From: Puia sp. | GTDB lineage: Bacteria; Bacteroidota; Bacteroidia; Chitinophagales; Chitinophagaceae | Assembly (NCBI GenBank): GCA_031292515.1 | Contig: JARLGZ010000177.1 | Span: forward strand, 1-64,000 | Direction of reading: 5' to 3' | DNA: 64,000 bases | Part shown: piece by piece, positions 1-64,000 of the stretch | Layout: the number at the start of each line of letters is the position of its first letter | Numbering within the stretch: the first letter of the stretch is position 1 | Made by a program: the position numbers and the translations under genes | The notes under the pieces: model-generated | Told to the model about the DNA's origin: nothing | The model's input: the letters and a program-made list of their open reading frames with translations, nothing else | Databases searched by the model: none

Positions 1-309
1 ATAATTGAAATCGAAAGTCACATCCCCCGTGAAATACTTGGAATCGAAAGCCGGCGCCGTCGTTTTCCGGCTGGTACCGTTGAGCCAGGAGAAATCCCCG
101 AAAGCAAAGGGCTCGCTGGCCTTCACAGGCGCCTCGAATGCTCCCGTATCTTTTTTGAAGATATGCCTGATTGAATTCAGAAAGGAAAAGGAGTGCATAC
201 TTTGATCCGATTTGATACCGGATACAAGCCTTGCGGTATCAGTCAGCTGGCCGTGGCCGCTGTAACAAAGAATCAATGCGCTGAGACAAAAAATAGAACT
301 CTTGAACAT
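1..309 (-). CDS. outer-membrane beta-barrel (BBP2/porin-like) protein, 5' part only
   Basis: The reading frame opens at the ATG complementary to 307-309 and runs off the left edge without a stop, giving 103 residues. It starts with a Sec signal peptide of about 20 residues ending GHGQ. After a linker comes the segment FAFGDFSWLNGTSRK and then FDSKYFTGDVTFDFNY. The pattern of a GDF-W-NG-SRK block followed by D-KYFTGD-TFD-NY resembles the N-terminus of Bacteroidota outer-membrane beta-barrel proteins of the BBP2/OmpL-like porin type. These are known to be about 400-500 residues long, so most of the gene lies outside. A terminator-like hairpin ends only about 19 bases before the start codon. Family assignment is from recalled motif similarity and substrate is unknown. 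Confidence 0.6.
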   Translation of the reverse strand, partial: MFKSSIFCLSALILCYSGHGQLTDTARLVSGIKSDQSMHSFSFLNSIRHIFKKDTGAFEAPVKASEPFAFGDFSWLNGTSRKTTAPAFDSKYFTGDVTFDFNY

Positions 310-327
310 AAAGCTGTGTTTATTGGT

Positions 328-362
328 AAAAAATCAGGGTCGGCCGATCAGTCAACCGACCC
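328..362 (-). terminator. rho-independent terminator-like hairpin
   Basis: On the minus strand GGGTCGG (356-362) can pair with CCGACCC (337-343) around a 12-base loop, followed after three bases by six T (328-333). It lies downstream of the GNAT gene and immediately upstream of the porin-like start codon, so it either ends the GNAT transcript or acts inside the porin leader. Confidence 0.45.
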
Positions 363-488
363 GGCCCCCAGATTGCGAATAGCATACCAACAAACCGCCT
401 GGAGAACCCCATCGCTCCCAGCCCCATCTCCTTGCAGTTTGCAGCCCTTTCGGAAATTATTGCATGGGCGCCGGGGCTGATCCGGACA

Positions 489-523
489 CTATCACTTTGA
501 AAAAACTTTTTTCAAAGTGATAG
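489..523. repeat. 17-bp perfect inverted repeat spanning a stop codon
   Basis: CTATCACTTTG plus six A at 489-505 is repeated in inverted form at 507-523 with a single central base. The minus-strand stop codon of the GNAT gene (492-494) is inside it, so the last residues of that protein are encoded by one arm. A stem this perfect with its T run in the apex probably works as a transcript end or 3' stability element. Confidence 0.6.
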
Positions 524-1154
524 ACGTCTTTGTGATCCCATCCTGCCGCGGATCATATAGCATCGCCGTACACAAACAGCGTTGCCTGGACTCCGATTGC
601 AGCTTTGAATAATTCACGCACTGCCGGCACTGATCCCAGAATTTTTCATCCCGCGTGATCTCCGAATAACTCACCGGCTGGAATCCCAGCCGCGTATTCA
701 TCTTCTTTACTGCTTCGCCCGTGGTAATGCTGAAAACTTTTGCAGCGGGATACCGGCTGCAAGAAAGACGAAAGATATGGTTCTTGATGACCGTCGCGAC
801 GCCGCCGCCGCGATACGCTGGATTCACGATCAGCCCGCTGTTTGAAACGAACTGCCCCCCGCTCCAGGCCTCTATATAAGAGAACCCTACCCAGTCACCC
901 CCGGCGGTTACTGCGATCACTGCCTTTCCATCATATATCTTTTGGCAAATAGACTGAGGGGTCCTGCGGGCAATGCCCGTTCCCCGGACACGGGCGGACC
1001 TTTCCATCTCTTCCAGGATTGTATATACGTATTTTACGTCCGCCCGTGCAGCGACCCGGGTAATAATCCGGGTAACTCCAACGTCCCCGGCAACCCCGGT
1101 TATACATTCTTCATCGACAACGGTTTCGTCTATAACAACATCAGGATCATCCAT
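492..1154 (-). CDS. GNAT-family N-acetyltransferase
   Basis: A 220-residue protein when started at the ATG at 1152-1154; the frame extends upstream only to a TTG at 1184. The acetyl-CoA binding region is seen as SNSGLIVNPAYRGGGVA (R/Q-x-x-G-x-G/A type loop) near residue 115, preceded by the core strand AVIAVTAGGDWVGFSYIEAW. The C-terminus carries paired cysteines, CRQC and CLC, which is characteristic of a Bacteroidota GNAT subfamily that often sits beside argininosuccinate synthase. That neighbour association is family knowledge; here there is no arg gene in view, so the substrate remains open. The N-terminal 35 residues are encoded by repetitive DNA (GTTACCCGG/TTACCCGGG) and look poorly conserved. 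A perfect inverted repeat covers the stop codon. Confidence 0.7.
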   Translation of the reverse strand: MDDPDVVIDETVVDEECITGVAGDVGVTRIITRVAARADVKYVYTILEEMERSARVRGTGIARRTPQSICQKIYDGKAVIAVTAGGDWVGFSYIEAWSGGQFVSNSGLIVNPAYRGGGVATVIKNHIFRLSCSRYPAAKVFSITTGEAVKKMNTRLGFQPVSYSEITRDEKFWDQCRQCVNYSKLQSESRQRCLCTAMLYDPRQDGITKTSITLKKVFSK

Positions 1155-1518
1155 TGTAATATAATTTAGTACCCTGAGCGCCAAACACTATTCCATATAG
1201 GTCAAAAATTTTCCCAATATTCACAACAACTTGATAATCATTAAACTGAATCAACGCAATAAGCGCACCCGGCCCTTTCCGCCCGCAAATACCCCTCTAT
1301 TTTGAAAAACCTTTTTCGTTCTGATACGGTCTTTCGTTCCTGAAAACCCGGTGAACTGCCCCACAGCTTCCACGAGCCTTCCCTCATTACTCTGTGAATC
1401 AATAACATCCGAAAATCGAAAAAGCACCCTGACAATTTTGCCGCGAAAAAGGCATACGGTTTGGCATGGAGATCCTGTTCTCAAAAAACAAATCATGCTC
1501 TTAACAACACGCCCCTAT
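1155..1518. other. gene-free stretch between divergent genes
   Basis: This 364-bp interval separates the GNAT gene from the DUF7674-like gene. It must hold both promoters, but no convincing TAnnTTTG element with a matching -33 box was found; a TAGTGTTTG near 1190 on the minus strand is the nearest candidate. In-frame codons continue upstream of 1519 to 1351, but that part has no recognisable protein character. Confidence 0.4.
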
Positions 1519-1896
1519 ATGATCAATCAACATGAAGTCCCGGCTTTTATAACCGACCGGTTACCCGAAATCAGCAGTGACATGAAACAAGCCCTCTGCG
1601 CCGGCAATACCCAGGCTATCCCTGTTTACAAATCCATCCAGGTACTGGCAGACTTTACCCGAAGGATGGCGGTAGAACACAATTTCAGCATGGTGAAAAA
1701 ATGCATGAAGCTCGTAGACAGGATCTATGAGAAAGGCAACCAGGCCGTACAACTCGCCGTCGAGAACGTCTTCGTTTTCTCTTTTTCTTCGTTGATCGGA
1801 AGCTGCAACCTTCTCGAGTGCAGGATCATGCAATCCTATATGCCGGTCCGGTTGTATACATTGTACGTACAACAGGTACTAAAATCAAATAATTGA
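1519..1896 (+). CDS. DUF7674-like conserved hypothetical protein
   Basis: About 125 residues starting MINQHEVP; an in-frame ATG also exists at 1495. The sequence is mostly helical, with segments VYKSIQVLADFTRR, FSMVKKCMKLVDRIYEKGN and AVQLAVENVFVFSFSSLI. This series (an N-terminal MINQ-EVP, a YK-I--L-DFT helix, a K-C-----IY-KGN helix and AVENVFV-SFS) matches what I recall of a small cytoplasmic Bacteroidota family annotated DUF7674. No catalytic motif or membrane segment is visible and the function is unknown. It is followed by another small gene on the same strand after 139 bp. Confidence 0.55.
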   Translation: MINQHEVPAFITDRLPEISSDMKQALCAGNTQAIPVYKSIQVLADFTRRMAVEHNFSMVKKCMKLVDRIYEKGNQAVQLAVENVFVFSFSSLIGSCNLLECRIMQSYMPVRLYTLYVQQVLKSNN

Positions 1897-2035
1897 TTGT
1901 CGTCAGCCGCGGCCGCAAGGGTGACTATGCCGGCGGATCTCTGTTGCATTTATCTCAGACGGGGTCAGCCCAGCTGGTGTTAGCATTTTTTATTAATTTG
2001 CAACACCCTGTAACAGGCGTAAAGCCCGTCAGCCC

Positions 2036-2548
2036 ATGCAAGAGACCTTTCTTATTGAAGAAAATTATTCTTTCAGCGAATACGTGGCGGCAAACTTTGC
2101 CGTCCTGTCAAGAATCCGTCCTATAAGAAAAGTGTTCATTATGGTCGTTTGCATAGGGCTCCTTGTATCCCTGCTCAGTTTTGGAGCCGACAGGACTTCT
2201 AATATGCGCGCTGCTATGATGGCCTTCGTTCCTATCCTGTCACTCGGCTCCTTTCTCTTTGTCGGGATCATCCTGGTCTACCTGTATGGCAGCACCTTCA
2301 AACCCGCGCTCATCAGGGGTACCATTTATAAAATTGATGCTTCAGGGATTGAGAGGCAGACTTCTTCCGCGTGCTATTCTTTTGCCTGGTCGCAATTTGG
2401 AAAACTGGAAGAGACCCGGTCCATGCTCCTACTGCACGTCAGGCACAAAAACGTCGACAGTATAGTCGTACTTCAAAATAAGATGTTTACCGGAGAACAG
2501 GAAATGAACCGGTGCAAAACATTTATAAACCGGATGCTCCCACTCTGA
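2036..2548 (+). CDS. YcxB-like membrane protein
   Basis: 170 residues beginning with ATG. Two hydrophobic segments (about residues 34-51 and 62-84) are followed by a soluble C-terminal part with IYKIDASGIERQTSSACYSFAWSQF. The layout of two transmembrane helices plus a C-terminal module in which a conserved W sits in '--f-W-qf-k' is that of the YcxB-like family, whose function is unknown. It converges with ppc across about 85 bp. Start choice is supported by the absence of other upstream ATGs in a coding-like context. Confidence 0.6.
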   Translation: MQETFLIEENYSFSEYVAANFAVLSRIRPIRKVFIMVVCIGLLVSLLSFGADRTSNMRAAMMAFVPILSLGSFLFVGIILVYLYGSTFKPALIRGTIYKIDASGIERQTSSACYSFAWSQFGKLEETRSMLLLHVRHKNVDSIVVLQNKMFTGEQEMNRCKTFINRMLPL

Positions 2549-2633
2549 GCCGCTGCAATCCAACTGCCATTGCGAGACAATCCAGTCATACCATCCCGAA
2601 TCGTCACCCCACTCACCACTCACCTCCGGCGGC

Positions 2634-5222
2634 CTAAGCGCTATTCCTCGCCGCATTGATAATCCCAAAGGAACTCCGGATGATCAGCTTTTCATAGACT
2701 TCCTTCATCGACTTGTTTTCGCCGCTCTTTTCGAGTTGCTGGAACTTTGTGAGGGCATATTGCTGAAGCGTACTTAGCGGCAGCACAATCCGCTCGCGCA
2801 TCTGTATGGACAATTGCTCCACGGGATAATCGGCCATCAGCTCATTCTTGCCGGTGAGCTTAAAGATATATTTCTGCGTGAGTTCGTATTCCTTATAAAT
2901 CAGGTTCCATATTTCGCCGTAGACCGGGTGATCGGAATAATGCTCCGTCAGCGGGAAGAAGCACTTCTTCATAGCCATCTCACAGTTGTCGAGCAGCGTC
3001 CGGAAAAAGAGCGAATTATCATACAGATGCTTCACCTCCTCCCATCGCCCCCTCTTGTCCATCGCCTGCAGCGCCTTTCCTACGCCATAGTAACCGGTGA
3101 CGTTTTGCTTTAACTGGCTCCAGGCGCCGACATACGGAATGGCCCGGAGATCCTTTAGCTCCAGCTTGCCGGCACTCTTCCGTCTCGAAGGACGGCTGGC
3201 GATATTCGTTTCATTATAGAACCGCAACGGACTGATCTCGTTAAGATACTCCAAAAAATAAGGGTGGTCCTTCAACGCCGAATAAGCCTTGTAGCTGTCT
3301 ACCGAAAGCTGTTGCAGCAACTCCTCCTCATCGGCCTGCAACGTAACCTCTTTCGAAGAGAACAGGTCGTTGGAGATACCCGCATGGACCATCTGCTCGA
3401 TATTGTATTGCGCCGTATCGACAGTCCCAAAATTCGAACTCACCGTCTGACCCTGAATGGTCAGCTGGATCTCTTTATTGGAGATATTCCTGCCCATCGA
3501 AGCATAAAACTTGTGCGTCTTGCCCCCACCCCTCGCCGGCGGGCCGCCCCGTCCATCGAAGAATACCACGTCGATCCCATATTCCTTCGAAATACTCGTC
3601 AGCTCTTCCTTGGCCTTGTAGATGCTCCAGTTGGCCATCAGGTAACCCCCGTCCTTGGTACCATCGGAAAAACCCAGCATGATGGTCTGTTTGTTGTTCC
3701 GGCCCTGCAGATGTTTTTTGTAGACCTTATTGGTATAGAGCTCCTGCATGATAGCCGCCGCATGCTGCAAATCGTCCACCGTCTCGAACAACGGCACGAT
3801 ATCGATCGTCATCTTATCCTTTTTCCATCCGCTGATCAGAAAAAGGCCAAAGACCTCCAGGACATTCAGCGCGCTATTGCACTGGCTGATGATATAACGG
3901 TAGCACCCCTGCTCTCCGTTGGCCCGTTGAATGGACCGGATCGAAGCGATCGTTTCCAGCGTGTCTTTGACCAGCTTGTCCTCGTACAATTCGGGATGGG
4001 CCGATCCGCTCAACCCCGTGAGCACCGCCATCTTCTCCTTGTCATCGAGCGATGCGTAGTTCTCAGGCACGAGCTTGTCTTTGGCGGCAACGGCGACCAG
4101 CACGTTTTGATGGACCGTGCTCTCCTGCCGGATATCCAGCGTGGCGAAATGCAGACCAAACGCCTGTACTTTGTTGATCAGGTTGTCCAGGAGATGCAGG
4201 AATAAGCTGTTATGCTGGTAGATCAGGATCTCCCGGATCTGCAGCAGCGGCGATAACACCTCCTGCGCATTCAGATCTGTCGTGTGCTCCGGTATGAAAA
4301 TATTATTGTATAATTTCTCCTCGAGATCCGCCAGGATCGTATCCACTCCCTTGAAGGTCAATCGCCGCTTCAGCCTCCTTACATCCAGGTAATAACATTT
4401 GATGATGGCGCCCCGCAAGGCCTCCGCCACCTTCTTCGTGATATCCACCGTCACAAAGGGATTGCCATCGCGGTCCCCGCCCGGCCAGAAACCCATCTTA
4501 ATCACCGCGTTGTTCTTATCGATCGCATCGGGAAACTGGTTCTGTAAAGAAGAGAGAATCTTGCCGCAAGCCTGGTAAAAGACATTTTCCAGGTACCAGA
4601 CCAGGCTGATCGCCTCATCATACGGCGTCGGCTTTTGCTTTTTCAGGAAAGGGGTCTTCCCCAACTGCTGCAAATAGAGGTTGATCTGCCCCGCATTATT
4701 CTCTATCACGGCCCTCGACAGATCATTGATGATCCCGAGCACCGGGCCGGGATAGAACTGCGTGGGATGCGCCGTCAACACCATCAGTACCGAATAGTCC
4801 TTAAGCTTCTCCGTTAGCGCCTCCTCCTTCCCCGTCTGTATCACCTCGGACAGGAGGTGTTTGAGCGTCCCCGCTCCGCCCATGTCGTTCACGTCCCGGA
4901 AAGCGGCATCCTCCAGCGCATCGAACAGGACGATCTGTCTTTCCACATATTGCACAAACCGGAACAGGATATCCGCCCGTTCCCTTTCTTTCATATAGGT
5001 AGTATGCTTCTCGAAAAACTCTTCGATGATCTGCCCGGGACTCTGCTTTTTCTTATAACCCTCCTCGCAGATGGTAAGCAGCAGGGAAAGAAGAATACCC
5101 GTTTTCTCGATCCGGTGAAAAGGGAGCGAAGTGAACAGACTGTTATATAGCTGAAACTTGATCCCAACGAGGTTTTTAAATTGCTGCAACCCCTGGGACG
5201 ACTGGTAACTCATAAAACTCAT
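2634..5222 (-). CDS. ppc: phosphoenolpyruvate carboxylase
   Basis: 862 residues, the expected size for PEP carboxylase, which carboxylates PEP to oxaloacetate with bicarbonate and replenishes the citric acid cycle. Visible hallmarks are VLTAHPTQ near residue 148 (bicarbonate/PEP site), GFWPGGDRDGNPFVT near 243, GFSDGTKDGGYLMANW near 522 and FFDGRGGPPARGGG near 552, the catalytic glycine-rich loop. The C-terminus FGIINAARNSA is typical of the Bacteroidota form. The start codon at 5220-5222 is followed by a second ATG three codons later, so a slightly shorter start is possible. The gene diverges from the threonine operon; both feed from and into the oxaloacetate/aspartate node, so the pairing is metabolically coherent. 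Confidence 0.95.
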   Translation of the reverse strand: MSFMSYQSSQGLQQFKNLVGIKFQLYNSLFTSLPFHRIEKTGILLSLLLTICEEGYKKKQSPGQIIEEFFEKHTTYMKERERADILFRFVQYVERQIVLFDALEDAAFRDVNDMGGAGTLKHLLSEVIQTGKEEALTEKLKDYSVLMVLTAHPTQFYPGPVLGIINDLSRAVIENNAGQINLYLQQLGKTPFLKKQKPTPYDEAISLVWYLENVFYQACGKILSSLQNQFPDAIDKNNAVIKMGFWPGGDRDGNPFVTVDITKKVAEALRGAIIKCYYLDVRRLKRRLTFKGVDTILADLEEKLYNNIFIPEHTTDLNAQEVLSPLLQIREILIYQHNSLFLHLLDNLINKVQAFGLHFATLDIRQESTVHQNVLVAVAAKDKLVPENYASLDDKEKMAVLTGLSGSAHPELYEDKLVKDTLETIASIRSIQRANGEQGCYRYIISQCNSALNVLEVFGLFLISGWKKDKMTIDIVPLFETVDDLQHAAAIMQELYTNKVYKKHLQGRNNKQTIMLGFSDGTKDGGYLMANWSIYKAKEELTSISKEYGIDVVFFDGRGGPPARGGGKTHKFYASMGRNISNKEIQLTIQGQTVSSNFGTVDTAQYNIEQMVHAGISNDLFSSKEVTLQADEEELLQQLSVDSYKAYSALKDHPYFLEYLNEISPLRFYNETNIASRPSRRKSAGKLELKDLRAIPYVGAWSQLKQNVTGYYGVGKALQAMDKRGRWEEVKHLYDNSLFFRTLLDNCEMAMKKCFFPLTEHYSDHPVYGEIWNLIYKEYELTQKYIFKLTGKNELMADYPVEQLSIQMRERIVLPLSTLQQYALTKFQQLEKSGENKSMKEVYEKLIIRSSFGIINAARNSA

Positions 5223-5318
5223 TTAAAATCGTTCAATAATCTTGCCTGATAAGCAGCAATCGCTCAAAATATCCGTCCAAAATACTCCATTTTTATTAAA
5301 AAAAAGGGCGATCTGTTA

Positions 5319-5345
5319 TTTTTCTCGCGACATTCCTTACCTTAG
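5319..5345 (+). promoter_or_regulatory. candidate promoter of the threonine operon
   Basis: TACCTTAG at 5338-5345 departs by one base from the Bacteroidota -7 consensus TAnnTTTG. The upstream TTATTTTT stretch lies near the expected -33 position but has no good TTTG. Transcription would begin about 5352, just ahead of the threonine leader peptide. Confidence 0.35.
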
Positions 5346-5359
5346 CGCTCCAATTTACA

Positions 5360-5458
5360 GTGGTTTATAAAAAACAAAATATTGTCTCCTCCTCTCCTGC
5401 CGTAGCGACACATTTCGCTGCGCAAATTACAATTATTACCACCATCACAACCCGTTAA
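5360..5458 (+). CDS. thrL: threonine/isoleucine-rich leader peptide (thr attenuator)
   Basis: A 32-codon frame ending at TAA 5456-5458 finishes with ITIITTITT-R: nine consecutive codons at 5426-5452 are only Thr (five) and Ile (four). The run mirrors the E. coli thrL logic, where Thr and Ile tRNA charging sets attenuation of thrABC. It lies 150 bp upstream of thrA on the same strand. The only conventional in-frame initiator is GTG at 5360, very close to the predicted transcript start; no ATG is available, so the start is uncertain. The hairpin 5447-5465 begins inside the Thr codons, so a ribosome stalled there would prevent it folding. What is seen is the codon run and its position; attenuation is inferred. 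Confidence 0.7.
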   Translation: MVYKKQNIVSSSPAVATHFAAQITIITTITTR

Positions 5459-5586
5459 GGGTTGTACATTTCCATATTATTCCCTGGGCTATTTCAGCTA
5501 TCCTCAAAAAAAAGAGACGGTGTGCACCTAAACGGCCACCAGCGCTGACCCACAAAAAATGACCGGCATCAAAACCGGTGTTTCTT
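5447..5586 (+). promoter_or_regulatory. attenuator hairpins of the thr leader
   Basis: ACAACCC (5447-5453) pairs with GGGTTGT (5459-5465) around the leader stop codon. Nearer thrA, ACCGG (5562-5566) can pair with CCGGT (5575-5579) and is followed by GTTTCTT, a weak terminator-like arrangement 25 bases before the thrA start. The spacing fits a pause-hairpin/terminator attenuator, though the terminator stem is short. Confidence 0.5.
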
Positions 5587-5610
5587 AAAAATCCTAAAAC
5601 CAGCTATATT

Positions 5611-8055
5611 ATGCAGGTTCTGAAATTCGGAGGTTCTTCCGTAGCCAATGCTGATAATATCAATAAAGTCGTTCAGATCGTGAGCCGAGCCCTCCCAAAA
5701 GACAAAACCGTCGTGATCGTATCGGCGCTGGGAGGCATTACCGATATCCTGATCCAGGCCGGGACCCTGGCAGCGGCCGGCGACGAATCCTATAAAGAGA
5801 AATTGCAGGTGGTGGAACACCGGCATCTCGAAGCGGTAAAAAGCCTGCTGCCCCTGACACGCCAAAGCGCGGTGCTCAGCCTCGTAAAGAAACGCTGCAA
5901 CGAAATAGAAGACATCTGCAACGGCATCTTTCTGCTGGGCGAACTATCCCCCCGTACAAAAGACAAAGTGGTCAGCTACGGTGAACTCCTGTCCTCCCAG
6001 ATCATCGCGGCGAAGTTTTCTGCCCTCGAGATCTCAAATGCCTGGAAAGACAGCCGGGAACTCATCGTCACCGACTCCCAATTCGGCTATGCCACCGTCG
6101 ACTTCCCCCTGACCAATCAGAAGGTCCGGGAATATTTCAACGCTGCCCACGAAAACCTCTTCATCCTGCCCGGCTTTATAGCGGCTGACAAGAACGGCAC
6201 CACCACCACCCTCGGCAGGGGCGGTTCCGATTATACGGCAGCCATCATCGCAGCGGCTGTCGACGCCACCCTGGCCGAGATCTGGACCGATGTATCCGGC
6301 ATGATGACCGCCGATCCCAGACTGGTCTCCAATGTGAAGCTGATCCCGCACATCTCTTACCAGGAAGCCATGGAATTGTCGCATTTCGGAGCCAAAGTGA
6401 TCTATCCCCCCACCATCCAACCGGTGATGAGCAAAGGCATCCCCGTCTGGATAAAGAATACATTTGCCCCCGAAGACCCGGGCACCGTCATCGAGAACGC
6501 CTCCTCCCGCGTCAATGGCAGCATACGCGGCATCTCCAGCGTCGGAAAGATCGCCTTGCTGAGCCTGGAAGGAAGCGGCATGGTCGGTATCCCCGGCTTC
6601 TCAAAACGCCTCTTCGAAGCCCTCTCCAATGAGAAGATCAATGTCATCCTCATCACACAAGGCTCCTCGGAACACTCGATCTGCGTGGGCATCGACGAAG
6701 CCAACGCGCCCCGCGCAAAAGAATCCGTCGACCGCGCCTTCAACCATGAAATAGAAACCGGCAAGACCGAACCCCTGATCATCGAAAAAGGCCTCTCGAT
6801 TATCGCCCTCGTCGGCGACCATATGAAAAGTCACCCCGGTATCAGCGGACGACTGTTCGGCGCACTGGGAAGAAACGGCGTAAACGTCAGGGCCATCGCA
6901 CAGGGATCCTCCGAACGGAATATCTCCGCCGTCATCGCAGCCGACGATGTCAAAAAAGCAATCAACATCTTACATGAAGAATTTTTTGAAACAACTTATA
7001 AGCAATTGAACCTCGTCATAACAGGCACCGGCAACGTAGGCAGCCGACTGCTGGAACAACTAAAGCAACAGCAGCAATACCTGCAGACCCACCTCCGCCT
7101 GCACGTCAATGTCGTCGGTCTGGCCAACAGCAAGAAGATGCTTTTCCGCGAAGAAGGGATCGATCTCCACAACTGGAAAGAACAACTGCAGGGCGGCCAC
7201 GACATGGACCTGGAGGAATGGATACGCATCACCCGCTCGGTAAACCTCCGTAATACGGTCTTCGCCGACGTCACTGCCAACCAGCACGTAGCTTCACTCT
7301 ATGACCGGCTATTGCCAAAGAGCATCTCGGTAGTGGCCTGCAATAAGGTCGCCTGCTCTTCTCCCTATCATTATTATAAGAAGCTTAAGGATCAGGCCCG
7401 GGAATACAACACGCTGTTTCTCTTTGAAACGAACGTTGGCGCGGGGCTGCCCGTGATCGGCACCCTCAACGACCTGCTTCGCAGCGGCGACAAAGTGCAC
7501 AGGATCGAAGCCGTCCTTAGCGGAACCCTTAACTTCGTATTCAATAACTACAACGGCGAAAAGAAATTTGCCGACGTAGTACGCCAGGCGCAGGAAGAAG
7601 GCTACACCGAACCCGATCCCAGACTGGACCTCAGCGGGACCGACGTCATGCGTAAGATCATGATCCTGGCCCGTGAAGCCGGCGAGAAAATGGAAATGGA
7701 AGACATCGGCAACACCCACTTCATGCCCGCCTCCTGCATGACGGGAAGCGTGGAAGATTTCTATGCGGCCATGGCGAAAGAAGAAGACCATTTTAAAAAA
7801 CTCTACCACGAGGCTGCGTCGGCAGGGAAAAAGCTGAAATTCGTCGCCCGGTTCGAAAATGGGAAGGCCGCCGTCGGTCTGCAGCATATCGATCCGCAGC
7901 ATGATTTCTATCACCTATACGGCAAAGACAATGTTGTGCTCTTTTATACCGAACGCTATTCCGAACAACCCCTCGTCATCAAAGGCGCGGGTGCGGGCGC
8001 AGAAGTGACCGCGTCGGGTGTCTTCGCAGACATCATCCGGGCAGGAAGAGTGTAG
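5611..8055 (+). CDS. thrA: bifunctional aspartokinase / homoserine dehydrogenase
   Basis: 814 residues from ATG 5611 (a few in-frame codons upstream, from 5578, overlap the attenuator). The N-terminal kinase domain begins MQVLKFGGSSVA, the classic aspartokinase motif, with GRGGSDYTAA near residue 205. ACT regulatory repeats follow (about 310-455; SSEHSICVGI and SSERNISAVI), and then the NAD(P)-binding homoserine dehydrogenase domain beginning VITGTGNVGSRLL near 468, with GTLNFVFNNY and EEGYTEPDPRLDLSGTDVMRK carrying catalytic Asp/Lys residues. It phosphorylates aspartate and reduces aspartate semialdehyde to homoserine. It heads the thrA-thrB-thrC order and is probably controlled by the leader peptide upstream and by threonine binding to the ACT domains. 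Confidence 0.96.
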   Translation: MQVLKFGGSSVANADNINKVVQIVSRALPKDKTVVIVSALGGITDILIQAGTLAAAGDESYKEKLQVVEHRHLEAVKSLLPLTRQSAVLSLVKKRCNEIEDICNGIFLLGELSPRTKDKVVSYGELLSSQIIAAKFSALEISNAWKDSRELIVTDSQFGYATVDFPLTNQKVREYFNAAHENLFILPGFIAADKNGTTTTLGRGGSDYTAAIIAAAVDATLAEIWTDVSGMMTADPRLVSNVKLIPHISYQEAMELSHFGAKVIYPPTIQPVMSKGIPVWIKNTFAPEDPGTVIENASSRVNGSIRGISSVGKIALLSLEGSGMVGIPGFSKRLFEALSNEKINVILITQGSSEHSICVGIDEANAPRAKESVDRAFNHEIETGKTEPLIIEKGLSIIALVGDHMKSHPGISGRLFGALGRNGVNVRAIAQGSSERNISAVIAADDVKKAINILHEEFFETTYKQLNLVITGTGNVGSRLLEQLKQQQQYLQTHLRLHVNVVGLANSKKMLFREEGIDLHNWKEQLQGGHDMDLEEWIRITRSVNLRNTVFADVTANQHVASLYDRLLPKSISVVACNKVACSSPYHYYKKLKDQAREYNTLFLFETNVGAGLPVIGTLNDLLRSGDKVHRIEAVLSGTLNFVFNNYNGEKKFADVVRQAQEEGYTEPDPRLDLSGTDVMRKIMILAREAGEKMEMEDIGNTHFMPASCMTGSVEDFYAAMAKEEDHFKKLYHEAASAGKKLKFVARFENGKAAVGLQHIDPQHDFYHLYGKDNVVLFYTERYSEQPLVIKGAGAGAEVTASGVFADIIRAGRV

Positions 8056-8379
8056 TGCGACCAGATATAGTGCGACGATCGACCGCGGTGCCCCGGTACG
8101 ATCCTCTCCGGTACCGCAGGCAGGCCACACGTAAGCCGTTACAGGCATGCGATTACTGGGGATGGATTATCGTGAATGTGAATGGGCTATTGTGAATGGA
8201 TTGTCGCAGAGGGTGTATGTGTTTTTCCGGCTAAAAAACGATTTACCAGTAAATCGTTTTTTTTCAAAAAAAAGACTTACCCCATCCAGGGACGATCGTT
8301 CGGAACCGATCTCGCCGAACCAAATCGAAGCCTGACCAAATCGGAGCCGACCCCAATTGAAAACGACAAACAAAGAATT
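8056..8379 (+). other. thrA-thrB intergenic region with direct repeats
   Basis: A 324-bp gap, long for an operon. It holds an imperfect repeat around 8166-8202 (attatcgtgaatg / attgtgaatgg), the terminator-like hairpin at 8233-8264, and a 16-base direct repeat of ACCAAATCG-AGCC type around 8317-8352. The thrB frame stays open upstream to 8182, but this part encodes low-complexity residues and is unlikely to be translated. Confidence 0.5.
8233..8264 (+). terminator. strong terminator-like hairpin inside the thr operon
   Basis: AAAAAACGATTTAC (8233-8246) and GTAAATCGTTTTTT (8249-8262) form a perfect 14-bp stem with a two-base loop, ending in a run of eight T. It sits between thrA and thrB and could reduce or end transcription after thrA, or be a processing site. 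Confidence 0.55.
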
Positions 8380-9315
8380 ATGAAAGAAATAACCATACAG
8401 GCCCCTGCAACCGTCGCCAACCTGGTTTGCGGATTCGACGTCCTCGGCATGGCCCTGGAACAACCGTATGATAAGATGACGGTGCGGCTGCTCGACAAAC
8501 CGGAAGTGATCATCACCAGCCTCGATGGATTCCCGCTTCCTACCGACCCTGCGCTCAATACGGCCGGCGCTCCCCTTCTGGCGATGCTGGAGGAACCGGA
8601 TCTGCCCGGCGGCCCCGTAGGATTCGAAGTCCTGATCAGCAAACAGATCAAGCCAGGCAGCGGCATCGGTTCCAGCGCCGCCAGCGCCGCGGGCGCCGTG
8701 GTCGCCGCCAACCATCTCCTGGGGAACATCTTCAGCAAGGAAGACCAGGTGCGATTCGCCCTTTTCGGAGAGAAAGTCGCCTCCGGCGTCAAACACGCCG
8801 ACAATATCGCCCCCTGCATCTATGGAGGCATTACCCTGATCCGCTCGATCTTCCCCCTGGATATCATCTCCATCCCGGCACCCCCCCTCCACGTGACGGT
8901 GGTGCACCCCCAGATAGAAGTACGCACCTCCGATGCCCGGCAGATTCTTCGAAAAGAGGTGCTTTTGAAAGACGCGATCCGCCAATGGGGCAATATCGGC
9001 GGTCTCGTGGCGGGCTTTATAAAAAGCGACTATGAGCTGATCGGCCGTTCCCTGGAAGACGTCATCATCGAGCCCGTACGCAGCATGCTGATTCCAGGCT
9101 TCGACGAAGTCAAACAGCAATGCAAGGAAGCAGGCGCCCTGGGCGGTGGCATTTCAGGTTCGGGCCCCTCTATCTTTATGCTGAGCAAAGATGCGGTGAC
9201 CGCCCGGCGGGTGGAACAGGTCATGAAGGCGATCTACGAACGAATCGGCCTGGCCTATCACACCTACGTCACGGTCGTCAACCAGGAAGGCGTGAAAATA
9301 GTGAGTAGTCAGTAG
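8380..9315 (+). CDS. thrB: homoserine kinase
   Basis: 311 residues from the ATG at 8380 (MKEITIQAPATVANLVCGFD), which is the family's usual N-terminus. It is a GHMP kinase: the ATP-binding loop is seen as PGSGIGSSAASAAGAVVAAN near residue 90, and the C-terminal motif GGGISGSGPSIFML near 255. It phosphorylates homoserine with ATP in the fourth step from aspartate semialdehyde to threonine. It lies between thrA and thrC on the same strand. The last codons and the stop fall in a tandem AGTCAGT repeat, so the C-terminal VSSQ is probably not conserved. Confidence 0.95.
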   Translation: MKEITIQAPATVANLVCGFDVLGMALEQPYDKMTVRLLDKPEVIITSLDGFPLPTDPALNTAGAPLLAMLEEPDLPGGPVGFEVLISKQIKPGSGIGSSAASAAGAVVAANHLLGNIFSKEDQVRFALFGEKVASGVKHADNIAPCIYGGITLIRSIFPLDIISIPAPPLHVTVVHPQIEVRTSDARQILRKEVLLKDAIRQWGNIGGLVAGFIKSDYELIGRSLEDVIIEPVRSMLIPGFDEVKQQCKEAGALGGGISGSGPSIFMLSKDAVTARRVEQVMKAIYERIGLAYHTYVTVVNQEGVKIVSSQ

Positions 9316-9325
9316 TCAGTAGTGA
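9303..9325. repeat. heptamer tandem repeat across the thrB stop codon
   Basis: The unit AGTCAGT recurs about three times (GAGTAGTCAGTAGTCAGTAG) and contains the thrB stop TAG at 9313-9315. As seven is not a multiple of three, copies supply stops in several frames. Confidence 0.6.
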
Positions 9326-9355
9326 CCACCTAAAACTTAATAATATCTTTATAAC

Positions 9356-10678
9356 ATGAAGTATTACTCCCTCAACGATCCGGAAGCGAAAGCGGAAACC
9401 AGCTTCAGGGACGCCACCATCCGGGGACAGGCGCCCGATAAAGGGCTCTATTTCCCGGAACGGATCCCGGCTTTGCCAAAAGACCTGATCGAAAATATAA
9501 CAAGGTACACAAAAGAAGAAATCGCCCTGCGGGTCATCAGCCCCTACGTGGGAGATACCCTCCCCGCGGGAGAACTGGAGAAGATCGTTGCAGAGACCGT
9601 CAATTTCGAATTCCCGTTGGTGAAACTCGACGACCGCACCTGGTCCCTCGAACTCTTTCATGGCCCTACACTGGCCTTTAAAGACGTGGGCGCCCGATTT
9701 ATGAGCCGCTGTCTGGGCTATTTCGTCAGGGGCAACGACCAGCCCGTGACGGTTCTGGTAGCGACTTCGGGAGATACGGGGGGCGCCGTCGCAAACGGCT
9801 TCTATGGAGTGGAAGGGGTCCGCGTCGTAATCCTCTACCCGTCCGGCAAAGTCAGCAGCGTCCAGGAATTGCAGTTGACCACCCTCGGTAAGAATATCAC
9901 CGCCCTGGAAGTCGATGGCACTTTCGACGACTGCCAGCGTCTCGTCAAACAGGCATTCGGCGACCCGGGATTGAATAAAGAACTGTTCCTGACTTCCGCC
10001 AATTCCATCAACGTAGCCCGCTGGTTACCACAACAATTCTATTACCTGTTCGCCTATAGCCAGTGGGTACAGACGCTCGGGAAGAAGGAAGCGCCCGTCT
10101 GGTCGGTCCCAAGCGGCAACTTCGGGAATATCTGCGCCGGATTGCTGGCTCACCGTTCCGGAATGCCCGCCAAACATTTCATCGCCGCCTGTAATGCCAA
10201 TAACACCATCCCGGATTTCCTGCAAACGGGTGCCTACAAGCCCAGAAAAGCCGTCCCGACGATCTCCAACGCCATGGATGTCGGCGATCCCAGCAATTTT
10301 GTCCGTATCCTGGAAATCTTTCATAAAGAGTTTACAGCCCTGAGCAACGTGCTTTCCAGCTCCAGCACCACCGACGAACAGACCCGGGTCGCGATCCGGA
10401 AGGTCTATACGGAAGCCCACTACCTGCCGGACCCGCACGGAGCAGTAGGCTGGCTGGCCCTGCAAGACTACCTTTCGTCCCATCCCGGAGACCGGGGAAT
10501 CTTCCTGGAGACGGCCCACCCGGTAAAATTCTATGACGTGGTGGAACCCATTATCGGGGAGAAAGTACCGATGCCCCCCATCGTCCAAAACCTCCTGGGC
10601 AGGAAGAAACAAAGTGAAAAAATTTCGCCGGACTTCGGCCTCCTCAGGGATTTCCTGCGGGGAGAAAAGAGAAAATAA
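9356..10678 (+). CDS. thrC: threonine synthase
   Basis: 440 residues beginning MKYYSLNDP. A PLP-dependent enzyme converting O-phosphohomoserine to threonine. The N-terminal motif TSFRDATIRGQAPDKGLYFPE and the PLP-lysine context HGPTLAFKDVGARFM (Lys near residue 112) are clear, followed by the phosphate-binding SGDTGGAVANGFYG. Length matches the bacterial short/medium form. It begins 40 bp after thrB on the same strand, so thrB and thrC are likely co-transcribed, completing the pathway started by ThrA. Confidence 0.96.
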   Translation: MKYYSLNDPEAKAETSFRDATIRGQAPDKGLYFPERIPALPKDLIENITRYTKEEIALRVISPYVGDTLPAGELEKIVAETVNFEFPLVKLDDRTWSLELFHGPTLAFKDVGARFMSRCLGYFVRGNDQPVTVLVATSGDTGGAVANGFYGVEGVRVVILYPSGKVSSVQELQLTTLGKNITALEVDGTFDDCQRLVKQAFGDPGLNKELFLTSANSINVARWLPQQFYYLFAYSQWVQTLGKKEAPVWSVPSGNFGNICAGLLAHRSGMPAKHFIAACNANNTIPDFLQTGAYKPRKAVPTISNAMDVGDPSNFVRILEIFHKEFTALSNVLSSSSTTDEQTRVAIRKVYTEAHYLPDPHGAVGWLALQDYLSSHPGDRGIFLETAHPVKFYDVVEPIIGEKVPMPPIVQNLLGRKKQSEKISPDFGLLRDFLRGEKRK

Positions 10679-10691
10679 TTATATTCACGCC

Positions 10692-12269
10692 ATGAGAGAG
10701 ATCGTGAAGTCCTTGCTGCTGGCGATTGTCGGCGCTTGCCTTTCCCTGATGACCCCTGCGGAAGCCGGCGCACAAACAAACCTGGGATTCGAATCCGGCC
10801 TTAAAGGCTGGACCCTGTCGTCCGGCAAGAACGGTCGTATCGCCGTCGAAAGAGACCATATATACCAGGGAAGAGCCTGCGCCAGGATCACTGGCTATGG
10901 CAGACTCGCCATGCGGGTAAACGCCACACCCCTTTCGATCGTCCGGTATAATTGCTATGTCAGCTCGGAACGGGCAGGCGTAAAAATATACCCGTTCATC
11001 CGGTTCTTCGACTCAAACGACGCCCTGCTGTTGGAATACAAAAGCCAGTTCCTCACCTTTGCGGCCTGGCAGCCTGTCGCCAATTTTACGGAGATACCAC
11101 CAGACGCGAGCTGGATGGAGATCGGTCTCGAAACGGACACGTCGAAGGCGGCCTCCCAGGCAATCGTATACGCCGACCAGTTTTCCATCACTTCAGAAGC
11201 CGCCGCCACCGTTTCCATGACCCCGGCCGGCGCACTGCCGGTGAAATACCGCCCTCCCTACAATGTCGGCGGTCATATGAACCCGTTCTGGCATTCAGAC
11301 ACCGTCTATGACGAGACAGTACTGTTGTATTCGTCCCGGAACAAGACGGCAAACGGGAAGCTCCTCTATATGCCGGACAAGATCCTCTCGGTGAAAAGTC
11401 TTGATGGCAAAATCTTCTATTCGCCCCGGAAAGACTTTACCCTGGAAGAAAATACGATCAGCCGGGTCGAAAATTCCGGGATCCCCTATACAGCCGACAC
11501 CTTCTTCACGGCAGGGAAGGACTTCGCCTGGTACAACCTCCAATCGAAATGGATCGTAGTGACCTACACGCATAAGGATACCTGGGAAGAGGCCGCACCC
11601 GGCTATAAAGGAGACCAGATGCCCAATACATTGGAAAAACTGAATGCAGGAACCCCTCTCAATATCGTCGCCTTCGGAACAGGGATCCCCCGCGGCATGC
11701 ATTGCAGCGGCTATGATGACATCCCGCCCTACATGCCTTCCTACCCTGAACTATTCGTGGACCAGCTGGAAAAACAGTATGGCAACAAATCCATCCGGCT
11801 CTTCAATGCAGGACTGCCGGGCGCCCAGGTCGACTGGGGCGCGGCATATGCCGACAAATACGTAAACCCGCTTAAACCCGATCTCGTGGTGCTCGACTTC
11901 GGCATCCATGACTGCTGGAAATATCCGCCCGACGACTTCAGGGAGTTTATCGGGAAAATCATCCGGAAGATACGGGATGCCAACCCCCGGGTGGAATTCG
12001 TACTCATCTCGGACATGCTCTATGACCCCGGTTTCGCCCGTGACGACAACGACAAAAAGGGCTGGTTCCTGTCGAATGCCCGCGGTTATTACAAAGCCCT
12101 GCAAAGCCTGGATACAACCGGGATCATCAGTCTCGACATGACAACCCTGAGTGACACCATTTACCAACGTAAAAAGCCAAAGGATTGCCTAAACAATCCT
12201 TTGTATCCCAACGACTATCTGACACGTTGGTATGCCCAGGCGATGGTCGCCCTTTTTCAAAGACAATAA
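10692..12269 (+). CDS. secreted SGNH-hydrolase-fold protein, catalytic residues missing
   Basis: 525 residues starting 13 bp after thrC. A signal peptide of about 27 residues precedes a beta-rich galactose-binding-like/CBM domain (roughly 30-190, NLGFESGLKGW...), a middle beta domain, and an SGNH-like domain from about 320. The SGNH blocks are recognisable but altered: block I reads AFGTGIPRG where GDSI is expected, block III reads FGIHDC instead of GxND, and block V reads PLYPNDYLTRWYAQ where HPND is usual. The nucleophile Ser, the Asn and the His thus all appear replaced. The framing PPYMPSYPELFVDQLEKQYG is otherwise well kept. It may be a non-catalytic carbohydrate-binding relative of GDSL esterases. 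Placement after thrC could be read-through rather than shared function. Confidence 0.65.
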   Translation: MREIVKSLLLAIVGACLSLMTPAEAGAQTNLGFESGLKGWTLSSGKNGRIAVERDHIYQGRACARITGYGRLAMRVNATPLSIVRYNCYVSSERAGVKIYPFIRFFDSNDALLLEYKSQFLTFAAWQPVANFTEIPPDASWMEIGLETDTSKAASQAIVYADQFSITSEAAATVSMTPAGALPVKYRPPYNVGGHMNPFWHSDTVYDETVLLYSSRNKTANGKLLYMPDKILSVKSLDGKIFYSPRKDFTLEENTISRVENSGIPYTADTFFTAGKDFAWYNLQSKWIVVTYTHKDTWEEAAPGYKGDQMPNTLEKLNAGTPLNIVAFGTGIPRGMHCSGYDDIPPYMPSYPELFVDQLEKQYGNKSIRLFNAGLPGAQVDWGAAYADKYVNPLKPDLVVLDFGIHDCWKYPPDDFREFIGKIIRKIRDANPRVEFVLISDMLYDPGFARDDNDKKGWFLSNARGYYKALQSLDTTGIISLDMTTLSDTIYQRKKPKDCLNNPLYPNDYLTRWYAQAMVALFQRQ

Positions 12270-12331
12270 GACTTCCTGCTCCGGCGCCGCCCGGGATTGA
12301 TCCGGTTCCCTGCCCGTGTTTTATACCGGTT

Positions 12332-13900
12332 TTATCCCAGCTTCTCAAGCCGTAAGTCCACCCGCTTGTCCTTCTTGTAATATTCCAGGATCATGATGGA
12401 ACCGGGCTTGGCAGGGAACACCCGCATATTGGTGGCCTTGGACTTAAGCTCGATCTTGTCCGTCGTGAATTTGCTGCCATTATACCGGATGGAATTAAAG
12501 GTCTGTCCCTTGTATTCGGAAGACCTCACATAATCGCTGTAACAGATCGTAAAATTGGAGTTGTCCTCATCACCCGTGGTGAACTCATAATCGAAAGCGC
12601 CGATATATTTAAGATAGGTCGCTATCAAATGCTGGCTGTTCAGATCGGCTTGCTGTCCGCCAAAAGCCGTATTGTCCGTCTTGTCATAAATAGTAGCGCC
12701 CCTTACCTTGTATTTCTCATCGAATTGCATCACCACCAGGTCGGTCACGACAATTTTTGTGACACCCGCATCTCCACCCAGCAACACCGAGGCAGCAATG
12801 CCCACCCCGTCTGCCTTCCTTTTATAGCCCTCCCCTACCACAAACAGCTTATGGTCCGGGGTCCTGATCAACTTATGGATGTACAGGTAACCGACATCCG
12901 AGATCTTCCCCTTGCTATTGGTAGGCAGGTATCTTCCGAAGTCGCCTGCCCAGGTATTATAGGATTTCGACAGGACTTTCCCCGTAGTGGTCATCTCGTA
13001 AACGGCCAGCCCCTTGCTGAAATCCTTGGCGATATTATCGCTCTTGTCGAAGAACGACCCCATCAGCATCAGCTTGTCGGTCCCCTCGATCGGCAATACG
13101 CCGGAAAGGATCATCGTATAATCATCCCCTGCATAATCCAGGTCGAATTGCTTCTTCCTCGTCACGATATTAATACCCACGAGATGAGAGGTCACCTTCC
13201 CGCTCATCAGGTGGTTTCGTTTCATCACCTGCAGGATGATCAGGCTGTCCGTGGCGCCCATGTATTCGGCGGCCGAATACTTCTCTTCGTCGTCTGTCGG
13301 GACATAGGTCCATTGCTTCTTATCCTGCGAGGAATAATAATCCACTTCGTAGGTCCTTTGCTTCCCCTCGCGCATGGGCAGCACGGATACATAACCCGTT
13401 TCCCCCATGTCGAATACATTCTTGTTCATCGCCTCGTCGGTATGCATGGTCTCGTAAGCCTTCATGAGTTCCTCCGATCGCTTGTCATAAGGCCGGCTAT
13501 AGGTATACTTTAGTTTGCCGTCCATATCATAGATCCGCATGTCCATCGTCTTCGTATCTTCATTCTTGAAAAGAAAAGAAAGACTGCCGCCGTTATAAGC
13601 CGACTCAAGCAGGCTCACCTTTTTTGAATCCTCGAACTTGATGCTCTTTACCTTGTTAAGGTTCTCATCCAATATCTGCAACGTGTATTCGTTCGTGTGC
13701 TTGTCGATCTTATCGCTCTGGTAAAAGAAATAATATCCTTTTATCTGCCCGTGTGCCGAGATGGAGCCGCTGCTGCGCAGGTAGGCTGAATATACCTTAT
13801 CGATGCTTAGCTTCGTCTGGGCAGACAGCCGGTCTTGCAGCGAACAAAGTAATACGACGGCCGCAGCCGTCAGAAGGGATTTCCTTTTTGAACATTTCAT
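12332..13900 (-). CDS. secreted DUF6770-like protein
   Basis: 522 residues with an N-terminal signal peptide (MKCSKRKSLLTAAAVVLLCS... cleavage after LSAQ). The body is rich in short beta strands with repeated patterns such as 'Y-LQILDENL-KV' and 'MRIYDMDGKLKY', reminiscent of a beta-propeller or beta-sandwich that repeats D-x-G turns. The overall sequence matches what I recall as DUF6770, a Bacteroidota family of unknown function; I see no catalytic motif. It converges with the SGNH-like gene and is followed upstream at 13958 by an M48 peptidase on the same strand. Confidence 0.55.
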   Translation of the reverse strand: MKCSKRKSLLTAAAVVLLCSLQDRLSAQTKLSIDKVYSAYLRSSGSISAHGQIKGYYFFYQSDKIDKHTNEYTLQILDENLNKVKSIKFEDSKKVSLLESAYNGGSLSFLFKNEDTKTMDMRIYDMDGKLKYTYSRPYDKRSEELMKAYETMHTDEAMNKNVFDMGETGYVSVLPMREGKQRTYEVDYYSSQDKKQWTYVPTDDEEKYSAAEYMGATDSLIILQVMKRNHLMSGKVTSHLVGINIVTRKKQFDLDYAGDDYTMILSGVLPIEGTDKLMLMGSFFDKSDNIAKDFSKGLAVYEMTTTGKVLSKSYNTWAGDFGRYLPTNSKGKISDVGYLYIHKLIRTPDHKLFVVGEGYKRKADGVGIAASVLLGGDAGVTKIVVTDLVVMQFDEKYKVRGATIYDKTDNTAFGGQQADLNSQHLIATYLKYIGAFDYEFTTGDEDNSNFTICYSDYVRSSEYKGQTFNSIRYNGSKFTTDKIELKSKATNMRVFPAKPGSIMILEYYKKDKRVDLRLEKLG

Positions 13901-13957
13901 GGTTAATGGTTATAGGTTTATAAGGGTAAAAAATATTACTGTTCCGTTTACAAACAT

Positions 13958-15334
13958 CTACTGCTTCATATTGCGTTCGCTCTGCTCATAGGCCTTCCGG
14001 AAAAGCTTGTATGGATCCATGCCCGGGTGGTATTGACTAAGATAATAATAATCGATAGAAGCGATGTCCTCGAGATACAGGTTCTGGATGAATTGCAGCA
14101 GCAGGTTGTAGTTGGCAGGATAGTCCGGGGACGGAAGGTCGGCAACCTGGCTGAGCCTGTGTGCCTTCTGCGCCTCGTAGATTCCTCCCAAAAGCCTGCC
14201 GATATTCGCAACCAGATAGTTATCACCCGGGTGCTGCTGCAGCAGCTCCAATGAATAATAAAGACTCCCCGTATAGTAGTCGGACAGGAAATCATACTCG
14301 ATCACTTCATAACGGAACCGATCCCGGAGAGTGGCAAACACCGTGGAATCCACCACCCATTTTCCAGCCACCGTCTGCCTCGCCCCGGACACAAAAGGCT
14401 CCAGCAATTTTATCCGCAGTTTACAGTCGGGATGCGTCTTCAGGGAATCGGCCATCTCTTCGCCTCTCAGCTTCGCATGCCCGCCAAGAAGACCCTCTTC
14501 TTTATGCAGCCATTTCTTGCGGAATGGATATTCCTTTGCGTTGAAGACGGCGGGTAGACAGCGGGCCGTATTCAGCGTATCCACATCGATGGAGTCCAGG
14601 ATAGCAAGAGCCGCGGGCGCCCCGGAAACCCCGAACCGGGTATGACTCATCAACACCACTCCCATGGAATCGGCCTCCGACTCATGGTCGCGACTATGCC
14701 GGCGACTGTCAAAAGTGAGCCCCTTCACCAGGTCCTGCACCTGCGCATGCTTGTGGTATTCGGTCGCCTTTATCTTCCGCAGCTGAGCCTGTATCTCCTC
14801 CGAATTGATAGTGGCTACATATTTATTCATGCTGTTCTCTGCGTGTTGCAGCAGGAAATGGGCAAGCTCGTGACATAAGATGAAGGCCGCCTGGCTTTCA
14901 TTGTCCAACCGGTAGAAAAGTCCCATATTGAAAACGATGATGCCCTCCCCGATATAAGCGGCGTTGGGAACGGCCGAACGGGAAAAATAGCAGGCAAAGG
15001 AGCGATCCCGGAGAACCGGGTTGCCTTTTGCGATCTCCGCCACGATGGCGTCGAGATATCTCTGGGCGGCAGGGACCGTATAGATCTCCCGCTTGTCGAA
15101 TTTCTCTTTTACGTTTTCCCATCTCAAGGTGTAGATATCCGCAAAATCCTTGTAATTCTTCCGGGGGAGTTTGTCCAGCTCTTCCTTATAATGTTGTTGA
15201 TATTGAGCGGCCAACCTGGCGAGAAGGACGGTATCCTCCGTGGTGGGATAGAAATTTTTGTCCTGCGCCAGTATAAACTGGCTGTACAGACAGGAAATCG
15301 AGACAAGGCATAAAAAGGACAAAGGGCCTCTCAT
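13958..15334 (-). CDS. M48-family zinc metalloprotease, exported
   Basis: 458 residues with a signal peptide of about 23 residues ending ILAQ. The zinc-binding HExxH is seen as CHELAHFLLQHAE near residue 153, and the third ligand in SRDHESEADSMGVVLM near 216, the typical ExxxD of the M48 (Ste24/HtpX/BepA) family. Unlike HtpX it has no multi-pass membrane region, so it resembles the BepA/LoiP type of periplasmic protease or quality-control factor. The 50 bp to the DUF6770 gene downstream suggest co-transcription. Substrate unknown. Confidence 0.8.
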   Translation of the reverse strand: MRGPLSFLCLVSISCLYSQFILAQDKNFYPTTEDTVLLARLAAQYQQHYKEELDKLPRKNYKDFADIYTLRWENVKEKFDKREIYTVPAAQRYLDAIVAEIAKGNPVLRDRSFACYFSRSAVPNAAYIGEGIIVFNMGLFYRLDNESQAAFILCHELAHFLLQHAENSMNKYVATINSEEIQAQLRKIKATEYHKHAQVQDLVKGLTFDSRRHSRDHESEADSMGVVLMSHTRFGVSGAPAALAILDSIDVDTLNTARCLPAVFNAKEYPFRKKWLHKEEGLLGGHAKLRGEEMADSLKTHPDCKLRIKLLEPFVSGARQTVAGKWVVDSTVFATLRDRFRYEVIEYDFLSDYYTGSLYYSLELLQQHPGDNYLVANIGRLLGGIYEAQKAHRLSQVADLPSPDYPANYNLLLQFIQNLYLEDIASIDYYYLSQYHPGMDPYKLFRKAYEQSERNMKQ

Positions 15335-15461
15335 AGGTTGGTCAGGGATAAAGGGTTTAGAAGTAAGGTCTTTGAAGGTAAAAGTAGAAAATATCCCCGG
15401 AAAAAGAAATAGGGCCCAAAAAGAACCGGCCCCCTCTCACCTCCCCAAAAAAAAGGGGCAT

Positions 15462-15827
15462 TTACCAGGTCTTCTCCAAGCCCTCCCGGGTGAAATCATG
15501 CGGATGATCGGAAAAATTGCTCCCCCTTGCCGGGTCAAAATAAGTAAGGCTGTTTTTCTTTCGCATCCTTCTTATCAGTGCCACGGGTGTGACGATCAGG
15601 AAAAATACGATCGTAAGCAAGACAAAATTGCTGATTGAGCCGAGGAGATAAGACAACTTAGTCCAAGCCCAATCGATCCTTTCACTCAGATAAAATGAGA
15701 AAACCCCCATGAGCCCCACCCCAAGCGCGAGATACAGAAATATACCTACTCTGCAACAAATGAAAACCAATAAAAATCCGATCGTAATGGTAAGAACCGT
15801 TTCCTTTGCCTTATAGTTTTTTGACAT
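15462..15827 (-). CDS. SxtJ-family small membrane protein
   Basis: 121 residues with two hydrophobic stretches (about 9-45 and 62-86), a basic RRMRKKN after the last helix and a short soluble tail. The arrangement after a carbamoyltransferase, an SGNH protein and a DUF5989 peptide matches the SxtJ family, named from saxitoxin clusters but widespread near carbamoyltransferases. The family's function is not known; the name does not imply toxin synthesis. It starts 31 bp after the DUF5989 stop codon, so the four genes likely form one transcript. Confidence 0.6.
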   Translation of the reverse strand: MSKNYKAKETVLTITIGFLLVFICCRVGIFLYLALGVGLMGVFSFYLSERIDWAWTKLSYLLGSISNFVLLTIVFFLIVTPVALIRRMRKKNSLTYFDPARGSNFSDHPHDFTREGLEKTW

Positions 15828-15858
15828 ATTATCCGTTAATTGACATTCCCATCCTCCG

Positions 15859-16008
15859 TTAAAATAGAGAATAAATAAAAGGAGCCAGCGCCGTCGAACT
15901 TCCCAATACGATAAACAATGTAATCAGTATGATGAGGACGATCAGCGGCAGCAACCACCACTTTTTTCGCTCCTTCAGAAACAACCAGAAATCCCTTAAG
16001 AATTCCAT
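15859..16008 (-). CDS. DUF5989 membrane micropeptide
   Basis: A 49-residue frame beginning MEFLRDFWLFLKERKKWWLL and ending SSTALAPFIYSLF. It has an amphipathic basic N-terminus, a single long hydrophobic helix (about residues 18-38) and a G-S-S-x-x-A-P-F-IY-LF tail, the signature of the DUF5989 family. Such peptides recur beside carbamoyltransferase and SxtJ genes. It begins about 30 bp after the upstream SGNH gene stop. Its small size means standard gene calling can miss it. Function unknown; a partner or chaperone of the carbamoylation machinery is only a guess. Confidence 0.8.
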   Translation of the reverse strand: MEFLRDFWLFLKERKKWWLLPLIVLIILITLFIVLGSSTALAPFIYSLF

Positions 16009-16037
16009 ACGATCAGTTTAGACGTTATTTAACCAGT

Positions 16038-17300
16038 TTATTGTATTCCATCGGCTTGTCTCGCAAAAATGTTAATCGTTCCATCTGATCCGATAAAATC
16101 CGCCAGCTCGCCTGCGATCCGCTTATTAGCATCCCTGGTAAAATGACAATAATCGACAAAAGTCCAGCCAGGCCAGTCATGGACACCGGACATGTTCTGA
16201 ATATGAAGGTCATTCTTTGAGATCATCCCAATGCTGTCATAGACCTTCTTTAAAAAAAAGGGCTTGTATTTGTCTGCTTTCTCTTCCTCGAGGTAATGGG
16301 TCAGGGCTTGTTCTTCTGCCGAAAGCATCGAGGAATTTCTAAAGGGTAGATAGGGCTGGACTAAAAAAAGATATTTTCTCCCGTCTCGCCTCAGCCTGTC
16401 CTCAAAATGAAAGATCTCCCTGATAAATGACCTGCAGGAGTTATCGATCCGTCTATCCTCAAAATTCATTAAAAAGGGTGTCGTCTTCCGATCCAGCCAG
16501 AATTTCCTTTCAGGAAACCCCCTTGTCTCATTTCTATGCATCCTCGCCCTGAGCCTTATATAATAAAGTTCCTGCTTGAGCATGCCAAAAAAAGCAGAGT
16601 GCTGTGTGATGGGGACAATGAAATTCATAGGGAACCTGTGAAAAGAGGAACTCTCCCACTCCCAATATTTCCGGTTGTATTCCCTTTCAAGCCCCTCCCG
16701 GCTATCCTCCAATGTATCGCATTCATTTACGCCATCCATCGAGATCACCCAATCGAAATCACAACTCTTTGACAGTGATTCATATCTTTTATAACTCTGG
16801 TTGATCGTGAACCCGGAGACGGCGGCATTGAACACCCTCACATTTTTTGAGGGATACTTTTTTTGAAGAAGTCCCTGAAGATAAAATGCTATATTTTCAG
16901 TATAAGGGTGATCCGGTATATTCGTGATATCGAACCATGCTCCATTTTTATTGGAGCCCATACCCTCCATCGCAGAACCGCCCATCAGCAACACCCACAA
17001 ATCTTCCCTTTTCTTCCGGGGAAACGAGAAATCTCCACAGGCCGATTTCATTCCCTTTTCATTGTATTGAAACCTCTTTTCATAGTCCACATAATAAGCC
17101 CTGTTGTTATAGACACTCGCGGAATCGTCCTCCTGCAAAGGCCCCCCTTGTATGTAGACACTCGTATGCAAGCCCCGGAATTTAAAATAAAAAAAAAGCC
17201 TGAAAACTCCTTCAGCCAACAGCAAAGAAAACAAAAGGGAAAAAACAGAGAATTTTAACAACTTTTTTTTGCCCCATGTCCCGGTCTTGCTATTGCTCAT
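16038..17300 (-). CDS. membrane-anchored SGNH-hydrolase family protein
   Basis: 420 residues if started at ATG 17298-17300, which overlaps the end of the carbamoyltransferase gene by 11 bases (translational coupling). A single N-terminal transmembrane segment (KFSVFSLLFSLLLAEGVFRLFFYF) is followed by an extracytoplasmic SGNH domain: LLMGGSAMEGMGS (nucleophile Ser), NAAVSGFTINQS (Gly), MDGVNECD (Asn) and, near the end, VDYCHFTRDANKRIA (D-x-x-H). All four blocks look intact, so an active esterase or acyl/carbamoyl transferase on a surface molecule is likely. It belongs to the carbamoyltransferase cassette. Confidence 0.75.
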   Translation of the reverse strand: MSNSKTGTWGKKKLLKFSVFSLLFSLLLAEGVFRLFFYFKFRGLHTSVYIQGGPLQEDDSASVYNNRAYYVDYEKRFQYNEKGMKSACGDFSFPRKKREDLWVLLMGGSAMEGMGSNKNGAWFDITNIPDHPYTENIAFYLQGLLQKKYPSKNVRVFNAAVSGFTINQSYKRYESLSKSCDFDWVISMDGVNECDTLEDSREGLEREYNRKYWEWESSSFHRFPMNFIVPITQHSAFFGMLKQELYYIRLRARMHRNETRGFPERKFWLDRKTTPFLMNFEDRRIDNSCRSFIREIFHFEDRLRRDGRKYLFLVQPYLPFRNSSMLSAEEQALTHYLEEEKADKYKPFFLKKVYDSIGMISKNDLHIQNMSGVHDWPGWTFVDYCHFTRDANKRIAGELADFIGSDGTINIFARQADGIQ

Positions 17301-19209
17301 GCTTAAAGATAATAATATTATCCAGCACCAATATATCCATTTCCGTACTCTTAAAACAACGATAGGCTTCTTCCGGCGTGCAGACCACGGGCTCACCCCT
17401 CACATTGAAACTGGTGTTGATAAGCATTCCGTTACCGGTCAACGACTCGAACGCCTTGAGCAGCCCCCAAAGCCTTGAATTGCTTTTACGGGAAACGGTT
17501 TGAACGCGGCTGGAAAAATCGACATGGGTTATCGCGGGAAACAGACTCCTCACAACATTCAGCTTCTCCATTACCGTCAGTTGCGGGTAGCCATCCGGGA
17601 GTGCCTTCCGAAAATTTTTATTCAGCGGCCGGGTCAAAAGCATATAAGGAGACGGTACTGCCAGGCCGAAATAATCCCGCGCCTTTTCCTCCAGACATAC
17701 CGGGGCAAAAGGCCGGAATCCTTCCCTGTATTTTATATGGAGGTTCAGCTTTCTCTGCATATCCGCACTCCCCGGATCCGCCAGTATGCTCCTGTTTCCA
17801 AGGGCGCGGGGACCGAATTCCATTTGGCCCTGGAACCAGCCTACGATCTTGCCGTCCCGCAATTGCGCCGCTATGATCGCAGCCAATTCATCACGGTCGT
17901 CATACTCATGAAAAACCGCTTTTTGATCCCTGCACATTTTCCTGACTTCTTTTATCGTAAAGGCCGGCCCCAGATAGCAGTTGCGCATGGGATCTCCATC
18001 GCCGAAAAGTTCCGCCCTACCCGGAATCTCCTTGTCACCAAACGACTCTCCGCCAGCCGGAACCCCCGCTCGGCCCGGAAACCCCCTGTCGCCATTGCCC
18101 CCCGAAAAATCTTCCCGGCGTTCTTTTCCAAAATAGATATGATAAGCCGCCAGGGCCGCCCCTAAGGCTCCTCCCGCATCGCCTGCCGCAGGCTGGATAT
18201 ATATATTCTTAAAGATAGCCGCATCCAGCAATTTCCCGTTGGCGACGCAATTGAGCGCGACGCCACCCGCCATACATATATTTTCCATCCCCGTAAGCCT
18301 TCGCGCAGTGGCAGCCAGGCGGAGTACGATGTCTTCCGTCACCCGTTGTATGGCCAGCGCGAGATTGCAATAACCGGGATCGAGGGCGGATTCGGGTGGG
18401 CGCGGCGACATCCCGAAGAGGCTTCTCCACTTTCCTTCCTTCACCATCCGAAGGCCCGATATATAATTAAAATATTCCTGGTGTAAGAACAGGGAACCGT
18501 CGTCATACACCGTAACCAGGTGAGACCTTATCTTCTCCACGAACTCTTTAAACTGCGGGGAAGTCTCGTCGCCGTAAGGAGCCAGCCCCATCAATTTGTA
18601 TTCGCCCGAATTCACCTTGAAGCCGCAATAATAGGTGAAGGCTGAATACAGGAGCCCCGGTGAATGGGGGAACCTGATCTCCTTCAGCAGAGAGAGATCC
18701 TTCCCCCTCCCCTTCCCGATCGAGGTGGTAGCCCATTCTCCAACCCCGTCGATCGTCAATATCGCGGCCTCCTGGTAGGGAGACACATAAAAAGCGCTGG
18801 CGGCATGCGATAAATGATGCTCGCAAAACAACAACCGGAGCTTTTTTTTATCGAAAGATTGCAACTGATAGAGCTCATCCCGGATCACTTTTTTGAGCAG
18901 CATTTTCTGCTTCATCCAGACCGGCATCGACCGGAGGAACGAGCGGAGCCCCCTGGGCGCCGTCGCGTGATAGGATTCGAGGATTCTCTCCAGTTTCAAC
19001 AGCGGCTTATCATAGAACACCACCGCATCCAGTTCGTCGATGGCGACCCGGGCAAACTCCAGGCAAAAACGTATCGAATGGATGGGAAAAGAAGGATCGT
19101 TCTTGATCCGGGTGAATCTCTCTTCCTGTGCTGCGGCGACTACCTGTCCGTTCCGGATGATCGCAGCAGCCGAGTCGTGAAAAAAAGCAGAGATCCCAAG
19201 TATAACCAT
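17290..19209 (-). CDS. carbamoyltransferase (NodU/CmcH/TobZ family)
   Basis: 639 residues beginning MVILGISAFFHDSAAA, the classic family N-terminus. The Kae1-like domain carries EHHLSHAASAFYVSP (metal-binding His) near residue 130 and GGVALNCVANGKLL near 315, and the C-terminal carbamoyl-phosphate-binding domain carries EFGPRALGNRSILADP and NTSFNVRGEPVVCTPEEA. The enzyme class uses carbamoyl phosphate and ATP to carbamoylate hydroxyl groups on sugars or secondary metabolites. An unusual glycine-rich, collagen-like insertion (about residues 364-408, DNA 17986-18120) separates the two domains. It leads the SGNH/DUF5989/SxtJ cassette and lies where rpoC would be expected after rpoB. The acceptor molecule is not evident. 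Confidence 0.9.
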   Translation of the reverse strand: MVILGISAFFHDSAAAIIRNGQVVAAAQEERFTRIKNDPSFPIHSIRFCLEFARVAIDELDAVVFYDKPLLKLERILESYHATAPRGLRSFLRSMPVWMKQKMLLKKVIRDELYQLQSFDKKKLRLLFCEHHLSHAASAFYVSPYQEAAILTIDGVGEWATTSIGKGRGKDLSLLKEIRFPHSPGLLYSAFTYYCGFKVNSGEYKLMGLAPYGDETSPQFKEFVEKIRSHLVTVYDDGSLFLHQEYFNYISGLRMVKEGKWRSLFGMSPRPPESALDPGYCNLALAIQRVTEDIVLRLAATARRLTGMENICMAGGVALNCVANGKLLDAAIFKNIYIQPAAGDAGGALGAALAAYHIYFGKERREDFSGGNGDRGFPGRAGVPAGGESFGDKEIPGRAELFGDGDPMRNCYLGPAFTIKEVRKMCRDQKAVFHEYDDRDELAAIIAAQLRDGKIVGWFQGQMEFGPRALGNRSILADPGSADMQRKLNLHIKYREGFRPFAPVCLEEKARDYFGLAVPSPYMLLTRPLNKNFRKALPDGYPQLTVMEKLNVVRSLFPAITHVDFSSRVQTVSRKSNSRLWGLLKAFESLTGNGMLINTSFNVRGEPVVCTPEEAYRCFKSTEMDILVLDNIIIFKHEQ

Positions 19210-19225
19210 AATCGTGACAGTTCAG

Positions 19226-19256
19226 AAAAAAGCCACCCCGGGGTACCGGGATGGCT
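19226..19256 (-). terminator. rpoB terminator
   Basis: An 11-bp stem with one G-U pair (19231-19241 with 19246-19256, loop of four) is followed on the minus strand by six T. It lies about 65 bp after the rpoB stop and 17 bp before the carbamoyltransferase start. Confidence 0.75.
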
Positions 19257-19321
19257 AGTATTGCTCATTAGTTAGCGGAGATCCTTGTCAGAATCAGCCG
19301 AACGATATCCGTCGTCCTGGC

Positions 19322-22300
19322 CTAGTCGAACTTCAGGTCCAGACCCAATCCTCTCAATTCATGCACAAGCACGTTAAAGGATTCCGGAATACCCGCCCTG
19401 GGAATATTATCACCCTTGACGATGGCCTCATAGGTCTTCGCACGACCGATAATATCATCGGATTTGAGGGTGAGCAATTCCTGCAGGATATTCGAGGCAC
19501 CATAGGCTTCGAGGGCCCACACTTCCATTTCCCCGAAACGCTGGCCACCGAACTGGGCTTTACCACCCAATGGCTGCTGCGTGATCAGGCTGTATGGCCC
19601 GATACTCCTCGCATGCATCTTATCGTCGACCATATGGTGAAGCTTGATAAAGTAGATGATCCCCACCGTCGCCTTCTGATGGAAACGGTCACCCGTTTCG
19701 CCATCATACACATAGCTGTGACCAAAGCTCGGCAGACCTGCTCTTTCAATATGCTCGGCGATTTCCTCAACCGTAGCCCCGTCGAAGATCGGGGTGGCAA
19801 AACGGAGACCCAGTTTCTCACCGGCCCATCCGAGTACGGTTTCATAAATCTGACCCAGGTTCATACGGGAAGGTACCCCGAGCGGATTCAAAACGATATC
19901 CACCGGTGTCCCGTCTTCCAGGAAAGGCATGTCCTCCGCACGGAGGATCTTGGCGACAATACCCTTGTTTCCGTGACGACCGGCCATCTTATCCCCTACC
20001 TTCAACTTGCGCTTGACGGCCAGGTAAACCTTGGCTAGCTTCAATACGCCCGCCGGCAATTCATCCCCGATGGAGATATTGAATTTTTCTCTTTTATAGC
20101 GGCCCAGCTCTTCGTTATACTTGATGCTGTAATTATGCAGGAGAATATTGATCAGGTCATCGGTCTTGGCATCACCCGTCCAACCCAGGGGGTTGACGTT
20201 CAGGTAATCGATACCCGCCAGGTTCTTGGCGGTGAACTTAGCGCCCTTGCCGATCTGTACTTCCCCGAAGTTGTTGTTGACGCCGGCAGAAGCATGGTCC
20301 TTCAACAGCACCAGCAACTTGCTCAGCAGCACGTCCATCAGGTCGGTCACATTCTTCTCGTGGACCTTTTCTATCTTCTCGAGCGAAGCCTTCTCACGGA
20401 CCTTCGCATTCTTATCTTTCTTCGCACGCTGGAACAGCTTTTTGCTGATCACCACGCCTTCCGTACCGCTCGGAGCCTTAAGGGATGCATCTTTGGCATC
20501 TCCTGCCTTGTCGCCGAAGATGGCGCGGAGCAACTTCTCTTCCGGGGTGGGATCGCTTTCGCCTTTGGGCGTGATCTTACCGATCAGGATATCGCCTTCC
20601 TTGATCTGGGCGCCGACACGGATGATACCGTTCTCGTCGAGATCCTTCGTGGCTTCTTCCGATACGTTGGGGATATCGGGCGTCAGTTCTTCCTCACCCA
20701 GCTTGGTATCACGAACTTCCAGCTCATACTCGGAGATATGCACGGAGGTGAAGAGATCCTCGCGGACCACTTTCTCGCTGATGACGATGGCATCCTCGAA
20801 GTTGTAACCCTTCCAGGGCATGAAAGCCACTTTCAGGTTGCGGCCAAGCGCCAGCTCACCATCCTGCACGGCATATCCTTCCGTCAGGAAGTCGCCTTCC
20901 TTAACCTTCTGTCCTTTCTTAACGGCAGGCTTCAGGTTGATACAGGTCTCCTGGTTCGTCTTGATGAATTTCGTGAGCCTGTAGATCTTCAGGTCCTCTT
21001 CGAAGCTGACCAGCTTCTGCGTTTCATTCCTGTCGTAACGGACATGGATCTCATTGGCATCCACAAACTCCACCACGCCTTCTCCTTCGGAATGGATCTG
21101 GATACGCGCGTCACGGGCGGCTTTCGCCTCGAGACCGGTACCGACGATCGGCATTTCCGGACGGATCAGGGGTACGGCCTGGCGCTGCATGTTCGATCCC
21201 ATCAACGCACGGTTGGCATCATCATGCTCCAGGAAGGGAATCAGCGAAGCGCTCAACCCGACGATCTGGTTGGGCGCCACGTCCATATATTCTACTTCAT
21301 TCTTGTCGAGGATGGGAAAATCTCCGGTCTGACGCGAAACGATCTTCTCTTCCACGAAATTGCCTTTATCATCCATCGGAATATTCGCCTGGGCGATCTT
21401 GGCGATATCTTCCTCTTCGGCGCTCAGGTAAGTCAGCTTCTTCAGATCGACCTTTCCGTCATGAACCTTGCGGTACGGCGTCTCGATAAAGCCCATTTCA
21501 TTGATCTTCGCGTGCACGCACAGCGTAGAGATCAGCCCGATATTCGGACCTTCCGGCGTCTCGATGGTACACAAACGACCATAGTGGGAATAGTGTACGT
21601 CACGGACTTCAAAACCGGCACGCTCACGGGAGAGACCGCCTGGCCCGAGCGCGGAGATACGACGCTTGTGCGTAATCTCACTCAGGGGATTGGTCTGATC
21701 CAGGAATTGCGACAGCTGGGAAGTTCCGAAGAAGGAGTTGATCACCGAAGACAGGGTCCTGGCATTGATCAGGTCCACCGGGGTGAACACCTCGTTATCA
21801 CGCACGTTCATACGTTCGCGGATGGTCCTGGCCATACGGGCAAGACCCACGCCGAACTGGGCATACAACTGCTCACCCACCGTACGGACGCGGCGATTGC
21901 TCAGGTGATCGATATCGTCGATTTCGGCTTTGGCATTGGTCAAACGCACGAGATACTTGATGATATTGATCATATCTTCCTTGGTCAGCGTCTTCTGATC
22001 CAGGGGCTGGTTCAGGTTGAGTTTGCGGTTGATCTTATAACGGCCAACCTCGCCCAGGTCATAGCGCTTATCGCTGAAGAATAATTTATCGATGATCCCC
22101 CTGGCGGTCTCGTCATCCGGGGCATCCGCACCGCGCAACTGGCGGTAGATATGCTGAACGGCTTCGAGCTCCGAGTTGGAGGTATCCTTATTCAAGGTAT
22201 TATAGATGATGGCATAGTCACCGCCGACATCCTCTTTCTGTACGAACACGCTCTTCACATCCATTTCCACCACCATATCGATGGCCTCTTCGTCCAGAAT

Positions 22301-23125
22301 GGTATCGCGCTCCAGCACGATCTCGTTACGCTCGATAGACACGACCTCACCGGTATCCTCATCCACGAAATCCTCAACCCAGGTCCTGAGTACGCGGGCA
22401 GCCAGCTTCTTGCCGATATATTTCTGCAATGCTTTTTTGTCCGCCTTCACTTCGTCGGCCATGCCGAAAAGCTCCAGGATGTCCTTGTCCGTCTCATAAC
22501 CGATCGAGCGGAGCAAGGTAGTGACCGGGAATTTCTTCTTACGGTCGATATAAGCATACATTACATTGTTGATGTCGGTGGCAAATTCCATCCAGGCTCC
22601 CTTGAAGGGAATGACCCTCGCCGAATAGATCTTCGTGCCGTTGGGGTGAATGGACTGGCCGAAGAAAACGCCCGGGGAACGATGCAACTGGGACACGACC
22701 ACACGCTCCGCTCCGTTGATCACGAAGGTGCCGCGGGGGGTCATATAAGGTATATTGCCCAGGAATACATCCTGTACGATCGTCTGGAAATCCACATGCT
22801 CCTCGTCGTTACAGCTCAAACGCAATTTTGCCTTCAGGGGAACCGCGTAAGTCAGCCCGCGCTCCATACACTCTTCGATCGTGTAACGGGGCGGATCGAT
22901 AAAGTAATCCAGGAATTCCAGCATGAAGATATTCCTCGTATCGGTGATCGGGAAATTCTCCTTGAACACCTTGAACAAACCTTCGATATTACGTTTGTCC
23001 GGGGTGGTCTCCAGCTGGAAAAATTCTTTAAAAGATTGGATCTGTACTTCGAGGAGGTCAGGAGTTTCGGCAAGATGCTTGATTTTACCGAAATTGATCC
23101 TGCTTTGAATTTTTGTTGAAGACAT
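19322..23125 (-). CDS. rpoB: RNA polymerase beta subunit
   Basis: 1267 residues from ATG 23123-23125 ([16 protein letters not shown]), the usual Bacteroidota length; upstream in-frame codons are untranslated leader. Landmarks include the rifampicin region [43 protein letters not shown], the active-site [38 protein letters not shown] and the C-terminal [17 protein letters not shown]. It is the large beta subunit of RNA polymerase. Remarkably, rpoC does not follow: a terminator and an unrelated carbamoyltransferase gene do. A consensus promoter and a 410-bp gap with its own rplL terminator precede it, so rpoB appears to be transcribed alone. Confidence 0.97.
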
Positions 23126-23280
23126 ATTTTTTAAACCCTGTTTTAATGATTCGTACTTCAAATAACTCCGCGGCAGGCGGACAAAAAACAACGTAAATCG
23201 GTGGTTTTCAGCAAGATATACTGTAACAGATAGTTGCACGATCAACCACCCTCTGCCAATCAGCTTAGGGAAACGGACGG

Positions 23281-23311
23281 CAAAGGTAGGAAATAAATAG
23301 CAATATCCAAT
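23281..23311 (-). promoter_or_regulatory. rpoB promoter
   Basis: Minus-strand TACCTTTG (plus 23281-23288) is a perfect Bacteroidota -7 box, with ATTG as -33 element (plus 23308-23311) at a 19-base spacer. Confidence 0.7.
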
Positions 23312-23351
23312 GGATCGAAGATCCATCCGGCGAAAATAAAAACTATGTCCA

Positions 23352-23460
23352 CGGACGATTCCCCCGGGACAAAAGTCCCCGTAAGAAACATCCGGCAATT
23401 AAAAAGTCCGAATAAACCGACGAATCGTCCGGGACAAAATCCCGGTGAGAAACATCCGGC
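23352..23460 (-). repeat. duplicated hairpin element upstream of rpoB
   Basis: Two copies (23352-23396 and 23419-23460, about 65 bp apart) share the pattern GAT/AATC-CCGGGAC-AAAA-GTCCCGG-(T)GAGAAACATCCGGC with a short internal hairpin (CCGGGAC/TCCCGG). They lie between the rplL terminator and the rpoB promoter. Confidence 0.6.
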
Positions 23461-23485
23461 CACTGGAGAAACAGAATTAACGGAT

Positions 23486-23512
23486 GAAACCCCGATAAAA
23501 TATCGGGGTTTC
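23486..23512 (-). terminator. hairpin ending the rplKAJL transcript
   Basis: GAAACCCCGATA (23486-23497) and TATCGGGGTTTC (23501-23512) form a perfect 12-bp stem with a three-base loop, 27 bp after the rplL stop. The T run is limited to the three in the stem. Confidence 0.6.
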
Positions 23513-23538
23513 GGAATTCCTTTCCCGGAACGGAAAGC

Positions 23539-23916
23539 TTACTGAACTTCTACTTCGGCGCCGGCTTCTTTCAGCTTGGCTACCAATGCATCAGCATCAG
23601 CTTTGCTTACACCTTCCTTAACGGGCTTCGGAGCGCCGTCAACGAGGTCCTTCGCTTCTTTCAGACCCAGACCAGTCAGGTCCTTAACGATCTTCACAAC
23701 GTTCAGTTTGTTAGGACCGCTGGCTTTCAGAATCACGTTGAAAGCAGTCTTTTCTTCAGCGACGGGAGCTCCGCCAGCCGCAGGACCGGCGGCAACAGCT
23801 ACAGCTGCAGCAGCAGGCTCGATGCCGTATTCTTCTTTAAGGATCTTTGCCAGTTCGTTTACTTCTTTTACAGTCAAGCCTACCAGCTGTTCTGCAAATG
23901 CTTTTAAATCTGCCAT
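23539..23916 (-). CDS. rplL: 50S ribosomal protein L7/L12
   Basis: 125 residues: the N-terminal dimerisation helix region [24 protein letters not shown], an Ala/Gly-rich hinge (about 36-53) and the globular domain [44 protein letters not shown]. It forms the flexible ribosomal stalk that recruits translation factors. It follows rplJ by 86 bp, as expected, but the usual direct link to rpoB is interrupted by a terminator and a new promoter. Confidence 0.97.
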
Positions 23917-24002
23917 GTTTGTAAATTTTTTCCGCCTTCAGTTCCATCAGATTGAGGATCCGGCGGAGGGTTTAAAAAAATTATTGCAACTAAAAATATA
24001 CA

Positions 24003-24542
24003 CTAATTCGCAGCCGCTTCCGCCCTGCTTTCCAGGGCCTTGATCAGACCTGCCAGTTTGTTGCCCGCGTTCAGGCCACTGATGACATTCTTGGCAGGCG
24101 ATTGCAGCAGACCGATGATCTCGCCGATGAGATCGTGTTTGCTCTTCAAGCTTATCAACGCCTTCAGCTGGTCATTTCCTTCGTATACATCCCCGTCGAT
24201 GAAAGCCGCCTTCAGAACAGGCTTTTCACTATTGGCGTCCTTGCGGAACGAAGTGATGATCATTGCAGGCTCTTTCGCGTTTTCGGAGAACAGCAGGGCC
24301 GTTACGCCGTTAAGCGACTCGTATACCCCGGAAAACCGGTTGTTGTCCAGGCCTTCCAGCGCCTTCCTGATCAGGGTGTTCTTGGCAACCTTCATTTCTA
24401 CTTTTTTATCAAAGCAGATGCGGCGCAATTTGCTGATCTGAGCCACGCTGAGCGACTCGGTATTGGTAACATAGAAGTTATTGTATTGATTGAACTTGTC
24501 TTTCAACACTTCAATTACTTCATTTTTTTGATCTTTGGTCAT
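24003..24542 (-). CDS. rplJ: 50S ribosomal protein L10
   Basis: 179 residues from the ATG at 24540-24542 (MTKDQKNEVIEVLKDKF), the family-typical start; an upstream ATG at 24560 would add six residues. The N-terminal RNA-binding domain with NNFYVTNTESLSVAQISKLRR and KVAKNTLIRKALE is clear, as is the C-terminal helix that binds L7/L12 dimers. It anchors the ribosomal stalk and in many bacteria represses its own operon. It lies 60 bp after rplA in the order rplK-rplA-rplJ-rplL. Confidence 0.95.
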   Translation of the reverse strand: MTKDQKNEVIEVLKDKFNQYNNFYVTNTESLSVAQISKLRRICFDKKVEMKVAKNTLIRKALEGLDNNRFSGVYESLNGVTALLFSENAKEPAMIITSFRKDANSEKPVLKAAFIDGDVYEGNDQLKALISLKSKHDLIGEIIGLLQSPAKNVISGLNAGNKLAGLIKALESRAEAAAN

Positions 24543-24602
24543 AGCTCTTGTTTTTGTCATCCCGCCATGGACGGAACGGTTAAATCAAAATAGTTCTTCA
24601 GC

Positions 24603-25295
24603 CTAGTGGGCAAAGGCTTTTGTGTCGATGGCAATCCCGGGGCTCATGGAGCTGGCCATAAATACGCTCTTCACATAAGTCCCCTTGGCGGTAGCCGGCT
24701 TGGCCTTGATGATGGCGTTGAGCAATTCCTGGCTGTTCTCCACGATCTTCTCGGCGGTAAAACTCACCCGACCGATGGAAGCATGGATGATCCCGGCCTT
24801 ATCGACCTTGAACGCGATCTTACCCCCTTTGACCTCGTTTACGGCAGCCGCCACGTCGTTGGTAACGGTTCCCGTTTTGGGGTTCGGCATCAGGTTGCGG
24901 GGCCCCAGTATCTTACCCAGCTTACCGATGCGGGGCATCACGGAAGGCGTTGCGACGATCACGTCTACGTCCACCCATCCGCCTTCGATCTTTTGAATGA
25001 ACTCGTCCAACCCGACATAGTCGGCGCCTGCTGCCTTTGCATCGGCTTCTTTATCCGGGGTGCAAAGCACCAGTACCCTTTTTGTCTTACCCGTTCCATG
25101 AGGCAGGCTGACCGTTCCGCGAATGGACTGGTCCGCCTTCTTGGGATCTACTCCCAAACGCACATGCAGGTCGACGGAAGCGTCGAACTTTGTCGTGTTC
25201 ACATCCTTCACGAGGGAAGAGGCATCCTTCAGTGAATAGACTTTATTTTTATCGACCTTCGCTACAGCGATTTTTCTCTTTTTTGTAAGTGCCAT
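24603..25295 (-). CDS. rplA: 50S ribosomal protein L1
   Basis: 230 residues beginning [17 protein letters not shown]. It shows [33 protein letters not shown], the conserved L1 N-terminal segment, [25 protein letters not shown] in the middle, and [21 protein letters not shown] at the end. It binds 23S rRNA at the L1 stalk and can repress translation of rplKA. It follows rplK by 20 bp. Confidence 0.97.
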
Positions 25296-25315
25296 TTCGT
25301 AATTTTTTTAGATTG

Positions 25316-25759
25316 TTATTTTTCCCAGGGAGCGCGTCCGTCGACCGTGATACCCATACTGCGGGCAGTACCGGCTACCATGCGCATAGCACTTTCGACA
25401 GTGAATGCGTTAAGGTCGGGCATTTTGTCCTTCGCGATCGCTTCTACCTGCGTCCAGTTAACTTTTCCAACTTTGTTACGATTTGGCTCTTTGGAACCAC
25501 TTTGAATCTTGGCTGCTTCCAGCAGTTGTACCGCTGCCGGAGGGGTCTTGATGATAAATTCGAAAGATTTATCCGTATAAACTGTGATCAGAACGGGAAG
25601 TACCTTCCCGATCCTATCCTGGGTCCTGGCGTTAAATTGCTTACAGAACTCCATGATATTGACCCCTTTAGAACCCAGTGCGGGTCCGATTGGGGGTGCA
25701 GGATTGGCTTGACCGCCTTTTACCTGCAACTTGACGTAACCGGTGATTTCTTTTGCCAT
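25316..25759 (-). CDS. rplK: 50S ribosomal protein L11
   Basis: 147 residues starting [29 protein letters not shown], the invariant L11 N-terminus, and ending with the RNA-binding domain [25 protein letters not shown]. It is part of the GTPase-associated centre. It normally follows nusG directly; here nusG lies 4.2 kb away and rplK has its own consensus promoter just upstream, so it is the first gene of a separate rplKAJL operon. Confidence 0.97.
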
Positions 25760-25851
25760 GTTGCTTCAATTTTTGGTGTTAACGTCCCTCGCCGACCGGC
25801 GAAAAACTCCCAAATCCAATAAAAAAATAAAGAACTCTCTATTTGGGGTCG

Positions 25852-25882
25852 CAAAGGTAAGATAAAAATGAAAAGAAACAAA
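25852..25882 (-). promoter_or_regulatory. rplKAJL promoter
   Basis: Minus-strand TTTG (plus 25879-25882), a 19-base spacer and TACCTTTG (plus 25852-25859): an exact Bacteroidota promoter 93 bp before rplK. Confidence 0.8.
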
Positions 25883-26500
25883 TATTTCAGCGCTTTCTTT
25901 CCAGGTTCCCCGGACTACGCCCAGCCCTCCCGTTTTGCCCTTCCGGTCCTTCACATGATCCCCACCCCGGTTTCTCCCTGCCGTCTCCCCTGTTGCCTGC
26001 CACCCACATTTTACGCCTCCTCCCCGCTTCCTCTCCGATTGGTTTCCCATCGTTGTTCCCGTCGCCGTTTCACCTCGCCGCTTCCCATCGCGTCTCCCCT
26101 GCCCGTTTACCGGGCTATCTTTCATACGATTCCCGCCTCCGGCCCCACCGCGTTCCCTGCCCGACCCGTCGCTCGTCCCGGATTGCCACCGCAGACCCGC
26201 ACCGCTTCCCTCTTCGCCGGCTTGCACGCTCCTTCCGCCTTCCCCATCGCCGGTTGCTTTCCCATCCCCGCCGCTTCCCGATCACTCACCCGGTGGCTTC
26301 AACACACCCGCGCTTATACCCCGCCGCGGCTATCCCGCTGCCATATGTCCATCTCCGTTCACGGGGCGCTTTTTCTTTATGATCCCGGCACCGGCCCCCG
26401 TTGCCGCCCTCAGGGCGGCACCTGCGCCACAGAGGTTTTCCATTTTATGAAGAAAATAGGTCCTCATTCTTTTCTATTTGAATTTTTCTGACTAACTTTT
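25883..26500. repeat. degenerate pyrimidine-rich minisatellite-like region
   Basis: About 600 bp without a credible gene. The plus strand is C/T-rich and is built of loosely repeated units of roughly 11-14 bases around CGCCG-TTCCC (for example at 26056-26100 and 26210-26285). A perfect hairpin TGCCGCCCT-C-AGGGCGGCA occurs at 26402-26420. Open frames exist on both strands (Pro/Ser/Arg-rich on plus, Gly/Arg-rich on minus), but they follow from the base skew. Confidence 0.5.
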
Positions 26501-26551
26501 GCCATAATCTCCCATTTCATTCTGATAACATCTTAAAACGCTCAACACACT

Positions 26552-26911
26552 ATGTCAAAGTCTAAGAAAAAGCCAGCCAAAAAAGTCGCTAAAAAAGCAG
26601 TCAAAAAAGCTGTGAAAAAAGCGGCTTCCAAGAAAAAGGCAGCTAAGAAAAAAGCGGCCCCGAAGAAGAAAGCGGCGCCAAAGAAGAAAGCAGCTCCGAA
26701 GAAAAAAGCAGCTCCTAAAAAGGCGGCTCCCAAGAAAGCGGCTCCCAAGAAAAAAGCAGCTCCGAAGAAAGCAGCCCCAAAAAAGAAGGCAGCTCCGAAG
26801 AAAAAAGCCCCTTCCAGCGCGCCTGCTCCAACTCCCGCTCCTGCACCTATACCGGCCAGTGAGCCTGCAACGGATAGCGGTTTTGGCATTGGCAGTGACA
26901 GTAGCAATTGA
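26552..26911 (+). CDS. lysine/alanine/proline-rich histone H1-like protein
   Basis: 119 residues. From residue 5 to about 85 the sequence is a tandem array of K-K-A-A-P-K type units (14 or so AAPKK motifs after an initial AKKAVKK section), resembling the C-terminal tails of eukaryotic histone H1 and bacterial H1-like proteins (HctA/AlgP/BpH1 type). A Pro/Ala/Ser linker and an acidic tail (TDSGFGIGSDSSN) follow. It probably binds DNA or RNA through charge. Repeat number in such genes is prone to change. It has its own terminator and lies alone on the plus strand inside the nusG-rplK break. Confidence 0.75.
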   Translation: MSKSKKKPAKKVAKKAVKKAVKKAASKKKAAKKKAAPKKKAAPKKKAAPKKKAAPKKAAPKKAAPKKKAAPKKAAPKKKAAPKKKAPSSAPAPTPAPAPIPASEPATDSGFGIGSDSSN

Positions 26912-26940
26912 TCGAATAAAGCTGATCGTATAAATAAAAG

Positions 26941-26970
26941 AACCCTCCTTACCAGAGGGTTTTTATTTTT
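26941..26970 (+). terminator. terminator of the H1-like gene
   Basis: AACCCTC (26941-26947) pairs with GAGGGTT (26955-26961) and is followed by TTTATTTTT, 29 bp after the stop codon. Confidence 0.75.
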
Positions 26971-27010
26971 CAACCCGGACCTTGCAGGGTTCGCCTGCAG
27001 GGTTTCGGTA

Positions 27011-28096
27011 TCAGAATTTATTCATGATTTCCACTACATGATTGACGTCATCTTCGGTATGACACACCGAACAGGGAATGCTCAGCGTGGTAGCGTGTAT
27101 TTCCTCCGCAATCGGACAAGAGACCTTGCCTAATACGGCACGGGTGGCGTTCTGCCTGTTGGGAGCCACCGGGTAATGAATTTCCGTCCCGATCCCGCTC
27201 TTCAGAAGATATTCCTTCAAGGCGTCGCGCTTCGGATGCCGTACATTGAAAATGTGGTATACATCTAAATAGTCCGGGTGAAGCTGCGGTTTTATAAAAT
27301 CATTCTTCAGACCGGTATGATAAATGGAAGCCAGCCTCCGGCGATGGGCATTCATCTTTTCCAGCGATCCGATCTTTACCAGCAGCAAAGCCGCCTGCAG
27401 TTCATCCAACCGCGAATTGACGCCTACCTCTTCATTATAATACTTCACTTCTGAACCATAGTTGCGTAGCCTCCGGATCCTTTTCGCCAATGCGTCGTCC
27501 CTGAGGATCACCGCTCCCCCATCTCCCAAGGCGCCGAGATTCTTGGTAGGATAAAAACTAAAACAACCGATCTCCCCGAAAGTTCCGCTCAACCCTCCCT
27601 TAAACCGTGCGCCATGAGCCTGCGCACAGTCCTCGATCAGCTTCAAACCGTGCTTTTCCTTGATGGCAAGAATCTCATCCATGGCACAGCACTTGCCATA
27701 CAGATGCACGACCATCAATGCTTTCGTCCGCGGAGTGATAGCCTGCCCGATAAGACCCGGATCGATATTGTAAGTCCGGATATCCGGCTCGACCAGGACC
27801 GGCTTCAGCCCGTTCTGTAAAATGGAAAGGATAGTCGCGATAAACGTATTGGAAGGAACGATGATCTCGTCGCCCGGTTTAAAATCCATGGACTTAAGAG
27901 CAAGCGTCAGCGCATCCAGCCCGTTACCGACCCCGATGCAATGCGGGATCCCGTTAAAGGCCGCAAAAGCAGCCTCCAGCTCCTTTACTTTTGCACCTAA
28001 TATATACCAGCCCTTGTCCAGGAAATCCGCAAAGGCCTGTTTAAAAGATTCCTCAAACGCTTTATTTGACAGACGCAGATCTTCGTAGGGGATCAT
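27011..28096 (-). CDS. DegT/DnrJ/EryC1/StrS aminotransferase (sugar 3-aminotransferase type)
   Basis: 361 residues from ATG 28094-28096 ([18 protein letters not shown]), overlapping the end of the ketoisomerase gene by 35 bases. A PLP fold-type I sugar aminotransferase: [37 protein letters not shown] and the PLP-lysine motif [17 protein letters not shown] near residue 185 are all present. Together with the FdtA-like gene it would convert dTDP-4-keto-6-deoxyglucose to a 3-keto isomer and then to a 3-amino-3,6-dideoxyhexose (Fucp3N or Quip3N type), a common surface-glycan sugar. The exact stereochemistry cannot be read from sequence. Confidence 0.88.
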
Positions 28097-28481
28097 GGGA
28101 GTTTTTTTGCGCAGGTTCGTAAATATAATCCGCTTTCTCGTAAGGCCAGGAGGCCATGACAAAGAGCACCGCATCCGGTGAAAAACTGTGGAGAACCCTC
28201 CATTCCTGCGCTTCCACGATCAGGCACTTTTCCGGCGTGTCCAGCACATAATCTTTTTTGGGCTGACCATCCTCATGCGTGGTGATCACGCAACTGCCGC
28301 TGATACAGATAACCGCTTCATGAGTCTTATAATGCTTGTGCCCCCCCCTGGCCTCATCGGTAGTCCGGTGGATGGAGAAGATCCGCTTCACCTCGAAAGG
28401 CAGTTTACAGGCAGCATCGTCAATAACGGTAAGGCTACCCCGAGGGTCCTTATAAGTTGGCAGCTCAATAAAATACGACAT
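28062..28481 (-). CDS. FdtA/WxcM-like dTDP-sugar 3,4-ketoisomerase (cupin)
   Basis: 139 residues, one cupin domain. N-terminal [16 protein letters not shown] and the motif [20 protein letters not shown] with paired His residues identify the WxcM-like/FdtA family, which isomerises dTDP-4-keto-6-deoxy-glucose to the 3-keto form. The reading frame overlaps the downstream aminotransferase start by 35 bases, strong evidence for coupled translation. The last 15 residues ([12 protein letters not shown]) may be dispensable. It stands 78 bp after the GT14 gene in the same orientation. Confidence 0.85.
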
Positions 28482-28559
28482 AAAATGATTGAATGGTTAA
28501 AGCCCTTATACGCCGATAACGCCGCTAAATGAAGTTCAGCGGACTACATAATAACTCTT

Positions 28560-29486
28560 TTACGCTTGATTTATTGCGGACTCGCCCACTCCACGCCTGA
28601 CAGGGGAATCCGGCTGGCCCGTGCCGGATTTCGCAGGCGGATTTGCTTCGTCCAGCAAGTCCAGCACGCCGGTGTCTACCCGGAAATCAAATTTCCGGGC
28701 CAGGAATTTGCCGGATGCCATCAGGGCGTCGAAGTCCCCGGTATGAAAGACCTTGGGATTGCTCCCGCCTAACGACCAGTCGATATAATAGAGATTGTCG
28801 TTAACCACCGAATCCTTAAAAGACGAGTTCATGATGAGCGTGGTGATCAGGAATTCATCCGTCCCCCACGTATAATAGGCAAACCTCCTCAACCGGCTAT
28901 GGGCCCCCATAAAATCGGTGATATATTTTACACAGTCGAGACCGATCGTCATAAAAGTGGCGCAAGGCCCCCCATAGAGATGGTATGGCAGCGGGAATTT
29001 CCGTTTGGGGAGGATCCGGTTGATCAGGAACTGCAGCCGGTACCGACCCCGGAACCCGAAGTTCGACATATGGTATTTATTGACCCGGGAGACGGCATGG
29101 CTCCACCACTCTTCTCCGGGATCCTTGTAATAAATGAAATTTTTTCCGGTATTGGCCTGCAGATAGGAATAAAAAGAGTCCACCGGGCGAATAGGATAAT
29201 CCTGGCCACTCATGACACTCACAAACTGGTAAGAAATCCCCTCTTCCAGTATCTCCCGGAAAGAAGACAGGATAGCGGCTGTCAGGCCATAGCCCCCCCA
29301 GTTTACTTTTATCCTTTTCCGGATAAAACGCACCTCCCTGTTCACGGATAAATAGCTAAAAGGCCCCATGTCTATCTTCTTATCCAGGTGGATATAAAAA
29401 ACAGAACCGTCCCTGGCAAGCCTGTCGATCAGTCTCTCTATCTGACGCGGGTCTTTGTAGGCCATTATGAGAAAAGCCACTTTCAT
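28560..29486 (-). CDS. beta-1,6-N-acetylglucosaminyltransferase-like (GT14 / Core-2/I-branching) protein
   Basis: 308 residues starting MKVAFLIMAYKDPRQIERLI. Motifs of the Core-2/I-branching family are seen: FYIHLDKK near residue 33, NWGGYGLTAAIL near 63, FVSVMSGQDYPI near 87 and YTWGTDEFLITTLIM near 205. The enzyme class transfers a GlcNAc or related sugar onto a glycan, probably on the cytoplasmic face. It precedes the FdtA and aminotransferase genes on the same strand, suggesting that the three add a dideoxyamino-sugar-containing decoration to a surface polymer. Acceptor unknown. Confidence 0.8.
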   Translation of the reverse strand: MKVAFLIMAYKDPRQIERLIDRLARDGSVFYIHLDKKIDMGPFSYLSVNREVRFIRKRIKVNWGGYGLTAAILSSFREILEEGISYQFVSVMSGQDYPIRPVDSFYSYLQANTGKNFIYYKDPGEEWWSHAVSRVNKYHMSNFGFRGRYRLQFLINRILPKRKFPLPYHLYGGPCATFMTIGLDCVKYITDFMGAHSRLRRFAYYTWGTDEFLITTLIMNSSFKDSVVNDNLYYIDWSLGGSNPKVFHTGDFDALMASGKFLARKFDFRVDTGVLDLLDEANPPAKSGTGQPDSPVRRGVGESAINQA

Positions 29487-30014
29487 AGTGAGGGGTTTTC
29501 GGAATTTCTAAATCCCTTTAAGAACGAAAAAAAAACAAAAAAATTGGCCGGCATATCGTTTTGAATAGATAATTAATTGATTAACAATGAGTATAGGCCA
29601 GGTTTTGTAAACGACGGAGTAGCGACAGGCAGATATTGGAGCTGCGATAGGGCATCGGGTTATCTTACAGGAACCCGGGTGATCTGGTGGTTGGAAAATT
29701 ACCCGGGTGGTGGTTAGCGGGGCGCTTGGTGCAATAAAAATACGACATTAAAATCAATAACGATTCTGCGGGATAAAAAAAATCTGCAAAGCAAATAGTA
29801 TACTCATCTCCCTCAGGGGCCCTTGCAGCAACAGAGTTTGAAAAACAGCCTTCCATCATCATCGATATCAGCCGGCAGAATCGATTCGGCCGACCGGTTG
29901 CATCCGCTTTTCTGCAATCGCCACAAAAAACGGCAAAGGTCCACCAAAGCCGGCAACCAAAGCCAAAAAAAAGTCCCGGCGCTGCCGGGACCGCTGAATA
30001 AAATTTAAAAAGCA
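29487..30014. other. 528-bp gene-free region before the GT14 gene
   Basis: It contains the nusG terminator at 29964-29991 and an AT-rich segment near 29520-29590 that may hold the GT14 promoter. A minus-strand frame of 116 codons (29665-30015) has no recognisable protein features and overlaps the terminator, so it is not called. Confidence 0.5.
29964..29991 (-). terminator. nusG terminator
   Basis: GTCCCGGC (29973-29980) and GCCGGGAC (29984-29991) form an 8-bp GC-rich stem with a three-base loop, followed on the minus strand by at least eight T. It sits 24 bp after the nusG stop and would block read-through towards rplK. Confidence 0.85.
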
Positions 30015-30581
30015 TCAGGAGATCTTCTCCACCTGCATATAGTTCAGCTCCACCGGCGTAGAACGACCAAATATCTTAACCGTGACCTTCAATTTCTTCT
30101 TCTCGTCATTCACCTCTTCTATGATCCCGTTAAAGTCATTGAAAGGCCCTTCGATGATCTTAATGGTTTCTCCGATAATAAACGGCTCACTCATACTCAT
30201 ACCGCCGGATTCCGCCATTTCATCCATCTTGCCCAGCATCTTGTTTACCTCGGCCTTCCGGAGGGCGATCGGATTCTCCTTGCCCAGGAAATGAATAACG
30301 CTATTGGTATTCTTGATCGCCTCACGCAGATCGTCCCCCAGTTTCCCCTCGGTTACCTCGATCATGACATACCCGGGATAATAGTTCCGCTCGCGCATCA
30401 CCTTCTTCCCGTTCTGGACCTTATAGACCTTCTCCACAGGCAGAAATACCTGCTTCACTACCTCGCCCCAGCCACCGCGGGAAATCTCCTTGTCCAGGTA
30501 TTCCTTCACTTTGCGCTCCTTGCCACTGACGACCCGAAGCACATACCATTTCGTTTCTTGTTGACTTACAGAAGTTTCCAT
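30015..30581 (-). CDS. nusG: transcription termination/antitermination factor NusG
   Basis: 188 residues from ATG 30579-30581 (METSVSQQETKWYVLRVVSGKERKVKEYL). The NGN domain (WYVLRVVSGKE..., YYPGYVMIEV) and the C-terminal KOW domain (VGETIKIIEGPFNDFNGIIEEVNDEKKKLKVTVKIFGRSTPVELNY) are complete. It binds RNA polymerase and couples it to Rho or the ribosome. The start codon overlaps the secE stop by one base (TAATG). A strong terminator immediately follows, unlike the usual read-through into rplK. Confidence 0.96.
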   Translation of the reverse strand: METSVSQQETKWYVLRVVSGKERKVKEYLDKEISRGGWGEVVKQVFLPVEKVYKVQNGKKVMRERNYYPGYVMIEVTEGKLGDDLREAIKNTNSVIHFLGKENPIALRKAEVNKMLGKMDEMAESGGMSMSEPFIIGETIKIIEGPFNDFNGIIEEVNDEKKKLKVTVKIFGRSTPVELNYMQVEKIS

Positions 30582-30778
30582 TATCGTTTGAATAATGAAT
30601 AGATGAGATTTAATACGGAACTCGATACCAGGTCCATGAGCCATACCAGGAGGGTCACCAGCAGAGTCGCCACCAGTACAATCACAGTCGATTGCTGCAA
30701 TTCATTCCAGCCAGGCCAGGTCACTTTCTCCATCAACTCCTTATACGACTCGCGAAAATAAGTGGTGATTTTGTTCAT
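30581..30778 (-). CDS. secE: protein translocase subunit SecE
   Basis: 65 residues: a short amphipathic N-terminal helix (YFRESYKELMEKVTWPGWNELQQS, with the conserved VTWP) and one transmembrane helix (about 31-52). It stabilises SecY in the SecYEG channel. Located between tRNA-Trp and nusG as in other Bacteroidota. Confidence 0.95.
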   Translation of the reverse strand: MNKITTYFRESYKELMEKVTWPGWNELQQSTVIVLVATLLVTLLVWLMDLVSSSVLNLIYSLFKR

Positions 30779-30806
30779 CGCAATGAAATTTTGAACATTT
30801 AAATGG

Positions 30807-30877
30807 CACGGGCACTAGGATTCGAACCCAGATCTAAGGTTTTGGAGACCTCTATTCTACCTTTGAACTATGCCCGT
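30807..30877 (-). tRNA. trnW: tRNA-Trp (CCA)
   Basis: 71-nt cloverleaf. Acceptor ACGGGCA pairs with TGCCCGT, discriminator G; anticodon loop CTCCAAA gives CCA; T-loop GGTTCGAATCC. It lies between tuf and secE, the conserved position in the phylum. Confidence 0.95.
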
Positions 30878-30885
30878 AATTAATA

Positions 30886-30917
30886 GCAAAGTACCCGGAA
30901 CAAGCCAAGTACTTTGC
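30886..30917 (-). other. inverted repeat between tuf and tRNA-Trp
   Basis: GCAAAGTAC (30886-30894) is repeated inverted as GTACTTTGC (30909-30917) with a 14-base loop. No T run follows on the minus strand, so it is more likely an RNA-processing or stability stem between tuf mRNA and the tRNA than a terminator. Confidence 0.5.
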
Positions 30918-30971
30918 AAAAATAATTAAAGATTTCCAAAATCCCCCCTCACGGGCCGGATCCCGGGTGTT

Positions 30972-32159
30972 TTATTTAACGATCTCCGTAACCTGGCCGG
31001 CACCTACGGTACGACCACCTTCACGGATAGCGAATTTCAACCCCTTTTCCATGGCGATCGGCTGGATCAGCACGACGCTCAGGGAAGTGTTATCGCCAGG
31101 CATCACCATTTCTGTACCGGCAGGAAGCGTCACTTCACCCGTTACATCCGTAGTACGGAAATAGAACTGGGGACGGTATTTATTGAAGAAAGGAGTGTGA
31201 CGACCACCTTCTTCCTTGCTCAATACATATACTTCACCCTTGAATTCAGTGTGGGGAGTGATCGAACCGGGTTTGCAAAGAACCATACCGCGACGGATCT
31301 GAGTCTTCTCAATACCACGCAGCAACAGACCCGCGTTGTCACCTGCTTCACCCTGATCCAGCAACTTACGGAACATTTCCACGCCCGTTACGGTAGAGTT
31401 CAGGGGAGCATCCATCAGACCTACGATCTCGATAGCTTCACCCACCTTGATACGACCTCTTTCAATACGACCCGTGGCAACGGTACCACGACCCGTAATG
31501 GAGAACACATCTTCCACCGACATCAGGAAAGGCAGGTCAACCGGGCGGGGAGGCAGCGGAATATAGCTGTCGACCGCAGCCATCAGCGTATCGATGGCTT
31601 TAACCCATTTCTCTTCACCGGCCAGTGCGCCGGTTGCAGAACCCTGGATGATCGGTGTATTATCACCATCAAATCCATAAGAAGTCAGCAGCTCGCGGAT
31701 TTCCATTTCCACCAGCTCCAGCAGCTCGGGGTCATCCACCAGGTCTACCTTATTCATAAATACGACAATACGGGGAACACCCACCTGGCGGGCCAGCAGG
31801 ATATGCTCCTTGGTCTGGGGCATCGGACCATCGGTCGCAGCCACCACCAGGATCGCGCCATCCATCTGGGCAGCACCGGTAATCATATTTTTTACATAGT
31901 CAGCGTGACCGGGACAGTCCACATGCGCATAGTGACGATTAGCCGTCGCATATTCAACGTGTGCTGTGTTGATGGTGATCCCCCTCTCCTTCTCTTCGGG
32001 AGCGGCGTCAATCTCATCATATTTCTTGGCTTCCGCAAGGCCTCTTCCGGCAAGGATAGAGGTGATAGCAGCAGTCAAGGTGGTTTTACCGTGGTCAACG
32101 TGACCGATGGTACCAACGTTAACGTGGGGTTTGTCCCTCTTAAAGGTCTCTTTTGACAT
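30972..32159 (-). CDS. tuf: translation elongation factor Tu
   Basis: 395 residues starting [31 protein letters not shown]. The G1 loop GHVDHGKT, the DCPGHADY G3 motif, NKVD and SAT/GSA motifs, and the C-terminal barrel ending [15 protein letters not shown] are all intact. It delivers aminoacyl-tRNA to the ribosome. It lies downstream of four tRNAs and upstream of tRNA-Trp, secE and nusG on the same strand, and the whole is probably one long transcript processed at the tRNAs. Confidence 0.98.
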
Positions 32160-32361
32160 CTTATCTGTTTTTAAATTGTTTTTAATTTTAGCTGCAGCCC
32201 GGAAAAACCAGGCAACATACTGATTATCATCTAACTAAATCTCAAAAATCGCGATCCGCCACAAGGTTTCGAACTTCAAACCTGCCCTCCTCAGAATCCC
32301 GGCCGACAAGACATACCTGTCAACCCATTTCCGAGGCTTGCAGGGCCCCACAAAAAGATCG

Positions 32362-32433
<72 letters not shown>

Positions 32434-32547
32434 TTTTACCCAGCAGCACCCCGGTAACAGCACTTAAAAGAGCCGCACTGTCAACCGGGTCTGAGCGGAA
32501 GACGCTCCCGAACTTCTTCAGGACGCAACCTATAGCTCCCATACTGG

Positions 32548-32620
32548 AGCGGAAGACGAGGTTCGAACCCGCGACCTACAGCTTGGAAGGCTGTCGCTCT
32601 ACCAACTGAGCTACTTCCGC
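32548..32620 (-). tRNA. trnG: tRNA-Gly (TCC)
   Basis: 73-nt cloverleaf. Acceptor GCGGAAG/CTTCCGC, D-loop AGTTGGTA, anticodon stem ACAGC/GCTGT around CTTCCAA giving TCC, T-loop GGTTCGAACC. Confidence 0.95.
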
Positions 32621-32731
32621 AAATATAATCACTCAAAAAACTACAAAAACGAGGCAATCGCCGATCCGCCGCAATTGTCCGTTCTAAACACAAAAACGTC
32701 CCGCTTTCGCAAAAAGCTCCGGCGGACGCAG

Positions 32732-32814
32732 TGGGCAGGGATGGATTCGAACCATCGAACTCCGAAGAGGACAGATTTACAGTCTGTTGCCGTTGGCCAC
32801 TTGGCTACCTACCC
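32732..32814 (-). tRNA. trnY: tRNA-Tyr (GTA)
   Basis: 83-nt class II tRNA with a long variable arm. Acceptor GGGTAGG/CCTGCCC, anticodon loop CTGTAAA giving GTA, discriminator A. Confidence 0.95.
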
Positions 32815-32874
32815 GATTATCCTTTTGAGCCGAATCGTCATTATCTGAAATTTAATTCCGATCGCCTCAAATCC

Positions 32875-32904
32875 AATTATTCAAAGGAGGCTCCGCCTCC
32901 TTTT
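32875..32904 (-). other. hairpin between tRNA-Thr and tRNA-Tyr
   Basis: AAAGGAGG and CCTCCTTT (32883-32903 region) form an 8-bp stem with a five-base loop. It probably aids processing of the tRNA precursor. It includes an SD-like AGGAGG but no gene follows. Confidence 0.45.
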
Positions 32905-32905
32905 G

Positions 32906-32978
32906 AGCCAGAGAAGGGACTCGAACCCCCGACCAGCTGATTACAAATCAGCTGCTCTACCAACTGAGCTACTCTGGC
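32906..32978 (-). tRNA. trnT: tRNA-Thr (TGT)
   Basis: 73-nt cloverleaf. Acceptor GCCAGAG/CTCTGGC, anticodon stem GCTGA/TCAGC around TTTGTAA giving TGT, T-loop GGTTCGAGTCC. First of the four tRNAs after hpf. Confidence 0.95.
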
Positions 32979-33306
32979 TTATCATTTCTAAACTCAGTTC
33001 TGAAAAGAGCTCCCCCCATCATCGCTTCCGACCAGGGCTAAACAGCAAACAATATGTATCCGCTGATTTTTTTTGGGAAGGCAAAGGTAAGCGAATTTGT
33101 TAAATTCAAAAATTTTGCCGTTCTTTTTTTCCTTTATTTCGACCAGTTTATGAAAATGAGTCGAATGCGGGGCAATATTATACAAAAAAAGAAGCCGCCC
33201 GGAAATTTTTTCAACCGGTGCGGCTTCTTTTTACATCATGTCCTGAAAAAAATGCTGTCTTTCCAGGGAGAAATCCCCTTCCGGAGAATCCCGAATTTTT
33301 TTTTGG
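32979..33306. other. hpf-tRNA intergenic region
   Basis: A 328-bp gap holding the hpf terminator (33185-33232) and, nearer the tRNAs, the place where a promoter for the tRNA-tuf transcript is expected: a minus-strand TTACCTTTGCC occurs at about 33080-33090 (TACCTTTG, plus CAAAGGTA 33081-33088), which matches the consensus -7 box. Confidence 0.6.
33185..33232 (-). terminator. hpf terminator (bidirectional)
   Basis: AAAAAGAAGCCG at 33185-33197 and CGGCTTCTTTTT at 33221-33232 form a long stem enclosing a smaller CCGG/CCGG pairing. A-T tracts on both flanks allow function on either strand. Confidence 0.75.
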
Positions 33307-33606
33307 TTACGCAACTTGTTTGTCCTTTCTCCTTTTTACCTGGTTTATCAGGGAATCAAAAGCATTGTCAAAGGACTCTTCGAATGATTTAGAACTGCAT
33401 TTTACAAAAAAATGGTGACGGGGCACATGCACTTTGATCTCAGCAATCTTGTCCTTAATCGTATGAACCACATTGTCCAGCTTAAGGAACACATCCACCT
33501 TGATAATCCTGTCATGAAACGTGTTTAGTTTTGTCAGCTTTTTCGATACATACTCTACTAACTTACCATCTGCCTCAAAGTGCAGGGTCTGAATGTTGAC
33601 GTTCAT
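33307..33606 (-). CDS. hpf: ribosome hibernation promoting factor (short HPF / RaiA)
   Basis: 99 residues, a single S30AE domain: MNVNIQTLHFEADGKLVEYVSKKLTKLNTF, VHTIKDKIAEIKVHVPRHHFFVK and SFEESFDNAFDSLINQVKRRKDK. The short form binds the decoding site of the small subunit and assists 100S dimer formation or translational silencing in slow growth. It sits in the conserved xerC-hpf-tRNA-tuf neighbourhood, with a polytopic membrane gene now lying between it and xerC. Confidence 0.92.
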   Translation of the reverse strand: MNVNIQTLHFEADGKLVEYVSKKLTKLNTFHDRIIKVDVFLKLDNVVHTIKDKIAEIKVHVPRHHFFVKCSSKSFEESFDNAFDSLINQVKRRKDKQVA

Positions 33607-33750
33607 AGCAATCCCATTTTAATCTGTGAACAATAAATAAAAGAACTTGCCTGTTTTGTGAGTTTTCAAGGCAACGAACCATGACAATGAAGTTAATATT
33701 TCAGAAGTGTTTTTCCAAATAAAATGGCCGCATTTGCATCATGGGTACTG

Positions 33751-35637
33751 TTAAAAATCTGACACTCCCCGGAGAGGCTTTTCGCCTGAAACCGACACCA
33801 GCCTTTTCGAAATATATACGCTTAGCGTCTCGTTGCCGTTGCATTTGGCTGAAATCCGGTGCTCGGCCCACAGCCGGTACTCTCCAAGCGAAAAATACGG
33901 TAAATAGCAGTCAGGCAGAAACAGCACATCCCCCGACGCCCCCTTTCGCCCAAAAACTACGTTTGAGGCCTCCTCTCCCCCGTCTGCCCGGCCAGACGCC
34001 TTGTCAAGCAGATACAACCTCAGGTACATTGAATAGAAGTCATCCGAATCAGTGATCAGCCAGGTGGCCGGCCGGTACGCCGAAAGCGCTCGAAAATCCT
34101 TCTGTAGGCCGTAGTAGATCTTTACGTAAGGCTGCTCCGCAACCGCAAAACGCTCCCAATAAAGCCCCCTGACGCTGCCGGCAATCTTCAACACCAGGAA
34201 AATCGTCAAAAATGCCGGCCACTTATTTCCCAGGAATTTTGACGCCAGATCATAACAGATATTCACAAAAACAAGGTTCAGCGACAAAATCCAGAAACAC
34301 AGCGATCGCTCCGGCGGATACGCCTTCTTGAAAAGGGTCAGGATAGCGATGGACACGGTGATGGCAACAAAATAGAGCAGAGCGTCGTCATAGAACTCAC
34401 CCCTGATGACCCTTTTGCAATAGAGCGCAAAGGATAAAGCCGCACCGCCCAATAAAAGGTACATACCCGGTTCGCCATAATAAGAAAGGTATTTTAAAGA
34501 GAACGCCACGCTCGAATAATCGGCCAATAACCGGCCGACGCTGCTTTCGCCGGTCAACCACGTGTTCGCCGTCAGTGCCTGCAACCCGTTGCAGAGCAGT
34601 ATAGGCAGGTATAATACGAAGACGCCCCCCGTAATCAGTCCATAACATCCTAAAAAAGACCTCATTCCGGCAAAATCTCTCTTCCACGCCAGGAAACCGG
34701 TCCCCAGGAACAGAATCGCCAGAAAATGATAGCAAAACAACGGATTCAGATAGAGCCCCGCAACACCGGAGAGGGCAAATAAAGCGTATCCCTTCCTCGC
34801 CCCCCCGTTTGACCGGAAATAACAGCTCCAACAGGCAACGCAATTGACGATGACGCAACATTCCTGCCATTGATACCCGCGACCTTGTACAGCGTAGAAA
34901 GAGGGAAGATAACAAAATGCCACTCCCGCAATCACACCCAACGCCCTGCTTAAGGGAGCCCTCTGCCGGATGAAGCAAAAAATACCATAGAGCATCAAAA
35001 GGTCCCCGGCCATAGAGGGCAGCCGCATTACAGCCTTGGGCGAAAACACGCCGACAGCACTCAAAAACGAACAGGCGACATTATACAGGACATGATTGTT
35101 CGGCAGAACATAGTTGGTGATCGTCATGAAAAACCCCTGTTTCGCAAAATAGAGATAGGAGCACAACTCGTCGGTGTGAAGTGGAAAAGCAAAGAAAAAA
35201 TACAAACGATAAACGATAACCCCTGCGAACAATAATACAATCAGGCTCCTCTCCGTGACGCTTGCATCAAAAAATGTCCGGGTCATCACTACGGCAATCT
35301 TCCCGCATTCGACAATAAACTGTCTAAAAAAACGAAAAACCCGCTGGCTAAATGCCAGGTAAATGGCGAGTATCACCCCCACCCCTGCCCCGAGAGCCCC
35401 GCTATGGACCCCGATCCATGCATGTCTTTGCATCGTAAAGAATTGACCCACAGTCTCAAAGTCGAAGGCGTCGGGATATCTTAACCGATAATCGCTAAGC
35501 AGGACATCATACCCGCGGCTACTCACAAAAACTATAAAAGCCAGCGAATAAAGAAGATAAAGGCAAGGAACGAGGTACAAACAGAGGGTGGCCAAAAAAT
35601 AAGCACTAGGCCTTAGGATGAGCTTTTTTGTATACAT
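33751..35637 (-). CDS. polytopic membrane glycosyltransferase-like protein (GT-C fold)
   Basis: 628 residues with about 12 hydrophobic helices and a soluble C-terminal domain of about 120 residues. The first periplasmic loop contains FPLHTDELCSYLYFAKQG and then PNNHVLYNVACSFLSAVGV; an acidic DE after the first helices and an N-N-H-V/P-L-Y motif are features of GT-C (ArnT/PMT/PglI-like) lipid-linked sugar transferases. The gene overlaps the 3' end of xerC by 32 bases on the same strand, so it seems inserted in or attached to the xerC-hpf transcript. Substrate unknown; one could also call it simply a DUF2723/PMT_2-like membrane protein. Confidence 0.6.
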   Translation of the reverse strand: MYTKKLILRPSAYFLATLCLYLVPCLYLLYSLAFIVFVSSRGYDVLLSDYRLRYPDAFDFETVGQFFTMQRHAWIGVHSGALGAGVGVILAIYLAFSQRVFRFFRQFIVECGKIAVVMTRTFFDASVTERSLIVLLFAGVIVYRLYFFFAFPLHTDELCSYLYFAKQGFFMTITNYVLPNNHVLYNVACSFLSAVGVFSPKAVMRLPSMAGDLLMLYGIFCFIRQRAPLSRALGVIAGVAFCYLPSFYAVQGRGYQWQECCVIVNCVACWSCYFRSNGGARKGYALFALSGVAGLYLNPLFCYHFLAILFLGTGFLAWKRDFAGMRSFLGCYGLITGGVFVLYLPILLCNGLQALTANTWLTGESSVGRLLADYSSVAFSLKYLSYYGEPGMYLLLGGAALSFALYCKRVIRGEFYDDALLYFVAITVSIAILTLFKKAYPPERSLCFWILSLNLVFVNICYDLASKFLGNKWPAFLTIFLVLKIAGSVRGLYWERFAVAEQPYVKIYYGLQKDFRALSAYRPATWLITDSDDFYSMYLRLYLLDKASGRADGGEEASNVVFGRKGASGDVLFLPDCYLPYFSLGEYRLWAEHRISAKCNGNETLSVYISKRLVSVSGEKPLRGVSDF

Positions 35638-36496
35638 CCTTCAATTTTTCTATGGTATTATGTGTGTACACCTGCGTCGCTGCCAGGCTGGAATGGCCCA
35701 GCAACTCCTTTACGGAGTTCAGATCGGCACCGCCATTCATAAGATGGGTGGCAAAAGTATGCCTCAATACATGTGGGCTCTTCTTATCGATCGTCGTCAC
35801 CTCCGCAAGGTATTTCTTTACGACGCGATAAACGTATTTAGGATATAACTTCTTCCCGTTTTTTCCGACCAGCAGCGAGACCCTGTCCGGATGTTCAAAC
35901 CCGGATAATTTCCTGGCGGAATACTCTCCTATCCGGGCTATCAGCGAGGGGCTGACCGGTATGATCCGTTCCTTGTTCCCCTTCCCCAGGACCTTCAGGG
36001 TCCTGTTACCCGGATCGACATCCGTGCTTTTCAGATTGACCAGTTCACTCAAACGCATCCCCGTCTGGTAAAGGATGGCCAACAGCAACTGATCGGTCGC
36101 CCCGTTCCAGCCATCACCAAAATCCATATGCGAAAACAAGGTCTCCGTATCCCGCAGCTCCACATAAACAGGAAGACGTTTACTCGTTTTGGGACTGATA
36201 ACCGGGGTCATAGGGGATTGTTCTATCCTCCCCGTGCGGATCTGGTACTTGTAAAAAGACTTAAGCGTGGATATCTTCCGGTTGATCGACCGGGAGCTGA
36301 GCCCCTGATCCTTGAGAGAAGCCAGCCAGCTGCGAACGAAGGAGGAACCGATCTCCGCCAGGCCGATATCCCCGAACTCTGCCCGTATGAACCCGAAAAA
36401 AGCCTCCAAATCATCCCCGTATGAGCGGACGGTATGATCCGAATACCTCTTTTCGAATTTCAGGTAATCAATAAAAGATTCGATAACTTTCTTCAA
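35606..36496 (-). CDS. xerC: tyrosine recombinase XerC/XerD family
   Basis: 296 residues. It starts with TTG at 36494-36496; an in-frame TAA lies three codons upstream and no ATG fits. N-terminal SAM-like core-binding domain (about 1-95), then the catalytic domain with TGMRLSELVNL (Arg), GKGNKERIIP (Lys), HVLRHTFATHL (HxxR) and LGHSSLAATQVYTH (His, Tyr). It resolves chromosome dimers at dif with a partner recombinase. Location next to rpsU and hpf is the conserved Bacteroidota place for xerC. Its 5' end overlaps the divergent acyltransferase frame. Confidence 0.9.
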   Translation of the reverse strand: MKKVIESFIDYLKFEKRYSDHTVRSYGDDLEAFFGFIRAEFGDIGLAEIGSSFVRSWLASLKDQGLSSRSINRKISTLKSFYKYQIRTGRIEQSPMTPVISPKTSKRLPVYVELRDTETLFSHMDFGDGWNGATDQLLLAILYQTGMRLSELVNLKSTDVDPGNRTLKVLGKGNKERIIPVSPSLIARIGEYSARKLSGFEHPDRVSLLVGKNGKKLYPKYVYRVVKKYLAEVTTIDKKSPHVLRHTFATHLMNGGADLNSVKELLGHSSLAATQVYTHNTIEKLKDVYKKAHPKA

Positions 36497-37684
36497 CGTG
36501 AATTAAGCGTTATTAATCATAAATTTACGAAAAAAAAGACCTTGTTGCCTATCGACCCAAAAACTTCATCTGTTTCTGCCTTTCCGATAAGCGGTCATCA
36601 CAGGGCGTCCCTCAGAGAGTATATCGAGGATCCCGCACGCAACAATTTTAACTTTATAAGGTTGATCGCGTCCTTGCTGGTACTGCTGACCCATTGTTTC
36701 GTTTTTTACCCATCGAGGCGCGATCCGGTATCTGTGCTTTCCAACAACTTGTTTACGGGCGCATGGTTGGGCGTCTGCTCCTTTTTCTTCCTCAGCGGAT
36801 TGCTGGTCACCCAAAGCATTCGGCAAGGTTCTTCTATCAAAAAGTTTGCGGTTCGGAGATTTCTCCGGATCTATCCACCCGCCTGGTTGGTCATATTCCT
36901 CTGCGCATTTGTTCTGGGGCCCCTGCTCACTACCTGGAAATTGTCATTCTATCTGCAAAACGCCGATTTCCACCATTTTCTGCTGAACATCTTCCTTGTG
37001 AGAATCCAATATACCCTGCCGGGAGTCTGGGAACACAGCCCGGCAGGTCCGGGACTTACCAGTTCCTTCTGGAGCCTCTGCCTGGAAGTAAAATTATATG
37101 CCCTGCTGGCGTTTGTCTATGCCTTGAAAATACCAGGTAGAAGAGTACTGGGGATATGGCTCCTGTTCGCCATTTTTCTTTTCGACCTTTTCTTCCTCAA
37201 TCAGACAAAGGCCATCTTTTCCCGGATAGGCCTTTCTGCCGGCAATCCGCTTGACTACACACTGATTGCACCCCTCTTCGGCATAGGCGTGCTTTGCAAT
37301 GTCTGCCAGGATCAGATAATCATCACAAAAAACTGGTTAGGAGCCATCCTGGTCCTGTCGGGAATATTTTTTTACTATAGCCTGTTGGTCCCGGCGACAT
37401 TTATCCTGATCCCCATCGTCATTCTGTATATCGGCACCAAAGGAGTTAAATGGATTAAAAAGATCACTCCGAAAGCAGATCTTTCCTATGGTATTTACCT
37501 ATTCGGAGTTCCGGTGGGAAAAGGAGTCTTTATTTATTTTCACCCTGAAAATGCGTGGATCTATTTCCTGATGTCAGCAGCGGCGATAACACTGTTTGCC
37601 GTCTTGTCGTGGTATGGTTTGGAACGGAAGTTACGCGCTTTAAAAGTCAGGCTTGATAGCCGGAGGGCCTCCGGCCAAGACTAA
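36434..37684 (+). CDS. acyltransferase family 3 membrane protein
   Basis: 416 residues as opened from ATG 36434. That start overlaps the conserved xerC N-terminus by 63 bases on the opposite strand, so initiation at one of the TTG codons at 36542/36545 is more likely. The sequence has about ten hydrophobic helices. NNFNFIRLIASLLVLLTHCFVFYP carries the H of the acyltransferase-3 motif (R/xxLxxxxVxxxH), then FFFLSGLLVTQSIRQ and FAVRRFLRIYPPAW. Such proteins O-acetylate surface polysaccharides or lipids. It stands alone between rpsU and xerC, another surface-modification gene inside the ribosomal locus. Its C-terminal RRASGQD borders the possible intron remnant. Confidence 0.75.
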   Translation: MIRIPLFEFQVINKRFDNFLQRELSVINHKFTKKKTLLPIDPKTSSVSAFPISGHHRASLREYIEDPARNNFNFIRLIASLLVLLTHCFVFYPSRRDPVSVLSNNLFTGAWLGVCSFFFLSGLLVTQSIRQGSSIKKFAVRRFLRIYPPAWLVIFLCAFVLGPLLTTWKLSFYLQNADFHHFLLNIFLVRIQYTLPGVWEHSPAGPGLTSSFWSLCLEVKLYALLAFVYALKIPGRRVLGIWLLFAIFLFDLFFLNQTKAIFSRIGLSAGNPLDYTLIAPLFGIGVLCNVCQDQIIITKNWLGAILVLSGIFFYYSLLVPATFILIPIVILYIGTKGVKWIKKITPKADLSYGIYLFGVPVGKGVFIYFHPENAWIYFLMSAAAITLFAVLSWYGLERKLRALKVRLDSRRASGQD

Positions 37685-37689
37685 GGAGA

Positions 37690-37812
37690 CCTCTCCCATA
37701 CAATTACGGTTCGTAGGCTTGAACAGTTGCGTCAGCTTCCTTCGGGATCCGTCGTCACCCACGACACCCTTGCTCTTGGCTAAGGCTCTCAGGTGTAAAG
37801 CGCCTTCGGAAC
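37690..37812 (-). other. possible group II intron remnant
   Basis: Read on the minus strand, the segment contains GGTGTCGTGGGTGACGAC, then ATCCCGAAGGAAGCTGACGC and CAAGCCTACGAACCG before TATGGGAG. The order GAAGGAAGC ... ACGAAC ... TATGGGAG resembles the part of bacterial group II introns upstream of the maturase. There is no maturase frame and no intact domain V can be identified by eye, so this would be a fragment. The similarity is from memory and needs a covariance-model search. Confidence 0.3.
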
Positions 37813-37838
37813 TTCACATACATGCCCGGCACACGACG

Positions 37839-37862
37839 AAAAAGGACTGCCACTGCAGTCCT
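37839..37862 (-). terminator. rpsU terminator
   Basis: GGACTGC (37844-37850) and GCAGTCC (37855-37861) with a four-base loop, followed on the minus strand by TTTTTCG. It lies about 50 bp after the rpsU stop. Confidence 0.7.
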
Positions 37863-37913
37863 CTTCCTTATAAACATCTGTATAAAATGAGGCGCCCCTG
37901 ACGGGGATACCCT

Positions 37914-38111
37914 TTACAAATCAAATTTTCCGCTGGCCAGTTGCTGTTTGTAAACAGCCTTAAGCACTTCTCCTCTGCGCTTGACAGACGGCTTCGTAAA
38001 CGACTGACGCTCCCTCAGCTGGACAAGTACTTTCGCCTTTTCAAACTTTTTCTTATACTTCTTGAGAGCCTTGTCGATATTTTCGCAGTCTTTAGAATCG
38101 ATGATGAGCAT
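37914..38111 (-). CDS. rpsU: 30S ribosomal protein S21
   Basis: 65 residues: MLIIDSKDCENIDKALKKYKKKFEKAKVLVQLRERQSFTKPSVKRRGEVLKAVYKQQ. The small, highly basic helical protein sits near the 3' end of 16S rRNA. In Bacteroidota, bS21 helps hide the anti-Shine-Dalgarno tail, and rpsU itself keeps a strong Shine-Dalgarno, allowing feedback by bS21-free ribosomes. That arrangement is seen here: a full AGGAGG lies upstream, which is otherwise absent from genes in this window. It has its own promoter and terminator. Confidence 0.95.
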   Translation of the reverse strand: MLIIDSKDCENIDKALKKYKKKFEKAKVLVQLRERQSFTKPSVKRRGEVLKAVYKQQLASGKFDL

Positions 38112-38120
38112 ATAATAATA

Positions 38121-38130
38121 CCTCCTTTAA
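38121..38130 (-). promoter_or_regulatory. strong Shine-Dalgarno of rpsU
   Basis: Minus strand TTAAAGGAGG ends nine bases before the rpsU ATG. Near-perfect complement to the 16S tail; the other genes here have no comparable site. Confidence 0.85.
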
Positions 38131-38144
38131 TGATTTGAGGAAAA

Positions 38145-38175
38145 CAAAGGTACGACAAAAATCTAAAAATTACAA
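38145..38175 (-). promoter_or_regulatory. rpsU promoter
   Basis: Minus-strand TACCTTTG (plus 38145-38152) with TTGT (plus 38172-38175) after a 19-base spacer, giving a leader of about 30 nt before rpsU. Confidence 0.75.
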
Positions 38176-38207
38176 TTCTACCCGGAAAAATACGAAATTT
38201 GATGACT

Positions 38208-38789
38208 ATGTTTACAGGAATCATCGAAGCCTCTGGCACCATCCAATCGGTAAGCGCACACGGCTCAAACAGAACTTTCAGGATAGAATCCCCTATTTCC
38301 GGCGAATTAAAGGTGGACCAGAGCCTGTCTCATGATGGCGCTTGCCTGACGGTTGAAGAGGTAAATGGATCGATATACCAAGTGACAGCCATCGAGGAGA
38401 CCTTAAAAAAAACTAACCTGGGTAGCTGGAAAGCCGGGGATATCGTCAATCTGGAAAGATGCCTGGTCATAAACGGCCGCCTCGATGGCCATATCGTCCA
38501 AGGCCACATAGACACAATCGCTACCTGTGTGGAACGCAGAGACCTGGAAGGGAGTTGGGAGTTCTCCTTTGAATTTCCCAAAGCCTTCAGCCACCTGGTT
38601 ATAGAAAAAGGATCGATCTGCCTTAATGGCATCAGCCTGACGCTTTTTAACGTACGAAAAAAGAGATTCAGCGTCGCTATAATACCCTATACCTTCGAAC
38701 ACACTAATATCCGGAATATTTTCCCCGAAAGCATAGCCAATCTGGAATTCGATATGATCGGGAAATATGTCGCGAAGCTAGTTCGGTAA
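38208..38789 (+). CDS. ribE: riboflavin synthase alpha chain
   Basis: 193 residues from ATG 38208 (MFTGIIEASGTIQ), the family's invariant N-terminus; an ATG two codons earlier is possible. Two lumazine-binding barrels are present: the first has SLSHDGACLTVEEV, the second GHIVQGHIDTIATCV and LVIEKGSICLNGISLTLF. It dismutates two 6,7-dimethyl-8-ribityllumazine molecules to riboflavin. It diverges from rpsU and is followed after 10 bp by an acyltransferase on the same strand. Confidence 0.93.
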   Translation: MFTGIIEASGTIQSVSAHGSNRTFRIESPISGELKVDQSLSHDGACLTVEEVNGSIYQVTAIEETLKKTNLGSWKAGDIVNLERCLVINGRLDGHIVQGHIDTIATCVERRDLEGSWEFSFEFPKAFSHLVIEKGSICLNGISLTLFNVRKKRFSVAIIPYTFEHTNIRNIFPESIANLEFDMIGKYVAKLVR

Positions 38790-38799
38790 ATCACACCTG

Positions 38800-39987
38800 A
38801 TGCCTAATAAGAAGACGTTTGAAGATCCAGATCAAAATAGGACCCGCAGCCACTCTACCAAAAAACACCCCGGAAATTCAGAGCTTGTAAAAACAGATCC
38901 CAGAGAGCATATCCCAGCTCTCGACGGGCTGAGAGGGTTGGCTATCGGACTAGTGCTGATATGGCATTTCGTCGTCTTCAGTCATCGCTGGCTCCCTTCG
39001 TGGATAGGCGTGGATCTTTTTTTTGTTCTTTCAGGTTATCTGATTACAGGAAGGCTTATCGGTACGAAAGAAATGCCTGGCTACTTTTCCAGGTTTTATC
39101 GGAACCGGGCACTCCGCATCCTTCCTCTCTACTTCCTTGTAATTATGATTTTTTTTGGAGCTGCCCGCTTTTTGCTTGACAAAAAGAACCTGCCGACTAT
39201 TGCCATTTATATCGATCACTGGAGGAGCTTTTTTCTATTCACACAAAACTGGACCTTTTCGCTTTACGGCCGTCCGCAGGATCTTTCGCTGTTGCCACTC
39301 TGGTCCGTGGCCGTAGAAGAACAACTATACCTGGTCTGGCCCTTGTTGATCTTCCTGTTCCCCATAGACCCCAAAACCGGTATCCGCATCTTTGCGACAG
39401 CTATTTTCCTGGTCGTCTTAACACGATGCTGCTATTATATTCATGATCCTTCTTTCGCACCGGACCGTTACTACAACACATTCTTTCGCGCAGATTCAAT
39501 GATGACAGGCGGCCTCCTTTACCTATTACATATCCGGACGGCAAATACATCAGCCAGGATGGTCTCGTCGATCCGCAAAGCTCTCTTATGCGTACTGCTG
39601 CCTTTATCCGTCGGCTGCATCCTCGTCATAGGAAATACCTATCCCGCTAATTTCTTTTTTGCCACAGTTGGATATACTATTACCGCTCTTCTGTTCGCCT
39701 GTCTTTTGGACGATGTCATCAGGTTCGACCAAGGCCACCTGAACCGGTTTTTCCGGTGCAGGTGGCTTCGCTTCCTCGGCAAAATATCCTATGGCCTATA
39801 CCTCATCCACTACCCGATCCTTACATTCCTAAGACCCAGGATCAGGCATTGGGAGGCCGTTCATTGGCCTGGCCATCCGTCTTTGGAATTAGCACTTTCA
39901 GAATGCATATGCCTTTTGCTTGCCGTAGTACTAAGCGCCTTCAGCTATCGTTATTTCGAATCACGTTTTCTCCGTTTAAAGAGATGA
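38800..39987 (+). CDS. OafA/YrhL-type acyltransferase
   Basis: 395 residues. IPALDGLRGLAIGLVLIWHFVVF is the standard N-terminal motif of acyltransferase family 3, with the catalytic-site His in WHF; WIGVDLFFVLSGYLITGRL and FYRNRALRILPLYF follow. About ten transmembrane helices are predictable. Such enzymes acetylate O-antigen, peptidoglycan or exopolysaccharide sugars. Spacing of 10 bp to ribE implies co-transcription without evident functional link. Together with the nearby MBOAT pair it adds to the surface-acylation genes in this region. Confidence 0.85.
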   Translation: MPNKKTFEDPDQNRTRSHSTKKHPGNSELVKTDPREHIPALDGLRGLAIGLVLIWHFVVFSHRWLPSWIGVDLFFVLSGYLITGRLIGTKEMPGYFSRFYRNRALRILPLYFLVIMIFFGAARFLLDKKNLPTIAIYIDHWRSFFLFTQNWTFSLYGRPQDLSLLPLWSVAVEEQLYLVWPLLIFLFPIDPKTGIRIFATAIFLVVLTRCCYYIHDPSFAPDRYYNTFFRADSMMTGGLLYLLHIRTANTSARMVSSIRKALLCVLLPLSVGCILVIGNTYPANFFFATVGYTITALLFACLLDDVIRFDQGHLNRFFRCRWLRFLGKISYGLYLIHYPILTFLRPRIRHWEAVHWPGHPSLELALSECICLLLAVVLSAFSYRYFESRFLRLKR

Positions 39988-40030
39988 CCGGAACCAGCAG
40001 AGTCAAACGATCGCAACCTGCAGCAGGCGG

Positions 40031-41446
40031 TCAGAACTGGAAATAAATAAAGGAACTATTGCCGAAGACCCCAAATAGCAGGATACTGGTCAACGCTATC
40101 AATCCAAAAACGATATCCGGCCAGAACCGTCCCCCCAACTCTTCCAGCTTTGGGGAAACCACCCTTTCAAACAACATCAGCAACCCGAAGAAAACAAAGC
40201 CCAGCAGGATCGTCGACCGGGTCAGGAGCTGATCGTATATAACTCCCCGTTTCCTGCCAAAGGCATACGACAATATATTCCACGCTTCTCCGATTCCCGA
40301 GGCCCTGAAAAACACCCAAGTGACGGTCACCAGGCAGAAAGTCGCGAGCATTCCCACAGCGTGGCCCAGTCGGGAAGGCTCACGGCGTCTGTCCTCTCCG
40401 CGCAGATCCTGGTAGAACAGATAACCCATCATCAGGAGTGCATGAATTGCACCCCAGACGGCAAAATTCCAGCCGGCCCCATGCCAAAGGCCGCTAAGAA
40501 GGAATACAATGCCGACATTCAGATATTTCCGGGCAGATCCTGTCCGACTGCCACCCAGGGGTATATAGACATAGTCCCTGAACCAGCTCGTCAGCGATAT
40601 GTGCCAGCGGGACCAGAACTCACGGATATTCCGCGAAAAATAAGGGCGCCTGAAATTCACTACCAGGTCGAAGCCCATTACCCGGGCGGCCCCCACGGCA
40701 ATATCTGAGTAGCCTGAAAAATCGCAATAGATCTGAAACGAGAAGAAGATCATTCCGATCAGTATGTAACCGGATGACACGCGATCTGCATTTTTATACA
40801 CGTCGTCCACATAAAAAGCAAGCCGGTCGGCAATCACCAGCTTCTTGAAAAATCCCAGCAGCATTAGCCGCATACCGGCTGACAGATCGGCCCAGTTGAA
40901 ATCATGTCGATCTCTGAACTGTCGGAGCAGGTGCCCCGGCCGCTCTATCGGGCCCGCCACCAGCTGGGGGAAAAATAGGACATACAATGCAAAAATTCCC
41001 AAATGCCTCTCTGCAATCTGCTTACCCCGATAGACTTCGATTGTATAACTCATCGCCTGGAAAGTATGAAAAGAAAGACCGATAGGCAGGATCAGCCTCA
41101 GCAGCGGAAACCGCGCCGGCAAATGGAATATTGCCGAAAGCGCATTAAAATTTCCGATAAAAAAATCAAAATATTTGAAGGTCATCAGAATGCCGGCATT
41201 GCTGACAATACTTGCAACCAGGAATATTTTCCGCCTGTCGCCCGACGCCTTCTCAATCACTATGCCCGCTGTATAGTCGATCCCTATCATAAAAAAAAGG
41301 ATCAGGATATACACCGGGATAAAGGACATATAAAAAATACAGCTCGACAACAACAAATGACACCAGCGGAACCGGTGCGGAAGAAGAAAATAAATGATCG
41401 TCACGACCGGAAAAAACAAAAGGAACTCGATCGAATTAAATGACAT
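40031..41446 (-). CDS. MBOAT-family O-acyltransferase (AlgI-like)
   Basis: 471 residues from ATG 41444-41446 (MSFNSIEFLLFFPVVTIIYFLLP), the usual N-terminus of AlgI/DltB-like proteins; an earlier in-frame codon at 41464 would overlap the upstream gene. About eleven helices. Motifs: FPQLVAGPIERPGHLLRQF, FWSRWHISLTSWFRDYVYIPLGG and the catalytic-His segment FLLSGLWHGAGWNFAVWGAIHALLM. It transfers acyl groups across the membrane to an exported polysaccharide or similar acceptor, working with a SGNH partner. The partner lies directly upstream with essentially no gap. Confidence 0.9.
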   Translation of the reverse strand: MSFNSIEFLLFFPVVTIIYFLLPHRFRWCHLLLSSCIFYMSFIPVYILILFFMIGIDYTAGIVIEKASGDRRKIFLVASIVSNAGILMTFKYFDFFIGNFNALSAIFHLPARFPLLRLILPIGLSFHTFQAMSYTIEVYRGKQIAERHLGIFALYVLFFPQLVAGPIERPGHLLRQFRDRHDFNWADLSAGMRLMLLGFFKKLVIADRLAFYVDDVYKNADRVSSGYILIGMIFFSFQIYCDFSGYSDIAVGAARVMGFDLVVNFRRPYFSRNIREFWSRWHISLTSWFRDYVYIPLGGSRTGSARKYLNVGIVFLLSGLWHGAGWNFAVWGAIHALLMMGYLFYQDLRGEDRRREPSRLGHAVGMLATFCLVTVTWVFFRASGIGEAWNILSYAFGRKRGVIYDQLLTRSTILLGFVFFGLLMLFERVVSPKLEELGGRFWPDIVFGLIALTSILLFGVFGNSSFIYFQF

Positions 41447-41447
41447 A

Positions 41448-42530
41448 TCAATGGGTGTGATCAATGCCGGTTACCGCCCCGCCCGAAACGAACCCCTGAA
41501 GGATCCTTCCCAGATCAAGGGAGTATTTTCTGGCCCCGAAAGCATTGAGATGAACGAAATTGAAATAATTCTCCTTGCCTGAATAGCGGGGATCACCGAC
41601 GAAATTGAAATAAGGCGTCTTGCTTACCGCGGCCTCCCGGCTTACCCTATCGAGTATGCTGTCGCAATTGAGAAATATTTTCTTATACTCTCTGTAAAGT
41701 GGAGCCGTAACCAGGATCAGCCGGATATTCTCCAGCCTGCAAAAAGCAATGATATCCTTCAACAAAACGACACCTTCCTCATCGAATTCCATGCTGAAAG
41801 GTCTCGCAATGCTCTCACTATAATCGCCATATTGCGGGTCGAAACCTTTATAATCCGTCCTCCCCCGTTTTCCCGTGTTCCGCGCAGGGTCTTTCTCATC
41901 TCCTGGCACCGATCCTGCGAGAGCAGCGGCGCTCCTAAACAAGGCCCTGATCTTTAACCCGTCATTCATGGCCGACAATTGCCGGAACTGGTACAGGGGA
42001 TAACGCCACTTGAACCGGTATTCCGGCTGAATAAAAGCCATGGCATGATAGATGACCGTATCGCAGGCGGCATAAGATAGAAAATCGGGGAAATCAAAGG
42101 CAGGGACTTTGACGTCAAAAGATGATGGATCGATATTAAGCACGAGGATGGAAGGCTTCTTTCCCTCTTCAACACATTTCCGGAGCAGCATCCGTAATTC
42201 GGGCATATTCATGCCAGGCATGCCCAGGTTATAGCTGCTTACATGACACATGGAATCGATGACGCGGGGATCAATCAGGAAGGCGGCCCTCGAAGATCCT
42301 AAAAAAATAATTTCCGGTTTGTCCGCCGAATGTTCGACGTAATCCATTTTGGCATAGACCGTATTGTCATAATTATGAACAAAAGACAACTTGCTGTAAT
42401 AAAACCAACCCACCCAGGCAGGCAATCCAAGAATGATTGCTATTTTAATGAAACGCTTGATATAATTCACGGATAAATTTAAATAATAAATCAACAAATT
42501 GATATTCAAAGACCTTAAATTTGGCTCCAT
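41448..42530 (-). CDS. MBOAT-partner SGNH-like membrane-anchored protein
   Basis: 360 residues from ATG 42528-42530; a GTG at 42551 is the only extension. One N-terminal transmembrane helix (FIKIAIILGLPAWVGWFYY) precedes an extracytoplasmic domain. IIFLGSSRAAFLIDP fits the SGNH block I (GSS-R as in AlgJ/PatB-like and DUF1574 proteins), MPGMN the Gly block, and NFVHLNAFGARKYSLDLG the terminal His block. Partner proteins of this kind receive the acyl group from MBOAT and pass it to the polymer. Stop and MBOAT start are one base apart. Confidence 0.7.
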   Translation of the reverse strand: MEPNLRSLNINLLIYYLNLSVNYIKRFIKIAIILGLPAWVGWFYYSKLSFVHNYDNTVYAKMDYVEHSADKPEIIFLGSSRAAFLIDPRVIDSMCHVSSYNLGMPGMNMPELRMLLRKCVEEGKKPSILVLNIDPSSFDVKVPAFDFPDFLSYAACDTVIYHAMAFIQPEYRFKWRYPLYQFRQLSAMNDGLKIRALFRSAAALAGSVPGDEKDPARNTGKRGRTDYKGFDPQYGDYSESIARPFSMEFDEEGVVLLKDIIAFCRLENIRLILVTAPLYREYKKIFLNCDSILDRVSREAAVSKTPYFNFVGDPRYSGKENYFNFVHLNAFGARKYSLDLGRILQGFVSGGAVTGIDHTH

Positions 42531-42557
42531 TAGATCATTCGATACAATCACTTGCCC

Positions 42558-43724
42558 ATGCCCTTATTCTCAAAATCCCTGTCCTCGGCCGCCGCTGATC
42601 AGAAAACGTGGAGGGCCGAATGTATCATCCTCGCCGTATGGGTGATTACAAATGGAATGTTTTTATGGGAACGGGGCGTTCTTACCAACGGGGAAGCCGA
42701 CAAATACATCTCACAGGCGCATCTGTTCCTGCAGGAGAATCACCCTGGCTCGGCCAATTTCTGGCTCTATTTCCTCCAGATAGCACTCCTTTCGTTTTGC
42801 CTGAAAATGCACCTGGGTTTTGGGTTCGCGGTTCTTATCCAGTTGCTGGTAAACCTGGCGGCTACCCTCTATTTTTTTAAAACCCTGTCACAGCTGTTTG
42901 ATTCGCATCGCGTGGCGCTGATCTCAACGCTGCTGTTATTACTGAATTTCCCTTACCAGGAATTCAATGTCTTCCTGCAGACCGAATCTCTTTTTCAAAG
43001 CCTGACGCTGCTATTGACCTGCTACCTGTTTCGTATAGAGAAGGTCTCTGCCGCAGCCCTCTCCATAATCATCCTTTCCTTGTTTGTTATATTCATAACC
43101 AGGCCCAACGGATTGCTCTACCTCCCGGCAACATTCGTCTTTTTATTTCTTACCGCTTTTAAGAAGCTCGGCCTGACCGCAAAGACAATCCTGCTGCCAG
43201 GGGTTTCATTTTGTTTTTTATACTTGCTAAATAAAGCGATGGGAAGCGGGGGTGAGTTGGATTTTATGCTACCCTTCAGGGAAGAACATGTCATTTGCGG
43301 GGCTCCTACCCTGCTATCACCCAAAGAGATCGAGTCTGCCGGCAACGGCAATTCACTATACGATCTTCTCTTTTATATAATACACAATTTCAGGCAATTT
43401 ATCCGCTTGGCCGTGCTGAAGTCTCTCGCGTTCTGGGGAATGCGCAGACCGTATTTTAGTTTTTTTCACAACCTCTTTCTCAGCGTCTTTTTCTATTCCA
43501 TTTGCGTCCTGGCGCTTGGGGGGATCACCTGGTGGCGGCGAAACTTCCCTTTAAAGCTCGTCTACCTCTGCGCGCTGATCTTGCTAACCTGGCTTACCGT
43601 GATCCTGACCTGCGACGATTGGCATAACCGCTTCTTCTTAAGCATATCGCCCTACCTGATCATGGTCGCCACGCCCGTCCTGAAAAAATGGACCGTATCA
43701 AAAAACACTCGGGCTATCTCATGA
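42558..43724 (+). CDS. polytopic membrane protein, GT-C-like
   Basis: 388 residues from ATG 42558, with nine to ten hydrophobic helices and little soluble sequence. The segment LTNGEADKYISQAHLFL after the first helix provides an acidic loop, as in GT-C glycosyltransferases, and FPYQEFNVFLQTESLFQSLTLLL resembles the second loop of PMT_2-like proteins. It starts 27 bp from the divergent MBOAT-partner gene and converges with porU2, overlapping its end by 11 bases. Function is a guess: lipid-linked sugar transfer to a surface glycan. Confidence 0.5.
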   Translation: MPLFSKSLSSAAADQKTWRAECIILAVWVITNGMFLWERGVLTNGEADKYISQAHLFLQENHPGSANFWLYFLQIALLSFCLKMHLGFGFAVLIQLLVNLAATLYFFKTLSQLFDSHRVALISTLLLLLNFPYQEFNVFLQTESLFQSLTLLLTCYLFRIEKVSAAALSIIILSLFVIFITRPNGLLYLPATFVFLFLTAFKKLGLTAKTILLPGVSFCFLYLLNKAMGSGGELDFMLPFREEHVICGAPTLLSPKEIESAGNGNSLYDLLFYIIHNFRQFIRLAVLKSLAFWGMRRPYFSFFHNLFLSVFFYSICVLALGGITWWRRNFPLKLVYLCALILLTWLTVILTCDDWHNRFFLSISPYLIMVATPVLKKWTVSKNTRAIS

Positions 43725-46700
43725 GATACATTTTTCCATAGCCATTATTAAAATACTGATTAGTGTTATCGCCCGACGACTGGTATTTCCCAAGTGATTT
43801 TCCATCGAGATTCGTCACCACATGATATAGGTAGACGCCATTTGCGAGACGCGACCCATACATGTCCGTCCCATTCCATTTAAATTCCGTGATATTCCGG
43901 CCAATATGTAAAGGTCCCAACTCCTCCTTTGTAATCTCCCGGACGATCTTTCCGGTTATAGTCAATATCTGGATCTTCATATTCTGTGGTACATCGATGC
44001 CTGTCAGCGTGAACACGAAGGCCGTGGAAGTAGAGAAAGGATTGGGATAGTTCATCACGTTCGAGATCATCGGCTTGGTAATGACCGTAAAGCCTACCCG
44101 GTAGGGGGTGATCGTGTTGCCGCTTTCGTCCTGCCCGGTTACGATCAACTGGTAGTTATCCCCCTGAGGATTGACCTGTGTCGAAAACGAAGGCGCAAAA
44201 TCCACCGTCGCCGTATTATTGCCGACACTGGTAGCAGGAGTAAACCGCAGCGTATCACTGCTATAGCTGTAAGAATGCGTGGTGCCGTCCGGAAAAATGA
44301 CCTGTACCTTTATCAGCGATGTGTCCGCAAGCAGCAGGTATTGCGACGGGCTCTTGAGTTTGATCTGTATATGCGGTCTAGCCGACACAATATCGCCATT
44401 CAATATATGCGTGTTGTCAAACGTCACATCCATCAAAGGATTCCGGGTATCATATTTCACATAAAAGGTCTTATACAGGAAGTTGTTAAAAGTATACTGC
44501 TCAGGTTGGGCGTAATTGGGATTCACGTCCAGATACAGTGTATTCTGTCCCGGATAATTCTTGGTATCCATCTTATAATTGACGGATAACGTATCGCCAC
44601 TCACCAGGACTTTCCCCTTGGGAATCGTTATTGTATGGACCGCGTTGTTCTTATCCGTAACAGTCATCGTAAAACGCATACTATCTGAAAAAGGCGTTGG
44701 ACTTATATTCTTAAAGGCGATGCCGAAATTCAGCGGCTGACCGACCTGCAACGTATCCTGGGAGCTCAGATATATATTCGGAGCCAGCGCCCCCTCCGGC
44801 ACGGGGTCGTAAGTCACCCGCCAGTATTTCAACTGGTACGGAGTGGCATGGATCGTATCCCTCACTGACATTTTTAATTGGACATACGGGTACTTCGCCG
44901 CATTGATCCCCGAAATGGTATAATCCTGGTTCGCCTGCGAAAGTTGGTAGAGAGGCGTCGTGTTCCCGCTCGTATCGACCCCCAATACCTGCAGGGCCAC
45001 CGAATCTGTAGAGGGGCTTTCCAGGCTGTATCCACGCCAATGCAACTCATGCCATTGTTTGGCCGGCCCAAAAGAGGGAGAAGTAATAATGCCCAGCGTA
45101 TCCGGAGTGTAGCAGGTTTGAGCAAGCGTGATCTTGTCGCTGATCCCGTTACTGAAGACCGATTTCGGCGTGAAGGTGATCTGGTTGTTTTTCTGGTATA
45201 AAAAAATGAATGCCCTCGGCGCATTAAAAGAATCAATGTTGGTAAAGCCCTGATCCTTCAGACGCTGATACATCGAGTTACCGGACCCGAGGTAGGAGGT
45301 ATCACCCGCCCAGGTGCTGGCATAGGTGTTCGTAGATGATACGTAATATGAGAGGTTCCAGACTACAACGTAATAGCCATTGGGAATCAAGTCCAAGAAC
45401 TGCATGGCATTTCTCCGTTGATTTGTATCCAGTATATTATAGATAAAATCATAACTTCTGCTATCGCCGCACACCGGCTGGCTGCCATATTGTCCCGGAG
45501 ATCCCGTTGGGCCATTATACCACGGACTAAAGGTATAAGGGTTGATAACATTGAATATGATCTCCGAGATCCCGCAGGGAGCCTGGATACGACTGTCATC
45601 TCCGTTGATAGAGACGGAATTGTCATCTGCCTGGGTAGCCGCAGTTGGGTAGACGCCATTCCTGATATATAGCGTGTTTACGATATTGGTAAACTGCCAG
45701 GTCCTACCCGCCGTATCAAGAGCCATCCCATTGGGCGTTGACTGGGTATGCTGGTAAAAATGAGATTGATTCGAACCTCCCAGGCTGGAAGAGGGGTCTA
45801 TATACACAAATGAGAACCCGTTCCAGGTATATGGACTGCCGGCAGCCGGCACCTTTGCTACGCGCCAGTAATAAACGACACTATCCTTGTACGTGATGCC
45901 CGGATCGAACTCCAGTTCACCTCCGATAGATGTCAGGTTCCTGCTGACCATAGCGGCGGAGTTGAACAGCGTGGTCGTGTCGATCTGCATGACATATTGC
46001 GCGGAAGGGCTGAGGGGATCGGCTGTGGAAGCATACAGTTTTTGCGTCGGTGTATTGATAATTGCATAGTTATAGGGATAGGCGGGGTTTGCCCCGTCCT
46101 CATAAATATACACGCCCGCAGTAGCGGTATTATTTGCAAGGGTGACTTCAGGGACCGTATTGGTGGAATTTACGACTACGGTTATATAATTCTGACCTTT
46201 ATCCCGGGTAGCGATGATCGGGACTACCAGCTGAAGGGTATCGTCATAGAGGATACCCGGGATCTTTCTCGTCGCGATTACCGCACTTGTCCCGTTTGGA
46301 TATTTTCGGGTGAACGAGACTGAGATAGAATCGTTCACCGCCTTTCCCAGGTTATAAAAATGAGCGGTGACTGTGAAACTATTATTAGAAACGGCTACAA
46401 AGGTCGGGTTGATCTGCACCTGGGACGCCTCAATATCATAATCCGGCAGGCTGGTTTGCAGATCGAATTTTAAACTGGGATCCCCATGTAACGTCATTTC
46501 CTCGGCATGAAGACGGGCATAGAAATCGCCCGGAGCGGCATTCATCAGACCCTGGAGGGCATCCGCCTCCGTGATACCCAGGGATTTCCCATAATCCTTT
46601 CTTGCTATATTCTGATAAAGATTGGACAAATAAATATTCAGATAGTTCACGATACCATAGTGAGTAGACGCCACAAAAGCGATTGAGCCGCGCTCTTTTG

Positions 46701-48798
46701 CCAATACATAAAGCTCGGAAAGCGTCTTACTCGTGCTAAAACGTTGCGCGTCGTAAACGAAAAAGTCGCCCGCATCGCATCCGTCGACAAAAAAGACGGG
46801 ATATTTTCCCGCATTGCTATAATCCGACGGGTCATCGAGATTATATCCCAACGTAGTATTGGAAGAGTGCCCGAAATAAGTCAGGATACCCAGCCCAGTA
46901 TTGAAAAGGGTCGATAGGGAGCTCGCGGTCACCTGCTGAACCTGATCAGCGGTGACCTTGCAAAACGTTGTTACCTTCGCCCCAAAAAGGGTGTCCGAGA
47001 TAATCTGCTGGTACGCGCTCATATCGTTACACAGGATCGTTCCCAGATACGGCTCACTGGCCCCTGTAACATGTACGACATTCTTCATCCATGCCCGCCC
47101 GGCGACCGTATTGGAAGACGCGGCCTGGGCTTGTTCATATTCCACCACTTTGGCAAGATAGATCTCTATCTCGGCGCCCGAAACCACGGAAAGACGGCCA
47201 ATGGGCGTCACGGGGGCTGCATCGACAGGGTTTCCAGCGCTCAGCTTGTTATCAGAAGCAGGATAGCCGTATGTCGGCACCAGATTCAGCCCGTCGGCCA
47301 GCGGGTTATGCGCCTGTTCGCCATAATATTCATAGGTGGAGTAGTCCATCCCATGACCAATCAGGAAGACATACTGCGGCTTGATGGCAAAGACGTTTCG
47401 CGCATATCGTAAAAAATTCTGAATGGCCAGCGGATTCTTCTTGATTCCGAAGCCGAACTGGTCTATCAGTTCATTGACATCATAGATCTGCGCATCCCAG
47501 CTTCCACCCGCCGCCGAACTCCGGTAAGCCTGGTATTCGACGACAGGATTCGCCGCGCTCGTTGCGCTGGTATACAATACCGGATTGCTGATGATGAGAT
47601 AATTGCCTTGAACCGCGGAATTGGTAAAATTCACGAAATTCTTCATAGTCAGGCCCGTGACGGTAGAGATCGTCGAGGGATCCTCATTCACAAGGACCAT
47701 TTTCCGGGTGGACGCAGAACCGGGTAATGCGAAAGACAAAACATTCCCGGTACCTACGACGGCTGTATATCTTGCTCCGGAGCTTAGATCGTATAGGATA
47801 GGCGTAGCGCTGCCGGACACATTAAAATTGCTGATCTGGAGGAAATAGCCGGCGCTTTTGGCAGCCAGCTCAAAATAAAAATTTGACTGCCCCCCGAAAT
47901 TGAATTGCCGGGGATAAGTGAGCTCATAGAAAGAAGCCCGCATCCTGTCCGAGCCTACCGTAGAGTTGTTGATAAATTGAACCGTAGCCGCTCCCCCGGC
48001 AATCGAGGCATTTGGAACGGTGACGGCCCCTTTGAGATCATAAAAACTGTCCATTTCGGAATCGACCAGGACGGCATTGTTTACGGAAAGCTGTACCCGT
48101 CTTAAATCATCGGCACAACCCGCCATTCCATAGTTCAGCGTGGCGTCTGGCCCTCCCGCATAAACGAACAGGTTGGAGAGGTTATCCGCCAGCGGCCCTC
48201 CCGGGTAAATATCCGTCGACGACCACCATTCGCCGATATCATAGGAGGAAGAGTAGATATATTCGCCGACATTGGCCGCGAAACCGGGGTTGATACCACC
48301 TGTCCTGAAATAGTTGCCCGCCTTGTACAGAAAATAGGGTTCCGCCGGTAAGCTATTGCCCGCCACATTATTGGCCGCATCCGTAATATGAAAGGGCGTG
48401 CCCGTTGTATTGACCGTTAAAAAATAAAAAGCCGTGTCCGATTCGAGACTCCAATGCTTGGTATGCTGATAGGCAGGCGAGCGGTAAAGCGGATTATCGG
48501 GCTCCCCGTCATTCATATGTCCCCAGAACTCGATATAATCCGTGCTTCCAAGCGGCCCGCCCGCTACGGTCGTATAGATAGGAACTTCCTTGCCGTTCCT
48601 GAACAGCTGGAAACTCTGGGCATTCACATTGCCCAGTCCCGCCGCGGCCAGCACGCTTTGCGGGATGCGATAGACCCCGTCGGCGCCTACCTTGAATTTA
48701 TAATAGGTCTTGCTGAAGTCAATCCATTCATTATTATAAACCTGGGCATAGGCGCCGATTCCAGCCAGTAAGAGTAATATTGTAAAAACTCTCTTCAT
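43714..48798 (-). CDS. porU2: type IX secretion system C25-family peptidase PorU2
   Basis: 1694 residues with a signal peptide of about 18 residues (ending AYAQ). A gingipain-like C25 peptidase domain is seen with the catalytic His in TYFGHSSN (residue 644) and the Cys in VDGCDAGDFF (residue 674). Long repetitive beta domains follow (CARDB-like about 790-900, several FlgD/Ig-like folds). The C-terminal 90 residues, beginning ISNVMNYPNPFSTSTAF and ending KMYLMR, look like a type IX sorting/FlgD-like domain with GTDMYGSRLANGVYLYHV. PorU-type peptidases remove sorting signals and attach cargo to the surface. PorV2 precedes it by 34 bp in the same orientation. Confidence 0.85.
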   Translation of the reverse strand: MKRVFTILLLLAGIGAYAQVYNNEWIDFSKTYYKFKVGADGVYRIPQSVLAAAGLGNVNAQSFQLFRNGKEVPIYTTVAGGPLGSTDYIEFWGHMNDGEPDNPLYRSPAYQHTKHWSLESDTAFYFLTVNTTGTPFHITDAANNVAGNSLPAEPYFLYKAGNYFRTGGINPGFAANVGEYIYSSSYDIGEWWSSTDIYPGGPLADNLSNLFVYAGGPDATLNYGMAGCADDLRRVQLSVNNAVLVDSEMDSFYDLKGAVTVPNASIAGGAATVQFINNSTVGSDRMRASFYELTYPRQFNFGGQSNFYFELAAKSAGYFLQISNFNVSGSATPILYDLSSGARYTAVVGTGNVLSFALPGSASTRKMVLVNEDPSTISTVTGLTMKNFVNFTNSAVQGNYLIISNPVLYTSATSAANPVVEYQAYRSSAAGGSWDAQIYDVNELIDQFGFGIKKNPLAIQNFLRYARNVFAIKPQYVFLIGHGMDYSTYEYYGEQAHNPLADGLNLVPTYGYPASDNKLSAGNPVDAAPVTPIGRLSVVSGAEIEIYLAKVVEYEQAQAASSNTVAGRAWMKNVVHVTGASEPYLGTILCNDMSAYQQIISDTLFGAKVTTFCKVTADQVQQVTASSLSTLFNTGLGILTYFGHSSNTTLGYNLDDPSDYSNAGKYPVFFVDGCDAGDFFVYDAQRFSTSKTLSELYVLAKERGSIAFVASTHYGIVNYLNIYLSNLYQNIARKDYGKSLGITEADALQGLMNAAPGDFYARLHAEEMTLHGDPSLKFDLQTSLPDYDIEASQVQINPTFVAVSNNSFTVTAHFYNLGKAVNDSISVSFTRKYPNGTSAVIATRKIPGILYDDTLQLVVPIIATRDKGQNYITVVVNSTNTVPEVTLANNTATAGVYIYEDGANPAYPYNYAIINTPTQKLYASTADPLSPSAQYVMQIDTTTLFNSAAMVSRNLTSIGGELEFDPGITYKDSVVYYWRVAKVPAAGSPYTWNGFSFVYIDPSSSLGGSNQSHFYQHTQSTPNGMALDTAGRTWQFTNIVNTLYIRNGVYPTAATQADDNSVSINGDDSRIQAPCGISEIIFNVINPYTFSPWYNGPTGSPGQYGSQPVCGDSRSYDFIYNILDTNQRRNAMQFLDLIPNGYYVVVWNLSYYVSSTNTYASTWAGDTSYLGSGNSMYQRLKDQGFTNIDSFNAPRAFIFLYQKNNQITFTPKSVFSNGISDKITLAQTCYTPDTLGIITSPSFGPAKQWHELHWRGYSLESPSTDSVALQVLGVDTSGNTTPLYQLSQANQDYTISGINAAKYPYVQLKMSVRDTIHATPYQLKYWRVTYDPVPEGALAPNIYLSSQDTLQVGQPLNFGIAFKNISPTPFSDSMRFTMTVTDKNNAVHTITIPKGKVLVSGDTLSVNYKMDTKNYPGQNTLYLDVNPNYAQPEQYTFNNFLYKTFYVKYDTRNPLMDVTFDNTHILNGDIVSARPHIQIKLKSPSQYLLLADTSLIKVQVIFPDGTTHSYSYSSDTLRFTPATSVGNNTATVDFAPSFSTQVNPQGDNYQLIVTGQDESGNTITPYRVGFTVITKPMISNVMNYPNPFSTSTAFVFTLTGIDVPQNMKIQILTITGKIVREITKEELGPLHIGRNITEFKWNGTDMYGSRLANGVYLYHVVTNLDGKSLGKYQSSGDNTNQYFNNGYGKMYLMR

Positions 48799-48832
48799 AA
48801 TATTTGGTTTCTGTTATCGATCAGGTACGGGT

Positions 48833-49939
48833 TTATTTCTTTTTCTTTCTCTTCAGATCTATCCTTATCGAAAAGACATTCGTGTACAAAGGAGCCGATT
48901 GGTTTGCCAGGTTCGTAAACGCATAGTCGATCTGTACATCCCCGATGCGAAAACCCGCTCCGAAACTAGGCTGATAGATCCAGATCTTCTTCTGGTTGGT
49001 AGTATCCTTGTCGTCCAGCGCTTGCTGGAAATTATTCACGCCGGCCCTCACAAAAAAGACATCCTTGAACGCCAGCTCCAGGCCGACCCGCGGATCGATG
49101 CTCACCAGCCGGGAACTCACCACCTCGTCGCGCTGCCCGTCGAAAGTAAGATCCAGATCCGCTTCCGCAAGCAGACTGACCTTTTTGCTGATCCGAAAAT
49201 TATAGGCGCCACCCAATATCAACTGGGGGCTGGTCATCTCGATGGATTTCGTCGGGATTTCATTTCCCGTCAGGGAGAAGACCTCCTTCATCTCATTGTC
49301 CAGGTTAAAAGACCATGCATTAAAAGTGGTCGTGACATCCCGCGCAACGATCCCTACCTTCCACCGGTCGCCCAGGATCTGCGCGGCGGCATCGAATCCA
49401 AAACCCCAGGAAGACGCAAAACTCCCCGCAATCTGGTGAATGATCTTCGCGTTCACCCCTAAATTGATATGGACGTCCTTCTTTAAATCCACCTGCTGCG
49501 CCAGCGACAGAAGAAGCGCATAATCCGCGGAGGAGAAGCTCGTGATATTACTGTAATTGATGCTTCCGTCAGCCTGCACAAGATCCACCGTGTTGGGAAT
49601 ATCGTCAACGGCAAAACGCAGGAGCGTGACCCCCAGCGTCCTCTTATTGTCTTTTAAAGGCAATACCAGGTTGGCGAAATCGTATTTGCCGATCCCCGCA
49701 TAGTAATCCGCATGCATCACATTAAACTGGGGATCCTTGATCCCTGCCAGGGCGGCGGGATTCCAATAGCCGGCGGTCCCGTCGGAAACAGAAGCGACCT
49801 GCGCCGCACCCATCGCCATCCCCCTGGCGCCGGCGCCAATATTTAAAAATTCGTTGGAGTACTTCAGAAATTGAGCGGATGCCGCGCTGCCAAACAGCAC
49901 ACCAATTAGGGTTAATAATAAGGAGTAAAATCGCGTCAT
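48833..49939 (-). CDS. porV2: PorV/PorQ-family outer-membrane protein PorV2
   Basis: 368 residues from ATG 49937-49939, with a signal peptide ending SAASAQ. The family pattern FLNIGAGARGMAMGAAQVA, GTAGYWNPAALAG, FNVMHADYYAGIGKYDFANLV and the FadL-like beta-barrel (UPF0164) are clear; the C-terminus is a terminal strand followed by KRKKKK. PorV-type barrels carry type IX substrates to the sortase at the outer membrane. It is immediately upstream of porU2, making a self-contained shuttle/sortase pair. Confidence 0.85.
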   Translation of the reverse strand: MTRFYSLLLTLIGVLFGSAASAQFLKYSNEFLNIGAGARGMAMGAAQVASVSDGTAGYWNPAALAGIKDPQFNVMHADYYAGIGKYDFANLVLPLKDNKRTLGVTLLRFAVDDIPNTVDLVQADGSINYSNITSFSSADYALLLSLAQQVDLKKDVHINLGVNAKIIHQIAGSFASSWGFGFDAAAQILGDRWKVGIVARDVTTTFNAWSFNLDNEMKEVFSLTGNEIPTKSIEMTSPQLILGGAYNFRISKKVSLLAEADLDLTFDGQRDEVVSSRLVSIDPRVGLELAFKDVFFVRAGVNNFQQALDDKDTTNQKKIWIYQPSFGAGFRIGDVQIDYAFTNLANQSAPLYTNVFSIRIDLKRKKKK

Positions 49940-50434
49940 CTGCCTGTTATTTGACCTTACAGCCGCCAGATGAGACCGCCCCTGCATCGTATTCAACATA
50001 AGCCCTTGGTTATGGTTTTTCGTGGAAATGATAGGCTCATTCCAACGATTTCAACGGTACGGGGTCACTCATCATGAATCTGAAAAGCAATTTTTGTTTA
50101 GACTATTTCTCTAAGGATATTGGCGGCTTCCCCTCCCGGTGTTCATCACGGCTCAAGACCGGAACGGAAATGCCTGATTTACCCTAACGCTCTTTTATTC
50201 AGATTATTGTACCCCTTATTATTGAGATTATTGCGCCTTTCCTGAAAGTAGAGGGAATCCATTATTTTTGCGCAGGCCGGGATTTTCCTTTACCCACAGC
50301 AGGTCGTGGCCAACCGTCCGGAAAGTGCCAATCGTGCCGGAAGAATAGCCGGTCTCCGTTATATCCGGGGATAAATAAAGGAATGCCGGAGAGCAGCAAA
50401 TCCGTCCCAGCTCGACAAACAATTGATTATCAAC
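49940..50434. other. porV2-tyrS divergent intergenic region
   Basis: 495 bp without a gene. It contains the tyrS promoter (50238-50270) and a probable leader of about 160 bases. No clear porV2 promoter or leader peptide was found, and no structured element was seen. Confidence 0.5.
50238..50270 (+). promoter_or_regulatory. tyrS promoter
   Basis: TTTCC at 50238-50242, a 20-base gap and TATTTTTG at 50263-50270, an exact -7 box of the Bacteroidota type. Confidence 0.55.
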
Positions 50435-51814
50435 ATGAATCTTACGCAGAAATACATGAACCAGATGCAGAAAGACAACAGCCCGGCGCAACAGGACAAA
50501 AACCCGACACAAGAGTACAACAACCTGATACCGCAACAAGCCGGTCTCATAAAAGAACTGACCTGGAGAGGCATGATCCAGGACATCATGCCTGGCACGG
50601 AAGAACACCTGGCCAAAGGGATGACAACCGGGTATATCGGTTTTGATCCGACCGCAGACAGCCTTCATATCGGCAGCCTGGTCCCCATCCTGCTTCTTGT
50701 ACACCTCCAGAAAGCCGGACATAAACCCATCGCACTCGTCGGTGGCGCCACGGGAATGGTAGGCGACCCCTCCGGCAAAAGCGAAGAGCGAAATCTGCTT
50801 AGCGAAGACTTGCTGGCGCATAACCTGGCCGGTGTAAAGAAGCAACTGGAACAATATCTCGATTTCGATCCTTCCAGGCCCAACGCCGCGGAGATGGCCA
50901 ACAACTACGATTGGTTCAGGGAGATGAGCTTTCTCACCTTTATCCGGGATATCGGCAAACACATCACCGTCAATTACATGAGCGCCAAAGACAGCGTAAA
51001 GAAGCGGCTCGAGGGAGACAATGGCATGAGCTTTACCGAGTTCACCTACCAACTCGTACAAGGCTATGACTTCTACTGGCTTTATACCCACAAAAATTGC
51101 AGCCTACAGATGGGCGGAAGCGACCAGTGGGGCAATATCACGACCGGCACCGAACTCATCCGGAGGAAGTCCGGCGGAACGGCCTTTGCCTTTACCTGCC
51201 CCCTGATTACAAAGGCGGATGGCGGGAAGTTTGGGAAAACAGAAAAAGGGAATATCTGGCTCTCGGCCGAAAAGACCCCCCCCTTCCAGTTTTACCAGTT
51301 CTGGCTGAACGCAACCGACGCAGATGCCGAGAAATGGATCCGGATCTTTACCTTCCTCGATCAGCCGACGATTGAAACCCTCATCACACGCCACCGGGAA
51401 CAACCGGAAGGAAGACATCTTCAAAAGACCCTCGCCCGGGAGATCACCAGCTTCGTACACGGGGAAGAAGAATACAAAAAGGCGGTCGCTACGACCGAAA
51501 AAATATTCGCCGACCAATCGGCGGCCGCCGAATCCCTGACGGAACAAGACCTCGAATCGATGGAGGGAGTAAAAATCGACTATGCGGCGGAGAAACTGGC
51601 AGCCGGGACCGACATCGTCACCTTCCTCGCCGAGACAGGTATCCTCCCCAGCAAGGGTGAGGCCCGGAAACTTGTCCAGGGCGGCGGCGTCAGTATCAAC
51701 CGGAAGAAAGTTGACAGCCTGCAGCTGATCCTCGATAAAGGCATCCTGCTCCACGGGAAATACCTGATGGTGCAAAAAGGGAAGCGCAATTTCTACCTGG
51801 TAAGGGTTATATGA
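50435..51814 (+). CDS. tyrS: tyrosyl-tRNA synthetase
   Basis: 459 residues from ATG 50435; further ATGs at 50456 and 50465 are possible. The catalytic core begins around residue 38 (LIKELTWRGMIQDIMPGTEE). It shows YIGFDPTADSLHIGSLVPI (HIGH-type motif), ALVGGATGMVGDPSGK, YDFYWLY, MGGSDQWGNITTG and the KMSKS-type GGKFGKTEKGNIWL; a C-terminal S4 RNA-binding domain covers about 395-459. It charges tRNA-Tyr. The first 37 residues are a Gln/Asn-rich low-complexity extension not expected in the family, and may be untranslated. Confidence 0.94.
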   Translation: MNLTQKYMNQMQKDNSPAQQDKNPTQEYNNLIPQQAGLIKELTWRGMIQDIMPGTEEHLAKGMTTGYIGFDPTADSLHIGSLVPILLLVHLQKAGHKPIALVGGATGMVGDPSGKSEERNLLSEDLLAHNLAGVKKQLEQYLDFDPSRPNAAEMANNYDWFREMSFLTFIRDIGKHITVNYMSAKDSVKKRLEGDNGMSFTEFTYQLVQGYDFYWLYTHKNCSLQMGGSDQWGNITTGTELIRRKSGGTAFAFTCPLITKADGGKFGKTEKGNIWLSAEKTPPFQFYQFWLNATDADAEKWIRIFTFLDQPTIETLITRHREQPEGRHLQKTLAREITSFVHGEEEYKKAVATTEKIFADQSAAAESLTEQDLESMEGVKIDYAAEKLAAGTDIVTFLAETGILPSKGEARKLVQGGGVSINRKKVDSLQLILDKGILLHGKYLMVQKGKRNFYLVRVI

Positions 51815-51849
51815 GCAGCCCCGCCGGTCAATAAAGCTCGATGTAACGG

Positions 51850-53436
51850 TCAGCTGTTCAGCAGCGCGGGCCGTTCGTTATAGACTTTCAGCACGAATTC
51901 GCCGAACAGCGTGTTGGCCCAGGCAAACCATTTTCTCGAGAACTTAGCAGGGTCGTCTTTATGAAATGACTCATGCATGAAGCCGGTTCCGGCATGACTA
52001 TTTTGAAGCATCTTAAGACATGACGCGATCTCCTGGGAATCGCGGCTCGTCAGCCCGCGCACGATAATACTTATCGGCCAGATCATATCCACGCCTACAT
52101 GGGGGCCACCGATCCCCTCCCCGGCCTTTCCCTTGAAGAAGAAAGGATTGGCCTCGCTCAACACCATATGACGGGTGTTCTGGTAGACCGCATACCCGCG
52201 TTTATCGATATTCAGCACGGACAGATCCCCGGTGAAATCCGTCGATTGCAGATAAGGCAGCGCCAGCAGGCTGGGGACATTGGCATCATCCATAAAAGTA
52301 TGGTTGCCGAACCCATCCACTTCATAGGCGAAGACCTCGCCGAAAACAGGATGTGTCACGATCCCATGATCCTTTATGGCATTTGTCAAATCATCGATCA
52401 GCTTGTAGGCGGTGGTGTCTGCCTCCTGTCCATGAACTCCCGTAGCCTGGAATAGCGCACGCAGGTTGAACAGGCTGCTCAGCGCAAACAAGTTGGAAGG
52501 GATCAGGAAGGGATAGATCGTCGCATCATCACTGGGGCGGAACATCGAATGGATCAGCCCAACTTTCTTCGTCGGGTAGCCATAGCCGCCCATCGGGATG
52601 CTGTCGGTGGCATATTGTGAATTGCGTTGAAAGGTGTAAGGTCCCCTGCCGCCTTTTCTCTGCTGGTCGCGGAATGTCTTCACGATCAATGCCATCGCCT
52701 CCTGCCACCTCGCGTTAAAAGCGGATAGATCCCCCGTCTGTTTCCAATAAGCGTGACTGAGCCGGATGGGATAACAGAGGCTGTCGATCTCCCATTTCCG
52801 CTCATGGATCCCGGCCTTCATATCCGTCACATCCGTGCGCTTCCATTCGCTGATCTTGTTCTCGTCCTTATAAAAAGCGTTAGCATAAGGATCCCGCAGG
52901 ATGCAGGTGACTTGCCTGTGAACAACGCCTTTGATCAGTTGCTGCAAAGGCTTGTCTTCCTTGCATAAAGACAGATAGGGCCAGACCTGCGCGCTGCTGT
53001 CCCTCAGCCACATCGCATCGATATCTCCCGTAATGACATAGGTATCGGGCTCTCCGCCCATCATCTCAAAATCCACTGTCGTATCCAGCGTATTTGGAAA
53101 ACAATTCCCGAACAGCCATCCGATCTCCTTGTTACCGATATCCCTTTGAACATTTGCAATCGTCTTTTCGACCACCACGCTCCGGAACTTACGCTGGCCT
53201 TCCGCGATCCTAACCACCGGAAAACCTGCTATTCCCGGTAACTCCTCAGTTCCCAAACCTGCCTCCCCCGCCAAACCCACAGCTCCCGGACCCTCCGACC
53301 CCAAACCGGCAAGCCCCGATAAGCCCTTTACTCCCGGGAAACCCGCCCGGTTCGTCGCTCCCGCCAGGGAACGCTTGGTAATAAAAAGTCCGGCTGTCGC
53401 GAATGATCCCTGTCTTATAAATTTTTTACGATCCAT
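51850..53436 (-). CDS. GH125 exo-alpha-1,6-mannosidase, exported
   Basis: 528 residues. The N-terminus MDRKKFIRQGSFATAGLFIT looks like a Tat/Sec-like signal. After it, residues 28-75 form an unusual collagen-like segment (G-x-x repeats, GFPGVKGLSGLAGLGSEGP). The GH125 domain then has IGWLFGNCFPNTLDTTVDF, DAMWLRDSSAQVWPYL, HSMFRPSDDATIYPF (acid Asp region) and FKGKAGEGIGGPHVG (base Glu region). The family cleaves alpha-1,6-mannosides in a metal-independent way, probably on N-glycan or yeast mannan fragments. It follows the permease gene on the same strand, but that link is weak. Confidence 0.85.
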   Translation of the reverse strand: MDRKKFIRQGSFATAGLFITKRSLAGATNRAGFPGVKGLSGLAGLGSEGPGAVGLAGEAGLGTEELPGIAGFPVVRIAEGQRKFRSVVVEKTIANVQRDIGNKEIGWLFGNCFPNTLDTTVDFEMMGGEPDTYVITGDIDAMWLRDSSAQVWPYLSLCKEDKPLQQLIKGVVHRQVTCILRDPYANAFYKDENKISEWKRTDVTDMKAGIHERKWEIDSLCYPIRLSHAYWKQTGDLSAFNARWQEAMALIVKTFRDQQRKGGRGPYTFQRNSQYATDSIPMGGYGYPTKKVGLIHSMFRPSDDATIYPFLIPSNLFALSSLFNLRALFQATGVHGQEADTTAYKLIDDLTNAIKDHGIVTHPVFGEVFAYEVDGFGNHTFMDDANVPSLLALPYLQSTDFTGDLSVLNIDKRGYAVYQNTRHMVLSEANPFFFKGKAGEGIGGPHVGVDMIWPISIIVRGLTSRDSQEIASCLKMLQNSHAGTGFMHESFHKDDPAKFSRKWFAWANTLFGEFVLKVYNERPALLNS

Positions 53437-53630
53437 AGTGGCAAGTTGTAAAGCTTTTTAAAAAAGATAAATTTATAAAGATTTCTTCCACAGAACTAAA
53501 ATAGTTATATAGCTCACACCCGCTTTTCTTCTTTCTAAAAATGCACAATCGTCTATGGAATTTGGCAAATCGAAGCCATCCCCGCCAAATTGCTCCCTGT
53601 CCCTGATGCCTATCATTCCCCAGACTCTTC

Positions 53631-53678
53631 GTTCTTAAGTCTCCTTGTTCCTTAGTCTTCTTGTTCCTTAGTCCCCTT
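53631..53678. repeat. 16-bp tandem repeat x3 across a stop codon
   Basis: Three adjacent copies of GTTC-TTAGTCT-CTT (53631-53646, 53647-53662, 53663-53678). The permease stop (53652-53654) is in the middle copy, so the C-terminal GTKEQED is encoded by repeat DNA. The 16-base period shifts frame at each copy. Confidence 0.7.
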
Positions 53679-55160
53679 TTCCTTTAGCCATAAACCTCTC
53701 ATACTATAATAAACGACCACCCCTGCTGCCGCCAGGAATAATCCCAGCAAGGCCACCCACCCGGTGGAAACCAACACGAACAACCAGATCGACACCGAAA
53801 GAACGACGGGCAGCGGATACAGCCACATCCTGAAAGGAATCCTGGTATTACCGGCGCCCGGACTGCTTCCCGCCGGATCTCTTCTTCCGACCCTCACTCC
53901 TGCCTTGCCCCTCACCTCGTCGTCAACCTTCACCCCTTCCCCAGCAGTCACTCCTGCCTCGACTCCAGCCCCGGCTCCCGCCCCTTCTTCACCCCCTGCG
54001 ACAGCCGCCTTCTTTCGCTTCTCCCGCAACAGCACCGTCCCGATGGCCTGTGCCACGAATTGCACCAGGATCCGCATGGCCAGTATCGCGCTGATGACTT
54101 CCGATAGCTTGAACAGAAGGCTGAAAACGAAACCCAGCGCCCCTATAAACAACAACGATATATAAGGAAATTCCTTCGTCGGATGCAGCCTGGCGAACCA
54201 GGGGAAGAAAGCCCCGTCGGCCGCCGCGGCATAAGGCACCCTCGAATATCCCAGGACGACCGCAAACAGCGAGGCAAAGGCTATCCACAAGACCAGCATC
54301 GTGGCAATCATAGCCATACGATGGCCATATACCCTCTCCATAAAGGTGCTGACGATGAATTTCGAATGCATCGCCTCCTGCCAGGGTACGACCCCGACAA
54401 TCCCGAGATTCATAAAAATATAGAGGGCAGCGATACCGAATATGGAAATAAAAATACTGCGCGGAATATTCTTACCCGGGTTCCGGATCTCACCGCCCAG
54501 GTGACAGACATTATAATACCCCAGATAGCTATAGATGGTCTTTACCGAAGACTGGCCGAGCAAGATCAAAAATGACATACTGAAAATCGACGCCCCCCCC
54601 TGCGCGGGCAGACAACTGTAAGACACCTGTCGATGGGTGAACCCGCTGATGATGATCCAGCAGATAGTGATAATGACACCCGCCCAAAGCAGGACGGAAA
54701 TCCTGCCGATCGTCCGGATGTTGCGGTATAACAACAAAACGATCAGGATCACCACCGAGCCGGAAACGACCTTCGAAGCAACAGGACCCAGGGGAATCAG
54801 ATACCCGAAATACTGCGCAAAGCCGATGGCTCCCGAGGCCACCACCAGCGGCGCCTGCAGACAGGTCTGCCAGACAAAAAGAAAAGACAGCAGCGGGCCA
54901 TATTTACTCCCGTAACCCTGTTTCAGGAAATTATAGCTACCACCCGCCAGCGGATAGGCCGCGCCTAACTCGCTCCAGATCATCCCGTCGATCAGCGCTG
55001 TGACGGCGCCGAATACCCAGGCCCAGAGAAAGACCTTCCTCCCGAAAATCCCGATCACCAGCGGCATCGTGACAAAAGGCCCGATCCCGACCATATCGAT
55101 CATATTGATAGAAGTAGCCTGGAGTAAACCGATCTCCCTTTTTAAATGTGGTAAAGCCAT
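53652..55160 (-). CDS. APC-superfamily amino-acid permease
   Basis: 502 residues from ATG 55158-55160 (MALPHLKREIGLLQATSINMIDMVGIGPF); codons upstream are not convincing. About twelve transmembrane helices. The APC motif NMIDMVGIGPFV in helix 1, LGAAYPLAGGSYNFLKQGYG after helix 2 and GGEIRNPGKNIPRS in the middle loop are typical of the basic-amino-acid/polyamine or LAT-like group. Residues about 383-438, just before the last helices, are a Gly/Ala/Glu/Val-rich low-complexity insertion. The C-terminal tail comes from a 16-bp tandem repeat. Substrate unknown. Confidence 0.85.
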   Translation of the reverse strand: MALPHLKREIGLLQATSINMIDMVGIGPFVTMPLVIGIFGRKVFLWAWVFGAVTALIDGMIWSELGAAYPLAGGSYNFLKQGYGSKYGPLLSFLFVWQTCLQAPLVVASGAIGFAQYFGYLIPLGPVASKVVSGSVVILIVLLLYRNIRTIGRISVLLWAGVIITICWIIISGFTHRQVSYSCLPAQGGASIFSMSFLILLGQSSVKTIYSYLGYYNVCHLGGEIRNPGKNIPRSIFISIFGIAALYIFMNLGIVGVVPWQEAMHSKFIVSTFMERVYGHRMAMIATMLVLWIAFASLFAVVLGYSRVPYAAAADGAFFPWFARLHPTKEFPYISLLFIGALGFVFSLLFKLSEVISAILAMRILVQFVAQAIGTVLLREKRKKAAVAGGEEGAGAGAGVEAGVTAGEGVKVDDEVRGKAGVRVGRRDPAGSSPGAGNTRIPFRMWLYPLPVVLSVSIWLFVLVSTGWVALLGLFLAAAGVVVYYSMRGLWLKEKGTKEQED

Positions 55161-55361
55161 ACTTTCAAACCTGATGATAATAACTGCCTGGTGAAACAAC
55201 TCCCCCGGGCCTGCCCCCGCAATCAATATTCCAATCTGACACCGACGGCTCGTCTTCGATAATACACCATATAACTAATGTAGAGAAAAATAGTTGTCGT
55301 GCCGCCTGATAAACTTTGGGCAAGCCTTTCCTACCCGGGATATTGTATCTTTACTGCATAC

Positions 55362-56612
55362 ATGAAGTATTATATGATATCGGGAGAAGCTTCGGGAGAC
55401 CTTCACGGAAGCAATCTCATCAAGGAAATAAAAAATCTCGATCCGCGGGCGGATATCCGGGCCTGGGGGGGAGATCTTATGGAAGCGGCGGGCGCGAAGA
55501 TCGTCAAACACTATAAGGACCTGGCTTTTATGGGTTTTGCGGAAATCGTAAAGAACCTGCCGACCATCCTGCAGAACCTCCGGTTTTGCAAGGACGATAT
55601 CCTCTCGTTCGCACCCGATGCCCTGATATTGATAGACTATCCCGGCTTCAACATGCGCATTGCGAAATGGGCTCATCAGAAGAATCTCCGGATCATCTAC
55701 TATATTTCTCCGCAAGTATGGGCCTGGAAAGAGAACCGGGTCAGGCAGATCAGGAAATTCGTCGATAAAATGCTGGTGATCCTGCCTTTCGAAAAAGAAT
55801 TCTACCGGAAATGGGATTACGAGGTCGAATATGTGGGACATCCGCTCGTGGAAGTCGTGGAAGCCTACAAGCGTACCGGCGCGAAAGAACCACTCGTCCT
55901 GGAAGGATACCGCTACCAGTCCGGCAAAGACAGCCCAAGATCAGACGATCCCGCCGGTCCAGGATCTTCGTCAGCCGAAGAGCGGGATCAACCGATACCC
56001 GGAGTGGAAAACAGCAAACCCATCGTCGCTTTGTTGCCAGGCAGCAGGAAACAGGAAATCCTGAAGAAATTACCGGTGATGCTGGAAGTGAGTCGTGTCT
56101 TTCCCGACCATGCCTTTGTCGTGGCCAAGGCTCCAGGCCAGGAAGACTCTTTTTACCGCGCCTTGCTCGAAAACTATCCGAACGTATACACCGTCAGCAA
56201 CCAGACTTATAGCCTGCTCCTCCATGCAAAAGCCGCCTGCGTCACCTCCGGTACGGCCACCCTCGAAACCGCATTGTTTGGAGTACCGGAAGTCGTTTGC
56301 TATAAAGGCAGCGCGGCCTCCTACCAGATCGCCAAAAGGCTGATCAAGGTGAAATACATCTCCCTCGTCAATCTTATCATGGACAAACTCGTGGTAAAAG
56401 AATTGATACAGGACGACCTCACCCCCGACAAACTCCGCCAGGAACTACAGCAACTCCTGCACGACCCCGGCCGCCGGGAACAGCTCCGCCGGGATTACGA
56501 CGACCTCACTCATGTCCTTAGCCAGGGCGGCCATGCCTCCGCCAACGCCGCCCGTAGCATCGTCGGATTCCTGCAAACCGCTGGTTCCTCTCAGCTTCGA
56601 CCCGGAGGCTGA
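55362..56612 (+). CDS. lpxB: lipid-A-disaccharide synthase
   Basis: 416 residues from ATG 55362 (MKYYMISGEASGDLHGSNLI), the family's standard N-terminus. GT19 motifs follow: AWGGDLMEAAGAK, FMGFAEIVKNL, ILIDYPGFNMRIAKWA, YYISPQVWAWKENR, LPFEKEFY, YVGHPLVE, LPGSRKQEI and the C-terminal SGTATLETALFGVPEVVCYK. It condenses UDP-diacylglucosamine with lipid X to the lipid A disaccharide. Between the two domains, residues about 182-218 form a Ser/Pro/Asp-rich insertion (KDSPRSDDPAGPGSSS) that is not usual. It stands alone between the permease (divergent) and an aldo/keto reductase. Confidence 0.94.
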   Translation: MKYYMISGEASGDLHGSNLIKEIKNLDPRADIRAWGGDLMEAAGAKIVKHYKDLAFMGFAEIVKNLPTILQNLRFCKDDILSFAPDALILIDYPGFNMRIAKWAHQKNLRIIYYISPQVWAWKENRVRQIRKFVDKMLVILPFEKEFYRKWDYEVEYVGHPLVEVVEAYKRTGAKEPLVLEGYRYQSGKDSPRSDDPAGPGSSSAEERDQPIPGVENSKPIVALLPGSRKQEILKKLPVMLEVSRVFPDHAFVVAKAPGQEDSFYRALLENYPNVYTVSNQTYSLLLHAKAACVTSGTATLETALFGVPEVVCYKGSAASYQIAKRLIKVKYISLVNLIMDKLVVKELIQDDLTPDKLRQELQQLLHDPGRREQLRRDYDDLTHVLSQGGHASANAARSIVGFLQTAGSSQLRPGG

Positions 56613-56702
56613 GCCGCCCGGGCAAGTAAATTGAGCCATGAAGGAAATCGGTCACAGGGTATAATGCTGATCTTTGTGTTCTTAATTCATAAAATAGCAA
56701 CA

Positions 56703-57674
56703 ATGTCAACCATTACAAAGATAGCCCTGGGTAAAAACGGTCCACTCGTGTCCAAACTCGGACTAGGCTGCATGCGCATGTCATCGGTTTGGGGCGGTCC
56801 GGCACAAGATGAAAGCGAAAGTATCGCCACCATCCGGATGGCACTGGACAGCGGCATTAACTTCCTGAACACCGGGGACTTTTACGGCAGTGGCCACAAT
56901 GAGCTGCTTGTTGGCAAAGCGATCAAAGACAGAAGGGACGAGGCCTTTGTAAGTGTCAAGTTTGGCGCGATCTTCCACGGCGGTCATTGGCTTGGATTGG
57001 ACCTGCGCCCCATCGCGATTAAGAACTTCATCAACTATTCTTTGGTGCGGTTGGGTATAGAGACCATCGATCTTTATCAGCCGTGCAGACTGGATAATAG
57101 TGTTCCGGTGGAAGACGTGATAGGAACCGTCGCCGATTTGATCAAAGAAGGGAAGGTGCGTCACCTCGGCGTGTCTGAAATTACCGCGGAGCAACTGCGA
57201 AAGGCACATAACACATATCCTGTATCTGCATTGGAGATAGGCTATTCACTGGCCGATCGCCAGATAGAAACCGACCTCCTGCCCACGGCAAAAGAACTGG
57301 GTATCGGAGTGGTAGCCTTTGCCAACACGGCCGAAGGGCTGCTTACCGGCGAGATGAAAGCGCCTCTTGCGGCCAACGCCTACCAAAACCATTTCCCGCG
57401 TTTTCAGGGAGAGAATCTGATAAACAACCTGGAGAAAGTCGAAGTATTGAAGAAAATGGCAAAGGAAAAAGGATACACGCCGACACAATTGGCGATCGCC
57501 TGGGTAAGCGCTCAGGGTGATACGATCATGCCATTGGTAAGCATGAGCCGGAGGTCGCGCCTGCCGGAAAATATACGAGCCATGGAGATCTCTTTCACTC
57601 CGGAAGAAATGAACGCCCTGAACACTAATTTTTCGCCGGGCGCCATAGTCGGCAACACCTACCTGCAGAGATAG
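56703..57674 (+). CDS. aldo/keto reductase
   Basis: 323 residues from ATG 56703 (MSTITKIALGKNGPLVSKLGLGCMRM). The TIM-barrel motif GINFLNTGDFYGSGHNELLVGKAI gives the catalytic Asp and Tyr, FVSVKFG the Lys, and DLYQPCRLDNSVPVEDVIGTVADLIKEGKVRHLGVSE the active-site Q/H region of the YdjG/AKR12-13 like group. NADPH-binding residues lie near the C-terminal MPLVSMSRRSRLPEN. It reduces an aldehyde or ketone of unknown identity. An AraC gene downstream on the same strand, separated by a perfect palindrome, suggests possible regulation. Confidence 0.88.
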   Translation: MSTITKIALGKNGPLVSKLGLGCMRMSSVWGGPAQDESESIATIRMALDSGINFLNTGDFYGSGHNELLVGKAIKDRRDEAFVSVKFGAIFHGGHWLGLDLRPIAIKNFINYSLVRLGIETIDLYQPCRLDNSVPVEDVIGTVADLIKEGKVRHLGVSEITAEQLRKAHNTYPVSALEIGYSLADRQIETDLLPTAKELGIGVVAFANTAEGLLTGEMKAPLAANAYQNHFPRFQGENLINNLEKVEVLKKMAKEKGYTPTQLAIAWVSAQGDTIMPLVSMSRRSRLPENIRAMEISFTPEEMNALNTNFSPGAIVGNTYLQR

Positions 57675-57711
57675 ATTATCCACCGAATCGAGTTATCTCT
57701 CGAATTATCTG

Positions 57712-57749
57712 CAGGCTATATTATCTGCCTCGGCAGATAATATAGCCTG
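57712..57749. terminator. 18-bp palindrome between the reductase and the AraC gene
   Basis: CAGGCTATATTATCTGCC (57712-57729) and its exact reverse complement (57732-57749) enclose a two-base loop. A T-rich stretch follows at 57764-57771 rather than directly. It may be a terminator for the reductase gene or an operator site for the regulator downstream. Confidence 0.6.
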
Positions 57750-57780
57750 TTTAAACCCACTTTTTTTATAGCTTTACTTA

Positions 57781-58590
57781 GTGATAAATCCAACCGAAAT
57801 CATTCCCGGGGTTCTTTTTTATTCTTTTCTCTCGACCATGCGAAAGGAGAAGGTAGGGTTCTTTGAGAACAATACCCTGGTATTACAGGTTTCGGGGCAT
57901 TTTATGCTGGAAACTTCCGTTCAAAGAATCTCGATGAGCGGCGGCGAGATGTTGCTGATACGAAAAAACCAGCTGGGAGAAATTACAAAGACACCGCTGG
58001 GCGGTGAGGATTATCAAACCATTGTCATCTCCCTGCAAGAAGACCTGCTCAGGAAGATTGCCCTGGAAGAGCAAATAGAGGTGCGTCAAAAATACACGGG
58101 CCAACCCAATATTCTGATCCCCGGAAACGATTTTCTGAATGGCTATTTCCAATCCGTGATCCCCTATGTCCGCAATGCGGACAAAAAGATAGCGACCACG
58201 CTGGGCATCCTAAAAGTGAAAGAAGGAGTGCAATTGTTGCTGCATGCCATGCCCGGGCTCAAGGAATTTTTATTTGACTTCTCCGAACCCCATAAGATCG
58301 ATCTGGAAAAATTCATGCTCAGCAATTTCCATTTCAATGTCCCCGTTGAAAAATTTGCACAACTCACGGGGAGAAGCCTGGCCGGGTTCAAGCGTGACTT
58401 CCAAAAGACATTCGGCCTCTCACCCCGGCACTGGCTGCAGGAAAAACGACTGACCGAGGCCCGCCATCTCATAGAAAAAAAGAACAGGAAGCCTTCCGCA
58501 ATCTACCTTGATTTAGGATTTGAAAGCCTCTCTCATTTCTCGCGTTCTTTTAAGAAAAAGTTCGGAAGGACACCTACGGAATCGCTGTAG
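57781..58590 (+). CDS. AraC-family transcriptional regulator
   Basis: 269 residues opening at GTG 57781; an in-frame ATG at 57838 is the alternative. An N-terminal ligand-binding cupin-like domain (about 1-160, with IRKNQLGEITKTPLGG) precedes the C-terminal HTH_18 domain: MLSNFHFNVPVEKFAQLTGRSLAGFKRDFQKTFGLSPRHWLQEKRLTEARHLI and FESLSHFSRSFKKKFGRTPTE. It probably senses a small molecule and controls the adjacent aldo/keto reductase; the palindrome at 57712-57749 is a candidate site, by inference only. Confidence 0.88.
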   Translation: MINPTEIIPGVLFYSFLSTMRKEKVGFFENNTLVLQVSGHFMLETSVQRISMSGGEMLLIRKNQLGEITKTPLGGEDYQTIVISLQEDLLRKIALEEQIEVRQKYTGQPNILIPGNDFLNGYFQSVIPYVRNADKKIATTLGILKVKEGVQLLLHAMPGLKEFLFDFSEPHKIDLEKFMLSNFHFNVPVEKFAQLTGRSLAGFKRDFQKTFGLSPRHWLQEKRLTEARHLIEKKNRKPSAIYLDLGFESLSHFSRSFKKKFGRTPTESL

Positions 58591-58636
58591 CAATAATTTC
58601 TTCGTGTATACATCGCCTTGCCATGCAAAATTATCG

Positions 58637-58670
58637 GAAAAAAAAGCGAAAACACAGACGTTTTCGCTTT
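58637..58670 (-). terminator. terminator after tRNA-Ala
   Basis: AAAGCGAAAAC (58643-58653) and GTTTTCGCTTT (58660-58670) form an 11-bp stem with a six-base loop and, on the minus strand, a following T run. It begins two bases after the tRNA 3' end. Confidence 0.8.
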
Positions 58671-58671
58671 G

Positions 58672-58745
58672 TGGAGATTACCGGAGTCGAACCGGTGACC
58701 TTTTGCATGCCATGCAAACGCTCTAGCCAACTGAGCTAAACCCCC
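58672..58745 (-). tRNA. trnA: tRNA-Ala (GGC)
   Basis: 74-nt cloverleaf. Acceptor GGGGGTT pairs with AATCTCC (two G-T pairs), D-loop AGTTGGCTA, anticodon stem TTTGC/GCAAA around ATGGCAT giving GGC, T-loop GGTTCGACTCC, discriminator A. Confidence 0.92.
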
Positions 58746-58756
58746 GTTTTGGAGTG

Positions 58757-58764
58757 CAAATATA
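58757..58764 (-). promoter_or_regulatory. tRNA-Ala promoter -7 box
   Basis: Minus-strand TATATTTG, an exact match to TAnnTTTG, lies 12 bp upstream of the tRNA 5' end. The -33 side is T-rich but not a clear TTTG. Confidence 0.5.
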
Positions 58765-58862
58765 TAGGATTTTGCAAAAATGGAATCATTTTTCAGAACA
58801 AATCGGGACAAATCCAACAAATCGGCGCCGGTTTTCAACAATCGGGAACCAGGGCTGTTTTG

Positions 58863-58870
58863 TATATTTG
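58863..58870 (+). promoter_or_regulatory. promoter -7 box of the DUF6728 gene
   Basis: TATATTTG at 58863-58870 exactly fits TAnnTTTG; a TTTTC at 58832-58836 is near the expected -33 place. The start codon follows 16 bp later. Confidence 0.5.
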
Positions 58871-58886
58871 AAATGAAATCAACATT

Positions 58887-59060
58887 ATGGGCGTCTGGCG
58901 GCAAATAGGAGAATATCTGTATATTAAGAAAAAAGATCCCGGCGAACCGAAGGATAGCTGGATACGCTATATGCACGGGATCAACAGGATATCCATTTTT
59001 ATGTTCCTGTTTGCCATCATCGTCATGCTGGTGCGGCTCATCTTCTTCAGGAAACATTGA
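58887..59060 (+). CDS. DUF6728 small membrane protein
   Basis: 57 residues: an N-terminal MGVWRQIGEYLYIKKKDPGEP, a conserved RYMHGINRISIFMF and one transmembrane helix (about 35-52) ending FFRKH. The pattern Y-YI-K-DP ... YMHGINRISI-MFL is that of DUF6728, a short single-pass Bacteroidota family of unknown function. An exact promoter element lies 16 bp upstream. Its length falls below common gene-calling limits. It diverges from tRNA-Ala and precedes poxB by about 195 bp. Confidence 0.7.
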   Translation: MGVWRQIGEYLYIKKKDPGEPKDSWIRYMHGINRISIFMFLFAIIVMLVRLIFFRKH

Positions 59061-59255
59061 TCCGGCTTCTCCGGTCCACCCCGCACCGCTATGATCTGCC
59101 TCAATTCCATTTATGTCGCGGCGCACCGGGGGCGGTACTCTTGGCGCCGATCTACTGGATGAGTTATATTCATGCAGTACGAAATTGGCGCCCCGGTGGA
59201 ACCGGCAGGTCCCTAATATCGAAAACTGAATTCGATAACTGAATAAAATTATAAT

Positions 59256-61010
59256 ATGTCAAAGAAAGTGGCAGACCAGCTCGTCGAAATGATGTTGCAG
59301 GCAGGAATAAAAAGAATCTATGGGATCACGGGAGACAGCCTGAACGAACTGAATGACGCGGTCAGAAGATGCCCGGACCTGCAATGGATACACGTCAGAA
59401 ATGAAGAGGCCGGCGCCTTCGCCGCCTCCGCCGATGCCCAGTTGACGGGGATAGCCTGCTGCGCCGGCAGCAGCGGGCCCGGCCACGTTCACCTGGTGAA
59501 CGGGCTCTATGACGCCCAACGGTCCGGCGCTCCCGTACTCGCCATCGCATCCACCTGCGCAACAAAGGAATTCGGGAGCGGATACTTTCAGGAGACGAAC
59601 GTCATAAAACTCTTCGACGATTGCAGTCACTATACACAGGTTTCGGCCAACCCCACCCAACTGCCGAGAATGGCGCAGGCGGCGCTCCAGACGGCGATTC
59701 AAAAGAAAGGGGTCGCCGTTTTGGGCTTCCCGGGCGATGTCGCCGGTCTCCCGGCCGTCCATATCGACTCTTCGGAACGCATTTACTTCTCCAGGGCGAC
59801 GATCTGCCCCGAGAAGACCGAGCTGCAAAAACTGGCGGACCTGATCAACCGGCATCACAAAATCTGCATTTTCTGCGGCATAGGCGCCGCGGACGCACAC
59901 GATGAAGTAGTGCAACTGGCGGGACGCCTCAAATCACCCGTAGGATTCTCCTTCCGCGGCAAAATGAGCATCGAATACGATAATCCCTTCGAAGTCGGTA
60001 TGACCGGCCTGCTGGGGCTACCCGCCGCCTACCACAGTATGCATGAAAGCGGACTGGTATTGCTGTTAGGCACCGACTTCCCCTATACCCCTTTCTACCC
60101 GGGAGACCGCGATATCGTACAGATCGATATTAGACCGGAAAACCTCGGACGAAGGACAAAACTGACAATGGGATTATTCGGCGACATCAAAACGACCCTG
60201 CAGGCCCTGATCCCACTTTTAGAGGCCAGGACCGACACCAGCTTTTTAGACGCACAGCTGCATATCCATCACAGGGTGCAGGAACATTTAAATACCTATG
60301 TCCTCGACAAGGGAACAAAAGATCAACTGCATCCCGAAGCCATCGCCTCGGTGATAAATACCCTGGCCTCCGAAGACGCCATATTCACCTGCGATACCGG
60401 CATGTGCAATGTCTGGAGTGCCCGCTATATCAAGGCAAATGGAAAACGGAAGATGATCGGCTCCTTTGTCCACGGATCGATGGCCAACGCGATGCCGCAT
60501 GCCATCGGAGCGGCATTCGCCTGCCCGGACCGGCAGGTCGTCGCACTATGCGGCGACGGCGGCATCTCCATGCTGCTGGGAGACCTTGCGACCATCAAAC
60601 AATTCAACCTGAAAATAAAGATCATCGTTTTCAACAACCGCGCCCTGGGTATGGTCAAGCTGGAAATGGAAGTGATGGGCTTGCCCGATGCACAGGTCGA
60701 CATGGTCAACCCCGACTTCCGCCTCGTCGCCGAAGCGATGGGCATCCGGGGGATCACGATCAGCGAACCGGATGAAGTAGAGACTGGCTTGCAGGCAGCC
60801 TTCTCCCACGACGGACCCGTCCTGCTAAATGTGATGACCGACCCGACCGCCCTGGCCCTGCCTCCGAAGATCGACCTGGACATGGTCCGCGGGATGGCCG
60901 TCTCCATGACAAAAATGATGCTGGGAGGGAAATTTGACAATGTCCTGCAGACGGTAAAAGCAAATTACAAACATTTGCCGGACCTCCTGGACGAGAACTT
61001 CATCAAATAG
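59256..61010 (+). CDS. poxB: PoxB-type thiamine-pyrophosphate enzyme (pyruvate:quinone oxidoreductase-like)
   Basis: 584 residues. Three TPP-enzyme domains are visible: N-terminal GIKRIYGITGDSLNELNDAV and HVRNEEAGAFAASADAQLTG (Glu activating TPP), a middle FAD-binding-like domain (about 190-340), and the C-terminal CGDGGISMLLGDLATIKQF...IIVFNNRALG (Mg/TPP motif GDG-x-NN). Overall order and length match PoxB, which decarboxylates pyruvate to acetate with electrons passed to quinone; the C-terminal lipid-binding segment is not obvious. Acetolactate synthase-like alternatives are less likely given GITGDSLN. It stands alone on the plus strand. Confidence 0.85.
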   Translation: MSKKVADQLVEMMLQAGIKRIYGITGDSLNELNDAVRRCPDLQWIHVRNEEAGAFAASADAQLTGIACCAGSSGPGHVHLVNGLYDAQRSGAPVLAIASTCATKEFGSGYFQETNVIKLFDDCSHYTQVSANPTQLPRMAQAALQTAIQKKGVAVLGFPGDVAGLPAVHIDSSERIYFSRATICPEKTELQKLADLINRHHKICIFCGIGAADAHDEVVQLAGRLKSPVGFSFRGKMSIEYDNPFEVGMTGLLGLPAAYHSMHESGLVLLLGTDFPYTPFYPGDRDIVQIDIRPENLGRRTKLTMGLFGDIKTTLQALIPLLEARTDTSFLDAQLHIHHRVQEHLNTYVLDKGTKDQLHPEAIASVINTLASEDAIFTCDTGMCNVWSARYIKANGKRKMIGSFVHGSMANAMPHAIGAAFACPDRQVVALCGDGGISMLLGDLATIKQFNLKIKIIVFNNRALGMVKLEMEVMGLPDAQVDMVNPDFRLVAEAMGIRGITISEPDEVETGLQAAFSHDGPVLLNVMTDPTALALPPKIDLDMVRGMAVSMTKMMLGGKFDNVLQTVKANYKHLPDLLDENFIK

Positions 61011-61060
61011 ACCCTCAAAAATAGAGCGAATCATCTGTCGGTACGGTCCCATCTCAACCA

Positions 61061-61612
61061 TCACTTGCCCCATTCCTCCACAGTAACCACATCCGCCTGG
61101 CGGGGAAATACTTTGGTCATTAGCACCTGGTGCACTTCCGTGTCTCCGTCCGCGCAGCAATCCGACAATACCGTGATCGCGTAGTCTTTGTCACTGGCCT
61201 CACGTATGGTCGACAAGACCACACCGCTGGTGGAAATACCGGTGAGGACTATATGCTGAATTCCGAACGCCCGTAAAACGACTTCAAGGTCGCTCCCTGT
61301 AAAAGCGCTGACCCGGCGCTTTGCAACGACGATTTCGCCCGGGAGCGGGGTCAAAGCGGATGCTATTTTCGTAAACTCACCCATGTCGACACCCGCAAGT
61401 CGTTCCTTGGCAGCTGCAAAGCCCTTGTTATTCGGACTGATCTCGGGCATACCTTGCCTGAATCCTATAGTCACATAGATCACCGGGATTTTGTTTTTGC
61501 GTGCGCCTGCGATGGCCTTTGCAACATTGCCGACCAACGATGAGTTATCCGGAAGCATACCGAGTACTGCCGTCTGCATATCCATAACCAGCAGCGCTGT
61601 GTTTTGTGTCAT
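61061..61612 (-). CDS. isochorismatase-fold hydrolase, nucleophile Cys not conserved
   Basis: 183 residues with the isochorismatase-like fold: LLVMDMQTAV (Asp), EIVVAKRRVSAFTGSDL (Lys) and LTGISTSGVVLSTIREA. In typical cysteine hydrolases the last motif has Cys (TGxxTxxCV); here Val sits there, as in the STSGVVLS subgroup. DYAITVLSDCCADGD follows, as in the family. Substrate and activity are uncertain; it may be a non-cysteine hydrolase like PhzD/EntB. It follows the small membrane protein gene by 32 bp on the same strand. Confidence 0.8.
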   Translation of the reverse strand: MTQNTALLVMDMQTAVLGMLPDNSSLVGNVAKAIAGARKNKIPVIYVTIGFRQGMPEISPNNKGFAAAKERLAGVDMGEFTKIASALTPLPGEIVVAKRRVSAFTGSDLEVVLRAFGIQHIVLTGISTSGVVLSTIREASDKDYAITVLSDCCADGDTEVHQVLMTKVFPRQADVVTVEEWGK

Positions 61613-61643
61613 GTTGTATTGTTTATTATTTTATTTCATTGGA

Positions 61644-61952
61644 TCAAGCCTTATCCTTGCCTGCAAATCTTTTTGCCATCAGGACGCTCAGCAAGCCAAA
61701 GCCCGCCAAAAAAATGACCAGCGAAAGCGTGTCCTGGCAAGAGAGGTTGCCTGCTCTCAAAAGCAAATAGCCGACCACTAAATTCAGTAGCGACCATAGA
61801 ACATTCACAACCGGTGACGACAGCCCTTTGCCCGGTGGTTTTGCGAAAGGGGTGGGGAACCCATTGCCGGAGATCCCGTTGACGAAATGAGGGACAAAGT
61901 TTGACAAAAACAGACCGGCCCCGAAGTCGCTGAGATAATGATACCATTCCAT
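61644..61952 (-). CDS. conserved small membrane protein
   Basis: 102 residues with three hydrophobic helices (roughly 8-27, 47-67 and 74-93). The stretch SNFVPHFVNGISGNGFPTPFAKPPGKGLSSP between the first two is striking and conserved in many bacterial hypothetical proteins, as I recall. No function is known. It lies between the MFS exporter and the isochorismatase-fold gene on the same strand, so co-transcription is plausible. Confidence 0.65.
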   Translation of the reverse strand: MEWYHYLSDFGAGLFLSNFVPHFVNGISGNGFPTPFAKPPGKGLSSPVVNVLWSLLNLVVGYLLLRAGNLSCQDTLSLVIFLAGFGLLSVLMAKRFAGKDKA

Positions 61953-62033
61953 AATAAAGAGAGTTTAAAAGATTAAAAGACAGATTTTATTCATTACGTG
62001 CATTGCCGCTATTGAATTCGCCCTCTCCGACTA

Positions 62034-63311
62034 TCACGCTTCCACCTCCCCCACAATCTCTTCGCTCCTCCGGACAGCGTCACGATCTCCTTTCGGCGTA
62101 TCACCCCTCAAAAACCTAAAAAACACCGCGGCGATGACCAGGGCTATCACCCCCTGCGACAGCATGGCATTCGGAGCCCCTATTCTCTGCGAGACTGCCC
62201 CGATCAACAGGCTTCCCAACGGCAGCATCCCAAAATAGGCCAACGCCACATAACTCATCATCCTGCCTCTCATCGCCGGGGCCGACTCTACCTGTATGAT
62301 CGTTATGCAAACCGTATTCTGAGACATGACCCCGAAGCCCGAGATGACTGCAAACAACATTGCCAGCGGAAAAAGGCCCGTATGAGAAAAGAGGATCAAC
62401 CCCAGACCCAGGGTAAGACTACTGAAAAACAATACCCTCTTAAGATTGGCTCCCTTTTTTAAAGAAGCGAGGAAAAGCGTGCCGCCCAAAGCCCCCATAC
62501 CCATAAAGCTGCTGATATAACCAAAGGTGGAAGCGTCCCCTTTGAAAATTACTTTTGCAAAAACAGGCACCAGCGTGTCATAAGGCATCACCAGCAGAGC
62601 CGATAAAGCAAGCATGAGTATGATGTAGCCGATTGCAGGCGTCTGTTTTAGATATTGGAAGCCCTCTGCCAGCTCCGAGGCCACTCTCTTCTTGATGGCA
62701 GGAGGTGTGAACGGCGGCAATTTCATCAGTAAGAGAGACGTGATCACCGCCATAAAACTCAGGGCATTAAAAAGAAAACAAATGCCTGCGCCGAATTTTT
62801 GCAGCACAATACCCGATAAGGCAGGCCCAAGCAACCGGGCGAGATTTACCATCGCCGAATTGAGGGCAAGCGCATTGGTCAGGTCCGCCTTGTCATTTAC
62901 CATGTCATGCACCATCGGCTGCCTGGCGGGCACGTCAAAGGCATTGATGATGCCCAGCACGACGCTCAGGCTGAGTATTTGCCAAACCACATAGTGATTG
63001 GTAAGCGTCAGGATGGCAAGCACGACGGCCTGCACGAGGGAAGCCGTTTGCGTAGTCAACAATATTTTGTAGCGATTGTACCTGTCTGAAACAATACCTC
63101 CCAATAAGGAAAGAAGAAAAGACGGGAACTGCTGTGCAAAGACGGCAAACCCAAGCATGAACGCAGAATGCGTCATGGAATAGATAACCCAGCTAACGGC
63201 TGTACGTTGCATCCAGGTGCCGATCTGTGAAACCGACTGCCCGCAAAAAAACAAAGCGTAATTGCGGTTTCTGAATGCCCTGAATGTGCTTATTGTTTTT
63301 TCTGTTGTCAT
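62034..63311 (-). CDS. MFS transporter (EntS/MFS_3-like)
   Basis: 425 residues from ATG 63309-63311 (MTTEKTISTFRAFRNRNYALFFCGQSVSQIGTWMQ). Twelve transmembrane helices are predictable; FRNRNYALFFCGQSVSQIGTWMQRTAVSWV and GGIVSDRYNRYKILLTTQ (motif A) are typical of the MFS_3 enterobactin/macrolide exporter group. A codon at 63344 would extend it but starts with TTG. It is followed downstream by the small membrane protein and the isochorismatase gene. A TetR regulator lies upstream on the same strand beyond a repeat block, so it may be a regulated efflux system. Confidence 0.85.
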   Translation of the reverse strand: MTTEKTISTFRAFRNRNYALFFCGQSVSQIGTWMQRTAVSWVIYSMTHSAFMLGFAVFAQQFPSFLLSLLGGIVSDRYNRYKILLTTQTASLVQAVVLAILTLTNHYVVWQILSLSVVLGIINAFDVPARQPMVHDMVNDKADLTNALALNSAMVNLARLLGPALSGIVLQKFGAGICFLFNALSFMAVITSLLLMKLPPFTPPAIKKRVASELAEGFQYLKQTPAIGYIILMLALSALLVMPYDTLVPVFAKVIFKGDASTFGYISSFMGMGALGGTLFLASLKKGANLKRVLFFSSLTLGLGLILFSHTGLFPLAMLFAVISGFGVMSQNTVCITIIQVESAPAMRGRMMSYVALAYFGMLPLGSLLIGAVSQRIGAPNAMLSQGVIALVIAAVFFRFLRGDTPKGDRDAVRRSEEIVGEVEA

Positions 63312-63344
63312 CAAATTATCAAAGGTTTTTATATCGATTTTCAA

Positions 63345-63562
63345 TTCCTATATCCGTTCTCAGCGACTCTTATGCCCAAATTCAGCAGTCCTCATTTCCG
63401 ATTTCAGCGATCCTTTCAGTGGCTCCTAGCGCGATTGCAGCAGGTCCTATATCCATTTTCACCAGCTGCTTTCCCAATTTCCGCTGTCCTTATATCCGTT
63501 TATATCCGTTTCCAACAGCTCCTATCCTAAAACCAGCAGCTCCTGTTCCAAATTCAAGCGGC
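63345..63562. repeat. degenerate 22-bp tandem repeat array
   Basis: About nine diverged copies with a period near 22 bases and a consensus near T-TCC-NNTTCAGC-G-TCCT on the plus strand (for example 63373-63394, 63395-63416, 63452-63473, 63530-63551). It fills the gap between the TetR and MFS genes. There are no spacers of constant length, so it is not a CRISPR array. Confidence 0.55.
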
Positions 63563-63654
63563 CTCTAAAAAAATTCAATATTGAACAAATTGACATTTTA
63601 AGACCAAGTGTCGAAAAAAGGACAAAAAATTTTTTTCTTCCTCTTATTCCTATT

Positions 63655-64000
63655 TTACTTCACCAGCCCACGCATGATCAACTGACTGAAGGTTTCGACA
63701 GCCGCATCCGTCCTGCTGAAATCGTTCTCGCTGAGCATTTCCCGTTTCAAACCGTGCAACCCGCTGAGAATCACAAAGACCAGTATGTCCAGCTCCTTTT
63801 TATCGATGGAGCGCAATTCACCCTTCCGGATCCCTTCCTTCAGGACCTGGGCAAGCAGATCGCTCTCTTGTCGAAAGAGACGTTGGTGAATGGAATCTTT
63901 AATCCGGTTATAGGTGGAGATTTCATCGGCATCCATGCCGGCATCCGTCAAAATTGCATTGTACCTGCTTCGTCTTTTCTGAACGGCATTGAGCTTTGCC
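63655..64000 (-). CDS. TetR-family transcriptional regulator, C-terminal part
   Basis: The frame enters from the right edge and ends at 63655, giving about 114 residues. It shows the ligand-binding half of a TetR regulator: a connecting helix (QKRRSRYNAILTDAGM), IHQRLFRQESDLLAQVLKEGIRKGELRSIDKKELDILVFVILSGLHGLKREM and a closing AVETFSQLIMRGLVK. The DNA-binding domain is outside the window. It probably controls the MFS gene 344 bp downstream. The start cannot be seen. Confidence 0.75.
   Translation of the reverse strand, partial: AKLNAVQKRRSRYNAILTDAGMDADEISTYNRIKDSIHQRLFRQESDLLAQVLKEGIRKGELRSIDKKELDILVFVILSGLHGLKREMLSENDFSRTDAAVETFSQLIMRGLVK

Follow-up and report, generated by a model that had tools for sequence, protein, structure and literature searches.

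In nearly all bacteria rpoB and rpoC are adjacent and co-transcribed, forming a near-universal operon. The existence of operons has long called for an explanation, and here this highly conserved pair has come apart, which raises the questions of where rpoC lies and how the output of the beta and beta-prime subunits is kept in step. The window, i.e. the whole stretch of DNA analysed, covers contig C33 from its start to 64 kb, in a genome of 7.34 Mb and 285 contigs.

rpoB in the window and the location of rpoC

The following features surround rpoB:

2634–10678, no strand given: PEP carboxylase and threonine genes (aspartokinase-homoserine dehydrogenase, GHMP kinase, threonine synthase), from Pfam
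17290–19209, minus: carbamoyltransferase, the next gene 3′ of rpoB, from Pfam (Carbam_trans_N and Carbam_trans_C)
19231–19256, minus: predicted intrinsic terminator 3′ of rpoB, from a hairpin scan and the sequence
19322–23125, minus: rpoB, RNA polymerase beta subunit, 1267 aa, open reading frame with the start set at MSSTKIQS, NCBIfam rpoB equivalog TIGR02013
23126–23276, minus: putative rpoB 5′ leader, ~151 nt, with the start site placed by the Flavobacterium TAnnTTTG position (-12 to -5)
23275–23288, minus: predicted rpoB promoter of the ribosome-type class, TACCTTTGCCGTCC, from a pattern search of the genome and the sequence
23485–23513, no strand given: hairpin between rplL and rpoB, T-run weak on the rpoB strand
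23539–23916, minus: rplL, upstream neighbour of rpoB, named by eye
25846–25859, minus: predicted rplK promoter of the same class as that of rpoB, TACCTTTGCGACCC, from the pattern search
33076–33089, minus: predicted same-class promoter 5′ of four clustered tRNA genes and tuf, TACCTTTGCCTTCC, from the pattern search

A preliminary description of the locus had rpoB standing alone, flanked by a promoter and a terminator of its own and not followed by rpoC, an observation that sequence, Pfam and whole-genome search confirm as biological. With a score of 1827 bits to TIGR02013 the gene is full length, as described; the beta/beta-prime models NF007172 and NF011417 also turned up in the profile search. 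The exact TACCTTTG box that had been noted is found at 23288–23281 (minus), its first base lying 163 nt 5′ of the rpoB ATG. The rpoB stop is followed by a GC-rich stem of 11 pairs and TTTTT at 19256–19231 and then by the carbamoyltransferase gene, both in agreement with the earlier account. What had been taken for an rplL terminator in front of rpoB does exist as a symmetrical hairpin of 13 pairs, but the terminator scan calls it on the plus strand only.

The gene order 5′ of rpoB is rplK-rplA-rplJ-rplL (open reading frames of the window, named by eye, with homologous genes in relatives). The same genes precede rpoB in the rplKAJL-rpoBC (rif) operon of E. coli and most bacteria; here, however, rpoC is missing from the series, a predicted terminator closes rpoB, and rpoC has a putative promoter of its own. 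The terminator and the distance between the genes argue against a common transcript. Other departures from the standard pair are known. In Helicobacter and Wolbachia rpoB and rpoC are fused, while here they are separated, as open reading frames of 1267 and 1431 aa with no single frame for both. In cyanobacteria and plastids rpoC is altered too, with beta-prime cut in two (rpoC1/rpoC2) within the operon, while here the gene is whole but moved. No published case of rpoB-rpoC separation in Bacteroidota was found in the literature searched, outside which most subscription journals lie.

No rpoC is present in the 19.3 kb between rpoB and the start of the contig, which is also the start of the window. 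Whole-genome searches with the rpoC domains and the full protein, in line with the expectation that rpoC must lie elsewhere, found a single, intact copy on contig C211 (236409–240704, minus), with a promoter box that begins 150 nt 5′ of its ATG. C211 runs 27 kb past the rpoC start. In the congener G029 both genes lie on one contig and on the same strand, 50.6 kb apart (domain to domain), in the order rpoB, threonine genes, PEP carboxylase, glutamate synthase region, isoleucine-leucine genes, a gene that we call F3, and rpoC (middle names by eye). The PEP carboxylase and threonine genes, found between rpoB and rpoC in G029, have counterparts in all five congener regions fetched. Because the genes at the ends of C33 and C211 recur in the rpoB-rpoC interval of G029 in unchanged order, the two contigs very probably adjoin.

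Searching 33 genomes of the genus, our own included, recovered rpoC in 30 and rpoB in 28. Wherever both were found on one contig (10 of 10 genomes) they are apart: in seven rpoC is on the strand of rpoB at a distance of 31–60 kb, and in three (G013, G024, G030) the genes are on opposite strands, 23–39 kb from each other. The separation is real, and the earlier view that another form of coordination is needed is upheld. The ten congeners also bear on the suspicion that rpoB and rpoC are really adjacent and were parted by a faulty assembly. In our fragmented assembly the two genes do lie on different contigs, and one genome of the family, G054, is a true case of this kind. However, other sequence occupies the facing sides of both genes (19.3 kb at rpoB and 27 kb at rpoC), and besides the ten congeners five single-contig genomes are split. 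Misassembly, named beforehand as what would refute the observation, is thus not the explanation, and we give it a negligible probability.

Distribution of the separation in the family and the class

The family sample consisted of 146 genomes at least 95% complete, 141 of them with both genes; the family, judged from the names of near relatives, is Chitinophagaceae. The genes are adjacent in 85 of the 141, near each other in 5 (inserts of 1–4.5 kb, or domain gaps of 1.3–4.8 kb) and apart in 51. Split genomes occur in 32 of 85 genera, and the genus g57 shows both states. G054, apart by position, was counted as adjacent: its rpoC contig opens with the last codons of rpoB, so that the separation is a contig break inside rpoB. 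In the 50 split genomes besides our own, several kb of other sequence face at least one of the two genes, and the split was checked by position in the single-contig genomes G049, G078, G130, G131 and G149. Sequence beside rpoB was available for 48 split genomes, and none of them showed remnants of rpoC at this place. Across the family rpoB and rpoC are intact, apart from genes truncated where a contig ends and from short rpoC frames in G069 and G148.

As a control, 115 genomes at least 97% complete were taken from the class outside the family, 112 of them with both genes. Here 109 are adjacent, one is near, and two of one genus have the genes on different contigs (G208 and G240; the stretch past rpoB was read for G240 only and holds no rpoC). 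The adjacent count includes G196 and G197, entered on the strength of an rpoC piece beside rpoB, with second rpoC matches on other contigs left out; this piece lies at a contig end in G197, and the two rpoC pieces of G196 overlap. In Saprospiraceae/Saprospirales rpoC follows rpoB in all 14 loci with enough sequence, with a gap of 1.8–2.4 kb in two. Of the records that bear species names, Hydrotalea sandarakina DSM 23241, Flavihumibacter stibioxidans YS-17, F. cheonanensis WS16 and Pollutibacter soli JS81 lack rpoC in the 10 kb 3′ of rpoB; in Chitinophaga alhagiae T22, C. polysaccharea 1209 and Paraflavitalea pollutisoli the two genes adjoin. The comparison of linkage among relatives that had been proposed thus gives 51 of 141 genomes apart in the family against 2 of 112 in the rest of the class. 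As related genera differ in state, as do genomes within g57, the family offers a natural experiment with adjacent and split genes, with or without a terminator and a second promoter.

Promoters and terminators of adjacent and separated genes

The counts of upstream boxes cover the 300 nt before each gene. They take in every split genome whose upstream sequence sufficed and, for the adjacent state, one genome per genus. TAnnTTTG precedes rpoB in 47 of the 50 adjacent genomes and in 49 of the 50 split ones, where shuffling predicts ~13.5 for each set. Hence the rpoB promoter, equally frequent in both states, does not go with the split; it can be ruled out as its cause, and the earlier description finds no support in counting it among what sets this rpoB apart. 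The situation at rpoC is different: the box is found in 7 of 52 adjacent genomes (6.4 expected) and in 43 of 48 split ones (12.5 expected). The extended signature TAnnTTTGCnnnCY sharpens this picture. It precedes rpoB in 45 of 50 adjacent and 42 of 50 split genomes (87 of 100 jointly), and rpoC in 39 of 48 split genomes (0.24 expected by shuffling), 1 of 5 near and 0 of 52 adjacent ones. Among the nine separated rpoC genes without the exact signature, near variants were seen by eye in G049, G131, G089 and G127, and none in the two genomes of the genus g70.

In the first 150 nt past rpoB, 46 of 48 split genomes have a terminator-like hairpin with a T-run, against 3 of 51 adjacent genomes. The short gaps of the latter (median 112 nt) bias this comparison towards the split genomes, and 24 of 46 adjacent rpoB-rpoC gaps contain unusually stable hairpins that lack a T-run.

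According to a study of F. psychrophilum (PMC9723704), sigma-A promoters of Bacteroidota carry TAnnTTTG at -12 to -5, and three variants around this core box are reported there. The core is common to the rpoB and rpoC upstream regions described here. The C-N3-CY extension, tied to genes of the ribosome and RNA polymerase, is described here from sequence and may correspond to one of those three variants.

In our genome TACCTTTGCNNYCC, a pattern stricter than TAnnTTTGC-N3-CY, has 18 sites, against one for the reversed pattern. Fourteen of them lie before ribosomal, rRNA, tRNA-tuf, hflX, rpoB or rpoC genes, namely rpsT, rpsJ, rpsL, rpoB, rplK, the tRNA cluster with tuf, rplT, 16S rRNA, hflX, rplM, rpsP, rplU, rpsF and rpoC (hflX and tuf named by eye; the rplT site is 368 nt away with other genes between). 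The other four comprise one that falls inside a reading frame, 486 nt 5′ of rplY, and three without such a gene. At the same loci that were used for the promoter counts, the extension is found at 7 of 114 TAnnTTTG sites before other genes, many of which are perhaps chance matches, which lowers this background rate. The extended signature precedes rplK in 20 of 22 loci and was not found directly before tuf, nusG, rplJ or rplL. A looser pattern exceeds its reversed control in G130 (56 vs 7), G104 (36 vs 11) and G149 (22 vs 6); it marks rpoC in the split genomes G130 and G149, and rpoB only in the adjacent G104. In G036, where the pair is adjacent, it equals the control (9 vs 9), and the distinctness of the class therefore varies among genera. 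We infer that the TACCTTTGC sites are real start sites and that the signature is under growth-rate control. The signature defines, in terms of sequence, a ribosome-type promoter class in Bacteroidota, testable for control by growth rate and starvation.

Hence, rpoB and rpoC would be two independent transcription units. Transcription of rpoB would start at its ribosome-type promoter, cross a leader of ~150 nt and end at the intrinsic terminator; rpoC, ~50 kb downstream in the congeneric order, would have a separate start at a second promoter of that class. Both promoters would rise and fall with growth, together with the rRNA, tRNA-tuf and ribosomal protein genes, and it is through this common membership that the output of beta and beta-prime is proposed to stay in step. 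We consider it probable, with moderate confidence, that operon coupling has been replaced by this shared promoter class, a regulon in the operon's stead, and that the subunits are balanced mainly in this way. The class would then suffice for the balance, although the leaders may add to its control and free beta-prime might instead be balanced by degradation. As a whole, the interpretation first given to the locus is partly supported.

If the split were neutral, any promoter would serve and unassembled surplus beta or beta-prime would be degraded. The interleaving of split and adjacent genomes on the trees and the intactness of both genes, save for the cuts and short frames mentioned, fit this idea. 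Against it, one and the same promoter class stands before 39 of 48 separated rpoC genes, in most of the separate clades, compared with 7 of 114 other boxes, and we regard a neutral split as improbable.

Leader structures and the history of the split

The median distance from box to ATG is 149 nt for 97 rpoB genes, 184.5 nt for 40 separated rpoC genes and 72 nt for 114 other genes; sites were chosen within set ranges, and G054 was treated as split in these and the 114-site counts. Default alignments gave weak structure for rpoB leaders and none for 24 rpoC leaders, and the following claim of structure rests on groups aligned separately. Two of four rpoB groups show a conserved structure with compensatory changes: the first, of 18 leaders, has 20 of 31 pairs (z -9.7 versus column shuffles), and the second, of 13 leaders, has 13 of 20 pairs (z -11.1) together with a stem and T-run that resemble an attenuator. 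For the remaining two groups, of 24 and 11 leaders, the consensus structures, obtained without a control, were weak. Structure is also seen in rpoC leaders, namely those from 13 split genomes in a single clade (8 of 22 pairs, z -22.6). Most of the structured rpoB leaders are from adjacent genomes, and the rpoB and rpoC structures are not visibly alike. With Rfam 15 at the gathering score no match was obtained in positions 19000–27000 of the window or in 8 loci.

These structures raise the possibility that RNA polymerase or a free subunit binds both leaders and sets the stoichiometry after initiation, the promoter setting only the range. The structured groups speak for such control, as does E. 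coli, where rpoBC is under an autogenous control of its own according to PMC10931766. The two weak rpoB groups, the poor yield of the default alignments, the origin of the structured rpoB leaders mostly in adjacent genomes and the lack of visible likeness between the two genes' structures speak against it, and we hold it to be doubtful as the main control.

Split genomes are interleaved with adjacent ones on the FastTree phylogenies built from rpoB, from rpoC and from the two combined; some nodes are strongly supported, and backbone support is weak in places. Parsimony requires 10 changes of state on the concatenated tree and on that of rpoC, and 11 on that of rpoB. A simple count of independent splits was nevertheless rejected, as the siting of rpoC after F3 and the shared starts of rpoC leaders disagree with it. 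F3 encodes 515 aa without a Pfam match. Among the matches listed, rpoC lies 0.25–17.3 kb after F3 on the same strand in at least 21 of 51 split genomes from several clades, so the events were not all independent; at least 11 adjacent genomes with F3 on the rpoC contig have it at least 143 kb away. In two large clades the rpoC leaders are nearly alike at their start. The pattern may go back to one old relocation or duplication followed by different losses, or to re-joining.

We also considered a promoter already present at the landing site of rpoC. None of 18 F3 loci without rpoC (15 from adjacent genomes and 3 from split ones with rpoC elsewhere; the neighbours in G036 and G047 suggest an F3 paralogue) carries the signature within 900 nt after F3, and the promoter was therefore probably not waiting there.

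A concrete route to a moved rpoC is offered by the congener G004, which has one rpoB match and two different rpoC genes, so that rpoC alone can duplicate in the genus. We suggest that the old copy was lost after such a duplication. A broader reading, which we put forward tentatively, is that linkage was dropped in more than a third of the sampled genera, with stoichiometry set in trans by the ribosomal promoter class and an RNA polymerase-sensing structured leader on each gene, and that the freed rpoC can move, duplicate and diverge, as in G004. In that genome four contigs stop at one point within rpoC, two holding the first half and two the second; in these halves the copies are 87% and 94% identical, and they group together.

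The rpoB leader and the rplK-nusG interval

The rpoB leader, that is the stretch between the inferred transcription start and the ATG, is long (e.g. loci L230, L250 and L228; positions 23126-23276 in the window). Of four groups of relatives, two show structure in it, and in one group the rpoB leaders contain an attenuator-like stem and T-run. A search of the leader against Rfam gave no match. The interval between rplK and nusG in the window holds the following genes, with names assigned partly by eye:

26542-29486: lysine-rich protein, sugar aminotransferase, cupin, glycosyltransferase

For the open reading frames called here, the regions retrieved from five congeners contain no counterpart. 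Elsewhere in the same Puia genome, at position 22254 of contig C18 (L260), a gene of unknown family, for which Pfam returned no match, starts directly after a ribosome-type promoter.

Gaps, inserts and fragments between rpoB and rpoC in relatives

In the relative G047 (L213), rpoB and rpoC are separated by a gap of 533 nt. An ORF6N-type gene, identified by eye, has apparently left a remnant in this gap, and the end of the rpoC leader there resembles that of relatives with split genes. The gap is possibly a scar left by re-joining of the two genes. A larger insert of 4-4.5 kb lies between rpoB and rpoC in the genomes G069 (L201) and G148 (L205), both with short rpoC frames of 1016 and 923 amino acids, respectively. 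The shortness may reflect an assembly error, a frameshift or a real break.

An apparent piece of rpoC adjoins rpoB in G196 and G197 (L257), with a longer piece located on another contig. As the contig of G197 stops within the piece beside rpoB, the end of the contig probably accounts for this arrangement. The rpoC pieces of G196 overlap each other.

Outside the Chitinophagaceae, rpoB and rpoC are found on separate contigs in two genomes of the genus g121, G240 (L258) and G208, and in G240 no rpoC was found in the stretch read 3' of rpoB. The genus is perhaps a second group in which the two genes are split.

Two rpoC genes in a congener

The congener G004 carries two different rpoC genes, as opposed to a single rpoB match (contigs C8, C10, C15 and C19; loci L307, L308 and L329-L332). 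Upstream of the diverged first half of rpoC on C19, the TAnnTTTG box is absent within 400 nt, and the preceding gene appears, by eye, to encode a response regulator. The diverged half retains the NADFDGD motif and 319 of the 361 sites that are invariant in the family.
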